Source: Blastococcus sp. LR1
GTDB taxonomy: Bacteria > Actinomycetota > Actinomycetes > Mycobacteriales > Geodermatophilaceae
NCBI RefSeq assembly: GCF_020166105.1
Contig: NZ_JAIUJY010000006.1
Coordinates: forward strand, 1 to 64,000
Length of the DNA: 64,000 bases
Direction: 5' to 3'
A program made the position numbers and the translations under genes. Under the pieces are notes generated by a model, which worked only from the letters and a program-made list of their open reading frames with translations, searched no databases and was not told the origin of the DNA. Below, piece after piece: positions 1-64,000 of the stretch; the stretch's first letter is position 1; each line of letters begins with the position of its first letter.

Positions 1-108
1 CATGGCGAGAGGGAAACGCCCGGCAACATTCCGAACCCGGAAGCTAAGCCTCTCAGCGCCGATGGTACTGCCCTGGAGACGGGGTGGGAGAGTAGGACGC
101 CGCCGGAC
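1..108 (+). rRNA. rrf: 5S ribosomal RNA, 3' portion (5' end cut by the window edge)
   Basis: The first ~108 bases match the conserved body and 3' end of an actinobacterial 5S rRNA: the CCGAACCCGGAAGCTAAGC block near 33-51, GATGGTACTGC at 61-71, and the closing GGGAGAGTAGGACGCCGCC helix strand near 87-105. Only the first ~10 bases of the gene are missing. A strong terminator follows at once, so this is the end of an rRNA operon transcribed rightward. Confidence 0.93.
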
Positions 109-117
109 AACTATTCA

Positions 118-153
118 CGAAAGGCCCCCAGCCGCCAGGCTGGGGGCCTTTCG
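118..153 (+). terminator. Rho-independent terminator of the rRNA operon
   Basis: Perfect 16-bp inverted repeat (118-133 and 138-153) with a four-base GCCA loop, starting about 10 bases after the 5S gene and followed by a short T-rich stretch. It closes the rRNA operon. Bases 154-257 hold nothing recognisable. Confidence 0.9.
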
Positions 154-257
154 TCGTTTCCGGAACATTCGACCTTTGCCGCTACCGGCCGCCCCAGCGC
201 GACGGCCATGATGGCCGTGAAGGCCCCCGGTATCCGAGCGGGACAGTCGGTCATGCG

Positions 258-920
258 TCAGCGGCGGCGGACCTCTTTGGTGGTCGCGCCGACGTTGTCG
301 GCGAACCAGGTGTTCAGCTGCACCAATTCTCGCCAGCCGTCGCGAACGCGGTCGAGCGCCGCGGCCGTGTGCAGCCACTCCTCGGGCGTCCAGTGCCTGG
401 TGGCGTAGAGCGACCTGTGCTTCAGCAGATCGATGCGGGCGTCGTCCGCCGAGAAGCCGGCCGGCACCCGCACGAGCCGGTCGCCCTCGATCTCCCAGCC
501 GGCTGCGCGCAGGCGCGCCACTTCGGCCTCGAGGCGGGGTCCCTGCACGTCGTCGGCCACTGCCCGGCGGTACCGCGCGACCTGGTCGGACTCCAGCCGC
601 CAGCACCCGCCCGAGACGGTCAGGCCGTCGGCGGAGAGCTGCACGTACCAGGAACCGGTGCCGAGGCCGGCCTTCGTGACGACGGCGCCCTGGTGCGTCT
701 TGTACGGCGTCTTGTCGTGACTGAAGCGCACGTCCCGGTACGGGCGGAAGACCTTGGCGTCGCCGAACTCCGGCGCCACCGCTTCGACCAGAGCTGTCAT
801 GGGGGCCCGCACGTGTGCGTCGTAGTCGGCCTTGTTCGCGGCCCAGTACGTCTTGCTGTTGTCGGCCTCGAGGCCCTCGTAGAACACGAGCCCCTGATCG
901 GGGAAACCGTCGAAGCTCAT
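258..920 (-). CDS. DUF2461 family protein
   Basis: A 220-aa protein of the DUF2461/TIGR02453 family, whose biochemical function is not established. It shows the family's typical opening (FPDQGLVFYEGLEADNSK) and the central segment FRPYRDVRFSHDKTPYKTHQ, followed by the WYVQLSADG strand. The ATG at 920 is chosen because the family starts within a few residues of this FxGFP-like segment, although the frame stays open upstream. It overlaps the upstream GNAT gene by 4 bp (ATGA), so the two are translationally coupled. Confidence 0.88.
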   Translation of the reverse strand: MSFDGFPDQGLVFYEGLEADNSKTYWAANKADYDAHVRAPMTALVEAVAPEFGDAKVFRPYRDVRFSHDKTPYKTHQGAVVTKAGLGTGSWYVQLSADGLTVSGGCWRLESDQVARYRRAVADDVQGPRLEAEVARLRAAGWEIEGDRLVRVPAGFSADDARIDLLKHRSLYATRHWTPEEWLHTAAALDRVRDGWRELVQLNTWFADNVGATTKEVRRR

Positions 921-1486
921 CGGGGGGAGTCCTCCTGGTCCAGTTCGGCGTGCCAGCGCAGCTCTCGGATCGGCTCGCCCCCCGTCTCCAGGGTGCGGGC
1001 CCAGCCGTCGGCTGCCCAGCCGGCTGATTCGAAGAAGCCCGCCGAGGCCTCGTCCGATTCCAGCAGCCAGGTGCGCATGCGGGTGATCCCGTCGGTGGCC
1101 GCGAGGTCGGTGGCCGCAGCCAGCAGGCGGCTGCCGTGCCCCCGTCGTCCCCACCGGGGTTCCACCAGCAGCGGACCGAGTTCCGCCGCGTCCCGATCGT
1201 CGTCCGTGGGGGCCACCGCAGCGAACCCGACGACGTCGTTGCGCTCCAGGGCCACCAGCACCCGATGAGCCGGCGACGGGGGCGTGGCCACGGCCGCCTC
1301 CCACGACGCGGTCACCGCGGCGTCGTCCCATTCGTCGAGCACGGCGGCCGGCAGGACGGCGCGGTAGGCGGTCCGCCAGGTGACCGCCTGGACCCGGGCG
1401 ATGGCGGCGGCGTCGCCGGGTCGGGCCGGGCGGACGGAGACGTCCGCCGACCCCGTGAGGCGGGGAAAGGGCGGGGTCGGGTTCAC
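917..1486 (-). CDS. GNAT family N-acetyltransferase
   Basis: A 189-aa protein with a GNAT fold: the opening strand VSVRPARPGDAAAIARV, the central LGPLLVEPRWGRRGHGSRLL stretch that matches the acetyl-CoA binding motif A (R/Q-x-x-G-x-G/A, about residues 108-120), and a closing AGFFESAGW segment typical of motif B. It should transfer an acetyl group from acetyl-CoA to an amine, but the substrate cannot be read from sequence. It is first of a two-gene unit with DUF2461 and is divergent from the YcaQ-like gene. Confidence 0.85.
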   Translation of the reverse strand: MNPTPPFPRLTGSADVSVRPARPGDAAAIARVQAVTWRTAYRAVLPAAVLDEWDDAAVTASWEAAVATPPSPAHRVLVALERNDVVGFAAVAPTDDDRDAAELGPLLVEPRWGRRGHGSRLLAAATDLAATDGITRMRTWLLESDEASAGFFESAGWAADGWARTLETGGEPIRELRWHAELDQEDSPR

Positions 1487-1551
1487 CCGGGCAGCGTATG
1501 TCTGCAGGTCTCCGGCGCGGAGGTCGTACCCGGCGGGCAGGATCGGGCGGC

Positions 1552-2775
1552 GTGACGACTGTCGAACGGCTGCCCGCCGCGCTGGCCCGCCGCATCGCGC
1601 TCGGAGCCCAGGGCTTCGCCGAGCCGAGGCCGGCGGTCCCGGTCGGCACGCGACAGCTCCGTCGGCTCACCGACCGGCTCGGGATCCTGCAGATCGACTC
1701 GGTGAACGTGCTCTCGCGCTCGCACTACCTGCCTGCCTTCAGCCGCCTGGGTCCGTATCCGCGGGAGGCGCTGGACGCCCTGTCGAACCAGCGGCACACG
1801 CTCTTCGAGTACTGGGCGCACGAGGCGTCTTTCCTGCCCGTCCGCCTGCACCCGTTCCTGCGCTGGCGCATGGCCGCTGTGCAGCAGGAGGCCTGGGGCA
1901 GCATGACCCGCGTCCAGCGCGAACGTCCCGAGTACGTCGCGGCGCTGCTCGAGCGGGTGCGGTCCGAGGGTCCGCTCAGGGCCAGTCAGCTCCAGGAGGA
2001 GCGGCCGAACCGGCCGGGCAGCATGTGGAACTGGCACGCGGGCAAGGCGGCTCTGGAGTACCTCTTCTTCACCGGCGAGCTCACCGCGTCCCGGCGCACT
2101 GCCGGCTTCGAACGCGTCTACGACCTGCCCGAGCGGGTGCTGCCGGCGGAGATCCTCGACGCGCCCACGCCGGGCCGGCCGGAGGCGGTGCGCGAGCTGG
2201 TCCGCACCGCCTCCCGTGCCCTGGGTGTGGCTACCGAGACCGATCTGCGCGACTACTTCCGGCTCGCTCCGGCCGATGCCCGCACCGCGATCGCCGAGCT
2301 GGCGGACGCCGGCGAGCTGCAGCCGGTCGAGGTGGCCGGCTGGGGACGCCCCGCGTGGCTGGACCCCGCGGCCCGCCGTCCCCGGTGGATCCGGACGCGG
2401 ACGCTGCTGAGCCCGTTCGACTCCCTCGTCTGGGAGCGCCCGCGGGTGGAGCGCATCTTCTCGTTCCGCTACCGGCTGGAGATCTACACGCCGGCGGAGA
2501 AGCGGGTGCACGGCTACTACGTGCTGCCGTTCCTGCTCGACGACCGGCTCGTGGGTCGGGTGGACCTCAAGGCCGACCGCAAGGCCGGCGTGCTCCGGGT
2601 GCAGGCGGCGCACGCGGAGGAGGGCGTGGACCGGCCGGTGGTCGCCGCCGCGCTCGCCGACGAGCTCCGGCTGATGGCAGGGTGGATGGGGCTGCCGGAC
2701 GTCGCCGTCGTCGAGCGGGGCGACCTGTGGCCCGAGCTCAGCCGCGCCGTGGGGGTTCCGCCGGACCCGGCGTGA
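1552..2775 (+). CDS. YcaQ/AlkX-like winged-helix DNA glycosylase (crosslink repair family)
   Basis: About 407 aa from the GTG at 1552; the frame stays open to an ATG at 1498, but that would place the start only 12 bp from the divergent GNAT gene. The protein has the HTH_42 winged-helix family pattern with the Q-I-D motif (LGILQIDSVNVLSRSHY) that supplies the catalytic QxD in E. coli YcaQ/AlkX. The family unhooks interstrand crosslinks and excises N7-alkylguanine. Further family blocks visible are FEYWAHEASFLP, MWNWHAGKAALEYLF and LLSPFDSLVW. The 3' end overlaps the convergent DUF1232 gene by about 38 bp. Confidence 0.86.
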   Translation: MTTVERLPAALARRIALGAQGFAEPRPAVPVGTRQLRRLTDRLGILQIDSVNVLSRSHYLPAFSRLGPYPREALDALSNQRHTLFEYWAHEASFLPVRLHPFLRWRMAAVQQEAWGSMTRVQRERPEYVAALLERVRSEGPLRASQLQEERPNRPGSMWNWHAGKAALEYLFFTGELTASRRTAGFERVYDLPERVLPAEILDAPTPGRPEAVRELVRTASRALGVATETDLRDYFRLAPADARTAIAELADAGELQPVEVAGWGRPAWLDPAARRPRWIRTRTLLSPFDSLVWERPRVERIFSFRYRLEIYTPAEKRVHGYYVLPFLLDDRLVGRVDLKADRKAGVLRVQAAHAEEGVDRPVVAAALADELRLMAGWMGLPDVAVVERGDLWPELSRAVGVPPDPA

Positions 2776-3163
2776 GCCCGGCCAGCCGGCGCACGACGTC
2801 CAGGCCCGCGGTCTCGCCCGGCCAGTGCCGCACGAGCGCATCGTCGCCGGCGATCCGCACGACCGAGCGCAGCGTCCACGCGACGACCACGACGTCGTCG
2901 GCGTACCCGAGCACCGGGACGACGTCGGGCACCAGGTCGATCGGGGAGAGCAGATAGACCAGCAGCAGCCAGAGGCGCACGCGGAGGCCGCGGGGGAGCG
3001 TGCCGTCGGCGGCCAGCCGGCGCACCAGCCGGACGACGTCGGGCAGCAACCGCAGTGCCTCGCGGGCAGCCAGCCCGCGCGAGCGCCACAGCAGCGCGAG
3101 CATGAGCAGCCACAGCACGACGAGGCCGCCCGCGCCGGCGAGCAACGGCTGCCACCACTCCAC
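2738..3163 (-). CDS. YkvA-like DUF1232 membrane protein
   Basis: A 141-aa protein with an N-terminal membrane segment (about residues 6-26, [20 protein letters not shown]) followed by the DUF1232 core, whose hallmark [21 protein letters not shown] is a hydrophobic Sx-IDLIPD-type loop. The family function is unknown; it is a small integral membrane protein. The GTG at 3163 is preferred because longer versions run back into the thyX start region on the other strand. Confidence 0.82.
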
Positions 3164-3203
3164 GGTCCCAGTCTGCCGCGCCGGTCGCCGTAGGCTCGCG
3201 GCC

Positions 3204-3956
3204 GTGCCAGAGATCGCGCCGCTCCGGGTCCAGGTGATCGCGCAGACGCAGTTCATCCCGCCGCCCGACGTCCCGTGGGAGACCGACGCCGACGGTGGTC
3301 AGGCGCTCGCCGAGTTCGCCGGCCGGGCCTGCTACGAGACGTGGGACAAGCCGATCCCGGCGACCGCCACCAACGCCGGCTACCTGCGGCACATCCTCGA
3401 GGTGGGCCACCTCGCCGTCCTCGAGCACGGGTCGGTGACCATGTACCTGACCGGGATCTCCCGGTCACTGGCCCACGAGCTGGTGCGGCACCGGCACTTC
3501 TCCTTCAGCGAGCTCTCCCAGCGCTACGTGCCCGAGCCGCACGCCGCCGTCGTCGAGCCGGCGGTCATCGCCGAGGACCCGGAGCTGCACGAGAGGTTCC
3601 TGGCGGCGTCCGACGCTGCCTCCGCGGCCTACGCGCAGCTGCTGGACGCACTGGAGCAGCGCTTCGCCGACGTCCCGAACGCGACGCTGCGGCACAAGCA
3701 GGCCCGGCAGGCCGCGCGGGCGGTGCTCCCGAACGCCACGGAGACCCGCGTCGTCGTCACCGGCAACTACCGGGCGTGGCGGCACTTCGTCGCGATGCGG
3801 GCCAGCGAGCACGCCGACGTCGAGATCCGCGAGCTGGCCATCGCCTGCCTGCGCGAGCTCCAGCGGGTCGCCGGGAACGTGTTCGGGGACTTCCGGATCA
3901 GCACGCTGGCCGACGGGACGCAGGTGGCCGCCAGCCCCCTGGTCACCGAGGGCTGA
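3204..3956 (+). CDS. thyX: FAD-dependent thymidylate synthase ThyX
   Basis: A 250-aa flavin-dependent thymidylate synthase that converts dUMP to dTMP using methylene-THF with NAD(P)H and FAD as reductant. The diagnostic RHR-x7-S motif is at residues 95-105 ([14 protein letters not shown]). C-terminal blocks [23 protein letters not shown] and ADVEIRELA match the FAD/dUMP-binding region. The GTG at 3204 gives normal length; a longer open frame upstream is non-homologous. It lies directly before the unrelated thymidylate synthase ThyA. Confidence 0.95.
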
Positions 3957-4032
3957 GCGCCTCCGTCGCCCCTCTGGCCACGACAGCCGCGCGCCTCACG
4001 GAACGTCGGTGGGCGGTCGTAGGCTCGGGCCC

Positions 4033-4839
4033 GTGGCAGCCCCGATCGACACCCAGTACGAGGACCTCCTGCGGCGCATCCTGGAGCAGGGCTCGCCCAA
4101 GGAGGACCGGACCGGCACGGGCACGGTCAGCCTGTTCGGGGAGAAGCTCCGGTACGACCTCTCCGAGACCTTCCCGCTGGTGACGACGAAGAAGGTGCAC
4201 TTCAAGTCGATCGCCGTGGAGCTGCTGTGGTTCCTCCGCGGGGACAGCAACGTGGCGTGGCTGCGGGAGAACGGCGTCACCATCTGGGACGAGTGGGCCG
4301 CCGACGACGGCGAGCTGGGTCCGGTCTACGGCGTGCAGTGGCGGTCGTGGCCCACGCCGGACGGCCAGCAGATCGACCAGATCGCCCAGCTGCTGGACAC
4401 CCTGCGGTCGGACCCGAACTCCCGCCGGATGATCGTCTCGGCCTGGAACGTCGCCGCGCTGCCGGACATGGCGCTGGCGCCCTGCCACGCGTTCTTCCAG
4501 TTCTACGTCGCCGACGGCAAGCTCTCCTGCCAGCTCTACCAGCGCAGCGCGGACATGTTCCTCGGTGTGCCGTTCAACATCGCCAGCTACGCGTTGCTGA
4601 CCAAGATGATCGCCGCGCAGGTCGGTCTGGAGCCCGGCGACTTCGTCTGGGTCGGCGGGGACTGCCACATCTACAGCAACCACGTCGCCCAGGTGACCGA
4701 GCAGCTCTCCCGGGAGGCGCGGCCGTTCCCGGCGCTGGAGCTGGCCCCCGCACCCTCGCTGTTCGACTACACCTACGAGCACTTCACCGTGCGCGACTAC
4801 GACCCCCACCCGGCGATCCGGGCGGCCGTGGCGGTGTGA
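4033..4839 (+). CDS. thyA: Thymidylate synthase ThyA
   Basis: A 268-aa classical thymidylate synthase; the nucleophilic cysteine is C151 in [13 protein letters not shown]. The folate/dUMP blocks [28 protein letters not shown] and GDCHIYSNH are all present. The GTG at 4033 matches the family's N-terminus ([12 protein letters not shown]). The stop overlaps the folA start (GTGTGA), so methyl donor use and dihydrofolate recycling are co-translated. An apparently intact second thymidylate synthase sits 77 bp upstream. Confidence 0.96.
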
Positions 4840-5378
4840 GTGCCCCGGGAAGCTCGCGAGCCGGGCGGAAAGGCGTCGCGATGATCTGGGCGCAGGCCCG
4901 GGGCGGGGTGATCGGCGCGGGCGGCGGGCTGCCGTGGCACCTGCCCGAGGACCTGAAGCTCTTCCGCACGAGAACGACCGGCTCGACCGTCGTCATGGGC
5001 CGTCGCACCTGGGAGTCGCTGCCCGAGCGGTTCCGCCCGCTGCCGGGACGGCTCAACGTGGTGCTCACCTCCGACCCGGAGTGGTCGGCCGAGGGTGCCC
5101 TGCGCGCCGCCTCGGTGGAGCAGGTGCTGGCCGAGCACGACTCGTTCTGGGTGATCGGCGGGGGAGCGGTCTACCGGGCCTTCCTGCCGCATGCGGACCG
5201 GCTGGTGGTCACCGACGTCGACGTCGACGTCGAGGGGGACACCTGGGCGCCGGACCTGGGCGCCGGGTGGGTGCGGACCTCGCGGGAGCCGGCCGAGGAG
5301 TGGTCGGTGTCGTCCTCGGAGGGGCTGCGCTTCGCCGTGTCGGAGTACGCGCGGGGATCCGTCCCCGCCGCTGGGTAG
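4836..5378 (+). CDS. folA: Dihydrofolate reductase
   Basis: About 180 aa. It reduces the dihydrofolate made by ThyA. Family motifs: [25 protein letters not shown] at the N-terminus (Trp and acidic residue of the active site), [12 protein letters not shown], and [14 protein letters not shown] for NADPH. Two starts are possible: GTG at 4836 overlapping the thyA stop, or ATG at 4881 preceded by a good ribosome-binding site (GGAAAGG). The upstream start is listed because actinobacterial DHFRs usually have a few residues before the IWAQ strand. Confidence 0.93.
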
Positions 5379-5387
5379 ATTCACCTC

Positions 5388-6284
5388 ATGACCACCGACC
5401 CCGCCCGTCCGTTCGGGCGCGTCCTGACGGCGATGGTCACCCCCTTCGCCGAGGACGGCTCGATCGACCTCGCCGGGGCGCAGCAGCTCGCTGCCCACCT
5501 CGTCGACCGGTGCGCCAACGACGGGCTGGTCGTCTTCGGCACGACGGGGGAGTCGCCGACGGTCAGCGACGCCGAGCAGCACGCGGTGCTCGAGGCCGTG
5601 CTGGACGCCGTCGGCGACCGGGCGACCGTCGTCGCGGGCGTCGGCACGAACGACACCGCGCACTCCGCGGACCTGGCCCGCTCCGCCGAGCGCCTCGGCG
5701 TGCACGGCCTGCTGGTCGTCACGCCGTACTACAACCGGCCGCCGCAGGCGGGGCTGCTCCGGCACTTCACGACCATCGCCGACAGCACCGGCCTGCCGGT
5801 GATGCTCTACGACATCCCGATCCGCACCGGCATGCCGATCGAGGTGGAGACCCTCGTCCGGGCTGCCGAGCACCCGCAAATCGTGGCCGTCAAGGACGCC
5901 AAAGGCGACCTCGGCGCCATCGCCTGGACCCTGGCCCGCACCGACCTCGCCTACTACAGCGGCGAGGACATGCTGAACCTGCCGATCCTGGCGCTGGGCG
6001 GCGTCGGCGTGGTCAGCGTCGTCAGCCACCTCGTCGGCCCGCGCATCGCGGAGCTGGTCGCGGCCGTCGAGGCCGGCGACCTCACCGCCGCCCGCTCGGT
6101 CAACGAGAGCCTGCTGCCGGTCTACACCGGCGTGTTCCGCACCCAGGGCGTCATCACGGTGAAGGCCGCGCTGAACGCGCTCGGCCTGCCGGCCGGACCG
6201 GTCCGGCCCCCGCTGGTGGACGCCACCCCCGAACAGCTCGCGCAGCTGCGCGACGACCTCGCCGCTGGAGGCGTAACCCTGTGA
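5388..6284 (+). CDS. dapA: 4-hydroxy-tetrahydrodipicolinate synthase
   Basis: A 298-aa DapA of the lysine/diaminopimelate pathway, condensing pyruvate with aspartate semialdehyde. Visible motifs: GTTGESPTVSDAEQ near residues 48-61, the conserved YYNRPPQAGL, and the Schiff-base lysine K169 in VAVKDAKGD. Its stop overlaps the GTG start of the RNase J gene. DapF, also of this pathway, is encoded 32 kb downstream. Confidence 0.95.
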   Translation: MTTDPARPFGRVLTAMVTPFAEDGSIDLAGAQQLAAHLVDRCANDGLVVFGTTGESPTVSDAEQHAVLEAVLDAVGDRATVVAGVGTNDTAHSADLARSAERLGVHGLLVVTPYYNRPPQAGLLRHFTTIADSTGLPVMLYDIPIRTGMPIEVETLVRAAEHPQIVAVKDAKGDLGAIAWTLARTDLAYYSGEDMLNLPILALGGVGVVSVVSHLVGPRIAELVAAVEAGDLTAARSVNESLLPVYTGVFRTQGVITVKAALNALGLPAGPVRPPLVDATPEQLAQLRDDLAAGGVTL

Positions 6285-7981
6285 GTGGCAAGGTCACCCA
6301 ACCGCACCTCGATCTCAAGGCGCCCCCGCCGCTGCCCGAGGGTGGCCTCCGGGTCATGGCCCTCGGCGGTCTCGGCGAGATCGGCCGCAACATGGCCGTC
6401 CTGGAGTTCGACGGCAAGCTGCTGATCATCGACTGCGGCGTCCTCTTCCCGGAGGCGGAACAGCCCGGCGTCGACCTGATCCTCCCCGACTTCGGGGTCA
6501 TCGAGCACCGCCTCGACGACGTCGTCGCCGTCGTCCTCACCCACGGGCACGAGGACCACATCGGGGCGCTGCCCTACCTGCTGCGGTTGCGTGCCGACAT
6601 CCCGCTGGTCGGCTCCCGGTTCACCCTGGCGCTGGTCTCGGCCAAGCTGCGCGAGCACCGGATCGTGCCGGAACTGGTCGAGGTCGCCGCCGGCGACGAC
6701 CACCTCGCCGGCCCGTTCCACTGCGAGTTCATCGCGGTGAACCACTCGATCCCCGACGCGCTCGCCGTCGCCGTGCAGACGCCCGCCGGCGTCCTCGTGC
6801 ACACCGGTGACTTCAAGATGGACCAGCTGCCGCTCGACGGCGTCCTCACCGACCTGGGCGCCTTCGCGCGGCTCGGCGTCGAGGGCATCGACCTGCTGCT
6901 GGCCGACTCGACCAACGCCGAGGTCCCCGGGTTCGTCACCCCGGAGCGGTCCATCGGTCCGGTGCTCGAGGACGTCTTCGCCCGCGCCACCCAGCGGCTG
7001 ATCGTCTCCAGCTTCGCCAGCCATGTGCACCGCATCCAGCAGGTGCTGAACGCCGCCGACAAGCACGGCCGCAAGGTCGCCTTCGTGGGCCGGTCGATGG
7101 TGCGGAACATGGGCGTGGCCCGCGACCTGGGCCTGCTGCACGTGGCGCCGGGCCTCATGGTCTCCCTCGACGACGCGGCGAAGATGCCGCCGGAGCAGGT
7201 CGTGCTGGTGAGCACCGGCTCGCAGGGCGAGCCGCTGTCGGCGCTGGGTCGCATGGCCCGCGGCGACCACCACCAGGTGACCATCGAGGCCGGCGACACC
7301 GTCGTCCTCGCCTCGTCGCTGGTGCCGGGGAACGAGACGGCCGTCTACAAGGTCATCAACGGGCTGGCCCGTCGCGGTGCGACCGTGGTGCACAAGGAGA
7401 CGGCGAAGGTGCACGTCTCCGGCCACGCCCCGGCCGGCGAGCTCCGCACGCTGCTGAACGTCGCCAAGCCGAAGTACCTCATGCCGGTGCACGGGGAGTG
7501 GCGGCACCTGCGGGCGCACGCCAAGCTCGCCGAGGAGACCGGCATGTCCCGCGACCGGATCCTGCTCGCCGAGGACGGCGTGGTCGTGGACCTGGTCGAC
7601 GGCAAGGCCAGGATCGTCGGTTCCGTCCCGGTGGGCGACGTCTACGTCGACGGGCTCAACGTCGGAGACGTGGGCGAGGAGTCGCTGCAGGCCCGCCGCA
7701 TCCTCGGCGACGAGGGCTTCGTGGCGTTGACAGTGGTGATCGAGCCCTCGACGAAGACCATCGTGCGGCCGGTGCACCTGTCGACCCGCGGCTTCTCGGA
7801 CGACCCGTCGGCGTTCGACGAGGTGCTCGCGCTGGTCGAGGACAACCTCAAGCGCGCGCTCACCGACGACGACGCGGACGCCCACCGGCTCTCCCAGATC
7901 ATCCGCCGCACGGTGGGCAAGTGGGTGTCGGACAAGCACCGCCGTCGCCCGATGATCATCCCGACGGTTCTCGAGGTCTGA
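6281..7981 (+). CDS. rnj: Ribonuclease J
   Basis: A 566-aa metallo-beta-lactamase/beta-CASP ribonuclease (5'-exo and endo activity on mRNA and rRNA precursors). The zinc motif THGHEDHIGALPY lies near residues 86-98, the upstream DCGVLFPE and downstream HTGDFKMD blocks carry further metal ligands, and SGHAPAGELRTLL and KYLMPVHGEWRHL belong to the beta-CASP region. The start is the GTG overlapping the dapA stop. The dapA-rnj pairing is conserved in actinobacteria. Confidence 0.95.
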   Translation: MSGKVTQPHLDLKAPPPLPEGGLRVMALGGLGEIGRNMAVLEFDGKLLIIDCGVLFPEAEQPGVDLILPDFGVIEHRLDDVVAVVLTHGHEDHIGALPYLLRLRADIPLVGSRFTLALVSAKLREHRIVPELVEVAAGDDHLAGPFHCEFIAVNHSIPDALAVAVQTPAGVLVHTGDFKMDQLPLDGVLTDLGAFARLGVEGIDLLLADSTNAEVPGFVTPERSIGPVLEDVFARATQRLIVSSFASHVHRIQQVLNAADKHGRKVAFVGRSMVRNMGVARDLGLLHVAPGLMVSLDDAAKMPPEQVVLVSTGSQGEPLSALGRMARGDHHQVTIEAGDTVVLASSLVPGNETAVYKVINGLARRGATVVHKETAKVHVSGHAPAGELRTLLNVAKPKYLMPVHGEWRHLRAHAKLAEETGMSRDRILLAEDGVVVDLVDGKARIVGSVPVGDVYVDGLNVGDVGEESLQARRILGDEGFVALTVVIEPSTKTIVRPVHLSTRGFSDDPSAFDEVLALVEDNLKRALTDDDADAHRLSQIIRRTVGKWVSDKHRRRPMIIPTVLEV

Positions 7982-8033
7982 ACCGCGGGCGGCCCCTCCG
8001 GCCACATCGCTGCCGTCGCATCGGGGCGGCGGG

Positions 8034-8099
8034 TCAGGGCAGCCGCTCGGCGGTCACGACCAGGTTGTCGGTGTAGCTGCGGGCGTCGCCGTGCCATGG
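8034..8099 (-). pseudogene. Orphan C-terminal fragment of an unidentified gene
   Basis: Reading the minus strand, about 20 codons ending in TGA at 8034 encode the peptide WHGDARSYTDNLVVTAERLP. Every codon from TGG to CCC ends in G or C, which is typical of real genes here, and the good reading frame is lost abruptly upstream of about 8099. No start codon or longer reading frame fits. The best reading is the tail of a gene whose body was deleted; the family is not recognised. The rest of 7982-8173 holds nothing else I can name. Confidence 0.35.
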
Positions 8100-8173
8100 G
8101 CCCCCTCGCGCACGCGTCCTGCACTGCGTACGGCGCCCGGACCCCGACGGTTTCCGGCCGGGACATCCTTCGG

Positions 8174-10114
8174 CTACCCGCGGACCACCGGGATCGGCTC
8201 GATGCCCTCGGCGGCGGGGAGGTCGAAGCCCCAGACCTGGGCGTAGAAGGACAGCTCGCCGTCGAGAGCCGCCCGGATGTTCGCCGCCTGGCGGAAGCCG
8301 TGCTGCTCACCGGGGAACAGCAGGTAGGCGTGCGGCACGCCCTTCGCGCGGAGCGCGGAGACGATCGCCTCCGCCTGAGAGGGCGGGACGACGGCGTCCT
8401 CCCCGCCTTGGAACACCGCCAGCGGGGTGTCCAGGGTGTCGACGTGGTTGATGGGGGAGCGCTCGGCGTAGACGGGGTTGCCCGAGGGCCCTGCATCCGG
8501 GTCGTAGGGCGCGATCAGCCCGTCGAGGTACCGCGACTCGAACTTGTGCGTCTCCGCGGCCAGCGCGGCCAGGTCGGCGACGCCGTAGTGGCTGGCGCCG
8601 GCGGTGAAGACCCCCGGGCGCATCGAGAGCGCGGCCAGGACGGTGTAGCCGCCCGCCGAGCCGCCGCGGATCGCCATGCGGGCGGGGTCGACCCGACCCG
8701 CGTCGGCGAGGTGCTGCGCGCAGGCGACGACGTCGTCCAGGTCGACGACGCCCCACCGGCCCTGCAGCGCGTCGCGGTAGCGGCGGCCGTAGTCGGTCGA
8801 GCCGCGGTAGTCGACGTGGGCGACGCAGAACCCGCGCGAGGTGAAGTACTGGATCTCCAGGCTGAGCACGCGATCGTGGCTGGAGGTCGGCCCGCCGTGC
8901 ACCATCACGACCAGCGGCGGCAGTCCGTCCGTCGCGGTCACGTCCGGATTGGTCGGCGGGTAGACGACCGCGTGCGCGACCTCGATGCCCGTGCCGTCGT
9001 CCGGGGCCGGGAAGGTGAGGAACTCCGGGGGCGAGAACCAGGCCGGGTCCAGCCCGAGGTCGCGGGCCGGACGGAGCACCTCCGCGTCGCCGCTGTCGAC
9101 GTCGACCGCCAGCACCACCCGCTCCGCCGCGGGGCCACCGGCCGCGCAGACGATCCGGCCGCCCTGCGCGCGGAGGGAGGTGAAGGAGGCGTAGGGCAGG
9201 TCGAACTCGCGCAGGTCGCCGCCCGGGGAGAGGACGGCGAGCCGGTCGGCGCCGTCGCGCCCGTACGCCAGTGCGATGCGGCCGTCGTCGAGCAGCGCGA
9301 ACCGGCTGGCTCCGAACTGCCACTGCGGGCGGGCGATGTCGCTGCCCACGTCGAGGACCAGCTCCGTGTCGCCGCCGGGCGCCTTTCGGTACAGCGACCA
9401 GACGTCGGTGCGGTCGCAGAGGAACCACAGCGTGCCGTCGGGTGCCCAGGTGGGCTGCACGACGGACTCGCCCGGGCCGCCGGCGACCACCGTCTCGATG
9501 CCGTCCGGGGTCCGGACGACGAGCTGCGCGGCATCCCAGGGCATGTGCGGGTGGTTCCACTGCAGCCAGGCGAGCGTGGCGCCGTCGGGTGCCAGCGCCG
9601 GGTCGGAGACGAAGTCGGGGCCGCTCACGATCGCCACCTCCTCGCCGTCCGTGCCGATCCACACCAGCTCGTTCACCACGTCGGCGGCGGCGCCGGAGGC
9701 CGGATGCGTCTCCCGCACGGCCAGCAGCCCGTCCGCGGTTCCCCGCAGGTCGGCGTGCCGCACGCCGGACGGCACCGCAGGCTCGCCCGTCACAGCGGCC
9801 GGACCTGCGCCTTGGTCGATCCGGTACAGCGACTGGTCCGAGAAATTCGTGAACCAGACCGCGCCCTCGGCAACGGTCCAGGCGCCGCCGCCGTACTCGT
9901 GCACCCGGGTGCGGGCGTTCCACGGCGCGGGCAGGACGTCGGTGACGGTGCCGTCGGGGGAGCGGCGCACCAGTACCGAGCGGCCGCCCTCGTCCGGCCG
10001 CGACTCCGACCACCAGACGTCGGCGCCGTCGACCACGACCTCCTCGAGCCGTGCGGCGGTGCGGATGACGAGCTCGGAGGTGATCGGGGTGGGCCAGCTG
10101 CCGGGGCTGCTCAT
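8174..10114 (-). CDS. S9 family prolyl-oligopeptidase-type serine peptidase
   Basis: A 646-aa protein with an N-terminal beta-propeller-like half (repeated blade-type strands such as VVQPTWAPDGTLWFLCDRTD) and a C-terminal alpha/beta-hydrolase domain. The catalytic triad is visible: S486 in RGGSAGGYT, D573 in QGGEDAVVPP and H605 in PGEQHGFRQ; the oxyanion region is VMVHGGPTSS. It probably cleaves short peptides in the cytoplasm, since no signal peptide is seen. The ATG at 10114 is preferred over one 30 bases upstream. Confidence 0.9.
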   Translation of the reverse strand: MSSPGSWPTPITSELVIRTAARLEEVVVDGADVWWSESRPDEGGRSVLVRRSPDGTVTDVLPAPWNARTRVHEYGGGAWTVAEGAVWFTNFSDQSLYRIDQGAGPAAVTGEPAVPSGVRHADLRGTADGLLAVRETHPASGAAADVVNELVWIGTDGEEVAIVSGPDFVSDPALAPDGATLAWLQWNHPHMPWDAAQLVVRTPDGIETVVAGGPGESVVQPTWAPDGTLWFLCDRTDVWSLYRKAPGGDTELVLDVGSDIARPQWQFGASRFALLDDGRIALAYGRDGADRLAVLSPGGDLREFDLPYASFTSLRAQGGRIVCAAGGPAAERVVLAVDVDSGDAEVLRPARDLGLDPAWFSPPEFLTFPAPDDGTGIEVAHAVVYPPTNPDVTATDGLPPLVVMVHGGPTSSHDRVLSLEIQYFTSRGFCVAHVDYRGSTDYGRRYRDALQGRWGVVDLDDVVACAQHLADAGRVDPARMAIRGGSAGGYTVLAALSMRPGVFTAGASHYGVADLAALAAETHKFESRYLDGLIAPYDPDAGPSGNPVYAERSPINHVDTLDTPLAVFQGGEDAVVPPSQAEAIVSALRAKGVPHAYLLFPGEQHGFRQAANIRAALDGELSFYAQVWGFDLPAAEGIEPIPVVRG

Positions 10115-10193
10115 GGGTGTGACGTTATGGGAGAGAGGGGACACGAGGCCCGGCCTGCCCGATCCCGGCCCCCAGCGGGCTTACCGTCGACAC

Positions 10194-12701
10194 ATGCCTG
10201 CCCGCACCACGTCGACGCGTCGGCCGGCCGCCACTCGCAGCCGGTCCGGATCGACGGCGGCGAGCAAGAAGCGGCCTGCCGCCAAGCGCGCGCCCAACCG
10301 CCGTCCGGCGGCCAAGAAGAACCAGCAGTCGGGTCCCGGCTTCTGGCGGATCGCCAGCGGCGGGTGGAACCTGCTCGCCCGTGGCGCCGGGGGCCTCGCC
10401 CGGTCGGTCGCCCGGCCGGAGGAGGCCGAGCCGCTCGCACCCGAGCACCGCCGCGACGGCGTCGGGCTCGCGGTGCTGGGCCTGGCGATCGTGCTGGGCG
10501 CCGCCGCGTGGAGCAACGGCATCGGCCCGGTCGGCGCCGCGCTGACCGATGCGGTGCGCTGGGTCATCGGCTCGCTGGTCATGGTGCTGCCGGTCGTCCT
10601 CTTCTTCGCCGCGCTCCGGCTGCTGCGCCGCGGCCCCCGGCCCGAGGCCCGCGGCCGGCTGGCGATCGGCTGGCTCTGCATGCTGGCCTCGGTCCTCGGC
10701 ATCGCGCAGGTGCTGGGCACCCCCGCCGACCCGCAGGGTGGCCGGCACGGCTCCGGCGGGCTCATCGGCTGGGCCGTGGGCACCCCGCTGGTGGCCGGGC
10801 TGGGGCCCATCGTCAGCGTCGCCCTGCTGTTCCTCCTCGCCTTCTTCGGGCTGCTCGTCATCACCGCGACGCCGGTGCACCAGATCCCCGAGCGGCTGCG
10901 CGAGGCCACCGACCGGCTGCTGGGCCGCGAGGACTACGACGAGGACTACGACGAGTACGACGACGACGAGGAGGAGGAGCCGGCGCCCAAGGGTCGCCGT
11001 CGCCGCTCGTTGTCGGAGGACCTGCTCACCACCGGCCCGATCGACCACGGCGCCTACGCCGAGGCGCCGGAGGCCACCCGCACCACCGACCCCGAGCACA
11101 CGGTCCTCGCGGCCCCGCCGCCGGTTCCGGCAGCCCGCCCGCCGATCGTGGACCGCACCTCCCCGCCCGAGGAACTGCCGCCGATCACCGAGCCGGAGCA
11201 GCTCTCCATCCAGCCGGTCGAGGGCGACTACGTCCTTCCTGCGCTGTCGATGCTGCGGCCCGGTGACCCGCCGCGCGCCCGGTCGAAGGCCAACGACGTC
11301 GCCATCGAGGCGATCAGCGGCGTCCTCGACCAGTTCAACATCGACGCCGCCGTCACCGGCTTCACCCGTGGGCCGACGGTCACCCGCTACGAGGTCGAGC
11401 TCGGCCAGGGCGTGAAGGTCGAGAAGATCACCGCGCTCACCCGCAACATGGCCTACGCGGTGGCCAACGACAACATCCGCATCCTGGCCCCGATCCCCGG
11501 CAAGTCCGCGGTCGGCATCGAGGTGCCCAACACCGACCGCGAGAAGGTCAGCCTGGGCGACGTCCTGCGCTCGCAGGCCGCGAAGCAGGATCCGCACCCG
11601 ATGCTGGTCGGCCTCGGCAAGGACATCGAAGGCGGCTTCGTCTGCGCCAACCTGGCGAAGATGCCGCACCTCCTGGTCGCCGGTGCCACCGGTGCCGGTA
11701 AGTCCAGCTGCGTCAACTCGATCCTGACCTCGCTGCTGCTGCGGGCGACGCCGGATCAGCTGCGGATGATCCTGGTCGACCCGAAGATGGTCGAGCTCAC
11801 GCCCTACGACGGCATCCCGCACCTGATCACGCCGATCATCACCGACCCCAAGAAGGCCGCCACCGCGCTGGCCTGGCTGGTCGAGGAGATGGAGCAGCGC
11901 TACCAGGACATGAAGTCCACCGGGGTGCGGCACATCGACGACTTCAACCGCAAGGTGGACAAGGGCGAGATCACCGTTCCGCCCGGCAGCGAGCGGGTCT
12001 ACCGCCGCTATCCCTACATCCTCGCGATCGTCGACGAGCTCGCGGACCTGATGATGGTCGCCCCCCGCGACGTCGAGGAGCACATCGTCCGGATCACGCA
12101 GAAGGCGCGTGCCGCCGGCATCCACCTGATCCTCGCGACGCAGCGCCCGTCGGTCGACGTCGTCACCGGTCTGATCAAGGCCAACGTGCCCTCGCGCCTG
12201 GCCTTCTCCACCTCGAGCCTCACCGACAGCCGGGTCATCCTCGACCAGCCCGGCGCGGAGAAGCTCATCGGCATGGGTGACGCGCTCTTCATGCCCATCG
12301 GCGCCGGCAAGCCGATGCGCGTCCAGGGCGCCTTCGTCTCCGACGCCGAGATCGAGGCGGTCGTCGAGTTCAGCAAGCGCCAGGCCGAGCCGGAGTACCG
12401 CGAGGAGGTCTTCTCCGCCGGCTCCGCTGCCGGTGAGCAGAAGGAGATCGACGAGGACATCGGTGGCGACCTCGACCTGCTGCTGCAGGCCGTGGAGCTG
12501 ATCGTCACCAGCCAGTTCGGGTCGACGTCGATGCTGCAGCGCAAGCTCCGCGTCGGCTTCGCCAAGGCCGGCCGGCTCATGGACCTGATGGAGAGCCGTG
12601 GCATCGTCGGCCCCTCCGAGGGTTCCAAGGCCCGCGACGTGCTGATCAAGCCCGACGAGCTGGAGTCGGTGCTCTTCACCCTGCGCGGTGGCGCTGCGTG
12701 A
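10194..12701 (+). CDS. ftsK: DNA translocase FtsK/SpoIIIE
   Basis: An 835-aa DNA pump that clears chromosome DNA from the division septum. Order: basic Ala/Arg/Lys-rich N-terminus (1-50), several membrane segments (about 90-235), an acidic linker ([14 protein letters not shown], near 250), then the motor domain with Walker [10 protein letters not shown] near residues 497-505 and Walker [13 protein letters not shown], and the C-terminal winged-helix gamma domain ([30 protein letters not shown]) that reads KOPS-like sites. It heads the rimO-pgsA-cinA-clgR series. Confidence 0.95.
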
Positions 12702-12798
12702 CCGACCCCACCGGATAGCGGAACCTCCCCGGCGAGACCTGTCGGGGATCACTCCGCCGAGCGGTGGGATCGGCGACTTCGGCGACTACGATGACACG

Positions 12799-14235
12799 GT
12801 GACAGCCGCGCCTTCCCCTGCCCGAACCGTGGCGGTGGTGACGCTCGGATGTGCCCGCAACGAGGTCGACTCCGAGGAGCTGGCCGGTCGGCTGGCCGCC
12901 GAGGGGTACGAGCTCGTCGAGGACGCCGACGGCGCCGACGCCGTCCTGGTGAACACCTGTGGCTTCATCGAGTCGGCCAAGAAGGACTCCGTCGACGCGA
13001 TCCTCGCCGCCACCGACTCCGGCGCGTCCGTCGTCGCCGTCGGGTGCATGGCCGAGCGCTACGGGTCGGAGCTGGCCGGTGCGCTGCCGGAGGCCACGGT
13101 CCTCGGCTTCGACGACTACGCCCAGATCGGTGGCCGGCTGGACGACGTCCTCTCCGGCCGCCCCCTCGTGCCGCACACCCCGCGTGACCGCCGCACCCTC
13201 CTGCCGATCAGCCCCGTCCAGCGGACGGCGGCCACCGTGGCACCGGATGCTCCTGCCATCCCCGGGCACGACTGGCTGCGCCGCAAGCGCCTGGCCTCCG
13301 GGCCCATCGCCGCGGTGAAGCTGGCGTCGGGCTGCGACCGCCGCTGCGCCTTCTGCGCCATCCCGACGTTCCGCGGCGCGTTCGTCTCCCGCCCCCCGGC
13401 CGAGGTGCTCGGCGAGGCACAGTGGCTGGCCTCCCAGGGCGTCACCGAGCTCGTGCTGGTCAGCGAGAACTCCACGTCCTACGGCAAGGACCTCGGCGAC
13501 CTGCGGTCGCTGGAGAAGCTGCTGCCGGAGCTGGCGGCGGTCGAGGGCATCGTGCGGGTCCGGGTGGCCTACCTGCAGCCGGCCGAGCTGCGTCCCGGCC
13601 TGCTCGACCTCATCGCGGGCACGCCCGGGATCGCCCCTTACTTCGACCTCTCCTTCCAGCACTCCTCGCCGACCCTGCTGCGCAAGATGCGGCGCTTCGG
13701 CGGCACGGAGGACTTCCTGCGGACGATCGAGCGGGCCCGTAGCCTGGCCCCGGGCGCGGGCTTCCGCACCAACGTCATCCTCGGGTTCCCGGGGGAGACG
13801 GAGGAGGACGTCGCCGAGCTCGAGCGCTTCCTCACCGAGGGCCGCCTGGACGCGGTCGGTGTCTTCGGCTACTCCGACGAGGAGGGCACCGAGGCCATGC
13901 GGCTGCCCGGCAAGCTCGACCAGCCCGAGATCGACGCCCGCGTCCGGCGGATCACCGACCTGGTCGAGGAGCTCACCGCCCAGCGCGCGGAGGACCGCAT
14001 CGGCGAGCGGGTCGAGGTGCTGCTCACCGAGGACCTCGGGAACTCCGACGGTCCGGGCACCTGGCTCGGTCACGCCGCGCACCAGGACCCCGACGCCGAC
14101 GGGACCACCACGGTCACCGGCGTGCCCGAGAGCGCGGTCGCCGGCCAGCTGGTCGCGGCCGAGGTCGTCGACACCGAGGGGATCGACCTGGTCGCGCGGG
14201 TGCTCGTGCCGGCCGTGACCCCGGCCGGGCGGTGA
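12799..14235 (+). CDS. rimO: Ribosomal protein S12 methylthiotransferase RimO
   Basis: A 478-aa radical-SAM enzyme that methylthiolates an aspartate of ribosomal protein S12. The N-terminal MTTase domain has three cluster cysteines (TLGC, NTCGF, VGCMAE) and the radical-SAM core has CDRRCAFC near residue 178; a TRAM-like domain ends the protein. The GTG at 12799 fits the family's [12 protein letters not shown] opening; an ATG at 12688 would overlap ftsK and add an unrelated leader. It is distinguished from MiaB, also encoded in this window, by the [10 protein letters not shown] opening and the place next to ftsK/pgsA. Confidence 0.93.
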
Positions 14236-14240
14236 GGCCG

Positions 14241-14906
14241 ATGACCGACGTCGCCCCTGACCCGGCCGCGACACCGCCGCAGTCGGCGAAGCTGGTCAAC
14301 CTGCCCAACTCGCTCACCATGCTGCGGCTGCTCGTGGTCCCGGTGTTCGCCGTCCTGCTGCTGCAGGACGACGGGCTGGACGACGCCGACCGGTACTGGG
14401 CGACGCTGGTCTTCGGACTGGCCATCATCACCGATCGCTACGACGGGATGATCGCGCGGCGGACCGGTCAGGTGACGGAGTTCGGCAAGCTCGCCGACCC
14501 GATCGCGGACAAGGCGCTCACCGGTACCGCGCTCATCGGGCTCTCGGTCCTGGGCCTGCTGCCCTGGTGGGTGACGCTGGTGATCCTGGTCCGCGAGGTC
14601 GGGGTCACGCTGCTGCGCTTCTGGGTCATCCGGCACGGCGTCATCGCCGCCAGCCGCGGGGGCAAGGCGAAGACGGTCGTCCAGTCGCTGGCCATCGCCC
14701 TCTACATCCTGCCGCTGACCGGCCTGCTGGCGACCGCGCGCTGGTGGGTGATGGCGGCGGCGGTGCTGCTGACAGTGCTCAGCGGCCTGGACTACGTGTA
14801 CCGCGCGATCACCCTGCGGCAGACCAGCGCCCGCGCCATGCGTGCGGCCACCGCCCGCCGGGCCGCCGGTCCGAGCGCCGGCACCAGGACCGACACCGCC
14901 GCCTGA
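14241..14906 (+). CDS. pgsA: CDP-alcohol phosphatidyltransferase, PgsA type
   Basis: A 221-aa membrane enzyme that makes phosphatidylglycerophosphate from CDP-diacylglycerol and glycerol-3-phosphate. The CDP-alcohol motif D-x2-D-G-x2-A-R-x8-G-x3-D-x3-D is complete in TDRYDGMIARRTGQ...GKLADPIADK. Several hydrophobic helices (LVVPVFAVLLL, TGTALIGLSVLGLLPWW, LAIALYILPLTGL) support membrane location. A GTG at 14232 overlapping the rimO stop is an alternative start. Its stop overlaps the cinA start (TGATGG). Confidence 0.92.
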   Translation: MTDVAPDPAATPPQSAKLVNLPNSLTMLRLLVVPVFAVLLLQDDGLDDADRYWATLVFGLAIITDRYDGMIARRTGQVTEFGKLADPIADKALTGTALIGLSVLGLLPWWVTLVILVREVGVTLLRFWVIRHGVIAASRGGKAKTVVQSLAIALYILPLTGLLATARWWVMAAAVLLTVLSGLDYVYRAITLRQTSARAMRAATARRAAGPSAGTRTDTAA

Positions 14907-15373
14907 TGGCCACGCCGGCCGCCGAGGTGCACCGCGCGCTGCTCGCCCGGGGCGAGACGGTGGCGGCCGCCGAGTCGCTGACCGCCGGCCTCTTCTGCGC
15001 GACCCTGGCCTCGGTGCCCGGCGCGAGCGCCACGCTGCGCGGCGGCGCCGTCGTCTACGCGACCGACCTCAAGGCCACCCTGGCCGGCGTTCCCGAGGAT
15101 CTGCTGGCCGCGCACGGCCCGGTGAGCCCGGAGACCGCGGCGGCGCTCGCGGAAGGCATCCGGGTGCGGTGCGGCGCCACCTGGGGCGTCGGGCTGACCG
15201 GGGTGGCCGGTCCGGACCCCGTGGACGGGCACGGTCCTGGGCGGGTCTACCTCGGGCTGAGCGACGGCGGGCGCACCGACGTGGTCGAGCTGCAGCTCCC
15301 CGGAGACCGGCAGGCGGTGCGCGACGGCGCCGTCACCTCGGCGTTCCAGGCGCTCCTCGACCGGCTCGGCTGA
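14906..15373 (+). CDS. cinA: CinA-family nicotinamide-nucleotide amidohydrolase
   Basis: A 155-aa stand-alone CinA C-terminal domain (PncC type), which deamidates nicotinamide mononucleotide for NAD recycling. Motifs: AAAESLTAGLFCATLASVPGAS near the N-terminus, GGAVVYATDLKATLAGV, and the GLTGVAGPDPVDGHGPGRVYLGL block. The N-terminal MoCF domain of longer CinA proteins is absent, as is usual for this actinobacterial neighbour of pgsA. Start and pgsA stop overlap by one base. Confidence 0.9.
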   Translation: MATPAAEVHRALLARGETVAAAESLTAGLFCATLASVPGASATLRGGAVVYATDLKATLAGVPEDLLAAHGPVSPETAAALAEGIRVRCGATWGVGLTGVAGPDPVDGHGPGRVYLGLSDGGRTDVVELQLPGDRQAVRDGAVTSAFQALLDRLG

Positions 15374-15526
15374 GCCGTCGCCCGGGAAGGCGACCGGGTG
15401 CGCAGGCGTTACGCCATCAGCGGACTCGGGCCCGTCGGCGGGCTCTCGGCGCGCAGGCCGCGTACCGTGAGCGCACGGTGCCTCACGGCACCGCCGCTTC
15501 CCCGCAAGGCAGGACAGGAGACGGCC

Positions 15527-15931
15527 ATGACGCTGCTGCGCACCCAGCTCGGGAGCACCCTGCGCGGCCACCGGCTGCGTCAGCACCGCACTCTGCGTGA
15601 CGTCTCCGGCGCCGCACGGGTGAGCCTCGGATACCTCTCCGAGGTCGAGCGCGGCCAGAAGGAAGCCTCTTCGGAGCTCCTGGCCTCGATCTGCGACGCC
15701 CTCGAGGTCGAGCTCGCCGACCTCCTCGCCGAGGTCAGCCTCGAGTTGCGGGTCGCCGCGGCCGGCGCCGACGTGCGGCCGCTGGCCTCCAGCGGTGCGG
15801 CCGGCGCGGAGAGCGCCCCGGCTGCCGAGCAGGCCGCCCCTGCCGCCGAGCCGGCCCTCGCGCTGGTCGGCGCCGGCGCCCAGGGCCGGACGGCCCGCCG
15901 CCGCGGCGACGCGGTGTCGCTCGCCGCCTGA
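15527..15931 (+). CDS. clgR: ClgR-type XRE transcriptional regulator
   Basis: A 134-aa helix-turn-helix activator. Residues ~10-70 carry the highly conserved ClgR core ([45 protein letters not shown]). In actinobacteria ClgR induces clp proteases and, in mycobacteria, the neighbouring pspA during envelope stress. The C-terminal half here is Ala-rich and low in complexity. The start is an ATG preceded by AGGACAGGAGACGG. The gene order pgsA-cinA-clgR is the conserved one. Confidence 0.92.
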
Positions 15932-15959
15932 CCCGGTCCGCGGTGCGTCGGTCCGCGTC

Positions 15960-16475
15960 GTGAACCGCACCCGGGCCGGGCTGCTCGACGGCGCGGCCCG
16001 GGCTTTCGCGGAGCACGGGGTCCGGCGCAGCACCATGCAGTCGGTCGCGGCGTCGGCCGGCGTCGCCAAGGGCACGCTCTACAACTACTTCCGCACCAAG
16101 GACGACGTCGTCCGGGCGCTGCTCTCGGCCGAGTTCGACCGGCTGACCGCTGCTGCCGGCGGTCTGCCGCTGGACGCGGCGCTGACGGCGCTTGCCGACG
16201 AACTGGGCACGCATCCGGTCCTGCGCCGGCTCGCCGCGACCGAGCCCGAGCACCTGACCGCGCTCCTCCTGGCGGACTCGGAACGGTGGGCGGAGCTCAC
16301 CGGGTGGCTGGCAGCCGTGCTGGCGGTGGACGCCGACGGCGCCGAGCTCGCCGGGCGCTGGCTGCTCGGGGTGGTGCTGCAGCCGGGCCTCACCACGCAG
16401 CGGCGCCGGCAGGCTGCGGTGCTGGCCGGGGTGCTGCGGCCGGCGGAGCTCAGGCCAGGGGCAGACCGCGGGTGA
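15960..16475 (+). CDS. TetR family transcriptional regulator
   Basis: A 171-aa protein with an N-terminal TetR DNA-binding domain (RAGLLDGAARAFAEHGVRRSTMQSVAASAGVAKGTLYNYFRTKDDVVRALL, residues ~5-55) and an unassigned ligand-binding C-terminus. The GTG at 15960 gives a normal TetR N-terminus. It follows clgR by 28 bp and overlaps the convergent GNAT gene by 26 bp. Its target is unknown. It and the next two genes separate clgR from pspA. Confidence 0.88.
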   Translation: MNRTRAGLLDGAARAFAEHGVRRSTMQSVAASAGVAKGTLYNYFRTKDDVVRALLSAEFDRLTAAAGGLPLDAALTALADELGTHPVLRRLAATEPEHLTALLLADSERWAELTGWLAAVLAVDADGAELAGRWLLGVVLQPGLTTQRRRQAAVLAGVLRPAELRPGADRG

Positions 16476-16935
16476 GGACGACGCGGTCCTGCCCGGGCCC
16501 CGCGTGGCCCGGGGAGGCAGCGGGATGCGCACCGAACCTGGCGGCCAGCGCTCGTGCGGCGGCGTCGTCGGGCAGCGCGACGGCCTGCACCACCCGCGCC
16601 CCGACTCCCGCCGCCAGACCGGCGAACCGCTCCACGAGCCGCGTCGCGAGGCCCTGCCCGCGCCAGGCGGGGGAGACGGCGACGGCGTGCACCACCGCGA
16701 GCCGGTCCGCGCTGACGACGCCCAGCAGGTAGCCCGTGTCCTCGCCGTCCGGTGTCAGCGCCACGGCCCCGAATCCGCCCAGCTGGTGGAAGAACACCGG
16801 GTCGTGCAGCGCCCGCACGGCGTCGTCGGCCAGGACGGACCCGGACCAGAACTCCTGCCGGCGTTCCAGCAGCCGGCCCAGCAGGGCACCGGCCGAGAGC
16901 TCCTCGAAACCGACCAGCCGCAAGGCGTCGCTCAC
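16450..16935 (-). CDS. GNAT family N-acetyltransferase
   Basis: A 161-aa acetyltransferase: motif A in VVHAVAVSPAWRGQGLATRLVERFAG (R-G-Q-G-L-A, acetyl-CoA pyrophosphate loop) near residues 93-118 and a C-terminal ALAARFGAHPA helix. The substrate is unknown. The start GTG overlaps the stop of the PfkB kinase gene, so the two are translated together. Confidence 0.85.
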   Translation of the reverse strand: MSDALRLVGFEELSAGALLGRLLERRQEFWSGSVLADDAVRALHDPVFFHQLGGFGAVALTPDGEDTGYLLGVVSADRLAVVHAVAVSPAWRGQGLATRLVERFAGLAAGVGARVVQAVALPDDAAARALAARFGAHPAASPGHAGPGQDRVVLTRGLPLA

Positions 16936-17936
16936 CGCGCCGCGTCCAGCTCGGCGCGGGTCGGCGGGTCGGCCCCCACCCGGGTGCAGTTGAGGGCCGC
17001 GACCAGCGCCGCGTCGTCCACGAGGGCCAGCAGCTGCTCGTCCGACGCCGCCTCCAGCGCCGCGCGGCCGGTGATCCCGGCAGCGAGCAGGCCGGTGAGC
17101 AGGCCGGCGGCGAGCGAGTCGCCGGCGCCCACCGTGTCGACGACGTCGACGCGGGGGATCTCCCGGCGCAGCACCGGGCCGCCCGGGCGGGCGATCCGCA
17201 GGGGCGCGCCTCCGTCGGTGAGCACCACCAGAGCGGGTCCCCGCGTGGCCCACCGCCGGGCCGCCTCGTCGAGGTCGCCGGCGTCGGGCTCCAGCCAGGC
17301 GAGGTCCTCCGCGCTGACCTTGACGAGGTCCGCCCGGGCGATGAGGGCGTCGAGGCGGCGGGTGACGGCGGCGCGGTCGTTGCCCAGCGTGGCGCCCACC
17401 GGCCCGTCGGCCAGCATCGGCCGAAGATTGGGGTCGACGCTGATCAGCGCGTCGCCGGAGAGCCGGTCGACCAGGGCGGCGATGGCGGTGCTGCCGGGCT
17501 CGGTCCAGCTGGAGATCGAGCCGACGTGCAGCGCGCCGACGTCGGCCGGCAGCACCCGGACCAGTTCCTGGTCGGTCCACTGCCAGTCGGCGGCGCCCAG
17601 GACGTGGAAGCCGTAGTCGGGGGAGCCGTCCGGGCCGACGCCGACGACGGCGAGGCTGACCGGCTCGGCGGCGTCGACGAAGCCCGCCGTGTCCACGCCG
17701 GAGAGCTCGGCGTGCCGGCGCAGGGCGGCTGCGAGCGGGCCGGTGCCGAGCCGGGCGAGCAGTCGCACCGGCGCGCCCAGCCGACCGGCGGCCACGGCGA
17801 CGTTCAGGGCGTTCCCGCCGGGCCGGGCGACGTACTGGGGCGCGGTCCCCTCGGGTCCGGCACCCGCCTCGGGAACGGGGAGCAGGTCGACGACGAGCTC
17901 CCCGAGGACGCACAGGAGGGGACCGGCGGGCTGCAC
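16932..17936 (-). CDS. PfkB family carbohydrate kinase
   Basis: A 334-aa ribokinase-fold sugar kinase. N-terminal signature RPGGNALNVAVAAGRLGAPVRLLARLG (PfkB signature 1) and C-terminal DVVDTVGAGDSLAAGLLTGLL (signature 2) with the catalytic Asp of GAGD. The overall pattern resembles fructokinases or 2-keto-3-deoxygluconate kinases, but the sugar cannot be fixed. The GTG at 17936 is chosen; longer frames add a non-homologous leader. It forms a two-gene unit with the GNAT gene. Confidence 0.88.
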   Translation of the reverse strand: MQPAGPLLCVLGELVVDLLPVPEAGAGPEGTAPQYVARPGGNALNVAVAAGRLGAPVRLLARLGTGPLAAALRRHAELSGVDTAGFVDAAEPVSLAVVGVGPDGSPDYGFHVLGAADWQWTDQELVRVLPADVGALHVGSISSWTEPGSTAIAALVDRLSGDALISVDPNLRPMLADGPVGATLGNDRAAVTRRLDALIARADLVKVSAEDLAWLEPDAGDLDEAARRWATRGPALVVLTDGGAPLRIARPGGPVLRREIPRVDVVDTVGAGDSLAAGLLTGLLAAGITGRAALEAASDEQLLALVDDAALVAALNCTRVGADPPTRAELDAAR

Positions 17937-18061
17937 GCCGAGAACCCTAACCGCGCGGGATCGGTGCTCGCGTTGGCTGCCGACCGTGATCACCTGGGAC
18001 GATGGCGGATGACGCGCATCGCCGGGCCGGCCACCGTGCCGGAGCAGGAGGACCCATCCCC

Positions 18062-18898
18062 ATGCCCAACCCGTTCGTAAAGCTCTGGAAGTACCTCACG
18101 GCATCGGCCAACGCCCAGATCGACCAGCGGGCCGACCCCAAGATCCAGATCCAGCAGGCCATCGAGGCCGAGCAGCAGCGGCACCAGTCGCTGGCCAATC
18201 AGGCGGCGGCCGTGCTGGGCAACCAGCGCCAGCTGGAGATGCGGCTGAACCGCAACCTCGGCGAGGTCGAGAAGCTGCAGGCCTCGGCCCGTCAGGCGCT
18301 CGTGCTGGCCGACCAGACCCGGGCCAAGGGCGACGCCGCCAAGGCCGGCGAGTACGAGCAGGCCGCGCAGGCGTTCGCCACGCAGCTGGTCGCCGCCGAG
18401 CAGGCGATGGAGGACCTCAAGCGCAGCCACGACGAGGCCTTGCAGGCCGCCGAGCAGGCGCGTGGCGCGGTGGAGCAGTCGCGCATGCGGCTGCAGACGA
18501 CGCTGGCCGAGCGGACGAAGCTCATGAGCCAGCTCGAGCAGGCCAAGATGCAGGAGCACGTCGCCGACTCGCTGCGGCAGGTCAACGAGCTCTCGGCGCC
18601 GGGCAACACGCCGTCGCTGGGCGAGGTGCGGGACAAGATCGAGGCCCGCTACGCCAACGCCCTCGGCCAGGCCGAGCTCGCCCAGACCTCGGTCGAGGGC
18701 CGGATGCTCGAGGTGCAGAAGGCGACGCTCGACGTCGCCGGGGCCTCGCGGCTGGACCAGATCCGCGCCTCGATGGGCGGCGGGACGCCGGCGGTGGAGG
18801 GCACCTCGGCCGCCGGGGCGATCGAGCAGGGGACGCCCGCCGCCGACCCGCTCGCGAAGCCCCAGGCCCAGTCGCTGGAGAAGCCCGACCCGGCCTGA
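18062..18898 (+). CDS. pspA: PspA/IM30 family envelope-stress protein
   Basis: A 278-aa, almost wholly coiled-coil protein of the PspA/35-kDa-antigen family, which binds and stabilises the inner membrane under stress. Opening [32 protein letters not shown] is typical, followed by long Glu/Gln/Ala-rich heptads and a Pro/Ala-rich tail. The ATG at 18062 follows a GGAGCAGGAGGA ribosome site. In mycobacteria the homologue lies next to clgR and is ClgR-dependent; here three genes intervene. Confidence 0.9.
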
Positions 18899-18930
18899 GC
18901 ACGCGCCCGTCCCGGGCACTCCTGATCCGT

Positions 18931-18968
18931 CTCGCGGCGGCCTCCGATCGTCCGGAGGCCGCCGCGAG
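18931..18968. terminator. Bidirectional hairpin terminator between pspA and the Nei-type gene
   Basis: Perfect 16-bp inverted repeat (18931-18946 and 18953-18968) with a six-base loop between the convergent ends of pspA and the DNA glycosylase gene. Very G+C-rich stem without a T run, as is common for actinobacterial terminators. Confidence 0.8.
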
Positions 18969-18983
18969 TCCGTTCCGGAGGGG

Positions 18984-19841
18984 TCAGCCCGGCGTGGCCA
19001 GCGGCCTGGGATGGCCCGGCTCGCCGGTGCGGGCGAGCGGGTCGATGGGGGAGCGGGCGGCCTGGCAGCGCGGGCACCAGTAGGTGACCCGCTCCTGCAG
19101 CTCGGGGCCCTGGTCGCCCAGAAGGATCGGCGTCCGGCACCGCCGGCAGGGCTTGCCCTTGCGGCCGTAGACCCAGTGGTCGTAGCCCTTGCGCAGGTCC
19201 CCGGTGGTGCTCTGCTCGGGGCGGTCGCGGTTGGCAAGCATCAGGGTGCGTGCGCGGGTCACGAGAGGCTCGAGGCGGTCGTCGACGTCGCCCACCCGGG
19301 CCCAGGGGTGCAGGCCGGTGAGGAACAGCGCCTCGACCTTGTAGAGGTTGCCGGGACCGCACAGGTTGCGCTGGTCCAGGACCGCCACCCCCACCTGCTC
19401 GTCGGGGCCGGCCCGCAGCCGGCGGAGCGCCTCGTCGAGGTCCCAGTCGGGGCCGAGGACGTCGGGGCCGAGATGTCCGACGAGCTGGTCCTCGTCCTCG
19501 GTGGCGACGATCGCGACGTCGTGCAGCCGGTAGCCGACGCACTCCCACTCGTCGGTGGACAGGACGACGCGGACGTCGTAGCCCGGACCGCCCCGCCAGC
19601 GGGTTCCCGGCCGGTAGATGTGCCAGCTGCCGTCCATCCGGTAGTGCGTCCGGAGGGTGCGGTCGTCGGCCAGCCGGATCAGCATGTGCTTGCCGCGGGG
19701 GACGACCTCCCGGACGGTGGCGCCGGTGAGGTCCAGTGCCGCCAGCTGCGGCAGGCGGAACTCGCCCCGGCGCAGGGTGGCGCCGGCGAGCGCCTGGTTC
19801 ATGCGCTTGGCGGCGAGCCAGACGGTGTCTCCTTCGGGCAC
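18984..19841 (-). CDS. nei: Fpg/Nei family DNA glycosylase (Nei2-like)
   Basis: A 285-aa bifunctional DNA glycosylase/AP lyase for oxidised bases. The N-terminus MPEGDT holds the catalytic Pro2 and Glu3; PRGKHMLIRL supplies the conserved lysine, DQRNLCGPGNLYKVEALF the H2TH region, and the C-terminal zinc finger is CRRCRTPI...YWCPRCQ. MPEGDT rather than MPELPE points to the Nei/endonuclease VIII side of the family. Confidence 0.92.
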   Translation of the reverse strand: MPEGDTVWLAAKRMNQALAGATLRRGEFRLPQLAALDLTGATVREVVPRGKHMLIRLADDRTLRTHYRMDGSWHIYRPGTRWRGGPGYDVRVVLSTDEWECVGYRLHDVAIVATEDEDQLVGHLGPDVLGPDWDLDEALRRLRAGPDEQVGVAVLDQRNLCGPGNLYKVEALFLTGLHPWARVGDVDDRLEPLVTRARTLMLANRDRPEQSTTGDLRKGYDHWVYGRKGKPCRRCRTPILLGDQGPELQERVTYWCPRCQAARSPIDPLARTGEPGHPRPLATPG

Positions 19842-19993
19842 GGGCCCATGATCCCCTCCGCCGGGCAGGGTGCGCTCGCTCTGGGGTGGCGCTCGCGCTC
19901 TGCGGGCGCTGCAGGACCCGGATCACGCGAGGACCGCTCGCAGAGCGGGGCCGGCCCACGACGGGCTCGGAACCCGACCACGACCTGCGCATG

Positions 19994-20036
19994 TGACACG
20001 TCAACCTCGCCGGTCCGGCCTCGACTTGACGTGTCA
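19994..20036. promoter_or_regulatory. Perfect 11-bp inverted repeat upstream of marR
   Basis: TGACACGTCAA at 19994-20004 and its exact reverse complement TTGACGTGTCA at 20026-20036 are separated by 21 bp and end 24 bp before the MarR start. The placement suggests an operator for the MarR protein itself; the right copy could also overlap a -35-like TTGAC. Confidence 0.6.
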
Positions 20037-20060
20037 ATTGCTTCGCTGGAGCATCGTGCG

Positions 20061-20555
20061 GTGCCGCAGGGAGCCCGATGGCTGGACGACGACGAGCAGG
20101 CAGCCTGGCAGACGTATCGGCGGATGGCCCGCCAGGTGGAGGCATCCCTCGCCCGCGCACTGGTGCGGGATGCCGGCCTGTCGATGCAGGACTACGACGT
20201 GCTGTCGAGCCTCACCGACAGCGCGCCCACTGACGTAGCGCTCACCGGTACCGCGGAGCACCGGGTCTGCCTCAAGGACCTCGCGGCCGACCTGACCTGG
20301 TCGCCGTCCCGGCTCTCTCACCATCTGGACCGCATGCAGGCGCGGGGGCTGGTCCGGCGGGTCGTGTGTCGCGAGGGCCGCGGCACCGACGTCGAGGCGA
20401 CCGAGCAGGGGCTGGCCGCCGTCGCGGAGGCCGCGCCCGGCCACGTCGCCGCTGTGCGGGCGGTCTTCGTCGACGTGATCTCGCGCAAGGACCTGGCCAC
20501 GCTCGGCCGGATCGGCGACGCGGTGCTGGAGAACCTGGCCGAGACCGAGGGCTGA
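20061..20555 (+). CDS. MarR family transcriptional regulator
   Basis: A 164-aa winged-helix regulator; the recognition helix and wing are seen in LKDLAADLTWSPSRLSHHLDRMQARGLVRRVVCREGRGTDVEATEQGLAAV. The GTG at 20061 fits the family N-terminus (LDDDEQAAWQTYRRM). It is convergent with lhr, and a perfect inverted repeat lies just upstream. The ligand and regulated genes are unknown. Confidence 0.88.
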   Translation: MPQGARWLDDDEQAAWQTYRRMARQVEASLARALVRDAGLSMQDYDVLSSLTDSAPTDVALTGTAEHRVCLKDLAADLTWSPSRLSHHLDRMQARGLVRRVVCREGRGTDVEATEQGLAAVAEAAPGHVAAVRAVFVDVISRKDLATLGRIGDAVLENLAETEG

Positions 20556-20565
20556 CGAGCCGGCG

Positions 20566-23500
20566 TCAGCCACGCAGGCGCAGGCCGCGCGGCGTCGCGG
20601 CGAACCCGGCCGTCTGCAGGGCCTGGGACAGCGGTGTGGACTCGTGCACGGAGGCTCCGTCGGCCTTCTGCACCACCATCCGGCCGAGTGCACCCGCAGA
20701 CACCGCACCGGACAGCGCCGTGGCCGCCTCCTTGAGCGTCTGCTCGTCCTCGGTCCACGACAGCAGCGTCTTGCCGCCGCGCTCGACGTAGAGCACCAGC
20801 TCGCCGTCGACCAGGACGACGAGCGCACCTGCCTTGCGGCCGGCCCGGTGGCCCGACTTCCTCGTGGCGCTCGTGCCCTCGCCGAGGTCCACGGCCTCTC
20901 CGTCGGCCGCGAGCGTGCGCTCGGGCCAGGGGAGCGCGGCCCCGTAGACGTTCGCCGGGTCGGTGGCGGCCAGTACCACCGCGCCGGCCGGGACGCGGTC
21001 GGGGGAGGCGAAGCTGCGCAGCCGGTCGACCGAACCCGGGGTTCCGAACTGGGCCGCCCCGAGGGTCTCGACGAAGTAGCCGCGGCGGGCCCGGCCGTTC
21101 TCCTCGAAAGCCCGCAGTACCGGATAGACGGCGGAGAACCCACCGGTCACCTGCTCGGCCATGACCGCGCCCCGGGTGAGGACGCCGTGCCGCTCGAGCA
21201 GCGCCTCGGCCCGGGCGGTGGAGCGCCGGGTGCTGTTGGCCTCGCGGTCGGGAAGGCGGGACCAGCGCCCCGCCACGGTCGGCGGACCGCCCCGGGTGGG
21301 CAGAGCCGCCCGGTTCAGCCGCGGTCTGCCGTAGCGGCTGCGGGTGACCCGCGGCGGCGCGGCGGCGCGCTTGTGGGTGCCGCCACCGCCGAGCCGGGTG
21401 CGCAGCGGCGCCAGGGTGTCGTTGGTGAGCGCGCCGGCCCAGACGAGGTCCCAGACCTGATCGGCGAGCGCGGCGTCGTCCGTGGCGCCGAGCGCGTCGG
21501 AGAGGCCGCGGAAGAACATCGCCTGGCCACCGGCGAGCAGGTCCAGCAGTGGCTGCGCCTCGCCGTCGACCTCGAGCTGCTCGGGCAGGAGGAGTGGGGC
21601 GAGGTCGGCCGGAACGAGGCTGACCCAGCCGTCACCGCCGGGGAGGCCGCCCGCACCGGCCCACAGCACCTCGCCGGCGCTGGTCAGCTCGTCCAGCATC
21701 GCAGGGGAGTAGTCGCGCACCCGGGTCGGGAGCACCAACGACTCCAGCGCGCTCGCGGGCACCAGGGCGCCGGCGAGCTGCTCCACGACCGCCAGCACGC
21801 CGTCGGCGCCACGCAGCTTGCTGCCCACCGACTGCCAGGACGGGGTGAACCGGGCCAGGGTGTCGATCGGCACCGGCTCCACCTCTTGGCGGAGTTTGGC
21901 CAGGCTGCGCCGGCGGACCGAGCGCAGCACGTCGGCGTCGCACCACTCCTGGCCGGCGCCCCCGGGGCGGAACTCGCCCGAGACGAGCCGGCCGGTGCCG
22001 GTGAGCCGCTGGACCGTCGCGGTGACGACGGCGACGCCGAGGCCGAGCCGGGTGGCGACCTCCGGCGGCTGGAACGGGCCGTGGGTGCGTGCGTATCGAC
22101 CGATCAGGTCACCGAGGGGATCGTCGACAGGCTCGGTGAAGACCTCGGGCACGCCGACGGGCAGGGCGGTGCCGAGCGCGTCGCGGAGCCGGCCGGCGTC
22201 CTCGATGGCGACGTACCGCTCCTCGCCGGCGATCCGCACCACCAGCGCCCGGCGGGCGGCGACCAGCTCGTCGAGCCATGCCTGGGGCACGCCGCGGCGG
22301 GCCGCCTCCGCGGCGGTCAGGTCGCCGACGATCCGGAGCAGGTCGCCTGCGCCGTCCATGTCTCGGGGATGCCGTTGCTCGGGCAGCCGTTGCAGCTCGG
22401 ACTCGATCTCGGCCATGGCCTCGGCGTCGAGCAGCTCGCGCAGCTCGGAGCGGCCGAGCAGTTCGGCGAGCAGGCCGGTGTCCAGCGCCAGGGCCTGCGC
22501 GCGGCGCTCGGCCAGCGGGGCGTCGCCCTCGTACAGGAACTGGCCGACGTACCCGAAGAGCAGCGACTGGGCGAACGGCGACGCCGTCTCCGTCTGCACG
22601 TCGACCACCCGCACCCGGCGGGCCCGGACGTCGCGCATCAGCTCGACCAGGCCGGGCACGTCGTAGACGTCCTGCAGCACCTCGCGCGCGGCCTCGAGCG
22701 TGATCGGGAACGAGGAGAACTCGCTGGCCACGCTCAGCAGCTGCGCGGCCCGCTGGCGCTGCTGCCACAGCGGCGTGCGGCGGCGGGGGTCGCGACGGGG
22801 GAGGAGCAGCGCGCGGGCGGCGCACTCGCGGAACCGGCTGGCGAACAGCGCCGAGGTGCCGACCTCCGCGGTCACCTCGCGCTCGACGTCGTCGGGGTCG
22901 AGGACGGCGAGGTCGCCCTCCGGAGGCTCCCCGGTGGTGTCGGGCAGCCGCAGCACGATGCCGTCGTCGGAGTGCATGGAGGAGACGTCGACGCCGTACC
23001 GCTCGCGCAGCCGGGCGGCGAGCACCAGCGCCCACGGTGCGTTGACCTGCGCCCCGAAGGGGGAGTGGACGACGATCCGCCAGTCGCCCAGCTCGTCGCG
23101 GAAGCGCTCCACGAGCAGAGTGCGGTCGTCGGGCAGGTGGCCGGTCGCCGCCTTCTGCTCGGCGAGGTAGGCGGCGAGGTTGGCCGCGCCCCACTCGTCG
23201 AGACCGGCGGCACGCGCCCGCTCGAGTCCGGCCTCCGGCGTCGCCGATCCGACCTCGCGGAGGAAGGCGCCCAGCGCGCGCCCGAGCTCGAGCGGCCGGC
23301 CGGGTGCGTCGCCGTGCCAGAACGGCATCTTCCCGGGCTGACCGGGTGCGGGGGTGACCAGCACGCGGTCGTGGGTGATCTCCTGGATCCGCCAGGACGA
23401 GGACCCGAGGAGGAACACGTCGCCGGTCCGCGACTCGTAGACCATCTCCTCGTCGAGCTCGCCCACCCGGCGTCCGCCGGTGCCCTCGGCGCCGACGAGG

Positions 23501-25161
23501 AAGACGCCGAAGAGGCCGCGGTCGGGGATGGTGCCGCCGCTGGTGACCGCGAGCCGCTGGGCGCCGGCGCGGGCGGTGAGGGTGTCGGTGACGCGGTCCC
23601 AGGTGAGCCGGGGGCGCAGCTCGGCGAAGGCGTCGGAGGGGTAGCGCCCGGCGAGCATGTCCAGGACCGCCTGCAGTGCGGACTCCGGCAGCGAGGAGAA
23701 GGCCGCCGAGCGGCGGACCAGCGCGCCGACCTCGTCGACGGTGCGCGGGCGCTCGGAGACGATCGCCACGATCTGCTGGGCCAGCACGTCCAGCGGGTTG
23801 CGGAGGTAGCGGATCGACTCGATCGCGCCGGCCTTCATGCGCTCGGCGACCAGCGCGCACTGCACCAGGTCGCCGCGGTACTTGGGGAAGAGCACGCCGC
23901 GGCTGACCGCGCCGACCTGGTGACCGGCGCGACCGACCCGCTGCAGGCCGCTGGCCACGGTGGGCGGCGCCTCGACCTGGACGACGAGGTCGACCGCGCC
24001 CATGTCGATGCCGAGCTCCAGGCTGGAGGTCGCGACGACCGCGGGCAGCCGCCCGGACTTCAGCGCCTCCTCGACGATCGCGCGCTGCTCGCGGGAGACC
24101 GAGCCGTGGTGCGCGGCCGCGACCGGCTGGAACGCGTCGGGCAGCCCGCCACCGGAGCCGGCCTGCGCCATCAGCGCTGCCGCGTTGGTGCCCGGAGGGA
24201 CCGGCTCGCCGGTCTGCCGCTCGTAGGCCAGCTCGTTGAGCCGGCTGGTGAGCCGCTCCGCGAGCCGCCGGGAGTTGGCGAACACGATGGTGCTGCGGTG
24301 GCCCTCGACCAGGTCGAGCACCCGCTCCTCGACCGCGGGCCAGATCGAGTTGCGCGGCTGGTTGCCCGCCGCGGATCCCTCCAGTTCGCCGGTCGGCTGG
24401 CCGAGCTCGCTCATGTCCTCGACCGGGACGACGACCGAGAGGTCCCACTCCTTGGTCGAGGGCGGGGAGACGATCTGCACCGGCCGCCCGCCGGCGAGGT
24501 AGGTGGCGACCTCCTCGATCGGGCGGACGGTGGCCGAGAGGCCGATCCGCTGCGCCGGTCGCTCCAGCAGCTCGTCGAGCCGGTCGAGGGAGACCGCGAG
24601 GTGGGCGCCGCGCTTGGAGTCGGTGACCGCGTGGACCTCGTCGATGATCACCGTCTCGACGCTGCGGAGCGCCTCGCGCGCCTGGCTGGTGAGCAGCAGG
24701 AACAGCGACTCGGGCGTGGTGATCACGATGTCCGGCGGCTTGCGGGTGAACGTGCGCCGCTCGTCGGCGGGGGTGTCGCCGGAGCGGATGCCGACCTTGA
24801 TCTCCGGCCGGGCGAGCCCGAGCCGGGCGGCGGCCTGACCGATGCCGGTGAGCGGCGCACGCAGGTTGCGCTCGACGTCGACCGCGAGCGCCTTGAGCGG
24901 CGAGACGTAGAGGACCCGGCAGCGCGACTGCTCGTCGACAGGCGGGGCGGCCGCGAGCCGGTCGAGCGACCAGAGGAACGCCGCGAGCGTCTTGCCCGAG
25001 CCGGTGGGGGCGACGACGAGGGCGTGCTCGCCACTGCTGATCGCCTGCCAGGCGCCGTCCTGCGCTGCGGTCGGGCGCTCGAAGGCGCCGGTGAACCAGG
25101 CCCGGGTGGGCTCGGAGAACCGGGCCAGGGCACCGGGCTCTGCGACAGGACGGTCGGGCAC
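20566..25161 (-). CDS. lhr: Lhr family ATP-dependent DNA helicase
   Basis: A 1531-aa superfamily-2 helicase of the long Lhr type, implicated in DNA repair after crosslinking and alkylation damage. Walker A APTGSGKT at residues 51-58, DEVH box at 174-177, SATVRP (motif III) after it, then the RecA2 domain with VATSSLELGIDMG and QRVGRAGHQ, followed by the Lhr winged-helix/beta-barrel core (EMVYESRTGDVFLLGSSSWRI) and the long C-terminal region. The length is normal for full-length actinobacterial Lhr. It starts with a GTG and is divergent from the MFS gene. Confidence 0.93.
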   Translation of the reverse strand: MPDRPVAEPGALARFSEPTRAWFTGAFERPTAAQDGAWQAISSGEHALVVAPTGSGKTLAAFLWSLDRLAAAPPVDEQSRCRVLYVSPLKALAVDVERNLRAPLTGIGQAAARLGLARPEIKVGIRSGDTPADERRTFTRKPPDIVITTPESLFLLLTSQAREALRSVETVIIDEVHAVTDSKRGAHLAVSLDRLDELLERPAQRIGLSATVRPIEEVATYLAGGRPVQIVSPPSTKEWDLSVVVPVEDMSELGQPTGELEGSAAGNQPRNSIWPAVEERVLDLVEGHRSTIVFANSRRLAERLTSRLNELAYERQTGEPVPPGTNAAALMAQAGSGGGLPDAFQPVAAAHHGSVSREQRAIVEEALKSGRLPAVVATSSLELGIDMGAVDLVVQVEAPPTVASGLQRVGRAGHQVGAVSRGVLFPKYRGDLVQCALVAERMKAGAIESIRYLRNPLDVLAQQIVAIVSERPRTVDEVGALVRRSAAFSSLPESALQAVLDMLAGRYPSDAFAELRPRLTWDRVTDTLTARAGAQRLAVTSGGTIPDRGLFGVFLVGAEGTGGRRVGELDEEMVYESRTGDVFLLGSSSWRIQEITHDRVLVTPAPGQPGKMPFWHGDAPGRPLELGRALGAFLREVGSATPEAGLERARAAGLDEWGAANLAAYLAEQKAATGHLPDDRTLLVERFRDELGDWRIVVHSPFGAQVNAPWALVLAARLRERYGVDVSSMHSDDGIVLRLPDTTGEPPEGDLAVLDPDDVEREVTAEVGTSALFASRFRECAARALLLPRRDPRRRTPLWQQRQRAAQLLSVASEFSSFPITLEAAREVLQDVYDVPGLVELMRDVRARRVRVVDVQTETASPFAQSLLFGYVGQFLYEGDAPLAERRAQALALDTGLLAELLGRSELRELLDAEAMAEIESELQRLPEQRHPRDMDGAGDLLRIVGDLTAAEAARRGVPQAWLDELVAARRALVVRIAGEERYVAIEDAGRLRDALGTALPVGVPEVFTEPVDDPLGDLIGRYARTHGPFQPPEVATRLGLGVAVVTATVQRLTGTGRLVSGEFRPGGAGQEWCDADVLRSVRRRSLAKLRQEVEPVPIDTLARFTPSWQSVGSKLRGADGVLAVVEQLAGALVPASALESLVLPTRVRDYSPAMLDELTSAGEVLWAGAGGLPGGDGWVSLVPADLAPLLLPEQLEVDGEAQPLLDLLAGGQAMFFRGLSDALGATDDAALADQVWDLVWAGALTNDTLAPLRTRLGGGGTHKRAAAPPRVTRSRYGRPRLNRAALPTRGGPPTVAGRWSRLPDREANSTRRSTARAEALLERHGVLTRGAVMAEQVTGGFSAVYPVLRAFEENGRARRGYFVETLGAAQFGTPGSVDRLRSFASPDRVPAGAVVLAATDPANVYGAALPWPERTLAADGEAVDLGEGTSATRKSGHRAGRKAGALVVLVDGELVLYVERGGKTLLSWTEDEQTLKEAATALSGAVSAGALGRMVVQKADGASVHESTPLSQALQTAGFAATPRGLRLRG

Positions 25162-25251
25162 GTGACCAGTGTCCCCGGCGTGTACGACACTTCGCTGGCC
25201 GGCGAGTGCGCCGGCGGCCGGGAACCACCCGGTCGGGAGACGGAGGCACTC

Positions 25252-26523
25252 GTGGCGGCGCTGGAGCAGGCACCGGTCGTCGACGTCGTCCGGGTGCAGC
25301 GGCGCACGGTCGGCGTCCTCGGTGGAGGGGTGGCCCTGGCCGGGCTGGGCGTCACGGTCGGGATCACGGCGGGCGGACTGCTGGCCCGCGACGTCGCGGG
25401 CACGGACAGCGCATCCGGGCTGGGGCAGACCGCGGGTGTCCTCGGTGCGGCGGTGCTCGCCGTGCCCCTGGCACGGATCAGCGACTCCGCCGGACGGCGC
25501 GCGGGGCTGGCGGTCGGCTACGGGATCAGCGTTCTCGGGGCCGTGGTCACCGTGCTGGCCGCTGCCGTGTCCTCGTTGCCGCTGCTGCTCGCCGGGCTGT
25601 TCCTCTTCGGGGCCTCCACGGCCTGCGGGCTGCAGTCCCGGTACGCCGCGGCGGACCTGGCCGCGCCGGAGCGCCGCGGACGGGACCTCTCGCTCGTCGT
25701 CTGGGCCACCACCCTGGGGTCGGTCGTGGGGCCGAACCTCGCGGCGCCGGGCGCGGTGGTGGGGGAGGTGCTCGGACTACCTGCCCTCGGCGGGGTGTTC
25801 GTGGTCTCCGCCGTCGTCTTCGCGGTCGTGGCCGTCGGCTTCCTCCTGCTGCTGCGCCCCGATCCGCTGCTGCTGGCCCGCCGGCTCGGAGGAAGTTCCA
25901 CCGGGCCGCGACCGCGCCGCGCGACAGGCCCCGCACTGCGAGCGGTGTGGTCCTCGTCCGGCGGCCGGCTGGGGCTGGCGGCCGTGGTGGTGGCCCACTC
26001 GGTGATGGTGGGCGTGATGGTCATGACGCCGGTGCACATGGGGCACGCGGGCGGGCCGGCCGACGGCGTCCTGCGGCTCGTCGGCATCGTCATCAGCGTG
26101 CACGTCGCCGGCATGTACCTCTTCTCGCCGCTGGTGGGGATGCTCGCCGACCGGGTCGGCGCTCCGGCCGTCGTGGCGCTGGGCGGGCTCCTGCTCCTCG
26201 CCGCGGCGGGCGTGGCCGGTACCGCGGGGCCGGCGGACTCCGTCCAGCTCGCCATCGGCCTCCTGCTGCTGGGCCTGGGCTGGTCGTGCGGCCTCGTGGC
26301 CGGTTCGGCGCTCGTGACCGCTTCGGTGGACGCCGACATCCGGCCCACGGCGCAGGGCGGCACCGACCTGCTGATGGGGCTGGGCGCGGCGCTGGCCGGA
26401 GTGGTCGGCGGACCGCTGCTGGCCTGGGGCGGGTTCGGCCTGGTGTCCGCGGTCTCGGCGGCGCTCGTGCTGCCGCTGGCCGTCGTCCTGCTGATGACCC
26501 TGCGGGCTCAGCGTCCGCGGTAG
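25252..26523 (+). CDS. MFS transporter
   Basis: A 423-aa protein with about twelve hydrophobic segments and an MFS-type loop after helix 2 (ARISDSAGRRAGLAVGYGISVLG), and a second GMLADRVGAPAVVALGG in the C-terminal half. The substrate is unknown; it is probably a drug or metabolite exporter. The GTG at 25252 is chosen because a GGGAGACGGAGG ribosome-binding site ends 4-5 bases upstream; GTG at 25162 is possible. Confidence 0.85.
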   Translation: MAALEQAPVVDVVRVQRRTVGVLGGGVALAGLGVTVGITAGGLLARDVAGTDSASGLGQTAGVLGAAVLAVPLARISDSAGRRAGLAVGYGISVLGAVVTVLAAAVSSLPLLLAGLFLFGASTACGLQSRYAAADLAAPERRGRDLSLVVWATTLGSVVGPNLAAPGAVVGEVLGLPALGGVFVVSAVVFAVVAVGFLLLLRPDPLLLARRLGGSSTGPRPRRATGPALRAVWSSSGGRLGLAAVVVAHSVMVGVMVMTPVHMGHAGGPADGVLRLVGIVISVHVAGMYLFSPLVGMLADRVGAPAVVALGGLLLLAAAGVAGTAGPADSVQLAIGLLLLGLGWSCGLVAGSALVTASVDADIRPTAQGGTDLLMGLGAALAGVVGGPLLAWGGFGLVSAVSAALVLPLAVVLLMTLRAQRPR

Positions 26524-26618
26524 TTGCGGATCAGCACGACGAGCGTGATGACCAGCGCCAGGACGATGCCGATCTCCAGCACGCGGTCGAGGGACTCGGA
26601 ACCGGTGCCGGGGATCAT
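26508..26618 (-). CDS. Putative 36-aa single-span membrane protein
   Basis: A 36-codon reading frame starting with ATG at 26618 and ending at 26508, overlapping the 3' end of the convergent MFS gene by 16 bp. It encodes a short polar N-terminus (MIPGTGSESLDRV), one hydrophobic helix (about residues 14-30) and a basic tail (RNYRGR), so N-out/C-in insertion would fit the positive-inside rule. No family recognised. Codon third positions are G/C-rich as in real genes here. Confidence 0.5.
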   Translation of the reverse strand: MIPGTGSESLDRVLEIGIVLALVITLVVLIRNYRGR

Positions 26619-26665
26619 GTCCGCAGCCTAGGACCGGCGGGCCCGCCACGGGTTAGCGTCGGTGC

Positions 26666-26860
26666 GTGCGCCTGCAGGAGTTCTGGTCCCGTCTCGACGA
26701 GCAGTTCGGCTCGATGCGCGCGCAGACAGTCGCCCGGGACCACGTGTTCTCCGATCTCGGCGGGGTGAGCGCGGTCGATGCGATCAACACCGGCACCCCC
26801 GTGCGCAAGGTCTGGCTGGCCATCTGCGAGGCGTACGACGTGCCGCCCAAGGAGCGCTGA
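26666..26860 (+). CDS. DUF3046 domain protein
   Basis: A 64-aa protein matching the small actinobacterial DUF3046 family that sits just before recA: MRLQEFWSRLDEQFGSMRAQTVARDHVFSDLGGVSAVDAINTG, ending VWLAICEAYDVPPKER. Function unknown; size is normal for the family. GTG start at 26666. Confidence 0.9.
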   Translation: MRLQEFWSRLDEQFGSMRAQTVARDHVFSDLGGVSAVDAINTGTPVRKVWLAICEAYDVPPKER

Positions 26861-26918
26861 GCCCACCGTCCCGGCTCCTCGTGGGGCACCTGTGACGGAT
26901 GGGCGTGTCCCCTGGCGA

Positions 26919-26934
26919 TCGAACAGGTGTTCGG
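26919..26934. promoter_or_regulatory. LexA-binding SOS box upstream of recA
   Basis: TCGAAC-AGGT-GTTCGG, one mismatch from the actinobacterial/Gram-positive SOS palindrome TCGAAC-N4-GTTCGA, 124 bp before the recA start. The same sequence type precedes lexA and the LysM gene in this window. Confidence 0.85.
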
Positions 26935-27057
26935 CCTACTGTGGGGCGTCCACAGGGCGACCGTTGCTCCACAGGCTGCCCCGGAATCCGAAAACTGTCG
27001 GTGCCTCGCCCTAGCGTCGGACCCGACCCGCTTCCCGTGAACCGAAGGTGACGCACC

Positions 27058-28095
27058 ATGGCAGCAACGCTCGACCGCGACAAGGCCCTCGACATGGCCC
27101 TCGCCCAGATCGACAAGCAGTTCGGCAAGGGCTCGGTCATGCGCCTGGGCGACAGCCCCGAGGTGGCCATGAAGGTCATCCCGACCGGCTCCATCGCCCT
27201 CGACATCGCGCTGGGCATCGGCGGCCTGCCGCGTGGCCGCGTCGTCGAGGTCTACGGCCCGGAGTCCTCCGGTAAGACGACGGTCGCGCTGCACGCTGTG
27301 GCCCAGGCCCAGGCAGCCGGCGGCATCGCCGCCTTCATCGACGCCGAGCACGCGCTCGACCCCGAGTACGCCCGCGCCATCGGCGTGGACACCGACGCCC
27401 TGCTGGTCAGCCAGCCGGACACCGGCGAGCAGGCCCTCGAGATCGCCGACATGCTGATCCGCTCGGGCGCGCTCGACATCCTCGTCATCGACTCGGTCGC
27501 CGCCCTGGTGCCCCGCGCCGAGATCGAGGGCGAGATGGGTGACAGCCACGTCGGTCTGCAGGCCCGTCTCATGAGCCAGGCGCTCCGCAAGATCACCGGT
27601 GCCCTGAGCAACTCCGGTACGACGGCGATCTTCATCAACCAGCTGCGCGAGAAGGTGGGTGTCGTCTACGGCTCGCCCGAGGTGACCACCGGTGGTCGCG
27701 CACTGAAGTTCTACTCGTCGGTCCGTCTCGACGTCCGTCGCATCGAGACCCTGAAGCAGGGCACCGACGCGGTCGGCAGCCGCACCCGGATCAAGGTCGT
27801 GAAGAACAAGGTCGCGGCCCCGTTCAAGCAGGCCGAGCTCGACATCCTCTGGGGTCAGGGCTTCAGCCGCGAGGGCGGGATCATCGACGCCGGCGTCGAG
27901 CAGGGCTTCGTCAAGAAGTCCGGTGCCTGGTACACGTACGAGGGCGACCAGCTCGGCCAGGGCAAGGAGAACGCCCGCAACTTCCTGAAGGACAACCCCG
28001 ACCTCGCCGACGAGATCGAGAAGAAGGTCAAGGAGAAGCTGGGCATCGGCCCGACGCTGGACTCTCCTGCGCCGGTCGACGCTCCCGACTTCTGA
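27058..28095 (+). CDS. recA: Recombinase RecA
   Basis: A 345-aa RecA, the strand-exchange protein that also triggers LexA self-cleavage. Walker [10 protein letters not shown] at about residues 67-75, [15 protein letters not shown], Walker [16 protein letters not shown]-binding loops [19 protein letters not shown] and [25 protein letters not shown]. The C-terminus is acidic-poor and short. No intein is present, unlike some mycobacterial recA. recX follows after 7 bp, and an SOS box lies upstream. Confidence 0.98.
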
Positions 28096-28102
28096 GTCGC
28101 TG

Positions 28103-28789
28103 GTGGACGACCGTCCCTCGAACCGTCGGCGCGCCTCCGGAAGCTTCGGGGGCGGCCGGCGGAAGCGGCCATCCGGTAGCGACGATTCCCTGACCCCGGA
28201 CGTCGCTACCGGACCCATCGAGGACCCCGAGTCGGTGGCCCGCGGGCTGTGCCTGCGGGCCCTGACCGGGACGCCGAAGACGCGCCAGCAGCTCGCCGAC
28301 CTGCTGGAGAGCCGCGACATCCCCGAGGACGCCGCCACCACCGTCCTCGACCGCTTCACCGAGGTCGGCCTCATCGACGACGCGGCCTTTGCCCGGGCCT
28401 GGGTGAACAGCCGCCAGGCCGGCCGGGGGCTGGCCCGCAGGGCGCTCTCCCAGGAGCTGAGGGCGAAGGGGGTCGACCCGGACGTCGCCGCCGAGGCGGT
28501 GGAGCTCGTCGACGACGAGGACGAGCGGGCAGCGGCCCGCCGGCTCGTCGAGCGCCGCGCCGGGTCCATGAGCCGGCTGGACCGCGCGACCGCCACACGG
28601 CGCCTGATGGGCATGCTCGCGCGCAAGGGCTACAACGGCGGTCTCGCGGCAGCCGTCATCCGCGAGGTGCTCGACGGTGCCCTGCACGAGATGGACACGC
28701 ACGAGATGGACACGCACGAGATGGACACGCACGAGATGGACACGCACGAGATGGACACGGAGTTCGACGAGGAGAACGCGCTTTCCTGA
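28103..28789 (+). CDS. recX: Regulatory protein RecX with a repeat tail
   Basis: A 228-aa RecX, which modulates RecA filaments. After a basic N-terminus (about 1-45), the RecX tandem three-helix units appear: ARGLCLRALTGTPKTRQQLADLLESRDIP, VLDRFTEVGLIDDAAFARAWVNSR and LARRALSQELRAKGVD. The last ~35 residues are unusual: five copies of the pentapeptide HEMDT from a 15-bp tandem repeat, then an acidic end. GTG start 7 bp after recA. Confidence 0.93.
   Translation: MDDRPSNRRRASGSFGGGRRKRPSGSDDSLTPDVATGPIEDPESVARGLCLRALTGTPKTRQQLADLLESRDIPEDAATTVLDRFTEVGLIDDAAFARAWVNSRQAGRGLARRALSQELRAKGVDPDVAAEAVELVDDEDERAAARRLVERRAGSMSRLDRATATRRLMGMLARKGYNGGLAAAVIREVLDGALHEMDTHEMDTHEMDTHEMDTHEMDTEFDEENALS
28685..28759 (+). 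repeat. 15-bp minisatellite, five perfect copies, in the recX tail
   Basis: CACGAGATGGACACG is repeated five times without mismatch, in frame, encoding (HEMDT)5 near the RecX C-terminus. Because the unit is a multiple of three, gain or loss of copies would change protein length without frameshift. Confidence 0.97.
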
Positions 28790-28843
28790 ATCGGGCAGGT
28801 CAGCTTCGCTCACCACCTCCCGGCGACTGGCTCGGGGATGCGG

Positions 28844-29317
28844 TCAGGCGTCGGCGGCCCAGGCCGCGACGTCCACGGCCAGTCCGTCCGGGGCGTCCGG
28901 GTCGGGAATGACCCACGCGGTGTCGCGGGGCTGTCCGGCCCGGAGCCAGGCGCAGATCTGCGTCTCGAAAGCCCGGGGGTCCTGCGTGCCCGGCTGCCGG
29001 GGCTCGCCGACGAAGGTCAGGTCGGTCTCGGCTGCGTCGACGTGGCGGAGCACCACGCGGCACCGGGAACGGCGGTGGCGGGCCGGGGGGACCGCCTCGC
29101 GCACGACGGCGTTCCGGGCACCCGCGGCCGTGGCGAAGGCCGGGGCGGCGGCGCGGAGCCGGGCCACGAACGCCTGCCCGGCGTCGTTGGTGGCATTGGC
29201 GCGCGGCGGGGTGCTGGGGCTCGTCGGCTCCCGTGCGATGCGCACGGAGACCTGCGCAGCTGCGCGCCGGGGGACCGGCGGCAGGATGCGGCGCCCGGCC
29301 GTGTGCGTCGTCTCCAT
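28844..29317 (-). CDS. Hypothetical protein
   Basis: A 157-aa protein from the ATG at 29317 (METTHTAGRRILPP). The N-terminal half is basic and Ala/Arg-rich; the C-terminal half is more ordered, with FETQICAWLRAGQPRDTAWVIPDPDAPDGLAVDVAAWAADA, and codon use is typical of local genes. No membrane segment or recognised domain. It lies between recX and the glutamate transporter, both of which it opposes or follows without coupling. Confidence 0.6.
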   Translation of the reverse strand: METTHTAGRRILPPVPRRAAAQVSVRIAREPTSPSTPPRANATNDAGQAFVARLRAAAPAFATAAGARNAVVREAVPPARHRRSRCRVVLRHVDAAETDLTFVGEPRQPGTQDPRAFETQICAWLRAGQPRDTAWVIPDPDAPDGLAVDVAAWAADA

Positions 29318-29442
29318 CGTGAGGAGCAGTCTCACCAGCGTCGTTGCGCTTGCCCGACCGGCGCGCCCGGATGGGACGACTGAGTCGGAGGGGGCCGAGC
29401 ACCGAGCCAGGCCGGGGTTCCGGCCTGGCGCGGTCGGGAAGA

Positions 29443-30339
29443 TCAGGCGCCGGCGGTCGGGGCCGCTTCTTGCTCGACGGTGGCCGCCGCCGAACGTCCC
29501 CGTCCGGACTGCCGCTTCTCGATGTACTGCGCGAGGCGACCGAGCAGGTAGTTGATCGCGATGTAGAGCAATGCGATGACGACGAAGGTCTGGATCGGGT
29601 TGTCCAGGTTCCTGCGGATGCTCTCGCCCTGGCTCAGCAGCTCGTCGTAGTTGGCGATGAAGGTGACCAGCGAGGTGTCCTTGAGGACGACGATGAGCTG
29701 GCTGATGATCGCCGGGAGCATCGTGCGGAACGCCTGCGGCAGCAGCACGAGGCGCATCGTCTGTCCCGAGGTCAGCCCGGTAGCGAGCGCGGCCTCCCGC
29801 TGGCCCTTCGGCAGCGAGGCCACGCCGGCGCGCACGATCTCGGCGAAGATCACCATGTTGTAGGCGGTCAGGCCGATGACCAGGCCCCACAGCACCTGCC
29901 CGCCGGGCAGCCCGCGCAGGTCGACGCCGACATCGGGCAGCACGCGCACGGCGATGAAGACGAGCACGACCACGGGCAGCCCGCGGAGGATCTCGATGAG
30001 GCCGATCAGCGGGATGCGACCGATCCGGCCGACGGAGAGCCGGGCCACCGCGATGAGCGTGCCGAGGACGATCGACAGCACCATGGCCAGGATCGCGGCG
30101 CGGACCGTGTTGACCACGCCTTCGCCGATCAGCCGCCAGACGGCGTCGAAGGTCTCGTTGCCCGGGTCGATGAGCGGGCCCCACTTCTCCATGGAGAACT
30201 GGTCGCGCTCGGCCAGCCGCTGCACGACCACGTAGGCCAGGCCGAGGAGGAGCAGGACCGCGACGGCGGTGCCGATGCGGGTGCGGCGCCGGGCGCGAGG
30301 GCCCTGGGCGTCGTAGAGGACTGTCTCCTGCTGGCTCAT
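29443..30339 (-). CDS. gluD: Amino-acid (glutamate-type) ABC transporter permease
   Basis: A 298-aa HisM-type permease with about five to six membrane helices; the EAA loop that contacts the ATPase is EAALATGLTSGQTMRLVLLPQAFRTMLPAIISQ. A first helix near residue 25 is followed by a periplasmic stretch before the core (GVVNTVRAAILAMVLSIVLGTLIAVARLS). It overlaps the preceding permease gene by 4 bp. Gene order binding protein-permease-permease matches gluBCD. Confidence 0.9.
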   Translation of the reverse strand: MSQQETVLYDAQGPRARRRTRIGTAVAVLLLLGLAYVVVQRLAERDQFSMEKWGPLIDPGNETFDAVWRLIGEGVVNTVRAAILAMVLSIVLGTLIAVARLSVGRIGRIPLIGLIEILRGLPVVVLVFIAVRVLPDVGVDLRGLPGGQVLWGLVIGLTAYNMVIFAEIVRAGVASLPKGQREAALATGLTSGQTMRLVLLPQAFRTMLPAIISQLIVVLKDTSLVTFIANYDELLSQGESIRRNLDNPIQTFVVIALLYIAINYLLGRLAQYIEKRQSGRGRSAAATVEQEAAPTAGA

Positions 30340-30989
30340 CGGGCGATCGCCACCCTTCGCTCGAGAACCTGCAACAGCGCTCCGGCGGGGAGGGTGATGC
30401 AGAGGAAGCCGACGGCGACGCCGATTCCGAAGATGGTGAGGGCCGGGTAGCCCTGCGCGCTGGTCAGCCCCAGGCCGGTGCTCCACAGATCGCCGCCCAC
30501 GCCGAACGCGCCCACGACGGCGGAGTTCTTGAACATGGCGATCAGCACGCTGCCCAGCGGCGGCACCACGGTGCGCAGCGCCTGCGGCAGCACGACGAAC
30601 CGCAGCCCCTGGCTGAAGTCGAGCCCGATCGAGCGGGCCGCTTCCGCCTGGCCGGCGGGCACGGAGTTGATGCCCGATCGCACCGCCTCGCAGACGAACG
30701 CCGACGTGTAGAGGACCAGGCCGAGGACGCCGAAGAAGAAGAACGAGTTGTTGATGCCGAGCTCGGGCAGCCCGAAGGCGCAGAAGAAGAGCACGACGGT
30801 CAGCGGCGTGTTCCGGAAGGTCGTCACCCAGAACGTGCCGAACGCCCGCAGCGGCGGGATGGGGGAGACCCGGCAGGCCGCGATGAGCACGCCCAGCGGA
30901 AGAGAGCCCGCGAGCGCCCAGAGGATGATCTTCAACGAGGTCAGGTAGCCGTCGACGAAGAGGTCGATGTTCTCGAGAACGTCACTCAT
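30336..30989 (-). CDS. gluC: Amino-acid (glutamate-type) ABC transporter permease
   Basis: A 217-aa polar amino acid permease with five hydrophobic helices and the EAA loop AEAARSIGLDFSQGLRFVVLPQALRTVVPPLGS. Opening GYLTSLKIILWALAGSLPLGVLIAACRVSPI is typical of HisQ/GluC. It partners the adjacent permease; the pair form the membrane channel of the importer. Confidence 0.9.
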   Translation of the reverse strand: MSDVLENIDLFVDGYLTSLKIILWALAGSLPLGVLIAACRVSPIPPLRAFGTFWVTTFRNTPLTVVLFFCAFGLPELGINNSFFFFGVLGLVLYTSAFVCEAVRSGINSVPAGQAEAARSIGLDFSQGLRFVVLPQALRTVVPPLGSVLIAMFKNSAVVGAFGVGGDLWSTGLGLTSAQGYPALTIFGIGVAVGFLCITLPAGALLQVLERRVAIAR

Positions 30990-31033
30990 GGGCCCTCCTT
31001 CGGCGCCGGAGTTCGGGAATGCAGGACGAGACC

Positions 31034-31069
31034 CCGCGACCGGCCGGCGCGCAGGCCGGCCGGTCGCGG
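31034..31069 (-). terminator. Intercistronic hairpin between gluB and gluC
   Basis: 15-bp perfect stem (31034-31048 and 31055-31069) with a six-base loop, in the 101-bp gap between the binding-protein gene and the first permease. Such hairpins commonly stop or stabilise transcripts so that the binding protein exceeds the permeases. Confidence 0.7.
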
Positions 31070-31090
31070 AGTGCTCAGACGATCAGGTGA

Positions 31091-31978
31091 TCAGGCGCAG
31101 GCGGCGAACTCGGGGAGCTCGGGGGTCTCGGTGCCCTCGACCTCGCCCGCGGTGGACTCCCAGGCCTCGATGTAGGCGTCCTCGTTCTCCTGCAGCGTCT
31201 CGTGGATGAACTCGCAGAAGGCGACGTCGCCCTTCGTGATGCCGATGCCGTAGGGCTCCTCGGTGAACTGCTCGCCGACGAGCTTGAAGTCGCCGTCGGA
31301 CTCGGCCACGAAGCCGAGCAGGATGACGTTGTCGGTGGTGACGGCGTCGACCTGGCCGTTGCGCAGCGAGTCCGCGCACTGCGAGTACTCGTCGAACAGG
31401 GTCAGCTGGTCGGGGCTGGCCAGGTACGACTTGATCTGCTCGGCCGGGGTGGAGCCGGTCACGGAGCAGACCTTGGCGTCGGGGTTGGACTTGAGCGCGT
31501 CCGGACCGTCGATCGCGTCGTTGTCCGAGGAGACCATGATCTGCTGGCCGGCCACGTAGTACGGGCCGGCGAAGGAGATCCGCTCCTTGCGCTTGTCGTT
31601 GATCGTGTAGGTCGCGACGACCATGTCGACCTCGCCGCCCTCGATGTAGTCCTCGCGCACGGCGGACGGGGTCTCGACCCACTCGATGTCCTCGGGCGCG
31701 ATACCCATCGCGCCGGCGATGATCTTCGCGACCTCGACGTCGAAGCCCTCGACGTCGCCCTCGAGGTTCTCCAGGCCGAAGCCGGGCTGGTCGAACTTGG
31801 TGCCGATCTTCATGGTGCCGGCCTCGGAGATCTCGGCCATCGTCGTGCCGGCCTCGAACTCGGGGGCCTCGGCGACGGAGGGCTCCGCGGCGGTGTCGTC
31901 GGACCCGCCACCGCACGCGGCGGCGGTCAGGGCGACGACGGACAGGGTGGCCACCAGGGCAGTGCGCCGGAAGTTCAT
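31091..31978 (-). CDS. gluB: Glutamate-type ABC transporter substrate-binding lipoprotein
   Basis: A 295-aa extracellular lipoprotein. Signal peptide residues 1-21 end in the lipobox LTAAAC-G, so Cys22 is the lipidated residue. The periplasmic-binding-protein type 2 fold follows: MKIGTKFDQPGFG, DVEGFDVEVAKIIAGAMG, MVVATYTINDKRKERISFAGPYYVAGQ, typical of glutamate/glutamine binders. It is in an operon with the two permeases; the ATPase gene lies just upstream. Confidence 0.92.
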   Translation of the reverse strand: MNFRRTALVATLSVVALTAAACGGGSDDTAAEPSVAEAPEFEAGTTMAEISEAGTMKIGTKFDQPGFGLENLEGDVEGFDVEVAKIIAGAMGIAPEDIEWVETPSAVREDYIEGGEVDMVVATYTINDKRKERISFAGPYYVAGQQIMVSSDNDAIDGPDALKSNPDAKVCSVTGSTPAEQIKSYLASPDQLTLFDEYSQCADSLRNGQVDAVTTDNVILLGFVAESDGDFKLVGEQFTEEPYGIGITKGDVAFCEFIHETLQENEDAYIEAWESTAGEVEGTETPELPEFAACA

Positions 31979-32010
31979 GGGTCGGTCCTCTCGCAGGGTG
32001 GTTCGGGCGA

Positions 32011-32766
<756 letters not shown>

Positions 32767-32889
32767 TCCGAGGACACTAAAGGCGAGGTGTGCCGTATCC
32801 CGAACCGTGGGATCACGAAGGCGTAACGAACCCCCCATTATCCGATCGATCGGGTGCACCTCAGGGCGCGCCGTACCCTCGGGGGCGTC

Positions 32890-34365
32890 ATGGGAACCGA
32901 GCTGGAGGCACCCCCGCGCACCTACCGCGTGCGCACGTACGGGTGCCAGATGAACGTGCACGACTCCGAGCGCCTGTCCGGCCTGCTGGAGGCCGCCGGC
33001 TACACGGCGGCCGCCGAGGACGACGACGCCGATGTCGTCGTCCTCAACACCTGCGCGGTGCGGGAGAACGCCGACAACCGGCTCTACGGCAACCTCGGCC
33101 ACCTGCGGCCGGTGAAGGACGCCCGTCCCGGGATGCAGGTGGCGGTCGGCGGCTGCCTGGCGCAGAAGGACCGCGGCGAGATCGTGCGGCGCGCGCCCTG
33201 GGTCGACGTCGTCTTCGGCACCCACAACGTGGGGTCGCTGCCGGCGCTGCTCGAGCGCGCGCGGCACAACGCCGAGGCGCAGGTGGAGATCGTCGAGGCG
33301 CTCGAGGTCTTCCCGTCCACGCTGCCGGCCAAGCGGGACTCCGCCTACTCCGGCTGGGTGTCGATCAGCGTCGGCTGCAACAACACCTGCACGTTCTGCA
33401 TCGTCCCGGCGCTGCGCGGCAAGGAGAAGGACCGCCGTCCCGGCGACATCCTGGCCGAGGTGCAGGCGCTGGTCGACCAGGGCGTCCTCGAGGTGACCCT
33501 GCTCGGGCAGAACGTGAACGCCTACGGCGTCGAGTTCCGGGACCGCGGCGCCTTCGCGGACCTCCTCCGGGCGACGGGCCGGATCGAGGGCCTGGAGCGC
33601 GTCCGGTTCACCAGCCCGCACCCCCGCGAGTTCACCGACGACGTCATCGAGGCGATGGCCGAGACCCCCGCCGTCTGCCACCAGCTGCACATGCCGCTGC
33701 AGAGCGGGTCCGACGACGTGCTGCGCCGCATGCGCCGTGGCTACCGGCAGGACCGCTACCTCGGGATCATCGAGCGCGTCCGGGCCGCGATGCCCGACGC
33801 CGCGATCACCACCGACATCATCGTGGGCTTTCCCGGAGAGACCGAGGCGGACTTCGAGCAGACCCTCGAGGTCGTGCGGCAGGCCCGGTTCGCCAGCGCC
33901 TTCACCTTCCAGTACTCCAAGCGTCCCGGGACCCCGGCCGCCGAGATGGAGGACCAGCTGCCCAAGGAGGTCGTGCAGGAGCGCTACCTCCGGCTGACCG
34001 CGCTGCAGGAGCAGATCAGCTGGGAGGAGAACCGCGCGCAGGTCGGCCGCAGGGTCGAGCTGCTGGTCGCCGCGGGCGAGGGCAGCAAGGACGCCGCCAC
34101 CGGTCGGCTCTCGGGCCGCGCCCGGGACGGGCGCCTGGTCCACTTCACTGCTGCCGAGGGCGTTCGTCCCGGTGACGTCGTCGAGACGATCGTGACCGAT
34201 GCGAAGCCGCACTTCCTCGTGGCCGACGGAGCCCTGCTGTCGCATCGCCGCACGCGCGCCGGCGACGCCGCCGAGGCCGGCCTGAGGCCGACCACCCCCG
34301 GCGTCTCGCTGGGCATGCCGCGGATCGGGATCCCCGAACCACTTCCGGCGGTCACCGGCTGCTGA
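32890..34365 (+). CDS. miaB: tRNA-2-methylthio-N6-dimethylallyladenosine synthase MiaB
   Basis: A 491-aa radical-SAM methylthiotransferase acting on i6A37 of tRNA, the product of MiaA encoded 2.4 kb downstream. Cluster cysteines are in [32 protein letters not shown], and the radical-SAM triad is CNNTCTFC; a TRAM domain ends the protein. The ATG at 32890 preceded by a G-rich ribosome site fits the family's [13 protein letters not shown] opening. A strong terminator follows. Confidence 0.95.
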
Positions 34366-34370
34366 ACGCG

Positions 34371-34406
34371 AGAAGGGCCCCCGTCCGGTCGGACGGGGGC
34401 CCTTCT
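34371..34406. terminator. Strong terminator between miaB and the DUF349 gene
   Basis: Perfect 16-bp inverted repeat (34371-34386 and 34391-34406) with loop GGTC, 5 bases after the miaB stop and 11 bases before the convergent DUF349 stop, so it can serve both strands. Confidence 0.92.
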
Positions 34407-34417
34407 GCTGTCGCCGA

Positions 34418-35959
34418 TTACCGGCGGGCGGACTTCTCCGCCTCGGCGAGCCACTCCTGGCGGGTGGCCAGGTTGGCCTTGGCCTCGCCGATCCGCCGCT
34501 CGTCGCCGGAGGCCTCGGCCTTGGCCAGCTGCTCCTCGGCCTTGGTGACCGCGGCGCGCATGGAGGTGACCATCGGGTTCTCCGGAGCGGTGCGGACCCG
34601 GCCGACGTCGGCGGCCCCGCGGACCTTCTCCTCGACGGCCTGCATGCGGTCCTCGAGCTGGCGCATCACGCCGCGCGGCACATGGCCGATGGCGTCGTAG
34701 CGCTCCTGGATCTTGCGCAGGGCGTTCTGGGCGCCGCGGAGGTCCTTCGACGGGTCCAGCTTCTCGGCCTCGGCGAGGAGCTCCTCCTTGGCCTGCTGGT
34801 TGGCGCTCTCCTCGGCGTTGCGCGCCTTGTCCTGCTCGGAGCGGGCGCTGAAGAAGACGTCCTGGGCGGCCCGGAACTCCTTCCACAGGTCGTCGTCGGT
34901 GTCCCGGCCGGTGCGGGGGACCGCCTTCCAGCGGTCCATGAGCGAGCGCATCGCCGCGCTGGTGGCGCCCCAGTCGGTCGAGGTGGCGAGCCGCTGCGCC
35001 TCCTTGATGAGCTCCTGCTTGGCGGCGCGGGTCTCACCGCGCTGGGCGTCCAGCTGCGCGAAGTGGGTGCCACGGCGGCGGCCGAAGGCGTCGCGGGCGG
35101 CGGCGAACCGGGTCCACAGCGCCTCGTCGGTCTTCCGGTCGATGCCGCGGATCGTCTTCCACTCCTCGACGATCGCCTTGAGCCGTTCGCCGGCGGCCTT
35201 CCAGGCCGTCGACTCCGCGGCGATCTGCTCCGCCTCGGCGGCCAGCGCCTCCTTGCGCGCGATCTGCGCGGCACGGGCGGCGGCCTTCTCGGCCCGGAAC
35301 TCCGCGGTGGCCGACTCGGCGGTGTCGACCATGGCGCGGGCCCGGGCGGCGAGGCCGTCGAGGTCGCCGACGGCGGCGGCGGTCGGGATCGACTCGGCCA
35401 GCTGCTGCGCCTTGTTCTTGATCTCGCCCGGGTTGCCGGTGTGCGCCTTGAGCCGGGCCTCCAGCAGCGACACCTCGGTGGCGATGTCGTCGTAGCGGCG
35501 GCCGTAGTGGGCCAGGCCCGCCTCGGCGTCGCCGGCCTGCCACGAGCCCACGGCGCGCTCGCCCTCGGCGGTGCGCACGTAGACGGTGCCCTCGTCGTCG
35601 ACCCGGCCCCAGAGCGAGGGGTCGGTGACGACGGCCTCGACCGGCGGCGCCGCCGGAGCGGGCGTCGCAGCCGCGGCCGGTGCGGGCGCCTTCGGGCGGG
35701 GACCCGGTCCGGGCCCCGGCGTGGGGACCGGGCGGGCCGGTGCCGGGGTCGGCTCCGGAGTGCTCTCCGGAGCGCTGTCCGTGGGGTCGGCGAGGGCGGC
35801 GTCCGCGGGGGTCGGCGCCTCCGGGGTCCCGGCCGCGGGGGTCACCGCGTCCGAGCTTCCGGTCTCGTGCGCCGCCTCGGGGGCGGTCGTCTCGGGGGTC
35901 TCCGCAATCGGCGGAGCGTCCTGCTGCACCTCGTCACCGAGGTTGTCCGTGCTCGACAC
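34418..35959 (-). CDS. DUF349 domain-containing protein
   Basis: A 513-aa protein with a Pro/Ala/Glu-rich disordered N-terminus (about 1-115) and a long helical C-terminal part made of several DUF349 repeats, each with the W-K-x3-R type core ([57 protein letters not shown]). The biochemical role is unknown. Heptad-like charge patterns suggest coiled coils. The GTG at 35959 is chosen; the neighbouring dioxygenase-like gene starts divergently 40 bp away. Confidence 0.88.
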
Positions 35960-35999
35960 GTTCGGCAGTGTCCCACGTCGCATCGGCGACACTGCTGCG

Positions 36000-36725
36000 G
36001 TGACCTCTACTCCCGGCGACCGGGCCGCCCGGAAAGTCGTGCCGTCGGCCGTCGTCGCCTTCTGCCCGTGCCCTCCGCTGCTGCTCCCGGCGGTGGAGGG
36101 GCGCGCGGCGAGCGAGACGGTGGCGCTGCGGTCGGCCTGCGCCGACGCCGTGACCGGCCTGCTCGAGGCCGCGCCGGAGGTGGTGGTCGTCGTCGGCGAC
36201 GGTCCGGCTCCTGGGGAGCGGTTCGGTGCCGGCGATATGGGCGACCTGCGGGGCTTCGGCGTCGACGTCGAGCTGCCGTTCGACGGCCGGGTGCGGCCGG
36301 GCGGTTCCCGGCTGCCGATGGCGCACACCGTCGGGGCCTGGCTGCTGGACCAGGCCTCGTTCCCCGGCATCCGCGTGGGCGTGGGGCCCGACGACCTGGC
36401 GCAGCTCCTGCGCGACCTGCCCGCGCCGGTGGGGGTCCTGGCCATGGGGGACGGGTCGGCGCGGCGGACCCTGAAGGCGCCGGGCTACCTCGACGAGGCG
36501 GCGGGCCCGTTCGACGCCGCGGTCGCCACCGCCCTGGCCGACGGGAACGCGGCAGCCCTGGCGGCGCTGGACCCCGCCGAGGGGGAGCGGCTGCTCGCGG
36601 CGGGGGTGCCCACCTGGCGGGCGGTCGGCGCGGCGTTCACCGGCCGGCACGTGACCGCGCGGATGCACCACGACGCGGCTCCGTTCGGGGTCGGCTACCT
36701 GGTGGCCGACTGGGTGGTGTCGTGA
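36000..36725 (+). CDS. Class III extradiol dioxygenase-like protein (actinobacterial miaA neighbour)
   Basis: A 241-aa protein of the family annotated as extradiol-dioxygenase subunit-B-like, conserved before miaA in actinobacteria (as in Mycobacterium). Visible: the opening VVAFCPCPPLLLPAVEG, the central VVVVVGDGP strand, GVLAMGDGSARRTLKAPGYLDEAAGPFD, and a C-terminal HHDAAPFGVGYLVADW. The fold resembles LigB-type enzymes, but a real dioxygenase activity is unproven. The stop overlaps the miaA start. Confidence 0.85.
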   Translation: MTSTPGDRAARKVVPSAVVAFCPCPPLLLPAVEGRAASETVALRSACADAVTGLLEAAPEVVVVVGDGPAPGERFGAGDMGDLRGFGVDVELPFDGRVRPGGSRLPMAHTVGAWLLDQASFPGIRVGVGPDDLAQLLRDLPAPVGVLAMGDGSARRTLKAPGYLDEAAGPFDAAVATALADGNAAALAALDPAEGERLLAAGVPTWRAVGAAFTGRHVTARMHHDAAPFGVGYLVADWVVS

Positions 36726-37657
36726 GCGTCCTCAAGCCGGGGATGCCGCCGGTCGTCGCCGTCGTCGGCCCGACCGCCACGGGGAAGACGGCGCTGGCCG
36801 TCGCGCTCGCCCAGCAGCTCGGCGGCGAGGTGGTCAACGCCGACTCGATGCAGCTCTACCGCGGGATGGACATCGGCACCGCGAAGCCCGACGAGGCCGA
36901 ACGCGGTGGGGTGCCGCACCACCTGCTCGACCTGTGGGACGTCCGCGAGCCGGCGTCGGTCGCCGAGTACCGGCTGCGCGCCCGGGCCGAGATCGACCGG
37001 CTGCGCGCGTCCGGGCGGATCCCGTTCCTGGTCGGGGGCTCCGGGTTGTACGTGCGGGCGGTGCTCGACGAGCTCGATTTCCCCGGCACCGATCCGGCGG
37101 TCCGGGCGCGGCTGGAGACCGAGCTGGCCGACGTCGGCTCCGCGGAGCTGCACGCCCGGCTGGCCCGCCTGGACCCGGCGGCCGGTGCGGCCGTGCTGCC
37201 CGCCAACGGACGGCGGATCGTGCGCGCGCTGGAGGTCATCGAGCTGACGGGTGGGCCGTTCCTCGCCGAGCTGCCGGAGCCGCGCCCGCACTACCCGGCG
37301 GTGACCATTGGCCTGGACCGTGAGCCGGCGGAGCTCGACGACCGGGTGGCGCTGCGCGTCGACCGGATGTGGGCGGCCGGCTTCGTGGACGAGGTGACGG
37401 CGCTGGACGTTCGAGGACTGCGCGAGGGTCCGACGGCGTCCCGCGCCATCGGGTACGCGCAGGTGCTCGCCCAGTTCGACGGCACGCTGACCGCCGAGGA
37501 GGCGCGCGAGCGCACCGTCATCGCCACCCGCAGGTTCGTCCGCCGCCAGCGGTCCTGGTTCCGCCGGGACGCCGCGACGACGTGGCTGGACGCCGGGCGC
37601 ACCGACCTGGTCGCCGCGGCCGCCGCGGTGATCGCCGGCCGTACGATCGAGCAGTGA
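36722..37657 (+). CDS. miaA: tRNA dimethylallyltransferase MiaA
   Basis: A 311-aa enzyme that puts a dimethylallyl group on A37 of tRNAs reading U-starting codons. P-loop GPTATGKTALAVALAQ at about residues 16-31, DSMQLYRGMDIGTAKP, GGSGLYVRAVLD, and the C-terminal TRRFVRRQRSWFRRD. Start GTG overlaps the preceding stop (GTGTCGTGA), and its own stop overlaps the dapF start. Its product is the substrate for MiaB, also encoded here. Confidence 0.95.
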   Translation: MSVLKPGMPPVVAVVGPTATGKTALAVALAQQLGGEVVNADSMQLYRGMDIGTAKPDEAERGGVPHHLLDLWDVREPASVAEYRLRARAEIDRLRASGRIPFLVGGSGLYVRAVLDELDFPGTDPAVRARLETELADVGSAELHARLARLDPAAGAAVLPANGRRIVRALEVIELTGGPFLAELPEPRPHYPAVTIGLDREPAELDDRVALRVDRMWAAGFVDEVTALDVRGLREGPTASRAIGYAQVLAQFDGTLTAEEARERTVIATRRFVRRQRSWFRRDAATTWLDAGRTDLVAAAAAVIAGRTIEQ

Positions 37658-38526
37658 GCTCCTCGCCCCGAGTGCTGATCGGGCACGGCACCGAGAACGA
37701 CTTCGTGCTGCTGCCCGACCCCGACGGGACCGTCTGGCCGGAGGACCGGCTGGACGAGGCGCTGGTGCAGCGGCTGTGCGAGCGCCGCGCCGGCCTCGGA
37801 GGCGACGGCGTCCTGCGCCTGGTGCGCAGCGCGCACGTCCCGGACGCGCCGGCGGTGCTGGGGGCTGACCTGGACCGCTGCGAGTGGTTCATGGACCACC
37901 GCAACGCCGACGGCTCCTACGCCGAGATGTGCGGCAACGGCATCCGGCTGTTCCTGCACACGCTGATCAGCGAGGGCCTGGTCCCGCGCGACGGCTGCGA
38001 CGACGGTCTGCTCGTGGGCACCCGGGGCGGCCCACGCCGGGTCGGGACCGCGCCGGACGGCGGCTACTGGGTGGACATGGGCCCGGCCCGCGAGTTCGGC
38101 CGGGGGAGCGCCGAGCTCGACGGGCGGACCTTCGACGGCCTCGCCGTCTCGATGGGCAACCCGCACCTCGCGGCGATCACCGACGTCGACGTCGACACCC
38201 TGGACCTGACCGCAGCTCCGCGGTTCGACGCGCAGCTCTTCCCCGAGGGCGTCAACGTCGAGCTGGTCAACGTGCTGGAGCCCGGAGCCCACGTGCGACT
38301 GCGGGTCTTCGAGCGCGGGGTGGGGGAGACCCGCTCCTGCGGAACCGGCGCCTGCGCGGTGGCCTACGCCGCCCTGGTCGACGCCGGGCGGTCCGAGGGC
38401 ACCGTCGTCGTCGACGTGCCCGGGGGCCGGCTGTCGGTGCGGGTCGAACCGGGGACGACGGTGCTCACGGGCCCCGCCGTCCTGGTGTCGACCGGTCAGC
38501 TCTGCCCGGAGTGGCTCGCCGCCTGA
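37654..38526 (+). CDS. dapF: Diaminopimelate epimerase
   Basis: A 290-aa cofactor-independent epimerase converting LL- to meso-diaminopimelate for lysine and peptidoglycan. The two catalytic cysteines are in EMCGNGIRLF and RSCGTGACAVAY, and GHGTENDFVLL forms the N-terminal signature. The GTG at 37654 overlaps the miaA stop. This completes a miaA-dapF operon typical of actinobacteria. Confidence 0.95.
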   Translation: MSSSPRVLIGHGTENDFVLLPDPDGTVWPEDRLDEALVQRLCERRAGLGGDGVLRLVRSAHVPDAPAVLGADLDRCEWFMDHRNADGSYAEMCGNGIRLFLHTLISEGLVPRDGCDDGLLVGTRGGPRRVGTAPDGGYWVDMGPAREFGRGSAELDGRTFDGLAVSMGNPHLAAITDVDVDTLDLTAAPRFDAQLFPEGVNVELVNVLEPGAHVRLRVFERGVGETRSCGTGACAVAYAALVDAGRSEGTVVVDVPGGRLSVRVEPGTTVLTGPAVLVSTGQLCPEWLAA

Positions 38527-38544
38527 GTTCGGCGCGGGCTGGGC

Positions 38545-39807
38545 TCAGGGGCGGGCTGGGCTCAGCGCGTCGTCGTCGGGCAGCTCCCGCATGCCGATCA
38601 GCGGGCTGCTGACCACCCAGACCGCCGCCAGCGCCTGACCGGCGACCGCGATCCAGAGCGTGGGCACGAGCCCGATCCAGGTGCCCAGCCCGCCGCCGAG
38701 CAGGGCCCCGAGCGGCATGGTGCCGTAGACGAGGAACCGCACGGAGGCGTTCATCCGCCCGAGCAGGGCCGGTGGGCAGAGCCGCTGGCGGAAGCTGACC
38801 TGCACGACGTTGTAGACGACGACGGCCCAGCTGAAGCCGAAGACCCCGACGACGAGGAGCACCTCGGGTGGGCCTGCGGCCGCCAGCGGCGTGAGCGCGG
38901 CGAACGGCGCGAGCAGGAGCGCCGAGAGCGGGATCGCCCGCCCCTCGCCGACGAGGCGGGCGAACGGGGCTGCGGTCACCGCGCCCAGGAGGCCGCCGAC
39001 GGCTCCGGAGGAGAGGACGAAGCCCAGCGTGCTCTCCGACATCCCGAGGGTCCGCAGCGCGAACAGGACCAGCAGCGTGCCCGAGATCGAGGAGAAGAGG
39101 TTCGCCGTGCCCGTGCAGGCGACGATCCGGCGGAGCAGCGGATGCCGCAGCACGAAGCTCAGCCCCTCGGCGATCTCGCTGCGCAGCCGCCGCCTGGCCG
39201 ACCGGTCCGGCAGCACCTCCACGTGCCGGATCCGGCCGAGAAAGGCGGCGGAGAGGAGGAACGACAGCGCGTCCACCGCGATCAGCAGCGGCGCTCCCAG
39301 GAAGCGCAGCAGGATGCCCGCCAGGCCCGGGCCCGCCACCTGGGCGACGGCGCGGCTGGCCTCCAGCTTGCCGTTCCCGTCGACGATCTGGTCGCGGGCG
39401 ACGAGCGAGGGCAGATAGCTCTGGTAGGCGACGTCGAAGAAGACCGTCGCCGTGCCCGTGACGGCCGCGACGACGAACAGCTGCGGCAGCGCCAGTACGT
39501 CGAGGACGTAGGCGACCGGCAACGAGCCCAGCGCGAGAGCCCGAACCAGGTCGCTGACCACCAGGACCCGTTTCCGGCGCCACCGGTCCACCCACGCTCC
39601 GGCGGGCAGGCCGATCACCAGGAAGGCGGCGGTCTCCAGCGCGGTGAGGACGCCCATCTCCAGCGCAGTGGCGTCCAGCACCGCCACCGCGAGCACCGGG
39701 AGCGCCAGCAGGGTGATCTGGGTGCCCACCTGGCTGACCGTCTCGGCCGCCCAGAGCTGCCGGAAGTCGTGGGAGCGCCAGAGGCCCGGCGGAGCCGCGG
39801 TGGTCAC
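38545..39807 (-). CDS. MFS transporter
   Basis: A 420-aa protein with about twelve hydrophobic helices, of the enterobactin-exporter-like (EntS) MFS group: FRQLWAAETVSQVGTQITLLALPVLAVAVL at the start and the loop PAGAWVDRWRRKRVLVVSDLVRA after helix 2. The substrate is unknown. The GTG at 39807 (VTTAAPPGLWRSHDFRQLW) is preferred because the longer ATG version adds a non-hydrophobic leader lacking homology features. Confidence 0.87.
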   Translation of the reverse strand: MTTAAPPGLWRSHDFRQLWAAETVSQVGTQITLLALPVLAVAVLDATALEMGVLTALETAAFLVIGLPAGAWVDRWRRKRVLVVSDLVRALALGSLPVAYVLDVLALPQLFVVAAVTGTATVFFDVAYQSYLPSLVARDQIVDGNGKLEASRAVAQVAGPGLAGILLRFLGAPLLIAVDALSFLLSAAFLGRIRHVEVLPDRSARRRLRSEIAEGLSFVLRHPLLRRIVACTGTANLFSSISGTLLVLFALRTLGMSESTLGFVLSSGAVGGLLGAVTAAPFARLVGEGRAIPLSALLLAPFAALTPLAAAGPPEVLLVVGVFGFSWAVVVYNVVQVSFRQRLCPPALLGRMNASVRFLVYGTMPLGALLGGGLGTWIGLVPTLWIAVAGQALAAVWVVSSPLIGMRELPDDDALSPARP

Positions 39808-39923
39808 CCCGGCAGCGTCGGCCGAGCCCCCTCGGGGTGTCAATTCCCGATCCGGTGGCGGCCCGACGGGATCGCCCCGCCAGGTCGGGATGCACCCGGA
39901 GGGCTGATGCGTTGTACCCGGCG

Positions 39924-41444
39924 ATGACAACTCAGGTGCTTCGCACGCAGGACCGTGCCACGCTGGACACGATGACGACCGCCCCGCAGCCCCCCGCCGA
40001 GGAGCCGATCGAGTCCTCGGCCACGGCCTCGACCCGCCCCGTGCCCGCCGATCGCTGGGACGAGCCCGACGACACCACCGGCTCCTACGCGCTCGAGGCG
40101 CGTGGCGCGCTGCGCCGGGTGGCCGGCCTCTCCACCGAGCTCGCCGACGTCACCGAGGTCGAGTACCGGCAGCTGCGCCTGGAGCGCGTCGTGCTCGTCG
40201 GCGTTTGGACCGAGGGCACCCAGGTCGACGCCGACCGCTCCCTGGCCGAACTCGCCGCGCTGGCGGAGACCGCCGGTTCCGAGGTGCTCGAGGCCGTCAG
40301 CCAGCGCCGCGACAAGCCCGACGCCGCTACCTACGTCGGCTCCGGCAAGGCGAACGAGATCCGCGACATCGTCGCCGCCACCGGCGCGGACACCGTGGTC
40401 TGCGACGGCGAGCTCACCCCCGGCCAGCTCAACCAGCTGGAGAAGGTGCTCAAGGTGAAGGTCGTCGACCGGACCGCGCTGATCCTCGACATCTTCGCCC
40501 AGCACGCCACCAGCCGGGAGGGCAAGGCGCAGGTCGAGCTCGCCCAGATGCAGTACATGCTGCCGCGCCTGCGTGGTTGGGGTGAGTCCATGTCCCGGCA
40601 GGCCGGTGGCCGGGTCGCCGGTGGTGGCGGTATCGGTACCCGTGGTCCCGGTGAGACGAAGATCGAGACCGACCGTCGGCGCATCCGGTCGCGGGTGAGC
40701 AAGCTGCGGCGCGAGATCGCCGGCATGGCGACCGCGCGCGCCACGCAGCGCTCGAGCCGGGACCGCAACGCCACGCCCAGCGTGGCGATCGCCGGCTACA
40801 CCAACGCCGGCAAGTCCAGCCTGCTCAACCAGCTGACCGGTGCCGGCGTGCTGGTCGAGAACGCGCTGTTCGCCACCCTGGACCCGACCGTGCGGCGCGC
40901 GCAGGGCCCCGACGGTCGGGAGTACACGCTCACCGACACCGTCGGCTTCGTGCGGCACCTGCCGCACCAGTTGGTCGACGCCTTCCGCTCCACGCTGGAG
41001 GAGGTCGCCGCGGCGGATCTGCTGCTGCACGTGGTCGACGGCTCCGACCCCGACCCGCTCGGGCAGATCAACGCGGTGCACATCGTGCTCCAGGAGATCG
41101 ACGCCTCGTCGGTGCCCGAGGTCATCGTGGTCAACAAGGTCGACGCGATGGACGAGGAGGACATCCTCACGCTCCGCCAGGCACTCCCCGGCGCCGTCTG
41201 GGTCTCCGCCCGCACCGGCCTGGGCATGGACGAGCTCCGGGCCCTGATCGCGGATCGTCTCCCGCACCCGGACGTCGACGTCGAGGTGCTGGTGCCCTAC
41301 GAGCGGGGCGACCTCGTCTCGCGCGTGCACCGGGACGGCGAGGTGCTCAGCGAGCAGCACGAGGGAGGTGGCACCCGGCTCAGCGCGCGCGTCGACGGCA
41401 GCCTCGCCGCGGCGCTCGAAGAGTTCGCGGTACCGGTCGCCTGA
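39924..41444 (+). CDS. hflX: GTPase HflX
   Basis: About 506 aa. A ribosome-splitting GTPase used under stress. The N-terminal HflX domain includes VLVGVWTEGT, TYVGSGKANEI, and the linker GRVAGGGGIGTRGPGETKIETDRRRI; the G domain has GYTNAGKSSLLNQL (G1), DTVGFVRHLPHQLVDAFRSTLEE (G3) and VVNKVDAMDEED (G4). The start is uncertain: ATG at 39924, or ATG at 39972 (MTTAPQPPAEEP). The conserved region begins some 40 residues later either way. Confidence 0.94.
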   Translation: MTTQVLRTQDRATLDTMTTAPQPPAEEPIESSATASTRPVPADRWDEPDDTTGSYALEARGALRRVAGLSTELADVTEVEYRQLRLERVVLVGVWTEGTQVDADRSLAELAALAETAGSEVLEAVSQRRDKPDAATYVGSGKANEIRDIVAATGADTVVCDGELTPGQLNQLEKVLKVKVVDRTALILDIFAQHATSREGKAQVELAQMQYMLPRLRGWGESMSRQAGGRVAGGGGIGTRGPGETKIETDRRRIRSRVSKLRREIAGMATARATQRSSRDRNATPSVAIAGYTNAGKSSLLNQLTGAGVLVENALFATLDPTVRRAQGPDGREYTLTDTVGFVRHLPHQLVDAFRSTLEEVAAADLLLHVVDGSDPDPLGQINAVHIVLQEIDASSVPEVIVVNKVDAMDEEDILTLRQALPGAVWVSARTGLGMDELRALIADRLPHPDVDVEVLVPYERGDLVSRVHRDGEVLSEQHEGGGTRLSARVDGSLAAALEEFAVPVA

Positions 41445-41502
41445 CCGGGGGAGTGCCGGTCGACCGGATCACGGTGCGGTCACGGGCCGGTACGGTGACG
41501 AC

Positions 41503-42225
41503 GTGACCAAAGGCGCGGTTCGGGACGCCGGTGTCACCGGTTCCCCGGCCGTGGTCTCGATCGGCCGGCCGCCCTGGTGGCTGGCGGTCCTCTCGCTGCT
41601 GGTCGCCGGGCTGATCACCGCCGACCTGCTCGCCGACGGGCGCATGCTCCGGCTGGACCTGCGGGTGTCGGAGATCGTGAGCGACTGGGGTCTCCGTGAT
41701 TCGGCGGCCTATCCGCTGGTCTGGGTCGTGACCCAGCTGGGCGGACGGGTGACGATCCTGGTCGTCCTCGCCGGTCTCGTGGGTTACCTCGCCTGGCGGC
41801 GCGGAGTCTGGCTGCCGCTGCTCCGGCTGGTGCTCGCGGTCGGGGTGCTCACCGCCGGCGTCTACGCGATGAAGCACGGCACCGGGCGGACCGCGCCGGC
41901 CTTCCCCGGCTCCTACTTCTTCCACGACGACGGCGCCTCGTTCCCCTCCGGGCACGTCGCCAACGCGGTGGTCATGTGGGGCGTGGCCCGCTGGCAGGCG
42001 GTGCGCTACGGGCTGCCGGCCACCGTGCAGCGCACCTTCTGGTGGCTGAGCATCGTCGGACCGGTCGCCACGGGCGTCTCCATGGTCTCGCTGGACTACC
42101 ACTGGGTGACCGATGCCGTCGTGGGCGCGGCCGTCGGCATCGTGCTGTTGGGCGTGGTTCACGCACTGGATGCATTCGTCCTGTCACGCTGGGTGCGTGA
42201 ACCTGCCCGCCGATCGGCTGCGTAG
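41503..42225 (+). CDS. PAP2-family membrane phosphatase
   Basis: A 240-aa membrane protein with about six helices and the acid-phosphatase signature: KHGTGRTAP (variant of the K-x6-RP motif), FPSGHVANAVVMWG (PSGH), and SLDYHWVTDAVVG (H-x3-D). It may hydrolyse undecaprenyl pyrophosphate or a related lipid phosphate; the substrate is unproven. It follows hflX by 58 bp and overlaps the next gene by 29 bp. Confidence 0.88.
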   Translation: MTKGAVRDAGVTGSPAVVSIGRPPWWLAVLSLLVAGLITADLLADGRMLRLDLRVSEIVSDWGLRDSAAYPLVWVVTQLGGRVTILVVLAGLVGYLAWRRGVWLPLLRLVLAVGVLTAGVYAMKHGTGRTAPAFPGSYFFHDDGASFPSGHVANAVVMWGVARWQAVRYGLPATVQRTFWWLSIVGPVATGVSMVSLDYHWVTDAVVGAAVGIVLLGVVHALDAFVLSRWVREPARRSAA

Positions 42226-43237
42226 CCGCGCCTGGGGGCGACGGTTCCTCCTCGCGACCGTGCTGGCCGGCGGGTTCACGGTGGTTCCTGTGGCGGCGGC
42301 CGAGGAGCCCGCAGCGGTCGCGCCGACGGTCCGCTGCACGATCACCGACGAGCGGCTCGCCGAACTGTCCGGCCTGGTCGTCGTGGGCGACCAGATGCTG
42401 GCCCTCAACGACGGGGGAGACCAGGTCGCCGTGTACGGCCTGGACGGCGCGTGCCAGGTGATCGACGTGCAGACGGCACCGGTGGACCCGTTCGATCCCG
42501 AGGACCTCGGGATCGGGCCCGGGGGCGAGGTCTGGGTCGCCGACATCGGCGACAACAACTCCGAGCGCGCGACAGTCGCCCTGCACGTGCTGCGGCCCGG
42601 CGGCGCCTCCCTCTACCGGCTGACCTATCCCGACGGCGCCCACGATGCCGAGGCGCTGCTCATGGCGCCGGACGGCACGCCCTACCTGGTGACCAAGGAG
42701 GTGCTCGGCTCCAGCGGGGTCTACCGGCCGGCGGCGCCGCTCGCGGACGGGGCGACAGTTCCGCTGGAGCGGGTCGCCACGGTGAACGTCACCCTCACCG
42801 GGACGCCGGGAGGCCCGGTCGGGCGCGCCGGTCAGCTCATGATCACCGGCGGCGCGGTGGCGAGCGACGGCAGTGCGCTCGCGCTGCGCACCTACACCGA
42901 TGCCTACGTGTGGCCGCTGAGCGGCTCGGATGTGGTGGGCGCGCTCGCCGGCAGCCCCGTCCGGGTGGCGCTGCCGGAGTCGCCGCAGGGTGAGGCGATC
43001 AGCTTCGCCGCCGGTGCGAGGAGTCTCGTCGTCGCCAGCGAGCGGCTGCCCAGCCCGGTGACCGAGGTCGCTGTGCCGGAGGTGGCCGCTCCCACTCCGT
43101 CGGCGGCAGCGGAATCAGCGGTGCCGAGCTTCGACGATCTCGCGGGCGACGGATCCCCGCTGCCGGCAGCCCTGCTGGCGGCTCTCGGCGCGACGATCGT
43201 CGTGTGGCTCGGTAGCCGGCTGCTCCGGCGTTCCTGA
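42197..43237 (+). CDS. Secreted, membrane-anchored beta-propeller-like protein
   Basis: A 346-aa exported protein: signal peptide in the first ~32 residues (RRFLLATVLAGGFTVVPVAAAEE), an extracellular region with repeated strand blocks (GPGGEVWVADIGDNNSERATVALHVLR, DAEALLMAPDGTPYLVTKEVLGSSGVYRP) resembling NHL/SdiA-like propellers, a Pro/Ala/Ser linker and a C-terminal membrane helix (LPAALLAALGATIVVWLG) with an RR tail. Function unknown. The GTG at 42197 overlaps the PAP2 gene. Confidence 0.78.
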   Translation: MNLPADRLRSRAWGRRFLLATVLAGGFTVVPVAAAEEPAAVAPTVRCTITDERLAELSGLVVVGDQMLALNDGGDQVAVYGLDGACQVIDVQTAPVDPFDPEDLGIGPGGEVWVADIGDNNSERATVALHVLRPGGASLYRLTYPDGAHDAEALLMAPDGTPYLVTKEVLGSSGVYRPAAPLADGATVPLERVATVNVTLTGTPGGPVGRAGQLMITGGAVASDGSALALRTYTDAYVWPLSGSDVVGALAGSPVRVALPESPQGEAISFAAGARSLVVASERLPSPVTEVAVPEVAAPTPSAAAESAVPSFDDLAGDGSPLPAALLAALGATIVVWLGSRLLRRS

Positions 43238-43261
43238 CCCTCCGGCGCTGCGACCCCGAGT

Positions 43262-44008
43262 TCAGACCCGGCGGAGGACCGAGACGACCCGGCCGAGGAT
43301 GGTCGCGTCGTCGCCGGGGATCGGCTCGTAAGCCGGGTTGTGGGGCATGAGCCACACGTGCCCGTCGCGGCGCTTGTAGGTCTTCACCGTCGCCTCGCCG
43401 TCGATCATCGCCGCGACGATCTCGCCGTTCTCGGCCGTCGGCTGCTGGCGCACGACCACCCAGTCGCCATCGCAGATCGCCGCCTCCACCATGGAGTCAC
43501 CGGTGACCTTGAGCATGAAGACGGTGCCCTCGCCGACCAGCTCGCGGGGGAGCGGGAACACGTCCTCGACCGCCTGCTCGGCGAGCACGGGCCCACCGGC
43601 GGCGATGCGGCCGACCAGCGGCACGTAGGTCGGCGCCGATGCCCGCTCGCCGTCACCGATGAGCGGCGGCTCGGTGCTCGCCGCGGCGCTTCGGCCGGCC
43701 TCTCCGGGCAGGCGCACGTCCAGGGCGCGGGGACGGTTGGGGTCGCGACGCAGCCACCCCTTCTTCTGCAGCACGGAGAGCTGGTGGGCCACCGACGACG
43801 CGGAGGAGAGGCCGACGGCCTCACCGATCTCCCGCACCGAGGGCGGATATCCGCGGCGGTCGATGGAGTCGCGGATGACCTCGAGCACCCGGCGCTGGCG
43901 CTGGGTGAGTCCGTCGCCGTCCGCACCGCGGTCGGGGAAGGTCCGCACGGAAGCCGAGGTGGGGTCCGTCTCCTGCGTGCCGCTGGGCGTCCCGCTCGAG
44001 TCCGTCAC
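43262..44008 (-). CDS. lexA: SOS repressor LexA
   Basis: A 248-aa repressor: N-terminal winged helix ([55 protein letters not shown], residues 35-89), self-cleavage site Ala137-Gly138 in RIAAGGP, and the Ser172/Lys209 dyad in GDSMVEA and ATVKTYK. An N-terminal extension of about 30 residues is common in actinobacteria. An SOS box lies upstream at 44103-44118, so it is autoregulated. Confidence 0.97.
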
Positions 44009-44102
44009 GTGTCCTCCTCGTGGCTGCGGTGCAGCTCATAGGCAGTGGCAGCACATAGGTGTCCGCCCGTCGGAGTCACCGTAGCGCCGAACGCCGTCCA
44101 GT

Positions 44103-44118
44103 TCAAACACCTGTTCGA
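44103..44118. promoter_or_regulatory. SOS box upstream of lexA
   Basis: Read on the minus strand as TCGAAC-AGGT-GTTTGA, one base from the consensus palindrome. It lies 95 bp before the lexA start and 64 bp from a second box on the side of the LysM gene. Confidence 0.85.
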
Positions 44119-44181
44119 AAATTGTCCGCGTCCTCTCGCTTCTGTCGGTGGCATCCGGTAGACATCGCTCAGACGATCGAT

Positions 44182-44197
44182 TCGAACAGGTGTTCGG
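44182..44197. promoter_or_regulatory. SOS box upstream of the LysM gene
   Basis: TCGAAC-AGGT-GTTCGG, identical in core and spacer to the recA box, ending 38 bp before the LysM gene start. It marks this gene as a LexA target. Confidence 0.85.
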
Positions 44198-44235
44198 TGC
44201 CGGTGGTGAACCGGCAGGTGGAAGGCGAGGCGGCG

Positions 44236-44727
44236 ATGACGAGCAACACGGCTCTGGTGGTGCCCGAGGTGCCGGTCGGCATGGACGCGGCACCCGGCGG
44301 CCGCCCGGCGGCTCCGGTGCGGGCCGAGCGGCACCTCCGGGTGCTGCCGCCGCCGGTCTCCTACGTCGTCGCAGCGGGGGCGGCGCCGCGGCAGCCCGCG
44401 CCGGACCGGGCCCGACCGGGCGTCCGGCACGTGCCGGCCCCGCGGCTGCGGTTGACCTCGCGCGGCCGTCGCCTCGTGGTGGTGCTGGCGCTGGCTCTCG
44501 GGGTGGGCGGGGTCGCCCTCGGCGACGCGCTCATGGGTGGCGATGGGAAGGGGCTGGAGCTCATGGGGTCCAGCAGCGTGGTCGTCGAGCGCGGCGACAC
44601 GCTGTGGGCGATCGCCGGCTCCGTGGCCGGCGACGGGGACGTCCGCGAGGTCGTCGCCGAGATCGTCGAGCTGAATTCCCTGGAGGGCGGGGCGATCGAG
44701 CCCGGCCAGGTGCTGCAGCTGCCCTGA
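44236..44727 (+). CDS. LexA-controlled LysM membrane protein (Rv2719c/SOS division-suppressor type)
   Basis: A 163-aa protein: Pro/Arg-rich cytoplasmic N-terminus (1-75), one membrane helix (RRLVVVLALALGVGGVALGDAL, about 79-100) and a C-terminal extracytoplasmic LysM domain (VVERGDTLWAIAGSV...IVELNSLEGGAIEPGQVLQLP, about 114-163) for peptidoglycan binding. Its place divergent from lexA with its own SOS box matches Mycobacterium Rv2719c and the position of corynebacterial divS, which inhibit division after DNA damage. ATG at 44236 after AAGGCGAGG. Confidence 0.88.
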   Translation: MTSNTALVVPEVPVGMDAAPGGRPAAPVRAERHLRVLPPPVSYVVAAGAAPRQPAPDRARPGVRHVPAPRLRLTSRGRRLVVVLALALGVGGVALGDALMGGDGKGLELMGSSSVVVERGDTLWAIAGSVAGDGDVREVVAEIVELNSLEGGAIEPGQVLQLP

Positions 44728-44881
44728 GTCGTCTCTCCGCCCGAGCGGGCACGCTCCGATGGGACGCTCCGCCACGGCAAGAGATGCACAACCCGCGGGC
44801 AGCGACTTCGTCAACCCTCCGTGCGGGCACGTTCACGGTCCGTGCTGGTCAGCGACATACGGTCGCCTGGTGTCGAGCGTC

Positions 44882-45595
44882 ATGGAGAACCGAGCAGCGG
44901 TGTTCACCAACCAGTCCCAGGCCGTCGAGGTGTACCGGTCCGGCCGCTGGTCGGCCGGGGAGATCCTCGGCTGGCGTCACGACGAGAGCGGCGCCTGCCA
45001 GGTGTGGGTCCGCGTCGTCGAGGGGGGTGTCGAGGAGACGGGGTGGACCGATCTGACGGCCCTCCGACTGCCCGAGGCTCCGGCCGTCGAGGCCCGGCCC
45101 GTCGTCGCCGACGCGGAGACCACCGCGAGCCTTCCGCTGGCGCGGGACCACATCGCCGCGGCGGCTCCCGCCCGCGCCGGTGGGCGTCGTCGCGCGCCGG
45201 AGGGGGTCGACGTCGCAGCCGCCCGCCCGGCTGGTCGCCGCCGGGCCCCCGAGGACGCCGCCGTGCGCCGCGCTCCCGCGTCGTCGGTTCCTGTCCCCGT
45301 GCCGGGTCGCCACCGCGCGCCGTCCGGGGATCCGGATGCCGGTCGGCACCGCGATGCCGACACCGAGCTCTTCGCGGCGATCGTCGACGAGCCGGCGCCG
45401 TCGTCCCGCCAGCGCCGCGACGACCTCCTCGCCACCGCGACCTGGTCCATGCCTGCCGCCCGCCCGGTGCCGGCCGCGGAGAAGATCGCCGACCGGCCCG
45501 CGCGGCCGACCGCGGCCGACGAGCTGCTGACGCGTCCGATGCGGCTGAGCGACCAGGTTCCCCAGTCGCGCCGCTCGCGCTCGATGGCTCACTGA
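44882..45595 (+). CDS. Hypothetical protein, basic and Pro/Ala-rich
   Basis: A 237-aa protein. The ordered part is residues 1-60 (VFTNQSQAVEVYRSGRWSAGEILGWRHDESGACQVWVRVVEGGVEETGWTDLTALRLPE), which could be a small SH3/Tudor-like beta domain; the rest is a low-complexity chain with repeated G-R-R/H-R-A-P units (GRRRAPEGV, GRRRAPEDA, GRHRAPSGD). No family recognised. The alternative GTG at 44870 adds four residues. A terminator follows at 45627. Confidence 0.7.
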   Translation: MENRAAVFTNQSQAVEVYRSGRWSAGEILGWRHDESGACQVWVRVVEGGVEETGWTDLTALRLPEAPAVEARPVVADAETTASLPLARDHIAAAAPARAGGRRRAPEGVDVAAARPAGRRRAPEDAAVRRAPASSVPVPVPGRHRAPSGDPDAGRHRDADTELFAAIVDEPAPSSRQRRDDLLATATWSMPAARPVPAAEKIADRPARPTAADELLTRPMRLSDQVPQSRRSRSMAH

Positions 45596-45626
45596 GCGGC
45601 ACGCGCCCACCCGCTGCGCCTCCAGG

Positions 45627-45658
45627 CGGCGCCGGACCCCACACGGGGTCCGGCGCCG
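45627..45658 (+). terminator. Terminator after the Pro/Ala-rich hypothetical gene
   Basis: 14-bp perfect stem (45627-45640 and 45645-45658) with loop ACAC, followed by TTCTCGT. The rest of 45596-45996 contains the NrdR boxes and several copies of TCCACAGG-like text but no further gene. Confidence 0.85.
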
Positions 45659-45806
45659 TTCTCGTGTCCGACGTCACGGGGCCTCGGAGCGCGTCGTCCC
45701 GACCCGGTCGGCGGGTCGTCCCGGCGTGTCGTGTGACTCCTGGGGCCCGGTGTTCCGGCTGCACACGTACGGGTCAGGGCGGAACACGCCGAGGAAACGA
45801 TCACTT

Positions 45807-45851
45807 GCACATCTTGTGGAGCCCGGCCTAGGGTTCCCCTACATCTAGTAG
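45807..45851. promoter_or_regulatory. Tandem NrdR boxes upstream of nrdR-nrdJ
   Basis: Two similar near-palindromes, GCACATCTTGTGG (45807-45819) and CTACATCTAGTAG (45839-45851), lie 32 bp apart, i.e. three helical turns. Paired boxes at 31-32 bp spacing are the known arrangement for NrdR binding upstream of ribonucleotide-reductase genes. They precede nrdR by about 145 bp, so autoregulation of the operon is expected. Confidence 0.72.
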
Positions 45852-45996
45852 TTACAGAGCTGTAAGCCTGTCCACAGGCTGTTCCTCAGGTTCTCCCCGC
45901 CGCATCCACCGGATGTCCCCAGGGGCGTCCACAGGACATCGGTGGCGGGTCGCCCGGAACGACTCGGGCGGACGACCGGGAAGGAGGTGAACCACC

Positions 45997-46497
45997 ATGC
46001 GCTGCCCGTTCTGCCACAACCCCGACAGTCGGGTCATCGACTCCCGCGAGGCCGACGAGGGCGCCACCACCCGGCGTCGCCGGAACTGCCCGAAGTGCGG
46101 ACGGCGGTTCACCACCGTCGAGGAGGCGGTGCTCGCCGTCGTCAAGCGCAACGGCGTCAGCGAGCCCTTCAACCGCAGCAAGGTGGTCGCCGGCGTCCGG
46201 CGGGCCTGTCAGGGCCGTCCGGTCGACGAGGACCAGCTCAAGCTGCTCGCCCAGCAGGTGGAGGACGCCATCCGCGCCACCGGAGCGGCGGAGGTCCCGA
46301 GCAACGAGGTGGGCCTGGCCATCCTGGGCCCGCTCCGCGAGCTCGACGAGGTGGCCTACCTCCGCTTCGCCAGCGTCTACCGCTCCTTCACCTCGGTGGC
46401 GGACTTCGAGCGGGAGATCGCCGAGCTCAAGGCCCGGGAGGCCGCTCCACCAGCGGCCGGGCCGCCGCCCCGGGACCCCGTCCCGTCCGGCGGCTGA
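45997..46497 (+). CDS. nrdR: Transcriptional repressor NrdR
   Basis: A 166-aa regulator: N-terminal zinc ribbon (CPFC at 3-6 and CPKC at 31-34) and an ATP-cone ([43 protein letters not shown], about 48-90). It senses ATP/dATP and represses ribonucleotide reductase genes. A perfect AAGGAGGTG ribosome site lies 9 bases before the ATG. nrdJ follows 144 bp downstream; the C-terminal tail is Pro-rich. Confidence 0.96.
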
Positions 46498-46641
46498 GAA
46501 CTGTCAGTGCCGACCGATAGACAGCAGTTCGAGCAGTTACCGATCGCGGCTCTTCCCCAGCCCCGGATCCAGCACCGCGCAGCCCGGCTGCGCAGCCCCG
46601 CGAAGCACCACGCGACACACGACCAGGGAGAGCTCCACACC

Positions 46642-49521
46642 ATGACCGAGACCGACGACCGCTTGGCCGGCACCCGCGCACGGCGTTCCAGCAAGGCGCC
46701 CAGCCGCAAGGGCCTGAAGATCAAGCGCGTCTTCACCACCGCCGGTGTGCACCCGTACGACGAGGTGACCTGGGAGCGCCGCGACGTCGTCATGACCAAC
46801 TGGCGTGACGGCTCGATCAACTTCGAGCAGCGCGGCGTCGAGTTCCCCTCCGAGTGGAGCATCAACGCCACCAACATCGTCACCACGAAGTACTTCCGTG
46901 GCGCGGTGGGCCAGCCGCAGCGCGAGACGAGCCTGCGTCAGCTCATCGACCGCGTGGTGCTCACCTACACGGAGGCCGGCCGCGAGCACGGCTACTTCGC
47001 CACCGAGGGCGACGCCGAGATCTTCGAGCACGAGCTGACCTGGATGCTGCTGCACCAGTACTTCAGCTTCAACAGCCCCGTGTGGTTCAACGTCGGCACG
47101 AGCGCCCCGCAGCAGGTCAGCGCCTGCTTCATCCTCGCCGTCGACGACGAGATGGACTCGATCCTCAACTGGTACCGCGAGGAGGGCCTGATCTTCAAGG
47201 GCGGCTCCGGTGCCGGCCTGAACCTCTCCCGCATTCGCTCCTCCAAGGAGCTGCTCTCCTCCGGTGGCACCGCCTCCGGCCCGGTCTCCTTCATGCGCGG
47301 TGCCGACGCCTCCGCCGGGACCATCAAGTCCGGTGGCGCCACCCGCCGCGCGGCGAAGATGGTCGTCCTCGACATCGACCACCCGGACATCGAGGAGTTC
47401 ATCGAGACCAAGGCGCGCGAGGAGAACAAGATCCGCGCGCTGCGCGACGCCGGCTACGACATGGACCTCGGTGGCAAGGACATCACCAGCGTCCAGTACC
47501 AGAACGCCAACAACTCCGTCCGCGTCTCCGACGAGTTCATGCGCGCCGTCGAGGAGGGCACCGACTTCGGTCTGCGCGCCCGCATGGACGGTTCGGTGCT
47601 CGAGACCGTCGACGCCAAGGGCCTGTTCCGCAAGGTGACCCAGGCGGCGTGGGAGTGCGCCGACCCGGGTATCCAGTACGACGACACGATCAACGACTGG
47701 CACACCAACCCCGAGACCGGCCGCATCAACGCGTCCAACCCGTGCTCGGAGTACATGAGCCTGGACAACAGCTCGTGCAACCTGGCGTCCCTGAACCTCA
47801 TGAAGTTCCTCAAGGCCGACGGCACGTTCGACTCGAAGAACTTCGTCAAGGCCGTCGAGCTGGTCATCACCGCGATGGACATCTCGATCTGCTTCGCCGA
47901 CTTCCCGACCGCCCCCATTGGTGAGACCACCCGCGCCTACCGCCAGCTGGGCATCGGCTACGCCAACCTCGGCGCGCTGCTCATGGCGACCGGCCACGCC
48001 TACGACTCGCGTGGTGGCCAGACCCTGGCCGCGGCCATCACCTCCCTGATGACCGGCACCGCCTACCGCCGCTCGGCCGAGCTCGCCGGCATCGTGGGCG
48101 CCTACGAGGGCTTCGCCCGCAACGCCGACGCCCACGCCCGGGTCATGCGCAAGCACGCCGCCGCGAACGACGCCATCCGCCCGGTCGGCGCGGACGACGC
48201 CGACGTGCTCAAGGCCGCCACCCAGCAGTGGCAGGAGTGCCTGGAGATCGGCGCCGACAACGGCTGGCGCAACGCGCAGGCCTCGGTGCTGGCCCCCACC
48301 GGCACCATCGGCTTCATGATGGACTGCGACACGACCGGCATCGAGCCGGACTTCTCGTTGGTCAAGTTCAAGAAGCTGGTCGGCGGCGGCTCCATGCAGA
48401 TCGTCAACCAGACGGTGCCCCGCGCGCTCCGCAGCCTGGGCTACCAGGAGGAGCAGATCGAGGCGATCGTCGAGTACATCGCCGAGCACGGCCACGTCGT
48501 GGACGCCCCGACCCTGCGTCCCGAGCACTACGAGGTCTTCGACTGCGCGATGGGCGAGCGGGCCATCTCCCCGATGGGCCACGTCCGCATGATGGCCGCG
48601 GTCCAGCCCTTCATCTCCGGCGCGATCAGCAAGACGGTCAACATGCCGGAGACGGCGACCGTCGAGGACGTCGAGACCATCTACTTCCAGGGCTGGAAGA
48701 TGGGCCTCAAGGCGCTGGCCATCTACCGCGACAACTGCAAGGTGGGCCAGCCGCTGTCCGGCGGCAAGGGCAAGAACGACGGCACCACCGCCGAGGTCAA
48801 GATGGAGGCCCCCGCCTCCAACGAGCTCTCCCACCCGGTGCGCAAGCGGCTGCCGAAGAAGCGGACGAGCGTCACCACCTCGTTCAGCGTCGCCGGTGCC
48901 GAGGGCTACATGACCGCCGGTATGTACGAGGACGGCAGCCTCGGTGAGGTCTTCCTGAAGCTCGGCAAGCAGGGCTCGACCCTGGCCGGTGTCATGGACG
49001 CCTTCTCGATCGGCATCTCGCTGGCGCTGCAGCACGGTGTGCCGCTGGAGACCTACATCTCCAAGTTCACCAACATGCGCTTCGAGCCGGCCGGCATGAC
49101 CGACGACCCGGACATCCGGATCGCCCAGTCGGTGATGGACTACATCTTCCGTCGCCTGGCGCTGGACCACCTGCCCGTCGACAAGCGGGCCGGCCTCGGC
49201 ATCTTCACCGCCGAGGAGCGCGCCGCGCAGGTCGCGGGCAGCTACGGCTCGTCGGCCTCGACCGCCACCGTGCAGGAGGAGGAGGTCGACCTGGAGCAGC
49301 TGCGTGGCTCCGCGCCGATCGAGACCGCCAAGGTGGAGGAGAAGGTCACCCCCGCGGGCCCGAAGTCGGTCAAGGAGGCCCACTCCTCGGCCGAGCTGCT
49401 CGAGCTGGTCACCGGGACCGCCACCGACGCGCCGCTGTGCATGACCTGCGGCACGAAGATGCGCCCGGCCGGCAGCTGCTACGTCTGCGAGGGCTGCGGC
49501 TCCACCAGCGGCTGCAGCTGA
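46642..49521 (+). CDS. nrdJ: Vitamin B12-dependent ribonucleotide reductase (class II)
   Basis: A 959-aa adenosylcobalamin-dependent reductase making dNTPs. Active-site region NASNPCSEYMSLDNSSCNLASLN carries catalytic Cys and Glu, the substrate loop APTGTIGFMMDCDTTGIEPDFSL is intact, and the redox cysteines are in the C-terminal LCMTCGTKMRPAGSCYVCEGCGSTSGCS zinc-like tail. The ATG at 46642 is chosen; the frame is open upstream. It is the last clearly housekeeping gene before the accessory island. Confidence 0.96.
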   Translation: MTETDDRLAGTRARRSSKAPSRKGLKIKRVFTTAGVHPYDEVTWERRDVVMTNWRDGSINFEQRGVEFPSEWSINATNIVTTKYFRGAVGQPQRETSLRQLIDRVVLTYTEAGREHGYFATEGDAEIFEHELTWMLLHQYFSFNSPVWFNVGTSAPQQVSACFILAVDDEMDSILNWYREEGLIFKGGSGAGLNLSRIRSSKELLSSGGTASGPVSFMRGADASAGTIKSGGATRRAAKMVVLDIDHPDIEEFIETKAREENKIRALRDAGYDMDLGGKDITSVQYQNANNSVRVSDEFMRAVEEGTDFGLRARMDGSVLETVDAKGLFRKVTQAAWECADPGIQYDDTINDWHTNPETGRINASNPCSEYMSLDNSSCNLASLNLMKFLKADGTFDSKNFVKAVELVITAMDISICFADFPTAPIGETTRAYRQLGIGYANLGALLMATGHAYDSRGGQTLAAAITSLMTGTAYRRSAELAGIVGAYEGFARNADAHARVMRKHAAANDAIRPVGADDADVLKAATQQWQECLEIGADNGWRNAQASVLAPTGTIGFMMDCDTTGIEPDFSLVKFKKLVGGGSMQIVNQTVPRALRSLGYQEEQIEAIVEYIAEHGHVVDAPTLRPEHYEVFDCAMGERAISPMGHVRMMAAVQPFISGAISKTVNMPETATVEDVETIYFQGWKMGLKALAIYRDNCKVGQPLSGGKGKNDGTTAEVKMEAPASNELSHPVRKRLPKKRTSVTTSFSVAGAEGYMTAGMYEDGSLGEVFLKLGKQGSTLAGVMDAFSIGISLALQHGVPLETYISKFTNMRFEPAGMTDDPDIRIAQSVMDYIFRRLALDHLPVDKRAGLGIFTAEERAAQVAGSYGSSASTATVQEEEVDLEQLRGSAPIETAKVEEKVTPAGPKSVKEAHSSAELLELVTGTATDAPLCMTCGTKMRPAGSCYVCEGCGSTSGCS

Positions 49522-49529
49522 TGACCGCA

Positions 49530-49610
49530 GTCACGAATAGTGCACAGCGTTGTCGCGAATAGTGCACACATTGTCAGTGATAGTGCACTCCGCTGTCAGG
49601 AGTAGTGCAC
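49530..49610 (+). repeat. Four phased 16-bp repeats (putative transposon-end binding sites)
   Basis: Cores GTCACGAATAGTGCAC (49530), GTCGCGAATAGTGCAC (49552), GTCAGTGATAGTGCAC (49573) and GTCAGGAGTAGTGCAC (49595) share GTC-x6-TAGTGCAC and begin 22, 21 and 22 bp apart, two helical turns each. This begins 9 bp after the nrdJ stop. Ordered, same-strand, two-turn-spaced sites are typical of transposase-binding arrays at ends of Tn7-, Tn5053- and IS21-like elements; it is not a CRISPR (spacers of only 5-6 bp). Confidence 0.85.
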
Positions 49611-49635
49611 GGCAATCGCTGGCAGCGTGACAAGG

Positions 49636-49672
49636 CTGAGGGGCGAGGTCCGCACAGGATCTCGCCCCTCAG
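49636..49672 (+). terminator. Hairpin downstream of nrdJ and the repeat array
   Basis: 12-bp perfect stem (49636-49647 and 49661-49672) with a 13-base loop. It may be the nrdJ terminator displaced from its gene by the repeat array, or part of the inserted element. Confidence 0.6.
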
Positions 49673-49729
49673 TCCATTCAGAGGGATGCGCGGTTGGCGT
49701 GTAGGGCGACCTGGCCCCATGCGGTCGCC

Positions 49730-51688
49730 GTGGACGACGTCAGCAGGGAAGGACTCGGAGACGGGACCGCAGAGACGGTGTTTGAGGATTCGCACGCGAG
49801 CATGGGTACGGAAGACCTACTGCGCGGTTTGGCCTTCGCCTTGCAGGAGTGCGCGGAAGGGGCACCCGCGGCACTACCTCTCGCGCCTCTCGTCGGGGAG
49901 GTCGAGGTTTGGCTCACGTCGGCCCGGGACGAATCCTGGCGCAGAAGCGATAACCGTGAATCTCTGAAGCAGGAGGTTCTTGCTAGCCAGAAATCCGTGG
50001 CACCGGCGCTTGGTGCGCATCTTGGGGCGGACCTGACCACCTACGTTGCCGACATCCTGGCAGCGCTCGCTCGCACGGATCGAGCCGTCGCCGAGAAGGC
50101 GAGGCTCGTGACTGCCACGAACACGTTGAGGACTCGGCTGGCTCAGCCCGCTGCACTCGCGGCCTCGTGGGTGGACCTGGGATCCGCGGTCAAGGCTCTC
50201 GACTTCTTCGCTGCTGCCGCCACGGTGATGCAACTGGAGGCGCAACTGAACTTGACCCACCGCGACGGCAAGCACGTGCTGGACGAGGTGCGGAACATCC
50301 TCCGGCGAGACTCTTGGACCGTCGAGTTCGCTAGACAGCGACTCGGCGATGTGCCGCAACGACCGCCCATCGAGTTCGACAAGGACGAGCCGCTGGACAT
50401 TGCTCCGGCCGAGGTCCTGGACCTGGCCTCCCGTTCTCTTGTGGAACCGGGCAAGGACGGTCACGCAGTGGTCTGGGGCATGTATGACAGGGCAGCAGTA
50501 GAGGGCACGGCCGAAGTTGGCCCCATCACGGCGTACTTCGCCCCATGGGTGATCGCCCGAGCCTTCGACACAGAGGAGCAGTCACCACTCCTCGCCGAAG
50601 TGCGCAACCTCTGGCACGCCAGGCGCGACCACGAGTCCAATGAGGACCTCCGTGGACATGTGCTTGTTCGAGTCGACCTAGGAGTTCGGACTCCCGTGGG
50701 AGCACTCGACGACGGAATCGACCTCGTAGAAGCCTTGATGGACGCCGTCCTGAGCCTTGGCTCGAACAACCGATGGGGCAAACCGAAGTGGTGGACGCTT
50801 CTCGTGGACGGGGAGGAGATGCGGAGCATCCTCAGCCGTGGGAGCAAGCGGCCGGAGTTTGAGGACTCCCTAGGCATGGAGAACGCAGCGCGCGTACTGG
50901 CGCGCGAATCGCAGACGCTTGGCCGGGCCTTTCTACACCCGCTGCCTTGGCATCTCCGGGAGGCCCTCCGGAGTTGTGCCGAGGCATCGCACGCGGAGTC
51001 GCGAGCGGTCTCCTTGTATCGAGAGTGGCACAACGATGAGCGCACGGTGCTACTACTACTCGACGCGGCGCTCGAACACATGGCCGCGCTGGGCGACACA
51101 AGTGCCAATCAACTTGTCGAGAGGATCGCAGAACTGTGGCCAAGTTCCGGCCGCACCCGTCTGATCCTCTGGGCGATCGACCTTTGCCTCCACCGAAGGG
51201 ACGGCCTGTCGCGGCCCTCCGATGCGGCGAAGGACCTCAAACGACGGATCGTGGCCAATCGGGACGGCCTAACGGAGACGTCGCTCCTCCGGGCGTACTA
51301 CCTCCTCAATGACCTGATAGGGGTCTGCTCCTCGCCGCTGCAAGCGGCGGTCGTCCGACGGCTGATTGGCCAACTCGGTGACCTGACGGTCTACGAGCAC
51401 GAGGAGTCAAGGCTCCAGGATGAGGCTCGACTCACCCGTACGAGGCAACGGCGAGTCCGGAATGCACTTACGCATGGGAACCCCGTCACGCGACCCGTCC
51501 TTGTGTCTGTGCTCCCGTTCACCAGGTTCCGCACGGTCATGGCGATCCGCGCCGGACTCGACTCAATCAACGAGGGGGTCACCTTCTTGGACTACCTGGA
51601 CGCCAAGGCAGCAGAGCGCATGGAAGACGCGAGCCTCAAGGCGCAAGGTCAGTCGCTCATCTCGATCTGGGAGTCGCGGGAGCCCTAA
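49730..51688 (+). CDS. Large unknown island protein with a C-terminal R-N-x3-H motif
   Basis: About 652 aa from the GTG at 49730; TTG at 49694 and ATG at 49802 are other possible starts. Mostly alpha-helical, no membrane segment. Near the C-terminus (51458-51475) it has RVRNALTHGNP, matching the HEPN-type R-x4-H ribonuclease motif with Asn after Arg. A central block ALDDGIDLVEALMDAVLSLGSNNRWGKPKWWTLLVDGEEM is unassigned. Codons such as AAT, CTT and TTT, rare in the core genes, point to foreign origin. No known family recognised. Confidence 0.75.
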   Translation: MDDVSREGLGDGTAETVFEDSHASMGTEDLLRGLAFALQECAEGAPAALPLAPLVGEVEVWLTSARDESWRRSDNRESLKQEVLASQKSVAPALGAHLGADLTTYVADILAALARTDRAVAEKARLVTATNTLRTRLAQPAALAASWVDLGSAVKALDFFAAAATVMQLEAQLNLTHRDGKHVLDEVRNILRRDSWTVEFARQRLGDVPQRPPIEFDKDEPLDIAPAEVLDLASRSLVEPGKDGHAVVWGMYDRAAVEGTAEVGPITAYFAPWVIARAFDTEEQSPLLAEVRNLWHARRDHESNEDLRGHVLVRVDLGVRTPVGALDDGIDLVEALMDAVLSLGSNNRWGKPKWWTLLVDGEEMRSILSRGSKRPEFEDSLGMENAARVLARESQTLGRAFLHPLPWHLREALRSCAEASHAESRAVSLYREWHNDERTVLLLLDAALEHMAALGDTSANQLVERIAELWPSSGRTRLILWAIDLCLHRRDGLSRPSDAAKDLKRRIVANRDGLTETSLLRAYYLLNDLIGVCSSPLQAAVVRRLIGQLGDLTVYEHEESRLQDEARLTRTRQRRVRNALTHGNPVTRPVLVSVLPFTRFRTVMAIRAGLDSINEGVTFLDYLDAKAAERMEDASLKAQGQSLISIWESREP

Positions 51689-51738
51689 GTTCCCCTAGGG
51701 CTTCCGGGTCAGCGACCGAAGATCGGCGTTGCCGCCGC

Positions 51739-51757
51739 GGGCGCTTGACATGCGCCC
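51739..51757. terminator. Weak hairpin between convergent island genes
   Basis: Only a 6-bp stem (GGGCGC at 51739 with GCGCCC at 51752, loop of 7) between the ends of the 652-aa gene and the HTH gene. Nothing else is seen in 51689-51820. Confidence 0.35.
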
Positions 51758-51820
51758 GTAGGGGAGGCGCTGAGGCTGCCGTGCCTCCGTCCGGACGTCT
51801 TCCAACGTCTATGTCGAGCG

Positions 51821-52504
51821 CTAGATGTCGAAGGCGTAAGCGGCGTCGTCCGTGAGTCGGACCCGTTCGCCGACGCCGCTGCCGACAGTGATGGCGCCGC
51901 GGTTGGAGAGGGCGCCGAGTCGGGACATGTGGCCCTTTGGGAGGTCAGTGCTGGACAGGGTGCCCCGGTAGGTGGCGTAGAGGATCCGGGCTGTGGCGTG
52001 GTCTATGCCGTCGTCGGCTTCCTTGTAGGTCGTGAGCCGGTCGAGTGCGAGTGCGGCGCGTTGGTCGGCGGGTCGGATGGTCACGCCCATGGCGTTGCGG
52101 TGGATGCCCAGGCCGAGTGGGAGCAGGTGCGCGTCCAGTGCGGTGATGGCGTCACGGAGCCGGTCAAGATCCCAGCCGAGCGCCAGCGCGAGGCGGTCCT
52201 CAGGATGCATCTGCTTCTGGGCCTGGAGGACCTGTGCGAGGACAGTGACGTCGTCCGCGGGGGTGTCATCGGGCTCGTCGAGAAGTTGAGGATCGAAGAG
52301 CGCGCCCATGGTCATGCCCGCTTCGAGGGCGGCGCGGCGCAGGTCGGCGATGCTCACGCTGCCGTTGATCTCGTTCCTCAGGAGCATGCCCCGGACCGCG
52401 GCGTCGCCGAGCCCGGACCTGTCGGCGTAGGCCCGGTCGCTCAGCCTTGAGGAAAGAAGCCGCTCGCGAAGGGCGGCGCCGTTGACGGGGACGGTGGCGG
52501 TCAT
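51821..52504 (-). CDS. Putative DNA-binding protein (HTH plus winged-helix-like)
   Basis: A 227-aa protein from the ATG at 52504, which overlaps the stop of the 410-aa gene (ATGA). Residues ~8-65 look like an HTH domain (LRERLLSSRLSDRAYADRSGLGDAAVRGMLLRNEINGSVSIADLRRAALEAGM), and residues ~125-165 (LDRLRDAITALDAHLLPLGLGIHRNAMGVTIRP) resemble a second winged helix. No known family is assigned. It is last of a minus-strand trio starting with a TniB-like fragment. Confidence 0.7.
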   Translation of the reverse strand: MTATVPVNGAALRERLLSSRLSDRAYADRSGLGDAAVRGMLLRNEINGSVSIADLRRAALEAGMTMGALFDPQLLDEPDDTPADDVTVLAQVLQAQKQMHPEDRLALALGWDLDRLRDAITALDAHLLPLGLGIHRNAMGVTIRPADQRAALALDRLTTYKEADDGIDHATARILYATYRGTLSSTDLPKGHMSRLGALSNRGAITVGSGVGERVRLTDDAAYAFDI

Positions 52505-53733
52505 GCGGCAACCTCCGGGGTCTGCTGGTCCGGCTCGCTGGTTGGGAGGGCGCTGCCAACCAGGGGAAGGAGTGCCACGCCGAGCCTGTTTTGCCAACGG
52601 TCGGCCTTCTTTGCTTCGGCCGGAACGTGATTGGTAGGGGCGGGCAGGTTCAGTTCAGCGCCAATCCGACGCAAGGCGTAGGTCACGTGGGCTCGGGACT
52701 CGGCGATCAGTGGGTCGGCAGGGTCGGAGCCCGTGTGGAGCCGGTAGGCCCGCTGTGCGTTGAGGTAGAGGAGCGCGTCGGGGAGCATCGGGGAATGCGG
52801 CACGGTAGGGGTGCCGTCGTCGCTGATCTGGTCGATTCGGAGGGCGTGAAGGTCCTCCTTGCTGAGGTTGGCGTCGTAGAGGACTGCGGCGGCTGATCGC
52901 CAGCATGTGCGGTAGGCGCGTAGTGACCGAACCTCGGCGGGAGTCATGCGGCGGTGTTCGGCGGCGGCCACGCCGTGCAAGAGCGTGTCGACGTTGACCT
53001 TGAGAAGCATGCCCCGCGTGAAGAGGGCGGCTTGTGCTGCCCGGGCGATGGTGAGGGCTTCGCCGGGGGTGCGGTGTTGCGCGATGAGCGTCGTGAGTGC
53101 GGTTGCTGCCTGTTCCTCTGACTCCGGTGGATCGTCGGCGATGGCCGTGAAGGTGTTGCGGTAGAGGCGGTCGACGAGGGTGAACTGCTCGGGCCGGAGG
53201 ACGTCGCGGACACGGGAGCGGAACGCGTAAAACTCGACCCGAGGTAGGTACCGCGGATAGTCGGGCGCGGCGTCCGACGGCATGGCCGGAAGCGAGCGGG
53301 CCGCTTCGGCGATCAGTGTCTTCAGCGCTGCGTGCTCGCTGATGGTGCCGTCGCGGGCGGTAACCCAGTCAGCGAGGTGCTCGCCGCCGGTGTCGTCACA
53401 GGTGAGGACGAGTCCGGCACCGACGCTCGCGCAGAGGTGGCTGAGGTCGTCGAGGATGTCAGGGCTCGTGATGGTGTCGGCGTGGCGGATAACGAGGAGG
53501 CGGGTCTCGTAGGCGGTCAGCCAGGCACGGGCGTATTCGAGGTCTTCGCCGTGGCGGCGGCCGGATCCATTGAGGTCGTGGTCGATGCCGAGCGCGGCGA
53601 GCAAGTCCTGGCCGATCGCCCACGCGTGGCGGGTCGGCCGGGCGGTGAAGGTGACGATCCCGCTGGCGGGGTCGGTCGGCGGCAGTAGCGTGCGGCTGGG
53701 CTGTCCGGCAGGAAGTGGGACTAGAACGGGCAT
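52501..53733 (-). CDS. Unknown 410-aa protein with degenerate AAA-like and integrase-like regions
   Basis: The N-terminal ~150 residues (RLLVIRHADTITSPDILDDLSHLCASVGAGLVLTCDDTGGEHLADWV) have the layout of a TnsC/TniB ATPase core around Walker B, but no Walker A is seen and the Walker B acids are replaced (VIRHAD). The C-terminal half (CWRSAAAVLYDANLSKEDLHALRIDQISDDG ... LPDALLYLNAQRAYRLHTGSDP) has the helix pattern of a tyrosine-recombinase catalytic domain without the usual Arg-His-Arg-Tyr set. Both similarities are by eye and uncertain. It starts 36 bp after the TniB-like fragment's stop. Confidence 0.65.
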   Translation of the reverse strand: MPVLVPLPAGQPSRTLLPPTDPASGIVTFTARPTRHAWAIGQDLLAALGIDHDLNGSGRRHGEDLEYARAWLTAYETRLLVIRHADTITSPDILDDLSHLCASVGAGLVLTCDDTGGEHLADWVTARDGTISEHAALKTLIAEAARSLPAMPSDAAPDYPRYLPRVEFYAFRSRVRDVLRPEQFTLVDRLYRNTFTAIADDPPESEEQAATALTTLIAQHRTPGEALTIARAAQAALFTRGMLLKVNVDTLLHGVAAAEHRRMTPAEVRSLRAYRTCWRSAAAVLYDANLSKEDLHALRIDQISDDGTPTVPHSPMLPDALLYLNAQRAYRLHTGSDPADPLIAESRAHVTYALRRIGAELNLPAPTNHVPAEAKKADRWQNRLGVALLPLVGSALPTSEPDQQTPEVAA

Positions 53734-53769
53734 TGCGAAACGGTCCTTTCGCGGCGATGTGCCGGTCGG

Positions 53770-54216
53770 TTAGCGCGGCATCGTGCGGCGGATCTGAGCA
53801 AGGTCATCCGATGTGACCGCGCTGGTGATCTCGAAGCGGTTCAACCAGCGGACGGTCTGAACCCAGCGGCGCAGGAGCCCGGCGCAGGCGGCTTCGTTGT
53901 GCTGAGCGAGCACCCGCTTCGGCGTAGCGGCGAACCGGTCATCGAGGTGCTGGACGGCGGTGATGAGTTCTTCGCCGTGCAGGGGCGCGAAGGTGACCGC
54001 GCCCATGATCCGGCTGTGCAACTGGGGGCGCTTCTTGGCGGCGTCCAGGACGCCCGTGCCGACGACTGCGAGGCCGAATGCGTGGTCGGTCTCTTCGTAG
54101 AGCCAGACGAGTTCCTGGAGGGCGTTCTCCTGGGTGTTCTGCAACTCGTCGATGATCAGGACGCCACCCCAGGTGGAGAAGAGCGCACTTGTGGACGAAA
54201 AAGCGTCGGCAGCCAT
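53770..54216 (-). pseudogene. Truncated TniB/TnsC-like transposition ATPase
   Basis: A 148-aa fragment that begins in the middle of an AAA ATPase: ALFSTWGGVLIIDELQN holds Walker B, followed by the sensor region LAVVGTGVLDAAKKRPQLHSRIMGAVTFAPL and a helical lid ending in ITSAVTSDDLAQIRRTMPR. Walker A and everything before it are missing; the open frame stops at 54216 where the oppositely oriented PtuA-like gene begins. TniB/TnsC proteins select target DNA for DDE transposases. Assignment to the TniB/TnsC side of the AAA family is an inference. Confidence 0.68.
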
Positions 54217-55096
54217 GGTGGGGGATTACCACTTTCAAGCGGCTGACGAGCACGGAACTTTCGCCAACCTTGTCTCGGTGTCCTTTAGTGCCTTCGATGA
54301 TGCGGAACCCCTGCCCGCCTCTCGCAGCAGGATGAAGTCCGGCGTCCGCTACACCTACGTCGGCTTGAAGGTGCAGCGGCACCCGGATGACGACCGACGT
54401 ACGACCACCACGAAGCCGCCGTCGACCCTTTCGCGAGAGTTCGGCGAAAGTGTCGACGAGTGCACCACCGGCGTCCGGCTCCGGCGATGGCAGCAGGCCC
54501 TTCGCGCCCTCGAAGGCGACCCGATCTTCGCCGAGGCCAACGTCTCGCGCCTCGCCGAACGCCGAGGCGATGACATCCGGAAGGACGCGCAGCGGCTGTT
54601 CAACAACCTCAGTTCCGGTCACAAGATCGTTCTTCTGAGCATCACTCGTCTCGTCGAGAGCGTGGAAGAGCGCACCTTGGTCCTGCTCGACGAGCCCGAA
54701 GCCCACCTTCACCCCCCGCTGCTCTCGGCGTTCATCAGGGCGCTCTCCGACCTGCTCATCGATCGGAACGGAGTGGCCCTGATCGCCACTCACTCTCCTG
54801 TGGTTCTCCAGGAAGTGCCGCGAAGTGCAGTCTGGAAGTTGAGGCGCGCGGGACGCATCGTGAACGCCGAGCGGCCGGAGATCGAGACCTTCGGCGAGAA
54901 CGTCGGCATCCTCACCAGAGAAGTTTTTGGCCTGGAAGTTTCACAGTCCGGCTTCCATCGAATGCTCCAGGATGCAGCCGAAGAGGGATTGTCGTACGAC
55001 GAGATCGTCGACCGCTTCGGCGGAGCCCTTGGAGGCGAAGCCCGATCGCTGGCTCAGGCGTTGGTAGCGGTTCGTGACGCAAGGGCCGCTCGCTAG
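54215..55096 (+). CDS. PtuA-like ATPase of a Septu-type defence pair, 5'-truncated
   Basis: About 293 aa from the ATG at 54215. The ABC-type ATPase C-terminal half is complete: signature LSSGHKIVLLSI, Walker B TLVLLDEPEAHLHPPLL and switch LIATHSPVVLQEV. The N-terminus starts near the strand NLVSVSFSAFDD that normally follows the P-loop, so Walker A is absent. In-frame codons KSALVDEK just upstream (about 54183) could be the broken end of a P-loop but merge into the TniB fragment. Immediately followed (TAG-GTG) by an HNH gene, the PtuA-PtuB order. Confidence 0.75.
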   Translation: MVGDYHFQAADEHGTFANLVSVSFSAFDDAEPLPASRSRMKSGVRYTYVGLKVQRHPDDDRRTTTTKPPSTLSREFGESVDECTTGVRLRRWQQALRALEGDPIFAEANVSRLAERRGDDIRKDAQRLFNNLSSGHKIVLLSITRLVESVEERTLVLLDEPEAHLHPPLLSAFIRALSDLLIDRNGVALIATHSPVVLQEVPRSAVWKLRRAGRIVNAERPEIETFGENVGILTREVFGLEVSQSGFHRMLQDAAEEGLSYDEIVDRFGGALGGEARSLAQALVAVRDARAAR

Positions 55097-55948
55097 GTGT
55101 GGAGCGTCCAGAGGCCCGCAATCAGTACGAGCGACGCCTACCTGACCGTTGCTAGGGCGACGAAGAAGGTTGAACTTCGAGGTCGTTACGTCGCGGCCGA
55201 GCCAGCGGTGGTGTCTGCCGCCACTGTCTTCGAGGCGGCGGTAGCCAGCGGCGCGACGCACGGCCTGGATCCCGCTGACTTCAAGGTTCCTCGGGTCACT
55301 GACGGCGAGATGGTCGACCTCTACGACCTGCGCCTAGTGGACACCGAGCGCGGCCGCGCCATTTACGAGGCGATCAAGGCCGCCCCGGAGTACGGCCGGT
55401 GTCCCCTCTGCGGTCAGCAGCCTGTCACCACGCTGGACCACCACTTGCCGAAGGCCGTCTTTGCCGCGCTGACCGTGGTGCCGACGAATCTCGTTCCTGC
55501 CTGCAAGGACTGCAACCATGCCAAGGGTCACGCAGTCGGCGGTTCCCCGGCTGACGAGCCCATCCACCCATACTTCGACATCCCCGACGACGACCCCTGG
55601 CTCACAGCGGTAGTGCTTGAGCGGACCCCACCTGCACTTCTCTTCAGCGTCACGCCGCCGTCTGAATGGCCAAGCAGTCTGGTCAGCCGAGTGGAGAAGC
55701 ACTTCGAGCGGTTCGGGCTGGACGCGATGTACGGCGCTCTCGCTGCCACAGAGTTGTCCAACATCAAGGGCGACCTCCGCCGTGTCCTTCAGTCCGGGGG
55801 GCCCTCCGAAGGACCGGCGATGGTTCGCCTGCGACTCGAAGAGGCCGCCGAAAGTCGGCGCGAGGCCCGGGTCAACAGTTGGCAGACGGCCATGTACACG
55901 GCGGTGGCCGCCAACCCTTGGTACTACTCGGGCGGCTTCCTCAACTAG
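55097..55948 (+). CDS. PtuB-like HNH endonuclease of a Septu-type defence pair
   Basis: A 283-aa HNH nuclease: zinc cysteines C102/C105 (CPLCGQ) and C136/C139 (CKDCNHAKG), with D114-H115-H116 (LDHHLPKAVF) and N140-H141 completing the beta-beta-alpha metal site. In Septu, PtuB is the nuclease activated with the PtuA ATPase against phage. The GTG starts directly after the PtuA stop, so the two are coupled. The C-terminal ~150 residues are of unknown role. Confidence 0.82.
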   Translation: MWSVQRPAISTSDAYLTVARATKKVELRGRYVAAEPAVVSAATVFEAAVASGATHGLDPADFKVPRVTDGEMVDLYDLRLVDTERGRAIYEAIKAAPEYGRCPLCGQQPVTTLDHHLPKAVFAALTVVPTNLVPACKDCNHAKGHAVGGSPADEPIHPYFDIPDDDPWLTAVVLERTPPALLFSVTPPSEWPSSLVSRVEKHFERFGLDAMYGALAATELSNIKGDLRRVLQSGGPSEGPAMVRLRLEEAAESRREARVNSWQTAMYTAVAANPWYYSGGFLN

Positions 55949-56033
55949 CGACCGCGCCGTAGACGGCGGCGTCAGCCCACCGCGATTCCGAGCCTCCTGG
56001 CCTGTCGTAGGTACCGGCTAGCCTCCACGGTCA

Positions 56034-56072
56034 CCCCGCTCCGGCCCTGATGACAGCAGGGCTGGAGCGGGG
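56034..56072. terminator. Hairpin after the Septu-like pair
   Basis: 16-bp stem (56034-56049 and 56057-56072) with a single mismatch and a seven-base loop, 86 bp past the HNH stop and before two convergent minus-strand genes. Confidence 0.7.
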
Positions 56073-56123
56073 CCTCGACCACGAACAAGGGGAGGCGGTG
56101 AAGGCCCCTCCGGGGTGGAATCG

Positions 56124-56351
56124 CTAGGACCCCGGCGGTTCGTCGAACCACCTATGGGCCTGTCGACGGACGACTCGGTCTACGGCCTGGTCCCTGAGCC
56201 TCGCCCGCTCCGAGGCAGCGAGAGCCGCCCGCTCCTCCGGAGTCGTACGTGCGTCCACCAGCGCATCCGAGCGGTCGACGCGCAGCGCGAACGAGAGGTG
56301 CAGACCCGGCTCGCACGCTTCAACCAAGCGGATCAGGACGCCGACCGGCAC
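56124..56351 (-). CDS. Putative 75-aa hypothetical protein
   Basis: A short frame from GTG at 56351 (VPVGVLIRLVEACEPGLHLSFALRVDRSDALVD...) ending in TAG at 56124, 65 bp after the 439-aa gene's stop on the same strand. The acidic/basic helix TPEERAALAASERARLRDQAVDRVVRRQAHRW suggests a small helical protein. The frame is open further upstream across the 439-aa gene, so the start is uncertain. No family recognised. Confidence 0.4.
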   Translation of the reverse strand: MPVGVLIRLVEACEPGLHLSFALRVDRSDALVDARTTPEERAALAASERARLRDQAVDRVVRRQAHRWFDEPPGS

Positions 56352-56416
56352 ATCCCGCTCGCCACCGACGCACGCCTCTGAGCCCGGCGGCGTACGTCGT
56401 CTCTGACCTGCGACCG

Positions 56417-57736
56417 TCAGCCGGACGGCCAGTTCGGCAGGACCGCATGGACATGGCCGCCCCAGGCTGCTGGCTCCTCGTCGGGTCCCCTCTCCGGGGG
56501 CAAGGGACCGTCGTAGAACCACTCGGACGGCGGCGCACCTACCGCCCCGATCCCAAGGCACCAACCGCTCACTGTCCGGCGCCAGGCCCACCAAGACTGG
56601 CCGTCGGAGCCGACATCCATCTCAATCCCGTGTTCGGCAGGCAGTCCGTCTTTGATGAACTGCTGCTGAACCAGGGGCAGGATGTCGCTTCGGTAGTGGC
56701 CATAGCGGCGATGCGACATCGTTTGGCTGAGCCACAGCGACTTGAGGGCCAGTTTCGTGGCCACGAACTCGCGCCGGTCCCGACGGCGGCCCTGCTCGTC
56801 GACCTCGTCAGAGCCTGCCCACTTGGCCTCCCGTGCGGCCTGCCGTTTGTCTACTTCCGTGCGGACGAGGGGTTGCGCCCACTCGACCAAGGCTTGGAGC
56901 AGCACGAAAGCCTTCACGGAGTTGATCCGTGTGTCGTAGCCGAGTTCTCGGCCGTGCAGGGTGGCGTGCCTGCTTAGGGAGCCTTCGCTGGCTGTGTAGT
57001 CCATCCCGGCCGAGTAGAGGTCGCGGACAACTGGGAGAGACTCGTTCAGCGTGGCGATGGTCCGCTCGTCGACTACGTCAGCCTTTCGATCGTCCCTTCC
57101 TGAGAAGAACAATTTTCCGCCGGTCACGTCGGCTACCAGGCCCTCGATCTGAGCGAGCAAGATAGGTATGGACGCCTCGTATGCCCCGGCGCGATGGTGC
57201 TCGAATGCCTTGGTGAGCAGGCGGGATCGGCGGAAAAACAAGTCGTTGTAGTCGGTTTCCGGCCGCCCGAGCACGCTGATCTGCTGGATGGGTCGCCGCA
57301 GGCGGTGCTCGTTGTCCCATGCTTCGACAAGGACTTGCTCGGCTGCCTCTGGCCCATCGGAAGCAAGCACCTGGACGGCGCGGGCGTAGTCGCGCATGGG
57401 CATTGAGCCTGACGGCGCCCATCCGAGGGGGGCAAACACGCGTATGGCCTCTGCTCCCCCTCGGTGAAGGGCGGCGATCTGGGATCGCACCTTCGTAGCG
57501 TCGTCAAGGTTCACGCCGAGCGATCGCAGCACCCGCACCAGCCCGGGAATGCTGGTGACGGCATCGAACGCCTCAACCGACTCGCTAGTCCGCCCGCTGG
57601 GGTCGAGCGCTGCGGCAAGGCGCTGCTCCAGCGGTTTGGAGGGACCAGTTGATGCGTTGGATTCGGCGTTGCGCTTCTGCCGCCTCCGTTGTCTGCGACT
57701 GGGTTCTGGCTTGTTAGGACCGTGTCGATCGGTCAC
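56417..57736 (-). CDS. Island protein with HEPN-like R-x4-H motif
   Basis: A 439-aa protein. Basic N-terminus (KPEPSRRQRRRQKRNAES), then an all-helical body: FEHHRAGAYEASIPILLAQIEGLVADVTG and, at 56954-56971 on the minus strand, RHATLHGRELGYDTRINSVKAFVLLQALVEWAQ, where RHATLHG fits R-x4-H of HEPN-like folds. The C-terminus has WWAWRRTVSGWCLGIGAVG. Similar all-helical proteins with an RHxxLHG helix accompany abortive-infection loci, but function is not proven. Confidence 0.7.
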   Translation of the reverse strand: MTDRHGPNKPEPSRRQRRRQKRNAESNASTGPSKPLEQRLAAALDPSGRTSESVEAFDAVTSIPGLVRVLRSLGVNLDDATKVRSQIAALHRGGAEAIRVFAPLGWAPSGSMPMRDYARAVQVLASDGPEAAEQVLVEAWDNEHRLRRPIQQISVLGRPETDYNDLFFRRSRLLTKAFEHHRAGAYEASIPILLAQIEGLVADVTGGKLFFSGRDDRKADVVDERTIATLNESLPVVRDLYSAGMDYTASEGSLSRHATLHGRELGYDTRINSVKAFVLLQALVEWAQPLVRTEVDKRQAAREAKWAGSDEVDEQGRRRDRREFVATKLALKSLWLSQTMSHRRYGHYRSDILPLVQQQFIKDGLPAEHGIEMDVGSDGQSWWAWRRTVSGWCLGIGAVGAPPSEWFYDGPLPPERGPDEEPAAWGGHVHAVLPNWPSG

Positions 57737-57922
57737 TTGCCTAGCGCCCCCATCCCATGCGTTCTCGGGCCATGGTTTGCCGCACGGTTCCTCGCCCGAT
57801 CCTCGACTGGCGATGAGCGTTCGCTCGGCATCGCGTCACCGCTCCAGCGTTGCATCGGGATCGCCCGGGTCTGACTCCCGCGACGACGGGTGAGAACCTC
57901 AACGGCATGGTCAAACTCGGGC

Positions 57923-58702
57923 TCAATGGTCGAGTCGGCCTCCGGGTTCCAAGGGTGTAGCCCAGGCGCCCTGATCGCGGATTTCCTGGCGCAGAGCACG
58001 CACCTCGGCCATCAGCGCGTCCACGTGGGCGACCGTCGCCGCACGCTCGGTGGCGTTCTCGTCCCTGACCCGGTCCACCAACCAGGAGGCGAGGGTGGCG
58101 GTGACGATGCCGAGTAGTGCGATGCCCGCCACCATCAGGCCGACGGCGATGAAGCGGCCCCCGGTCGTTGTGGGGTATCGGTCTCCGTAGCCAACGGTCG
58201 TGATGGTGGTTACTGCCCACCACACGGCATCGCCGAGCGTCGTGATGTTGGCGTCCGGCGCGTTCCGCTCGGCGTCGAGCATGGCCAGGGCCGCGACCCC
58301 GGAGAGCAACGCCGTGGCCCCCACCACGTAGACAGCCACCCGCCCCCGGAGGGAGGCCCCCGCCCGGCGGTTCAGCGCCGTGATGACGGTGACGAGGCGC
58401 AGCAGCCGCAGGGGACGCAAGAGGGGCAGTGCGATGACCGCGAGGTCGTGCAGATGCCGGATGACGTAGCGCCGCCGGTCTTCTACCAAGGCCACCCGGG
58501 CGACGTAGTCGATAGCGAAGATCACCCAGGCGGCCCATGCGACCGCGACGCAGCCACTCCGGACGGTTGCCGGTAGGTCGGGTTCCAAGATGGGCCAGGC
58601 ATAGGCGACCAGGAATGCCACAGCGGCCACCATGAGGGGCCATTCGGCGGCAGCATTCCACCGCTCCACCTGTGATGTCGTGGCCGTACCCTGAGCAGTC
58701 AC
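57923..58702 (-). CDS. Voltage-gated-like potassium channel protein
   Basis: A 259-aa ion-channel protein: helices S1-S4 (with WPLMVAAVAFLVAYAWPIL, VWVIFAIDYVARVALV, and the basic segment RRYVIRHLHDLAVIALPLLRPLRLLRLVTVITALNRR resembling a voltage sensor), a pore loop with selectivity filter TTVGYGDR, then the last helix FIAVGLMVAGIALLGIVTATLASWLVDRV and a coiled tail. The GTG at 58702 is chosen because the upstream frame is not membrane-like. Potassium channels of this type are common in actinobacteria. Confidence 0.9.
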   Translation of the reverse strand: MTAQGTATTSQVERWNAAAEWPLMVAAVAFLVAYAWPILEPDLPATVRSGCVAVAWAAWVIFAIDYVARVALVEDRRRYVIRHLHDLAVIALPLLRPLRLLRLVTVITALNRRAGASLRGRVAVYVVGATALLSGVAALAMLDAERNAPDANITTLGDAVWWAVTTITTVGYGDRYPTTTGGRFIAVGLMVAGIALLGIVTATLASWLVDRVRDENATERAATVAHVDALMAEVRALRQEIRDQGAWATPLEPGGRLDH

Positions 58703-59108
58703 AGTGCAGGAGTGTCGCAGGAACTGGGCCCGGCTCGCTGAGCGTGCGCCTCGTGGGGGGGCTGGCCCCGTGTGAACGCCTCCTGGACGTTCTGCTGGCT
58801 CACCTCCTTGGGGACGAAGGAATCCGGCCCGAAGCCGCCCCGTCGGCGGAACGAGCACTTGCGCGGCAGCCCGACCCGAACCTGGTTGCGCGTCGTGTCG
58901 GCTCGCGACAGACACCCGAACCGCCCAGGACAGCGCTGTCACTAACGCAACTAGTCGGTTGTCGCGGTTACCGTCCCTACGTGCCGCAACCGGCACGGTA
59001 GTTAAGAGCGGCAGGGGAGCGGTGGTGTAGTGACGCAGGTAGCGGAGTTCGGGGACAGGGTCGCCTTCGTCTGGTCGGTCGCAGTCAAGACGACCTCAAC
59101 AAAGCCGT
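58703..59108. other. Intergenic region, no gene identified
   Basis: About 400 bp between the divergent potassium channel and the 503-aa gene. It is the only place for their promoters. I see no tRNA, repeat array or conserved hairpin; short frames present are not gene-like. Confidence 0.6.
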
Positions 59109-60620
59109 GTGACAGTGATGCAATCCGCCCGACCTGGGCTTGAGGTCCGATACGAGGGCGATAAGCGGCTGGTCAGCCTGAGTCAGGTGCTACCAAGCGG
59201 CGAGGAGCGGGTGATCGAGCACGACTACCCCGACGCCCTCACTCACCACTACAAGCCCACCGCGTCCGGTCAAGCCATCCCTCTCTACGTCGGCGGCCTC
59301 CGCTTCAGTGACGACGAGGAAGGCCACGACTGGCACGGCCGAGCCGAGATGGCGTGGTACCCCAGCCCGCGGGTGATGGTTGAGGCGAGCAGGCCGAACA
59401 GGGGTATTGAGGACTTTGTGGGTCTGCGCGCCTCCGGGAAGCGCGAGTGGGTCGAAATGCCGTCCATCAAACTGCCGGGCGAGGAGGTGCCGCTGCCGCC
59501 TCAACCAGACTCACTGTCCGAAGACTCCCGTCCGTCGGGGGTGAGCCGGAATGACCGGCTCACCCCTCAGACCCTGGGCAGTGGGACGGCGCTGAGCCGT
59601 GTCACCTTTCTCATCCCGAACGGCTGGGATGTGCCCAATGGATCCGGAGTATGTGACCCCGAGGACCTCGTTCGGACGTGGAATGGACGCCTCGAAGCGT
59701 TTCCATCCGGGTGGCGAATCACCATCGACCGTCGCCCCGAAGTGAACAAGCAGTTCCTTCGGCGACTCCGCGATGAGAACACGAGTGCTGTAACCCACAT
59801 CGGTCAGATCGCGCGCGCCGACGGCTCCCTGTTCGACGTGGCAGACATCCAACTTCTACTCCAAGCACTGCGCCTTGCCTTCAGCCTCGCGGTAGGGCGG
59901 ACAATCAACTTGCTGCTCCCGGTCGGCTGGTGGGGGGACCAAGCGGTTTGGACGCGCTGGGTAAGCCCGCACATCGACGGTGTGCTCAACACCGGCACAT
60001 TCCTTGACCGGCACAAGGGCAACGAGCAGATGCGTGAACTCATCGAGCGCGTCGTTGACTACTGCCGAACGCCCGAGCGACTGGAAGTCATTCAGTACGC
60101 AACTTCCTACTACGTGACCGCTACGTACGACGTAGACGTCGAACTTGGCGTCGCATTGCCTATCTCGGGCTTGCAGTTGCTTGCATACAACCGGTTCGTT
60201 GAGGAACGGGGCACGCACACCCAGCGTCAGTGGGAGAATCTCAAGCCGACAGAGGCCCAGATCCGTCTGCTCCTGGACGATTGCCGCATGCGCACCAGCG
60301 TCCCGGCCTCTTATCCTCACCTTGCCGAAGTGAGCCGCAGGGCGCAGATGTCCGAGGGAACGCGCACAGCCCGTGATGCTCTGGGTTGCGTCATGTTGCT
60401 CCGCAACAAGATCATTCACCCGACGAGTACGAAGCCGGGCGCCTGGACCGCATACCAATGGGCCGAGGGGAAGGACTACGCCGCCCACTGCTTGCTACTC
60501 GCCATCCTCAACACCGTCGGCTATCGAGGCCAGCACCGGTCGGCCTGGGCAGACGACATATGGGAAGGCGTTACGGACCCCGTGCCGTGGGCAACCGCGA
60601 CTGAGGGGCCGGAGTTCTAA
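59109..60620 (+). CDS. Island protein with C-terminal HEPN-like R-N-x3-H motif
   Basis: A 503-aa protein, GTG at 59109 or ATG at 59118. An N-terminal beta-rich region (up to ~125), a Ser/Pro linker and a helical C-terminal part, where 60402-60419 encode RNKIIHPTSTKPG in the context ALGCVMLLRNKIIHP. This is the canonical HEPN RN-x3-H motif and resembles the layout of ApeA-type phage-defence proteins (beta domain plus HEPN). The specific family is not established. Confidence 0.72.
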   Translation: MTVMQSARPGLEVRYEGDKRLVSLSQVLPSGEERVIEHDYPDALTHHYKPTASGQAIPLYVGGLRFSDDEEGHDWHGRAEMAWYPSPRVMVEASRPNRGIEDFVGLRASGKREWVEMPSIKLPGEEVPLPPQPDSLSEDSRPSGVSRNDRLTPQTLGSGTALSRVTFLIPNGWDVPNGSGVCDPEDLVRTWNGRLEAFPSGWRITIDRRPEVNKQFLRRLRDENTSAVTHIGQIARADGSLFDVADIQLLLQALRLAFSLAVGRTINLLLPVGWWGDQAVWTRWVSPHIDGVLNTGTFLDRHKGNEQMRELIERVVDYCRTPERLEVIQYATSYYVTATYDVDVELGVALPISGLQLLAYNRFVEERGTHTQRQWENLKPTEAQIRLLLDDCRMRTSVPASYPHLAEVSRRAQMSEGTRTARDALGCVMLLRNKIIHPTSTKPGAWTAYQWAEGKDYAAHCLLLAILNTVGYRGQHRSAWADDIWEGVTDPVPWATATEGPEF

Positions 60621-60684
60621 TCATCCCCGCCGGGCTCGGTATCGGTGTCGGGCAACTCAGGGCGAAGCCGGTCCGCGGCGGCGG

Positions 60685-61527
60685 CTAGCCGGGACAAGAC
60701 CCATTCGGCCGGACGAAATCGTTCTCTCGAAGGGTGGGGAAGAAACCACCCCGTCCCGGGCCCCCGGTGTACGCGACGGCGTCTTCTGAAGCGCCGTACG
60801 AGCGATAGGGGCCGATAGTCTTCGTCTGCTTCTCGGGGTCGCCAGCGATGGTGTACCTCACCTCCATCTCCCACTCGTAGTTGGCGTTGCAAGACGTGAC
60901 GTGCACCTGAAGCAACGCGAAGCGGCCTGGCCGCACAGTGAATGCTGATCCTGGGTCCTCAGTGGGGGTCCCCGTAACCACCTCGGGGTTGTCCCCGTCC
61001 CCAATCAATCCGAGGTCCTCGAAGGTGCCGTCATCGAGGTTGTAGTGGTAGGTCCGGTAAGTGTCCCCTCCTCCGCAGCCGCTTTCTGTGTCATAGATCC
61101 AAGTGGGGTCGGCTACCTGGCTCGACAGCCTTCGGGGCTTGACGTCAAAGACTTGGATTGCTTCGCCGTCGGAGGCGACGGAGATCGTCACGTACAGGGT
61201 CCCGGACTCCCACGATCCGCCGCCGGACTCCACGATGGTCGATCGGATGTCTTCCCTCGGGTCATCGGTGCTGGGCAAGTCGTCGATGCTCCGGGATGTA
61301 GCCACGCGGGTGGCCCCGTCGCATCCCTGCACCAGGGGCCATGTGCCCTCAACGGTCGGCTCGTTGTCCTCGCCGAAGACCGCCGAGTAGGCGGACTGGA
61401 TCTTCAGGGGAAGGTCCAGGAGGACCGACAGAGGGGTCGCAACGAGCGCAAGCACGAGAATGGCAGCGACTACCGGATGGCTTTGAACCTTCGCCAGCCA
61501 CCCACGAGGATCGTCACCGACTGCCAT
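60685..61527 (-). CDS. Hypothetical membrane-anchored protein
   Basis: A 280-aa protein with one N-terminal membrane helix (HPVVAAILVLALVATPLSVLLDL, about 17-39) and an acidic extracytoplasmic domain containing several cysteines (QGCDGAT, SGCGGGD, TSCNANYE) that may form disulfides. The family is not recognised. It lies 64 bp after the stop of the 503-aa gene on the opposite strand. Confidence 0.65.
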   Translation of the reverse strand: MAVGDDPRGWLAKVQSHPVVAAILVLALVATPLSVLLDLPLKIQSAYSAVFGEDNEPTVEGTWPLVQGCDGATRVATSRSIDDLPSTDDPREDIRSTIVESGGGSWESGTLYVTISVASDGEAIQVFDVKPRRLSSQVADPTWIYDTESGCGGGDTYRTYHYNLDDGTFEDLGLIGDGDNPEVVTGTPTEDPGSAFTVRPGRFALLQVHVTSCNANYEWEMEVRYTIAGDPEKQTKTIGPYRSYGASEDAVAYTGGPGRGGFFPTLRENDFVRPNGSCPG

Positions 61528-61664
61528 CGCATCCCCTAGTTCACGATCGGTCGAGACGGAGCAGTCTAGGTGTGGAGATGACTCCTGTGTCCCCGGTTGG
61601 CCCGCGGCGGTCAGGGACTACAGGTCCGCCACCTCACAGGGCTGGCGGTTCTCGGTCGCCGTCT

Positions 61665-62762
61665 CTACGCGAGGGATCCGGGTGAGGCGAGGCTGGCGCC
61701 AGAGTCGAGCCATTCCGCCAGTTCTCCAGCCGTTCGAGGCATGAACGTCGCCGCCTGTCGGTCGACCTTGGTGCTGACGACGGCGTTCCGCGCCGCCTTG
61801 TCGGTCAGCACCGCATCGCAGTACGGGACCGCAACGGCCAACGCGTCGATGTCGTGGATGTCGTTGGCCGTCCAGTTGTGCTGGTCGTTGCGGTGGTAGG
61901 CCGTCTTGATTGAGATGACGACGCTGTTCGACGGCATGCCATCGGCGAACGCGCGGATCGCCTCTCGGTCCGTGCCGAACAGGTCGTCGAGCGACATGCC
62001 GCGCTGCGCCACTGCCTCGTTCAGCGCCTCGGCCCACTCAAGAGCAAGTTCTCGGGCGCTGATGACATCTCTCAGCCGGCCTCGCCGCCACCTGGGCGCC
62101 GCGTCCAGGCGCGCTGCCTGCTCGCGCTCCTGCCGGGCACGCTGCTCGGAGAACTGCTGCACGAACTCCGGCTGATAGTCGCTGTTCGTAAGTCGGAGCG
62201 AGGCATCCTCGGCATCAGAGAGACCTTCCAACATGCGTCGCTCGAATGCGCGCAGCATTTCCTGGTACCAAGGCTGTTGCTCGAACTCGGAGGTCACGTC
62301 TCGGCCGTCGTAGCCCATCCGAAGGCCACCTCGTCGCCCGTAGGCCCACCCGACGGACCGTCCCAGCAGCGCCAGCGTGTCCACGGGGGAGGACAGGCCC
62401 TGGATACGGTCCAGCGCTGCCTCGATCTCCAGTCTCATGATCGACGGGCGGCCGAGCAGCACCCGGAACCCGGACAGTTCCTCCATCACCGATGCAACGT
62501 CCCGCCGCTGAGCAGGGTCAGCGATGCCGCTCATCTCCATGTAGTGCGTCGCAGACAGCGGAAACAGCGCAGTGCCCCTCAGCACCGCTCGCCGTGCCGC
62601 AAGCAACAACTCGGGATAACCAGCGGGCGTTGACAGTCCCTTCGCCACCCGCGCCAGGTTGATCCAGTCCTTCAGGTCCAGGTACACCGCCCGACGGCCC
62701 TCGAAGTTCCGTTCGATCTGCGGCGGCAACACCATCACTGAGCCCGACTGCTCGGACGCCAC
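61665..62762 (-). CDS. PIN-like domain protein
   Basis: About 365 aa from GTG at 62762 (ribosome site AAAGCGAGAG); the frame is open to an ATG at 62816. The first acidic residues of a PIN-like fold may be in RAVYLDLKDWINLARV and the last in NDIHDIDALAVAVPYCDAVLTDKAARNAV, where D-x2-D plus TDK-type end match PIN nucleases; the middle is a long charged helical insertion (QQFSEQRARQEREQAARL). A ribonuclease role is inferred. Confidence 0.68.
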   Translation of the reverse strand: MASEQSGSVMVLPPQIERNFEGRRAVYLDLKDWINLARVAKGLSTPAGYPELLLAARRAVLRGTALFPLSATHYMEMSGIADPAQRRDVASVMEELSGFRVLLGRPSIMRLEIEAALDRIQGLSSPVDTLALLGRSVGWAYGRRGGLRMGYDGRDVTSEFEQQPWYQEMLRAFERRMLEGLSDAEDASLRLTNSDYQPEFVQQFSEQRARQEREQAARLDAAPRWRRGRLRDVISARELALEWAEALNEAVAQRGMSLDDLFGTDREAIRAFADGMPSNSVVISIKTAYHRNDQHNWTANDIHDIDALAVAVPYCDAVLTDKAARNAVVSTKVDRQAATFMPRTAGELAEWLDSGASLASPGSLA

Positions 62763-62981
62763 GATTCTCTCGCTTTCCCCTGGGGCCGGTTCGCAGGGCC
62801 TGACGCACGCCCGCAAGTTAGACGTGGCGTCCGACAGTCGCCGTCATCCAGGGCTCCCATGTCTCGCTCCCACCCGGCTTTGTCGGTGCCTCGGTCTAGA
62901 CTCCTGCCACTGGCTTTGGCATCAGGTCTGCCGTCCGGACGCCGACAGCCACGCGCCAAGTAGCCATCGAGAGGGTTCGCG

Positions 62982-63755
62982 TTGCCCGCTGCTGGTGGCC
63001 CGCCCGGGCATGTGGGAGCACGGCGTAGTGCCGTGCTTGAAGCGTGGCTGCGGCATGAGCATCTGCCACCTGCTGAACGCGCCGAGCGGCTCGCAGGCGA
63101 CGTGCACCTGGTCCAGCACCTCCGCCAGCAGGGCTTCCAAGGCGAGGACTGGGATTTCTTCGTCAACGAACTGGCCAGGTACGGCCTCGCCGTTGTCAGC
63201 GGCTGGATGCGCAGTGGCCTCATGGCCAGCAAGTGCGCCGAGAAGCGAATCGTCGCACCTGCTCTCCCCGACGCCGTCCGACAAGACCCAGAGGCCATCG
63301 ACGAGATCGCCACAGAGACCGTGGCCGAGGCCATCGTTCACTTCCGAGACGAAGTCCTCGTCCCAGGCGTCTGGGACCCCGCCAAGGGTGCTGCGCTGAA
63401 GACCTTTTTCATCGGACAGTGCATGAAGCGGTACGCCAACGTTGCCCGGCGCTGGCTCAACCACGACCTGCGGCCCAGCACCGAAGTCGTGACACACGAA
63501 CGGGACGTGTTAGACCGCGGGCGGGTCACCGGGGTAGAGGATGACGTCCTGCGAAGCCTCACCGCTCAACGCATCCTCGAAGGAGTCGACAACCCACGAG
63601 CAGCCCGCGCGCTCGTCATGGACGCCCTCGGATACAGCAACGCGGAGATAGCCATAGACCTTGGAACCACGCCCGACGGCGCGAGCAGCCTCATCAAGAG
63701 GGCGCGAGCCGCGATCCGAAGACAACACAGCACCCCAGAAGGCGGAACCGCATGA
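62982..63755 (+). CDS. RNA polymerase sigma factor, sigma-70/ECF-like
   Basis: About 257 aa, TTG start at 62982. Sigma region 2-like helix in AIDEIATETVAEAIVHFRDEVL...TFFIGQCMKRYANVARRWL and region 4 in ARALVMDALGYSNAEIAIDLGTTPDGASSLIKRARAAIRR (helix-turn-helix for the -35). The N-terminal 60 residues are an unassigned extension. No anti-sigma is seen; a 52-aa gene overlaps its stop (ATGA). Confidence 0.78.
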   Translation: MPAAGGPPGHVGARRSAVLEAWLRHEHLPPAERAERLAGDVHLVQHLRQQGFQGEDWDFFVNELARYGLAVVSGWMRSGLMASKCAEKRIVAPALPDAVRQDPEAIDEIATETVAEAIVHFRDEVLVPGVWDPAKGAALKTFFIGQCMKRYANVARRWLNHDLRPSTEVVTHERDVLDRGRVTGVEDDVLRSLTAQRILEGVDNPRAARALVMDALGYSNAEIAIDLGTTPDGASSLIKRARAAIRRQHSTPEGGTA

Positions 63756-63910
63756 ACAAGATCCAACGGCAGGTGGCCAAGTCGTCCTTCGGGTCCAAGG
63801 CAGCCACCGCAGCGCGAGCCAGCGTGAGCAGCACCCAGGCAGCCCGCGTGGTGAACCGGGCTGCCCAGATCCGGACAGAAAAAAGTCAGGACAAGCGCGC
63901 CCCGAAATAG
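63752..63910 (+). CDS. Small basic protein coupled to the sigma factor
   Basis: A 52-aa protein, ATG overlapping the sigma factor stop, ending in TAG at 63910. It is basic and helical (NKIQRQVAKSSFGSKAATAARASVSSTQAARVVNRAAQI) with no cysteine or membrane segment. It could be a sigma modulator or an island accessory factor; no family recognised. Bases 63911-64000 hold nothing I can call. Confidence 0.6.
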   Translation: MNKIQRQVAKSSFGSKAATAARASVSSTQAARVVNRAAQIRTEKSQDKRAPK

Positions 63911-64000
63911 ACCCACCGCGACATACAGCCAGTTGGCGACCCCAACGGGAAGCCGACGGGCGGGCCGCTACAACGACCCGACCCGGACCCGAGGTCTATG

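What the first reader, a model, noticed from the sequence alone, without database searches (positions are those of the whole stretch)
53770..55096. Two truncated ATPase genes meet head-to-head, implying a recombination scar near 54.18-54.22 kb
On the minus strand the TniB-like ATPase is cut just before Walker B; on the plus strand the PtuA-like ATPase is cut just after where Walker A should be. Both lose their N-terminal P-loop at the same spot. One deletion or insertion joining two unrelated elements explains both losses. The result is a probably inactive transposition gene next to a damaged defence gene.
Basis: inference. Interest (0 to 1): 0.62.

Follow-up and report, generated by a model that had tools for sequence, protein, structure and literature searches.

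The report
Deletion scar inside ribonucleotide-reductase-homing transposon
Two damaged genes that meet head to head are the scar of a deletion inside a mobile element that sits exactly at the end of a DNA-building-block gene, and related elements use that same landing spot in other bacteria, apparently guided by an unusual targeting protein.

Summary
TniB-like homology ends at 54184 and PtuA-like homology starts at about 54185. Each gene lost its P-loop half. The lost halves and the transposase were not found elsewhere in the genome, and full-length relatives exist (254 aa; frames of about 530-565 aa). The likeliest cause is one internal deletion.

The context is more interesting than the scar. 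Both remnants lie inside a 14.9 kb transposon (contig 49522-64449; the right end is just beyond the window). It has a four-repeat left end, TG...CA termini and a 5-bp duplication (GCTGA) that includes the stop codon of a class II ribonucleotide reductase gene (nrdJ). Of 16 TniB hits in 112 family genomes, 13 (the window's included) lie on the nrdJ contig within about 20 kb of that stop codon. A Nocardioidaceae bin and a genome of another class show the same arrangement.

The operon is tniA(TnsB)-tniB(TnsC)-ORF3-ORF4; no TniQ was found. ORF3 is predicted to be a TnsC/MuB-like fold without a P-loop plus a possible partial tyrosine-recombinase-like domain. I infer, from co-occurrence only, that ORF3 (with ORF4) selects the target. 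It resembles TnsF in idea, not in family. The scar is ordinary; the element is a new variant of a Tn7-type transposon.

The parts
46507..49521 (+). nrdJ, class II (B12-dependent) ribonucleotide reductase; its 3' end is the attachment site
   Evidence: Pfam Ribonuc_red_lgC 5.8e-148, Ribonuc_red_2_N 4.1e-20; DNA match of relatives usually stops at 49521-49528 (64 of the 72 rows counted)
49517..49521 (.). left copy of 5-bp target-site duplication GCTGA (includes nrdJ stop TGA)
   Evidence: right copy at contig 64450-64454, followed by a flank that matches the uninterrupted site of G013 at 63 of 70 positions (300 random controls: at most 48)
49522..49610 (+). transposon left end with four direct repeats TGTCNNNNATAGTGCAC (49529-49545, 49551-49567, 49572-49588, 49594-49610)
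   Evidence: 4 matches with up to 2 mismatches, 0.39 expected, 0 of 100 shuffles with 4 or more
49634..49674 (+). 18-bp-stem hairpin just inside the left end, possibly a replacement terminator for nrdJ
   Evidence: -41.6 kcal/mol for 49630-49690, z -7.4; no T-run, terminator scan negative
49694..51688 (+). cargo ORF, 664 aa, no convincing family
   Evidence: none in Pfam or NCBIfam up to E 0.1; one weak PADLOC match, Cas8g E 0.0079
51821..52504 (-). ORF4, small protein; relatives in some other lineages have a helix-turn-helix (start set by homologue L081)
   Evidence: 74% identity to L081; no Pfam family in the window copy
52501..53733 (-). ORF3, predicted TnsC/MuB-like pseudo-AAA+ domain (residues 1-135) plus possible partial tyrosine-recombinase-like domain; candidate target selector
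53770..54184 (-). tniB remnant (C-terminal part of a 254-aa TnsC/MuB-type ATPase; Walker A half lost)
54184..54185 (.). deletion junction (tniB | ptuA), placed to within about 3 bp
54185..55096 (+). ptuA remnant (C-terminal ~303 aa of a ~535-aa PDC-M01A/PtuA-like ATPase; Walker A half lost)
55097..55948 (+). ptuB-like HNH nuclease (PDC-M01B), apparently whole
   Evidence: HNH 5.3e-4 (below Pfam's cut-off); PADLOC PDC-M01B 2e-90 over residues 1-282 of 283
55949..64000 (.). further cargo between the two ends (low-GC3 genes); right end lies outside the window, last base contig 64449

Best explanation
The junction at 54184/54185 is the scar of one internal deletion in a site-specific TnsB/TnsC-class (Tn7-type) transposon inserted at the stop codon of nrdJ. 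The deletion removed the transposase gene tniA, the P-loop half of tniB, and the P-loop half of a cargo ptuA gene (a Septu-like PDC-M01 system). The transposon is therefore stranded: ends, ORF3 and ORF4 remain, but no transposase of this family was found in the genome. The defence pair is reduced to an ATPase fragment plus an HNH nuclease and is probably dead. Shown here: the breakpoints, the missing halves, the two ends, the 5-bp duplication, and recurrence of the insertion site in relatives. Inferred: a deletion rather than a more complex rearrangement, the former presence of tniA, loss of function, and ptuA being cargo of this element before the event.
For: Coincident breakpoints. Lost halves not found in own genome: best weak hit E 0.0026 for the tniB half and 0.11 for the ptuA half. 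TniA: no match at E <= 0.01 in own genome, while the same search hits 3 of 3 other genomes given (G083, G019, G015; also with a C-terminal piece). Left end with four repeats at the nrdJ stop. Right end followed by GCTGA and a flank like the uninterrupted site of G013, 63 of 70 positions, random controls at most 48; the same right end in G083 at 83% over 112 bp. Element length 14,928 bp. The 13 genes picked between the nrdJ stop and 15.7 kb downstream have GC3 0.74-0.85, the next ones mostly 0.90-0.97. Intact operon ORF4-ORF3-tniB-tniA in the same place in G083.
Against: No strain with this same element intact was found, so the pre-deletion arrangement is not seen directly. The event could have had several steps. 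In G001 and G108 the same right-end type sits with a different (B) left end, so a composite of two elements that lost its middle is not excluded. Reads across the junction were not available.
Confidence: 0.85

Rival explanations
1. Two different transposons once lay in tandem at the nrdJ site; the deletion fused the left (A) element to cargo and right end of a second (B-type) element.
For: The right-end type of the window element also closes elements with B-type left ends in G001 and G108. G083 and G001 share cargo and right end at about 96% DNA identity but have left halves that do not align. A second A-type element in G019 abuts what looks by eye like another element's right end.
Against: G083 carries the A operon with this same right end; no second A-type repeat cluster and no alignable B-type left end (blastn E <= 1e-10) was seen between them, so A left end plus this right end may be one working element. 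No further A repeat is in the window.
Confidence: 0.3
2. Inversion or translocation with breakpoints in both genes.
For: Head-to-head N-terminal losses are what an inversion would leave.
Against: The reciprocal N-terminal halves were not found in a 4.02 Mb assembly listed as 100% complete.
Confidence: 0.04
3. Assembly chimera at 54.18 kb.
For: No reads could be examined.
Against: The joint is unique in the genome; each remnant gave one match in its own genome; the lost halves are not stranded on another contig.
Confidence: 0.04
4. The short forms are natural, working proteins (shortened TnsC-like regulator; PtuA without P-loop).
For: Both remnants are open reading frames without frameshift or stop; tniB remnant dN/dS 0.16-0.23 is far below 1.
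Against: No homologue seen starts there; the first ~10 and ~16 codons of the two ORFs are antisense to the other gene; remnant dN/dS is about twice that of three intact pairs (0.06-0.11), as expected from some relaxation.
Confidence: 0.04

Closest known systems
Tn7 (attTn7 downstream of glmS; TnsD-guided; from the abstract of PMC2918618 in listings, and recall)
   Same: TnsB-type DDE transposase, TnsC-type ATPase, arrays of repeats at the end, 5-bp duplication (recalled for Tn7), insertion at the 3' end of a conserved gene without breaking it
   Different: Target is nrdJ and insertion is at the stop codon; no TniQ/TnsD found; TnsA not looked for
Tn6022 with TnsF (Faure et al. 2023, PMC10293859; abstract, found passages and sections 8 and 11 read)
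   Same: A target-selector candidate with an incomplete tyrosine-recombinase-like domain in the transposition operon
   Different: TnsF has N-terminal zinc fingers, works with TniQ and targets comM; ORF3 has a TnsC/MuB-like N-domain, no TniQ partner found, and sits at nrdJ
Actinobacterial clade of Tn7-like transposons (Benler et al. 2021, PMC8649781; found passages and section 5 read)
   Same: Same host phylum, same kind of element, defence cargo; that clade is stated there as not experimentally characterised
   Different: 'Ribonucleotide reductase' does not occur in its main text; whether these very elements are in its set was not testable (supplements not read)
Septu / PADLOC PDC-M01 (PtuA ATPase + PtuB HNH)
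   Same: Remnant and HNH partner match PDC-M01A and PDC-M01B strongly
   Different: ATPase lacks its P-loop half here

Membership tests
Tn7-like transposons | TnsB-type DDE transposase | tested here: met
   TniA profile vs PDB: ShTnsB E 7.6e-21; Mu-transpos_C 1.7e-4 over its cut-off, rve 0.0038 below its cut-off. tniA is missing from the window element; tested in relatives
Tn7-like transposons | TnsC-type AAA+ ATPase | tested here: met
   TniB profile: MuB 1.4e-7, ShTnsC 3.8e-4; general AAA+ ATPases score in between. MuB scores above TnsC, so a Mu-type origin is open
Tn7-like transposons | arrays of repeats at ends, TG...CA termini, 5-bp duplication | tested here: met
   duplication seen in own element and G083, and CAGCTGA behind the right end in G001 and G108. 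Left- and right-end repeats are only loosely alike
Tn7-like transposons | TniQ/TnsD (called ubiquitous in the Tn7 branch by PMC10293859) | tested here: not met
   0 of 15 genomes over PF06527 cut-off, 1 of 15 with a sub-threshold match, off the nrdJ contig in G015; no TniQ match in the ORF3/ORF4 proteins scanned up to E 1. None of the 14 control genomes scored over cut-off, so there is no positive control and a far-diverged TniQ could be missed
Tn7-like transposons | TnsA endonuclease | not tested
   no dedicated search was made
TnsF (Tn6022) | tyrosine-recombinase-like domain lacking the catalytic chamber | tested here: inconclusive
   full model residues 260-372 vs Cre Z 7.4; domain alone: first 17 Foldseek rows are Cre, Tre or Xer entries but best E 0.045 and pLDDT 66.8; VIA best recombinase Z 5.3, below a designed helical protein at 6.9
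TnsF (Tn6022) | N-terminal zinc fingers; operon partner TniQ; comM target | tested here: not met
   N-terminal fold is TnsC/MuB-like, Z 9.8; no TniQ; site is nrdJ
Septu/PDC-M01 | PtuA ATPase with P-loop plus PtuB HNH | tested here: not met
   PtuB present; P-loop half of PtuA lost

The most novel reading that the evidence does not exclude
A family of Tn7-type transposons in Actinomycetota homes to the stop codon of nrdJ without TniQ. Target choice is made by ORF3, a fusion of a dead TnsC-like subunit, which could dock into the TnsC ring or filament, and a dead tyrosine-recombinase-like DNA-binding domain, helped by the helix-turn-helix protein ORF4. Different lineages keep the same site while exchanging whole 'left end plus operon' modules against a shared cargo and right end.
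Probability: 0.42. Interest if true: 0.78.

Novelty: new variant of a known kind. Interest (0 to 1): 0.6.

Why it matters
The scar itself is ordinary decay of a mobile element. If the context reading holds, it gives a new attachment site (class II ribonucleotide reductase) and a TniQ-independent way to guide a Tn7-type transposase, which bears on how such transposons recruit target selectors. It would also explain why variable, partly defence-related cargo collects behind nrdJ in this family.

Tried and rejected
Own-genome searches for the lost halves and TniA: nothing convincing. Plasmid collection with the TniB remnant: no match. TniB at class level, E <= 1e-25: 1 of 394 genomes, the window's own. 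tRNA as attachment site: none in window. Inverted copies of the left-end repeat as right end: none in window nor as a cluster in the longer stretches; the right end was found instead through its match to G083. A self-similarity score for left ends passed the 99% background level in only 10 of 89 genomes and missed the window's own end, so it is a weak test. One search used a wrong reading frame for the nrdJ tail; redone. A search for right-flank sites used a pattern partly drawn from the window's own flank, so its exact match there is circular; the flank was compared anew with nine uninterrupted-looking sites (51 to 65 of 70 positions; random controls at most 48). Profile comparison of ORF3 with TniB found no sequence similarity (probability 0.1), so the TnsC-likeness of ORF3 rests on predicted structure alone. 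The ORF3 profile against PDB sequences gave nothing significant (best E 0.16). Foldseek gave no match at E <= 0.001 for either model. Literature: searches returned no paper; some searches were seen as listings (45, 74 and 112 only the first 15, 15 and 10 of 497, 802 and 30) and showed none whose title or abstract start links Tn7-like elements with nrdJ or class II ribonucleotide reductase; PMC6546240 holds all four terms and was not opened. Only PMC open-licence papers are searched. PMC10293859 and PMC8649781 were read in part.

Full report
OBSERVATION. The two ORFs are as described. The minus-strand ORF is the C-terminal part of a TniB-like ATPase. Three relatives match at 77-78% identity; the two whose ORFs I listed, L003 and L005, have 254 aa with GPPGTGKTT in the half that is missing here. 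The DNA alignments to L004 and L005 end at 54184 (L003 ends at 54171). The plus-strand ORF is the C-terminal part of a PtuA-like ATPase (PADLOC PDC-M01A). Its closest family relative L019 has 535 aa with GRNGVGKT and aligns from residue 230 on, at about 54185. The next ORF, 55097-55948, is the HNH partner. In 394 class genomes, 10 had a PtuA match at E <= 1e-30; none of the others begins at the window's break (two have a stop inside, G428 is in two pieces, G254 gave only residues 420-531).

CAUSE. The lost tniB half and ptuA half were not found elsewhere in the genome (G000 is listed as 100% complete in 10 contigs). TniA gave no match in G000 at E <= 0.01 while the same search hit G083, G019 and G015. 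This argues against inversion and for a deletion of at least about 2.8 kb (330 bp of tniB, 1.8 kb of tniA, 0.65-0.7 kb of ptuA; my sum from relatives, assuming the usual gene order). At the joint the sequence reads AAGAGC|GCACTT; relatives read AAGAGCCG on the tniB side (L004, L005) and CGGGCACT on the ptuA side (L019), so any microhomology is at most a few bases. The tniB remnant is free of stops; its dN/dS against three intact relatives is 0.16-0.23, while three intact pairs give 0.06-0.11, and ORF3 shows no such rise (0.21-0.22 against 0.22). I read this as a not very old loss with some relaxation.

CONTEXT: A TRANSPOSON AT nrdJ. In the family-wide DNA search, the match of relatives usually stops at the end of nrdJ (49521-49528 in 64 of the 72 rows that I carried on). 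Some run further, to about 49675; among them G041, G042 and G085 have the same type of left end. Directly behind the stop codon lie four copies of TGTCNNNNATAGTGCAC (expected 0.39; 0 of 100 shuffles reach four). The right end was found about 450 bp beyond the window: GATTCGACA ending at contig 64449, then GCTGA. The flank behind it matches the uninterrupted site of G013 at 63 of 70 positions (300 random stretches: at most 48; eight other uninterrupted-looking sites 51-65). So the element is 14,928 bp (49522-64449), with TG...CA termini and a 5-bp duplication GCTGA that holds the nrdJ stop codon. Core genes resume at about contig 65.2 kb.

THE SITE RECURS. One search (TniB remnant against 112 family genomes) gave 16 places in 14 genomes. 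Comparing these with nrdJ positions: 13, the window's included, lie on the nrdJ contig within about 20 kb. One (G085) is on a short contig; the nrdJ contig of G085 ends in a left end and an ORF3 fragment, so I infer one split element. One (G019 C192) abuts a GCTGA next to what looks by eye like another element's right end, a tandem. One weak hit (G001 C4, E 1.5e-6) is elsewhere. I then read the sequence behind nrdJ in 89 of the 108 genomes. Genomes without a usable 3' end in the listing were left out, and the first 17 loci were chosen partly because they had hits. TniA or TniB (E <= 1e-8) within 12.5-20 kb (less where contigs ended) was found in 14 of 89 (in G042 only a small tniB fragment), in all 14 on the strand facing nrdJ. 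Lineages with different repeats start at the same stop codon. Outside the family, a Nocardioidaceae bin (L111) and G710 of another class show the same arrangement. Beyond those, 394 class genomes gave no TniB match at E <= 1e-25 apart from the window, so the elements are rare.

ORF3. Of the 12 TniA places in 8 of 396 phylum genomes, I fetched 6 places in 6 genomes. The one with ORF3 (G710) lies at nrdJ; the five without a detectable ORF3 have no nrdJ within the 9-19 kb fetched. In the survey, ORF3 was found with tniB in 13 of the 14 genomes with TniA or TniB, the exception being the G042 fragment. This is a small sample and co-occurrence only. No TniQ was found in the ORF3/ORF4 proteins scanned or over cut-off in 15 genomes (no positive control). 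AlphaFold gives ORF3 mean pLDDT 72.6. Residues 1-135 match TnsC/MuB best: the first 11 of the 50 VIA rows shown are TnsC or MuB, Z 9.8 to 7.9; the next row, another AAA+ protein (origin recognition), has 7.8, so the separation from AAA+ in general is modest. The sequence has no P-loop, and profile comparison with TniB sees nothing. Residues 260-373 match tyrosine recombinases at Z about 7. Folded alone the domain is poor (pLDDT 66.8): the first 17 Foldseek rows are Cre, Tre or Xer entries but weak (best E 0.045), and by VIA a designed helical protein (Z 6.9) beats the best recombinase (5.3). In the alignment no residue like the first catalytic arginine of Cre (recalled) is conserved, and the domain ends early (my reading). 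ORF4 relatives of lineages C, D (fused) and E have a helix-turn-helix; the A copy itself matches none over cut-off.

MECHANISM, MOST LIKELY. ORF3 (with ORF4) reads the conserved 3' end of nrdJ, TniB/TnsC is loaded there, and TniA inserts the element at the stop codon, leaving the nrdJ frame whole. Insertion site and operon are shown; the role of ORF3 is inference. The hairpin just inside the left end may replace nrdJ's terminator; it has no T-run. In the window element this machine is broken by the deletion.

COMPARISON. It works like Tn7 at glmS. By TnsB, TnsC/MuB, ends and duplication it belongs with the Tn7/Mu-type transposons; since TniQ was tested and not found I do not file it as a canonical Tn7-like member. 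TnsF of Tn6022 (PMC10293859, read in part) is the nearest idea: an inactive tyrosine-recombinase protein as selector. It differs in N-domain, partner and target.

Noticed in passing
L081+L099 (G083) 6460-18149 versus L086+L101 (G001) 5276-16956, coordinates counted from the nrdJ stop: Cargo and right end are about 96% identical between the two elements (two blocks) while left ends and tni operons do not align (TniA about 30% aa): a module exchange with a sharp boundary.
   Followed up: partly
window 49634-49674: Very stable hairpin (18-bp stem) directly inside the left end; self-complementary stretches at about the same distance follow the left ends of other lineages, as if each element brings its own end-of-gene hairpin for nrdJ.
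   Followed up: partly
L109 (G019 C192), just before its left end: The A-type left end follows ...TTTTCTCAGCTGA, which looks by eye like the right end of another lineage: tandem insertion at the same GCTGA.
   Followed up: partly
G016, G024, G028, G039, G047, G053, G056, G084, G111 behind nrdJ: By eye, left-end-like repeats at or within a few bases of the nrdJ stop but no TniA/TniB within the stretch read (12.5 kb; 1.8 kb for G016): possible relics.
   Followed up: no
window 57923-58996: Ion-channel-like cargo gene (Ion_trans_2, 3e-17) within the transposon, with ORFs of 439 and 503 aa on either side for which no family was found.
   Followed up: no
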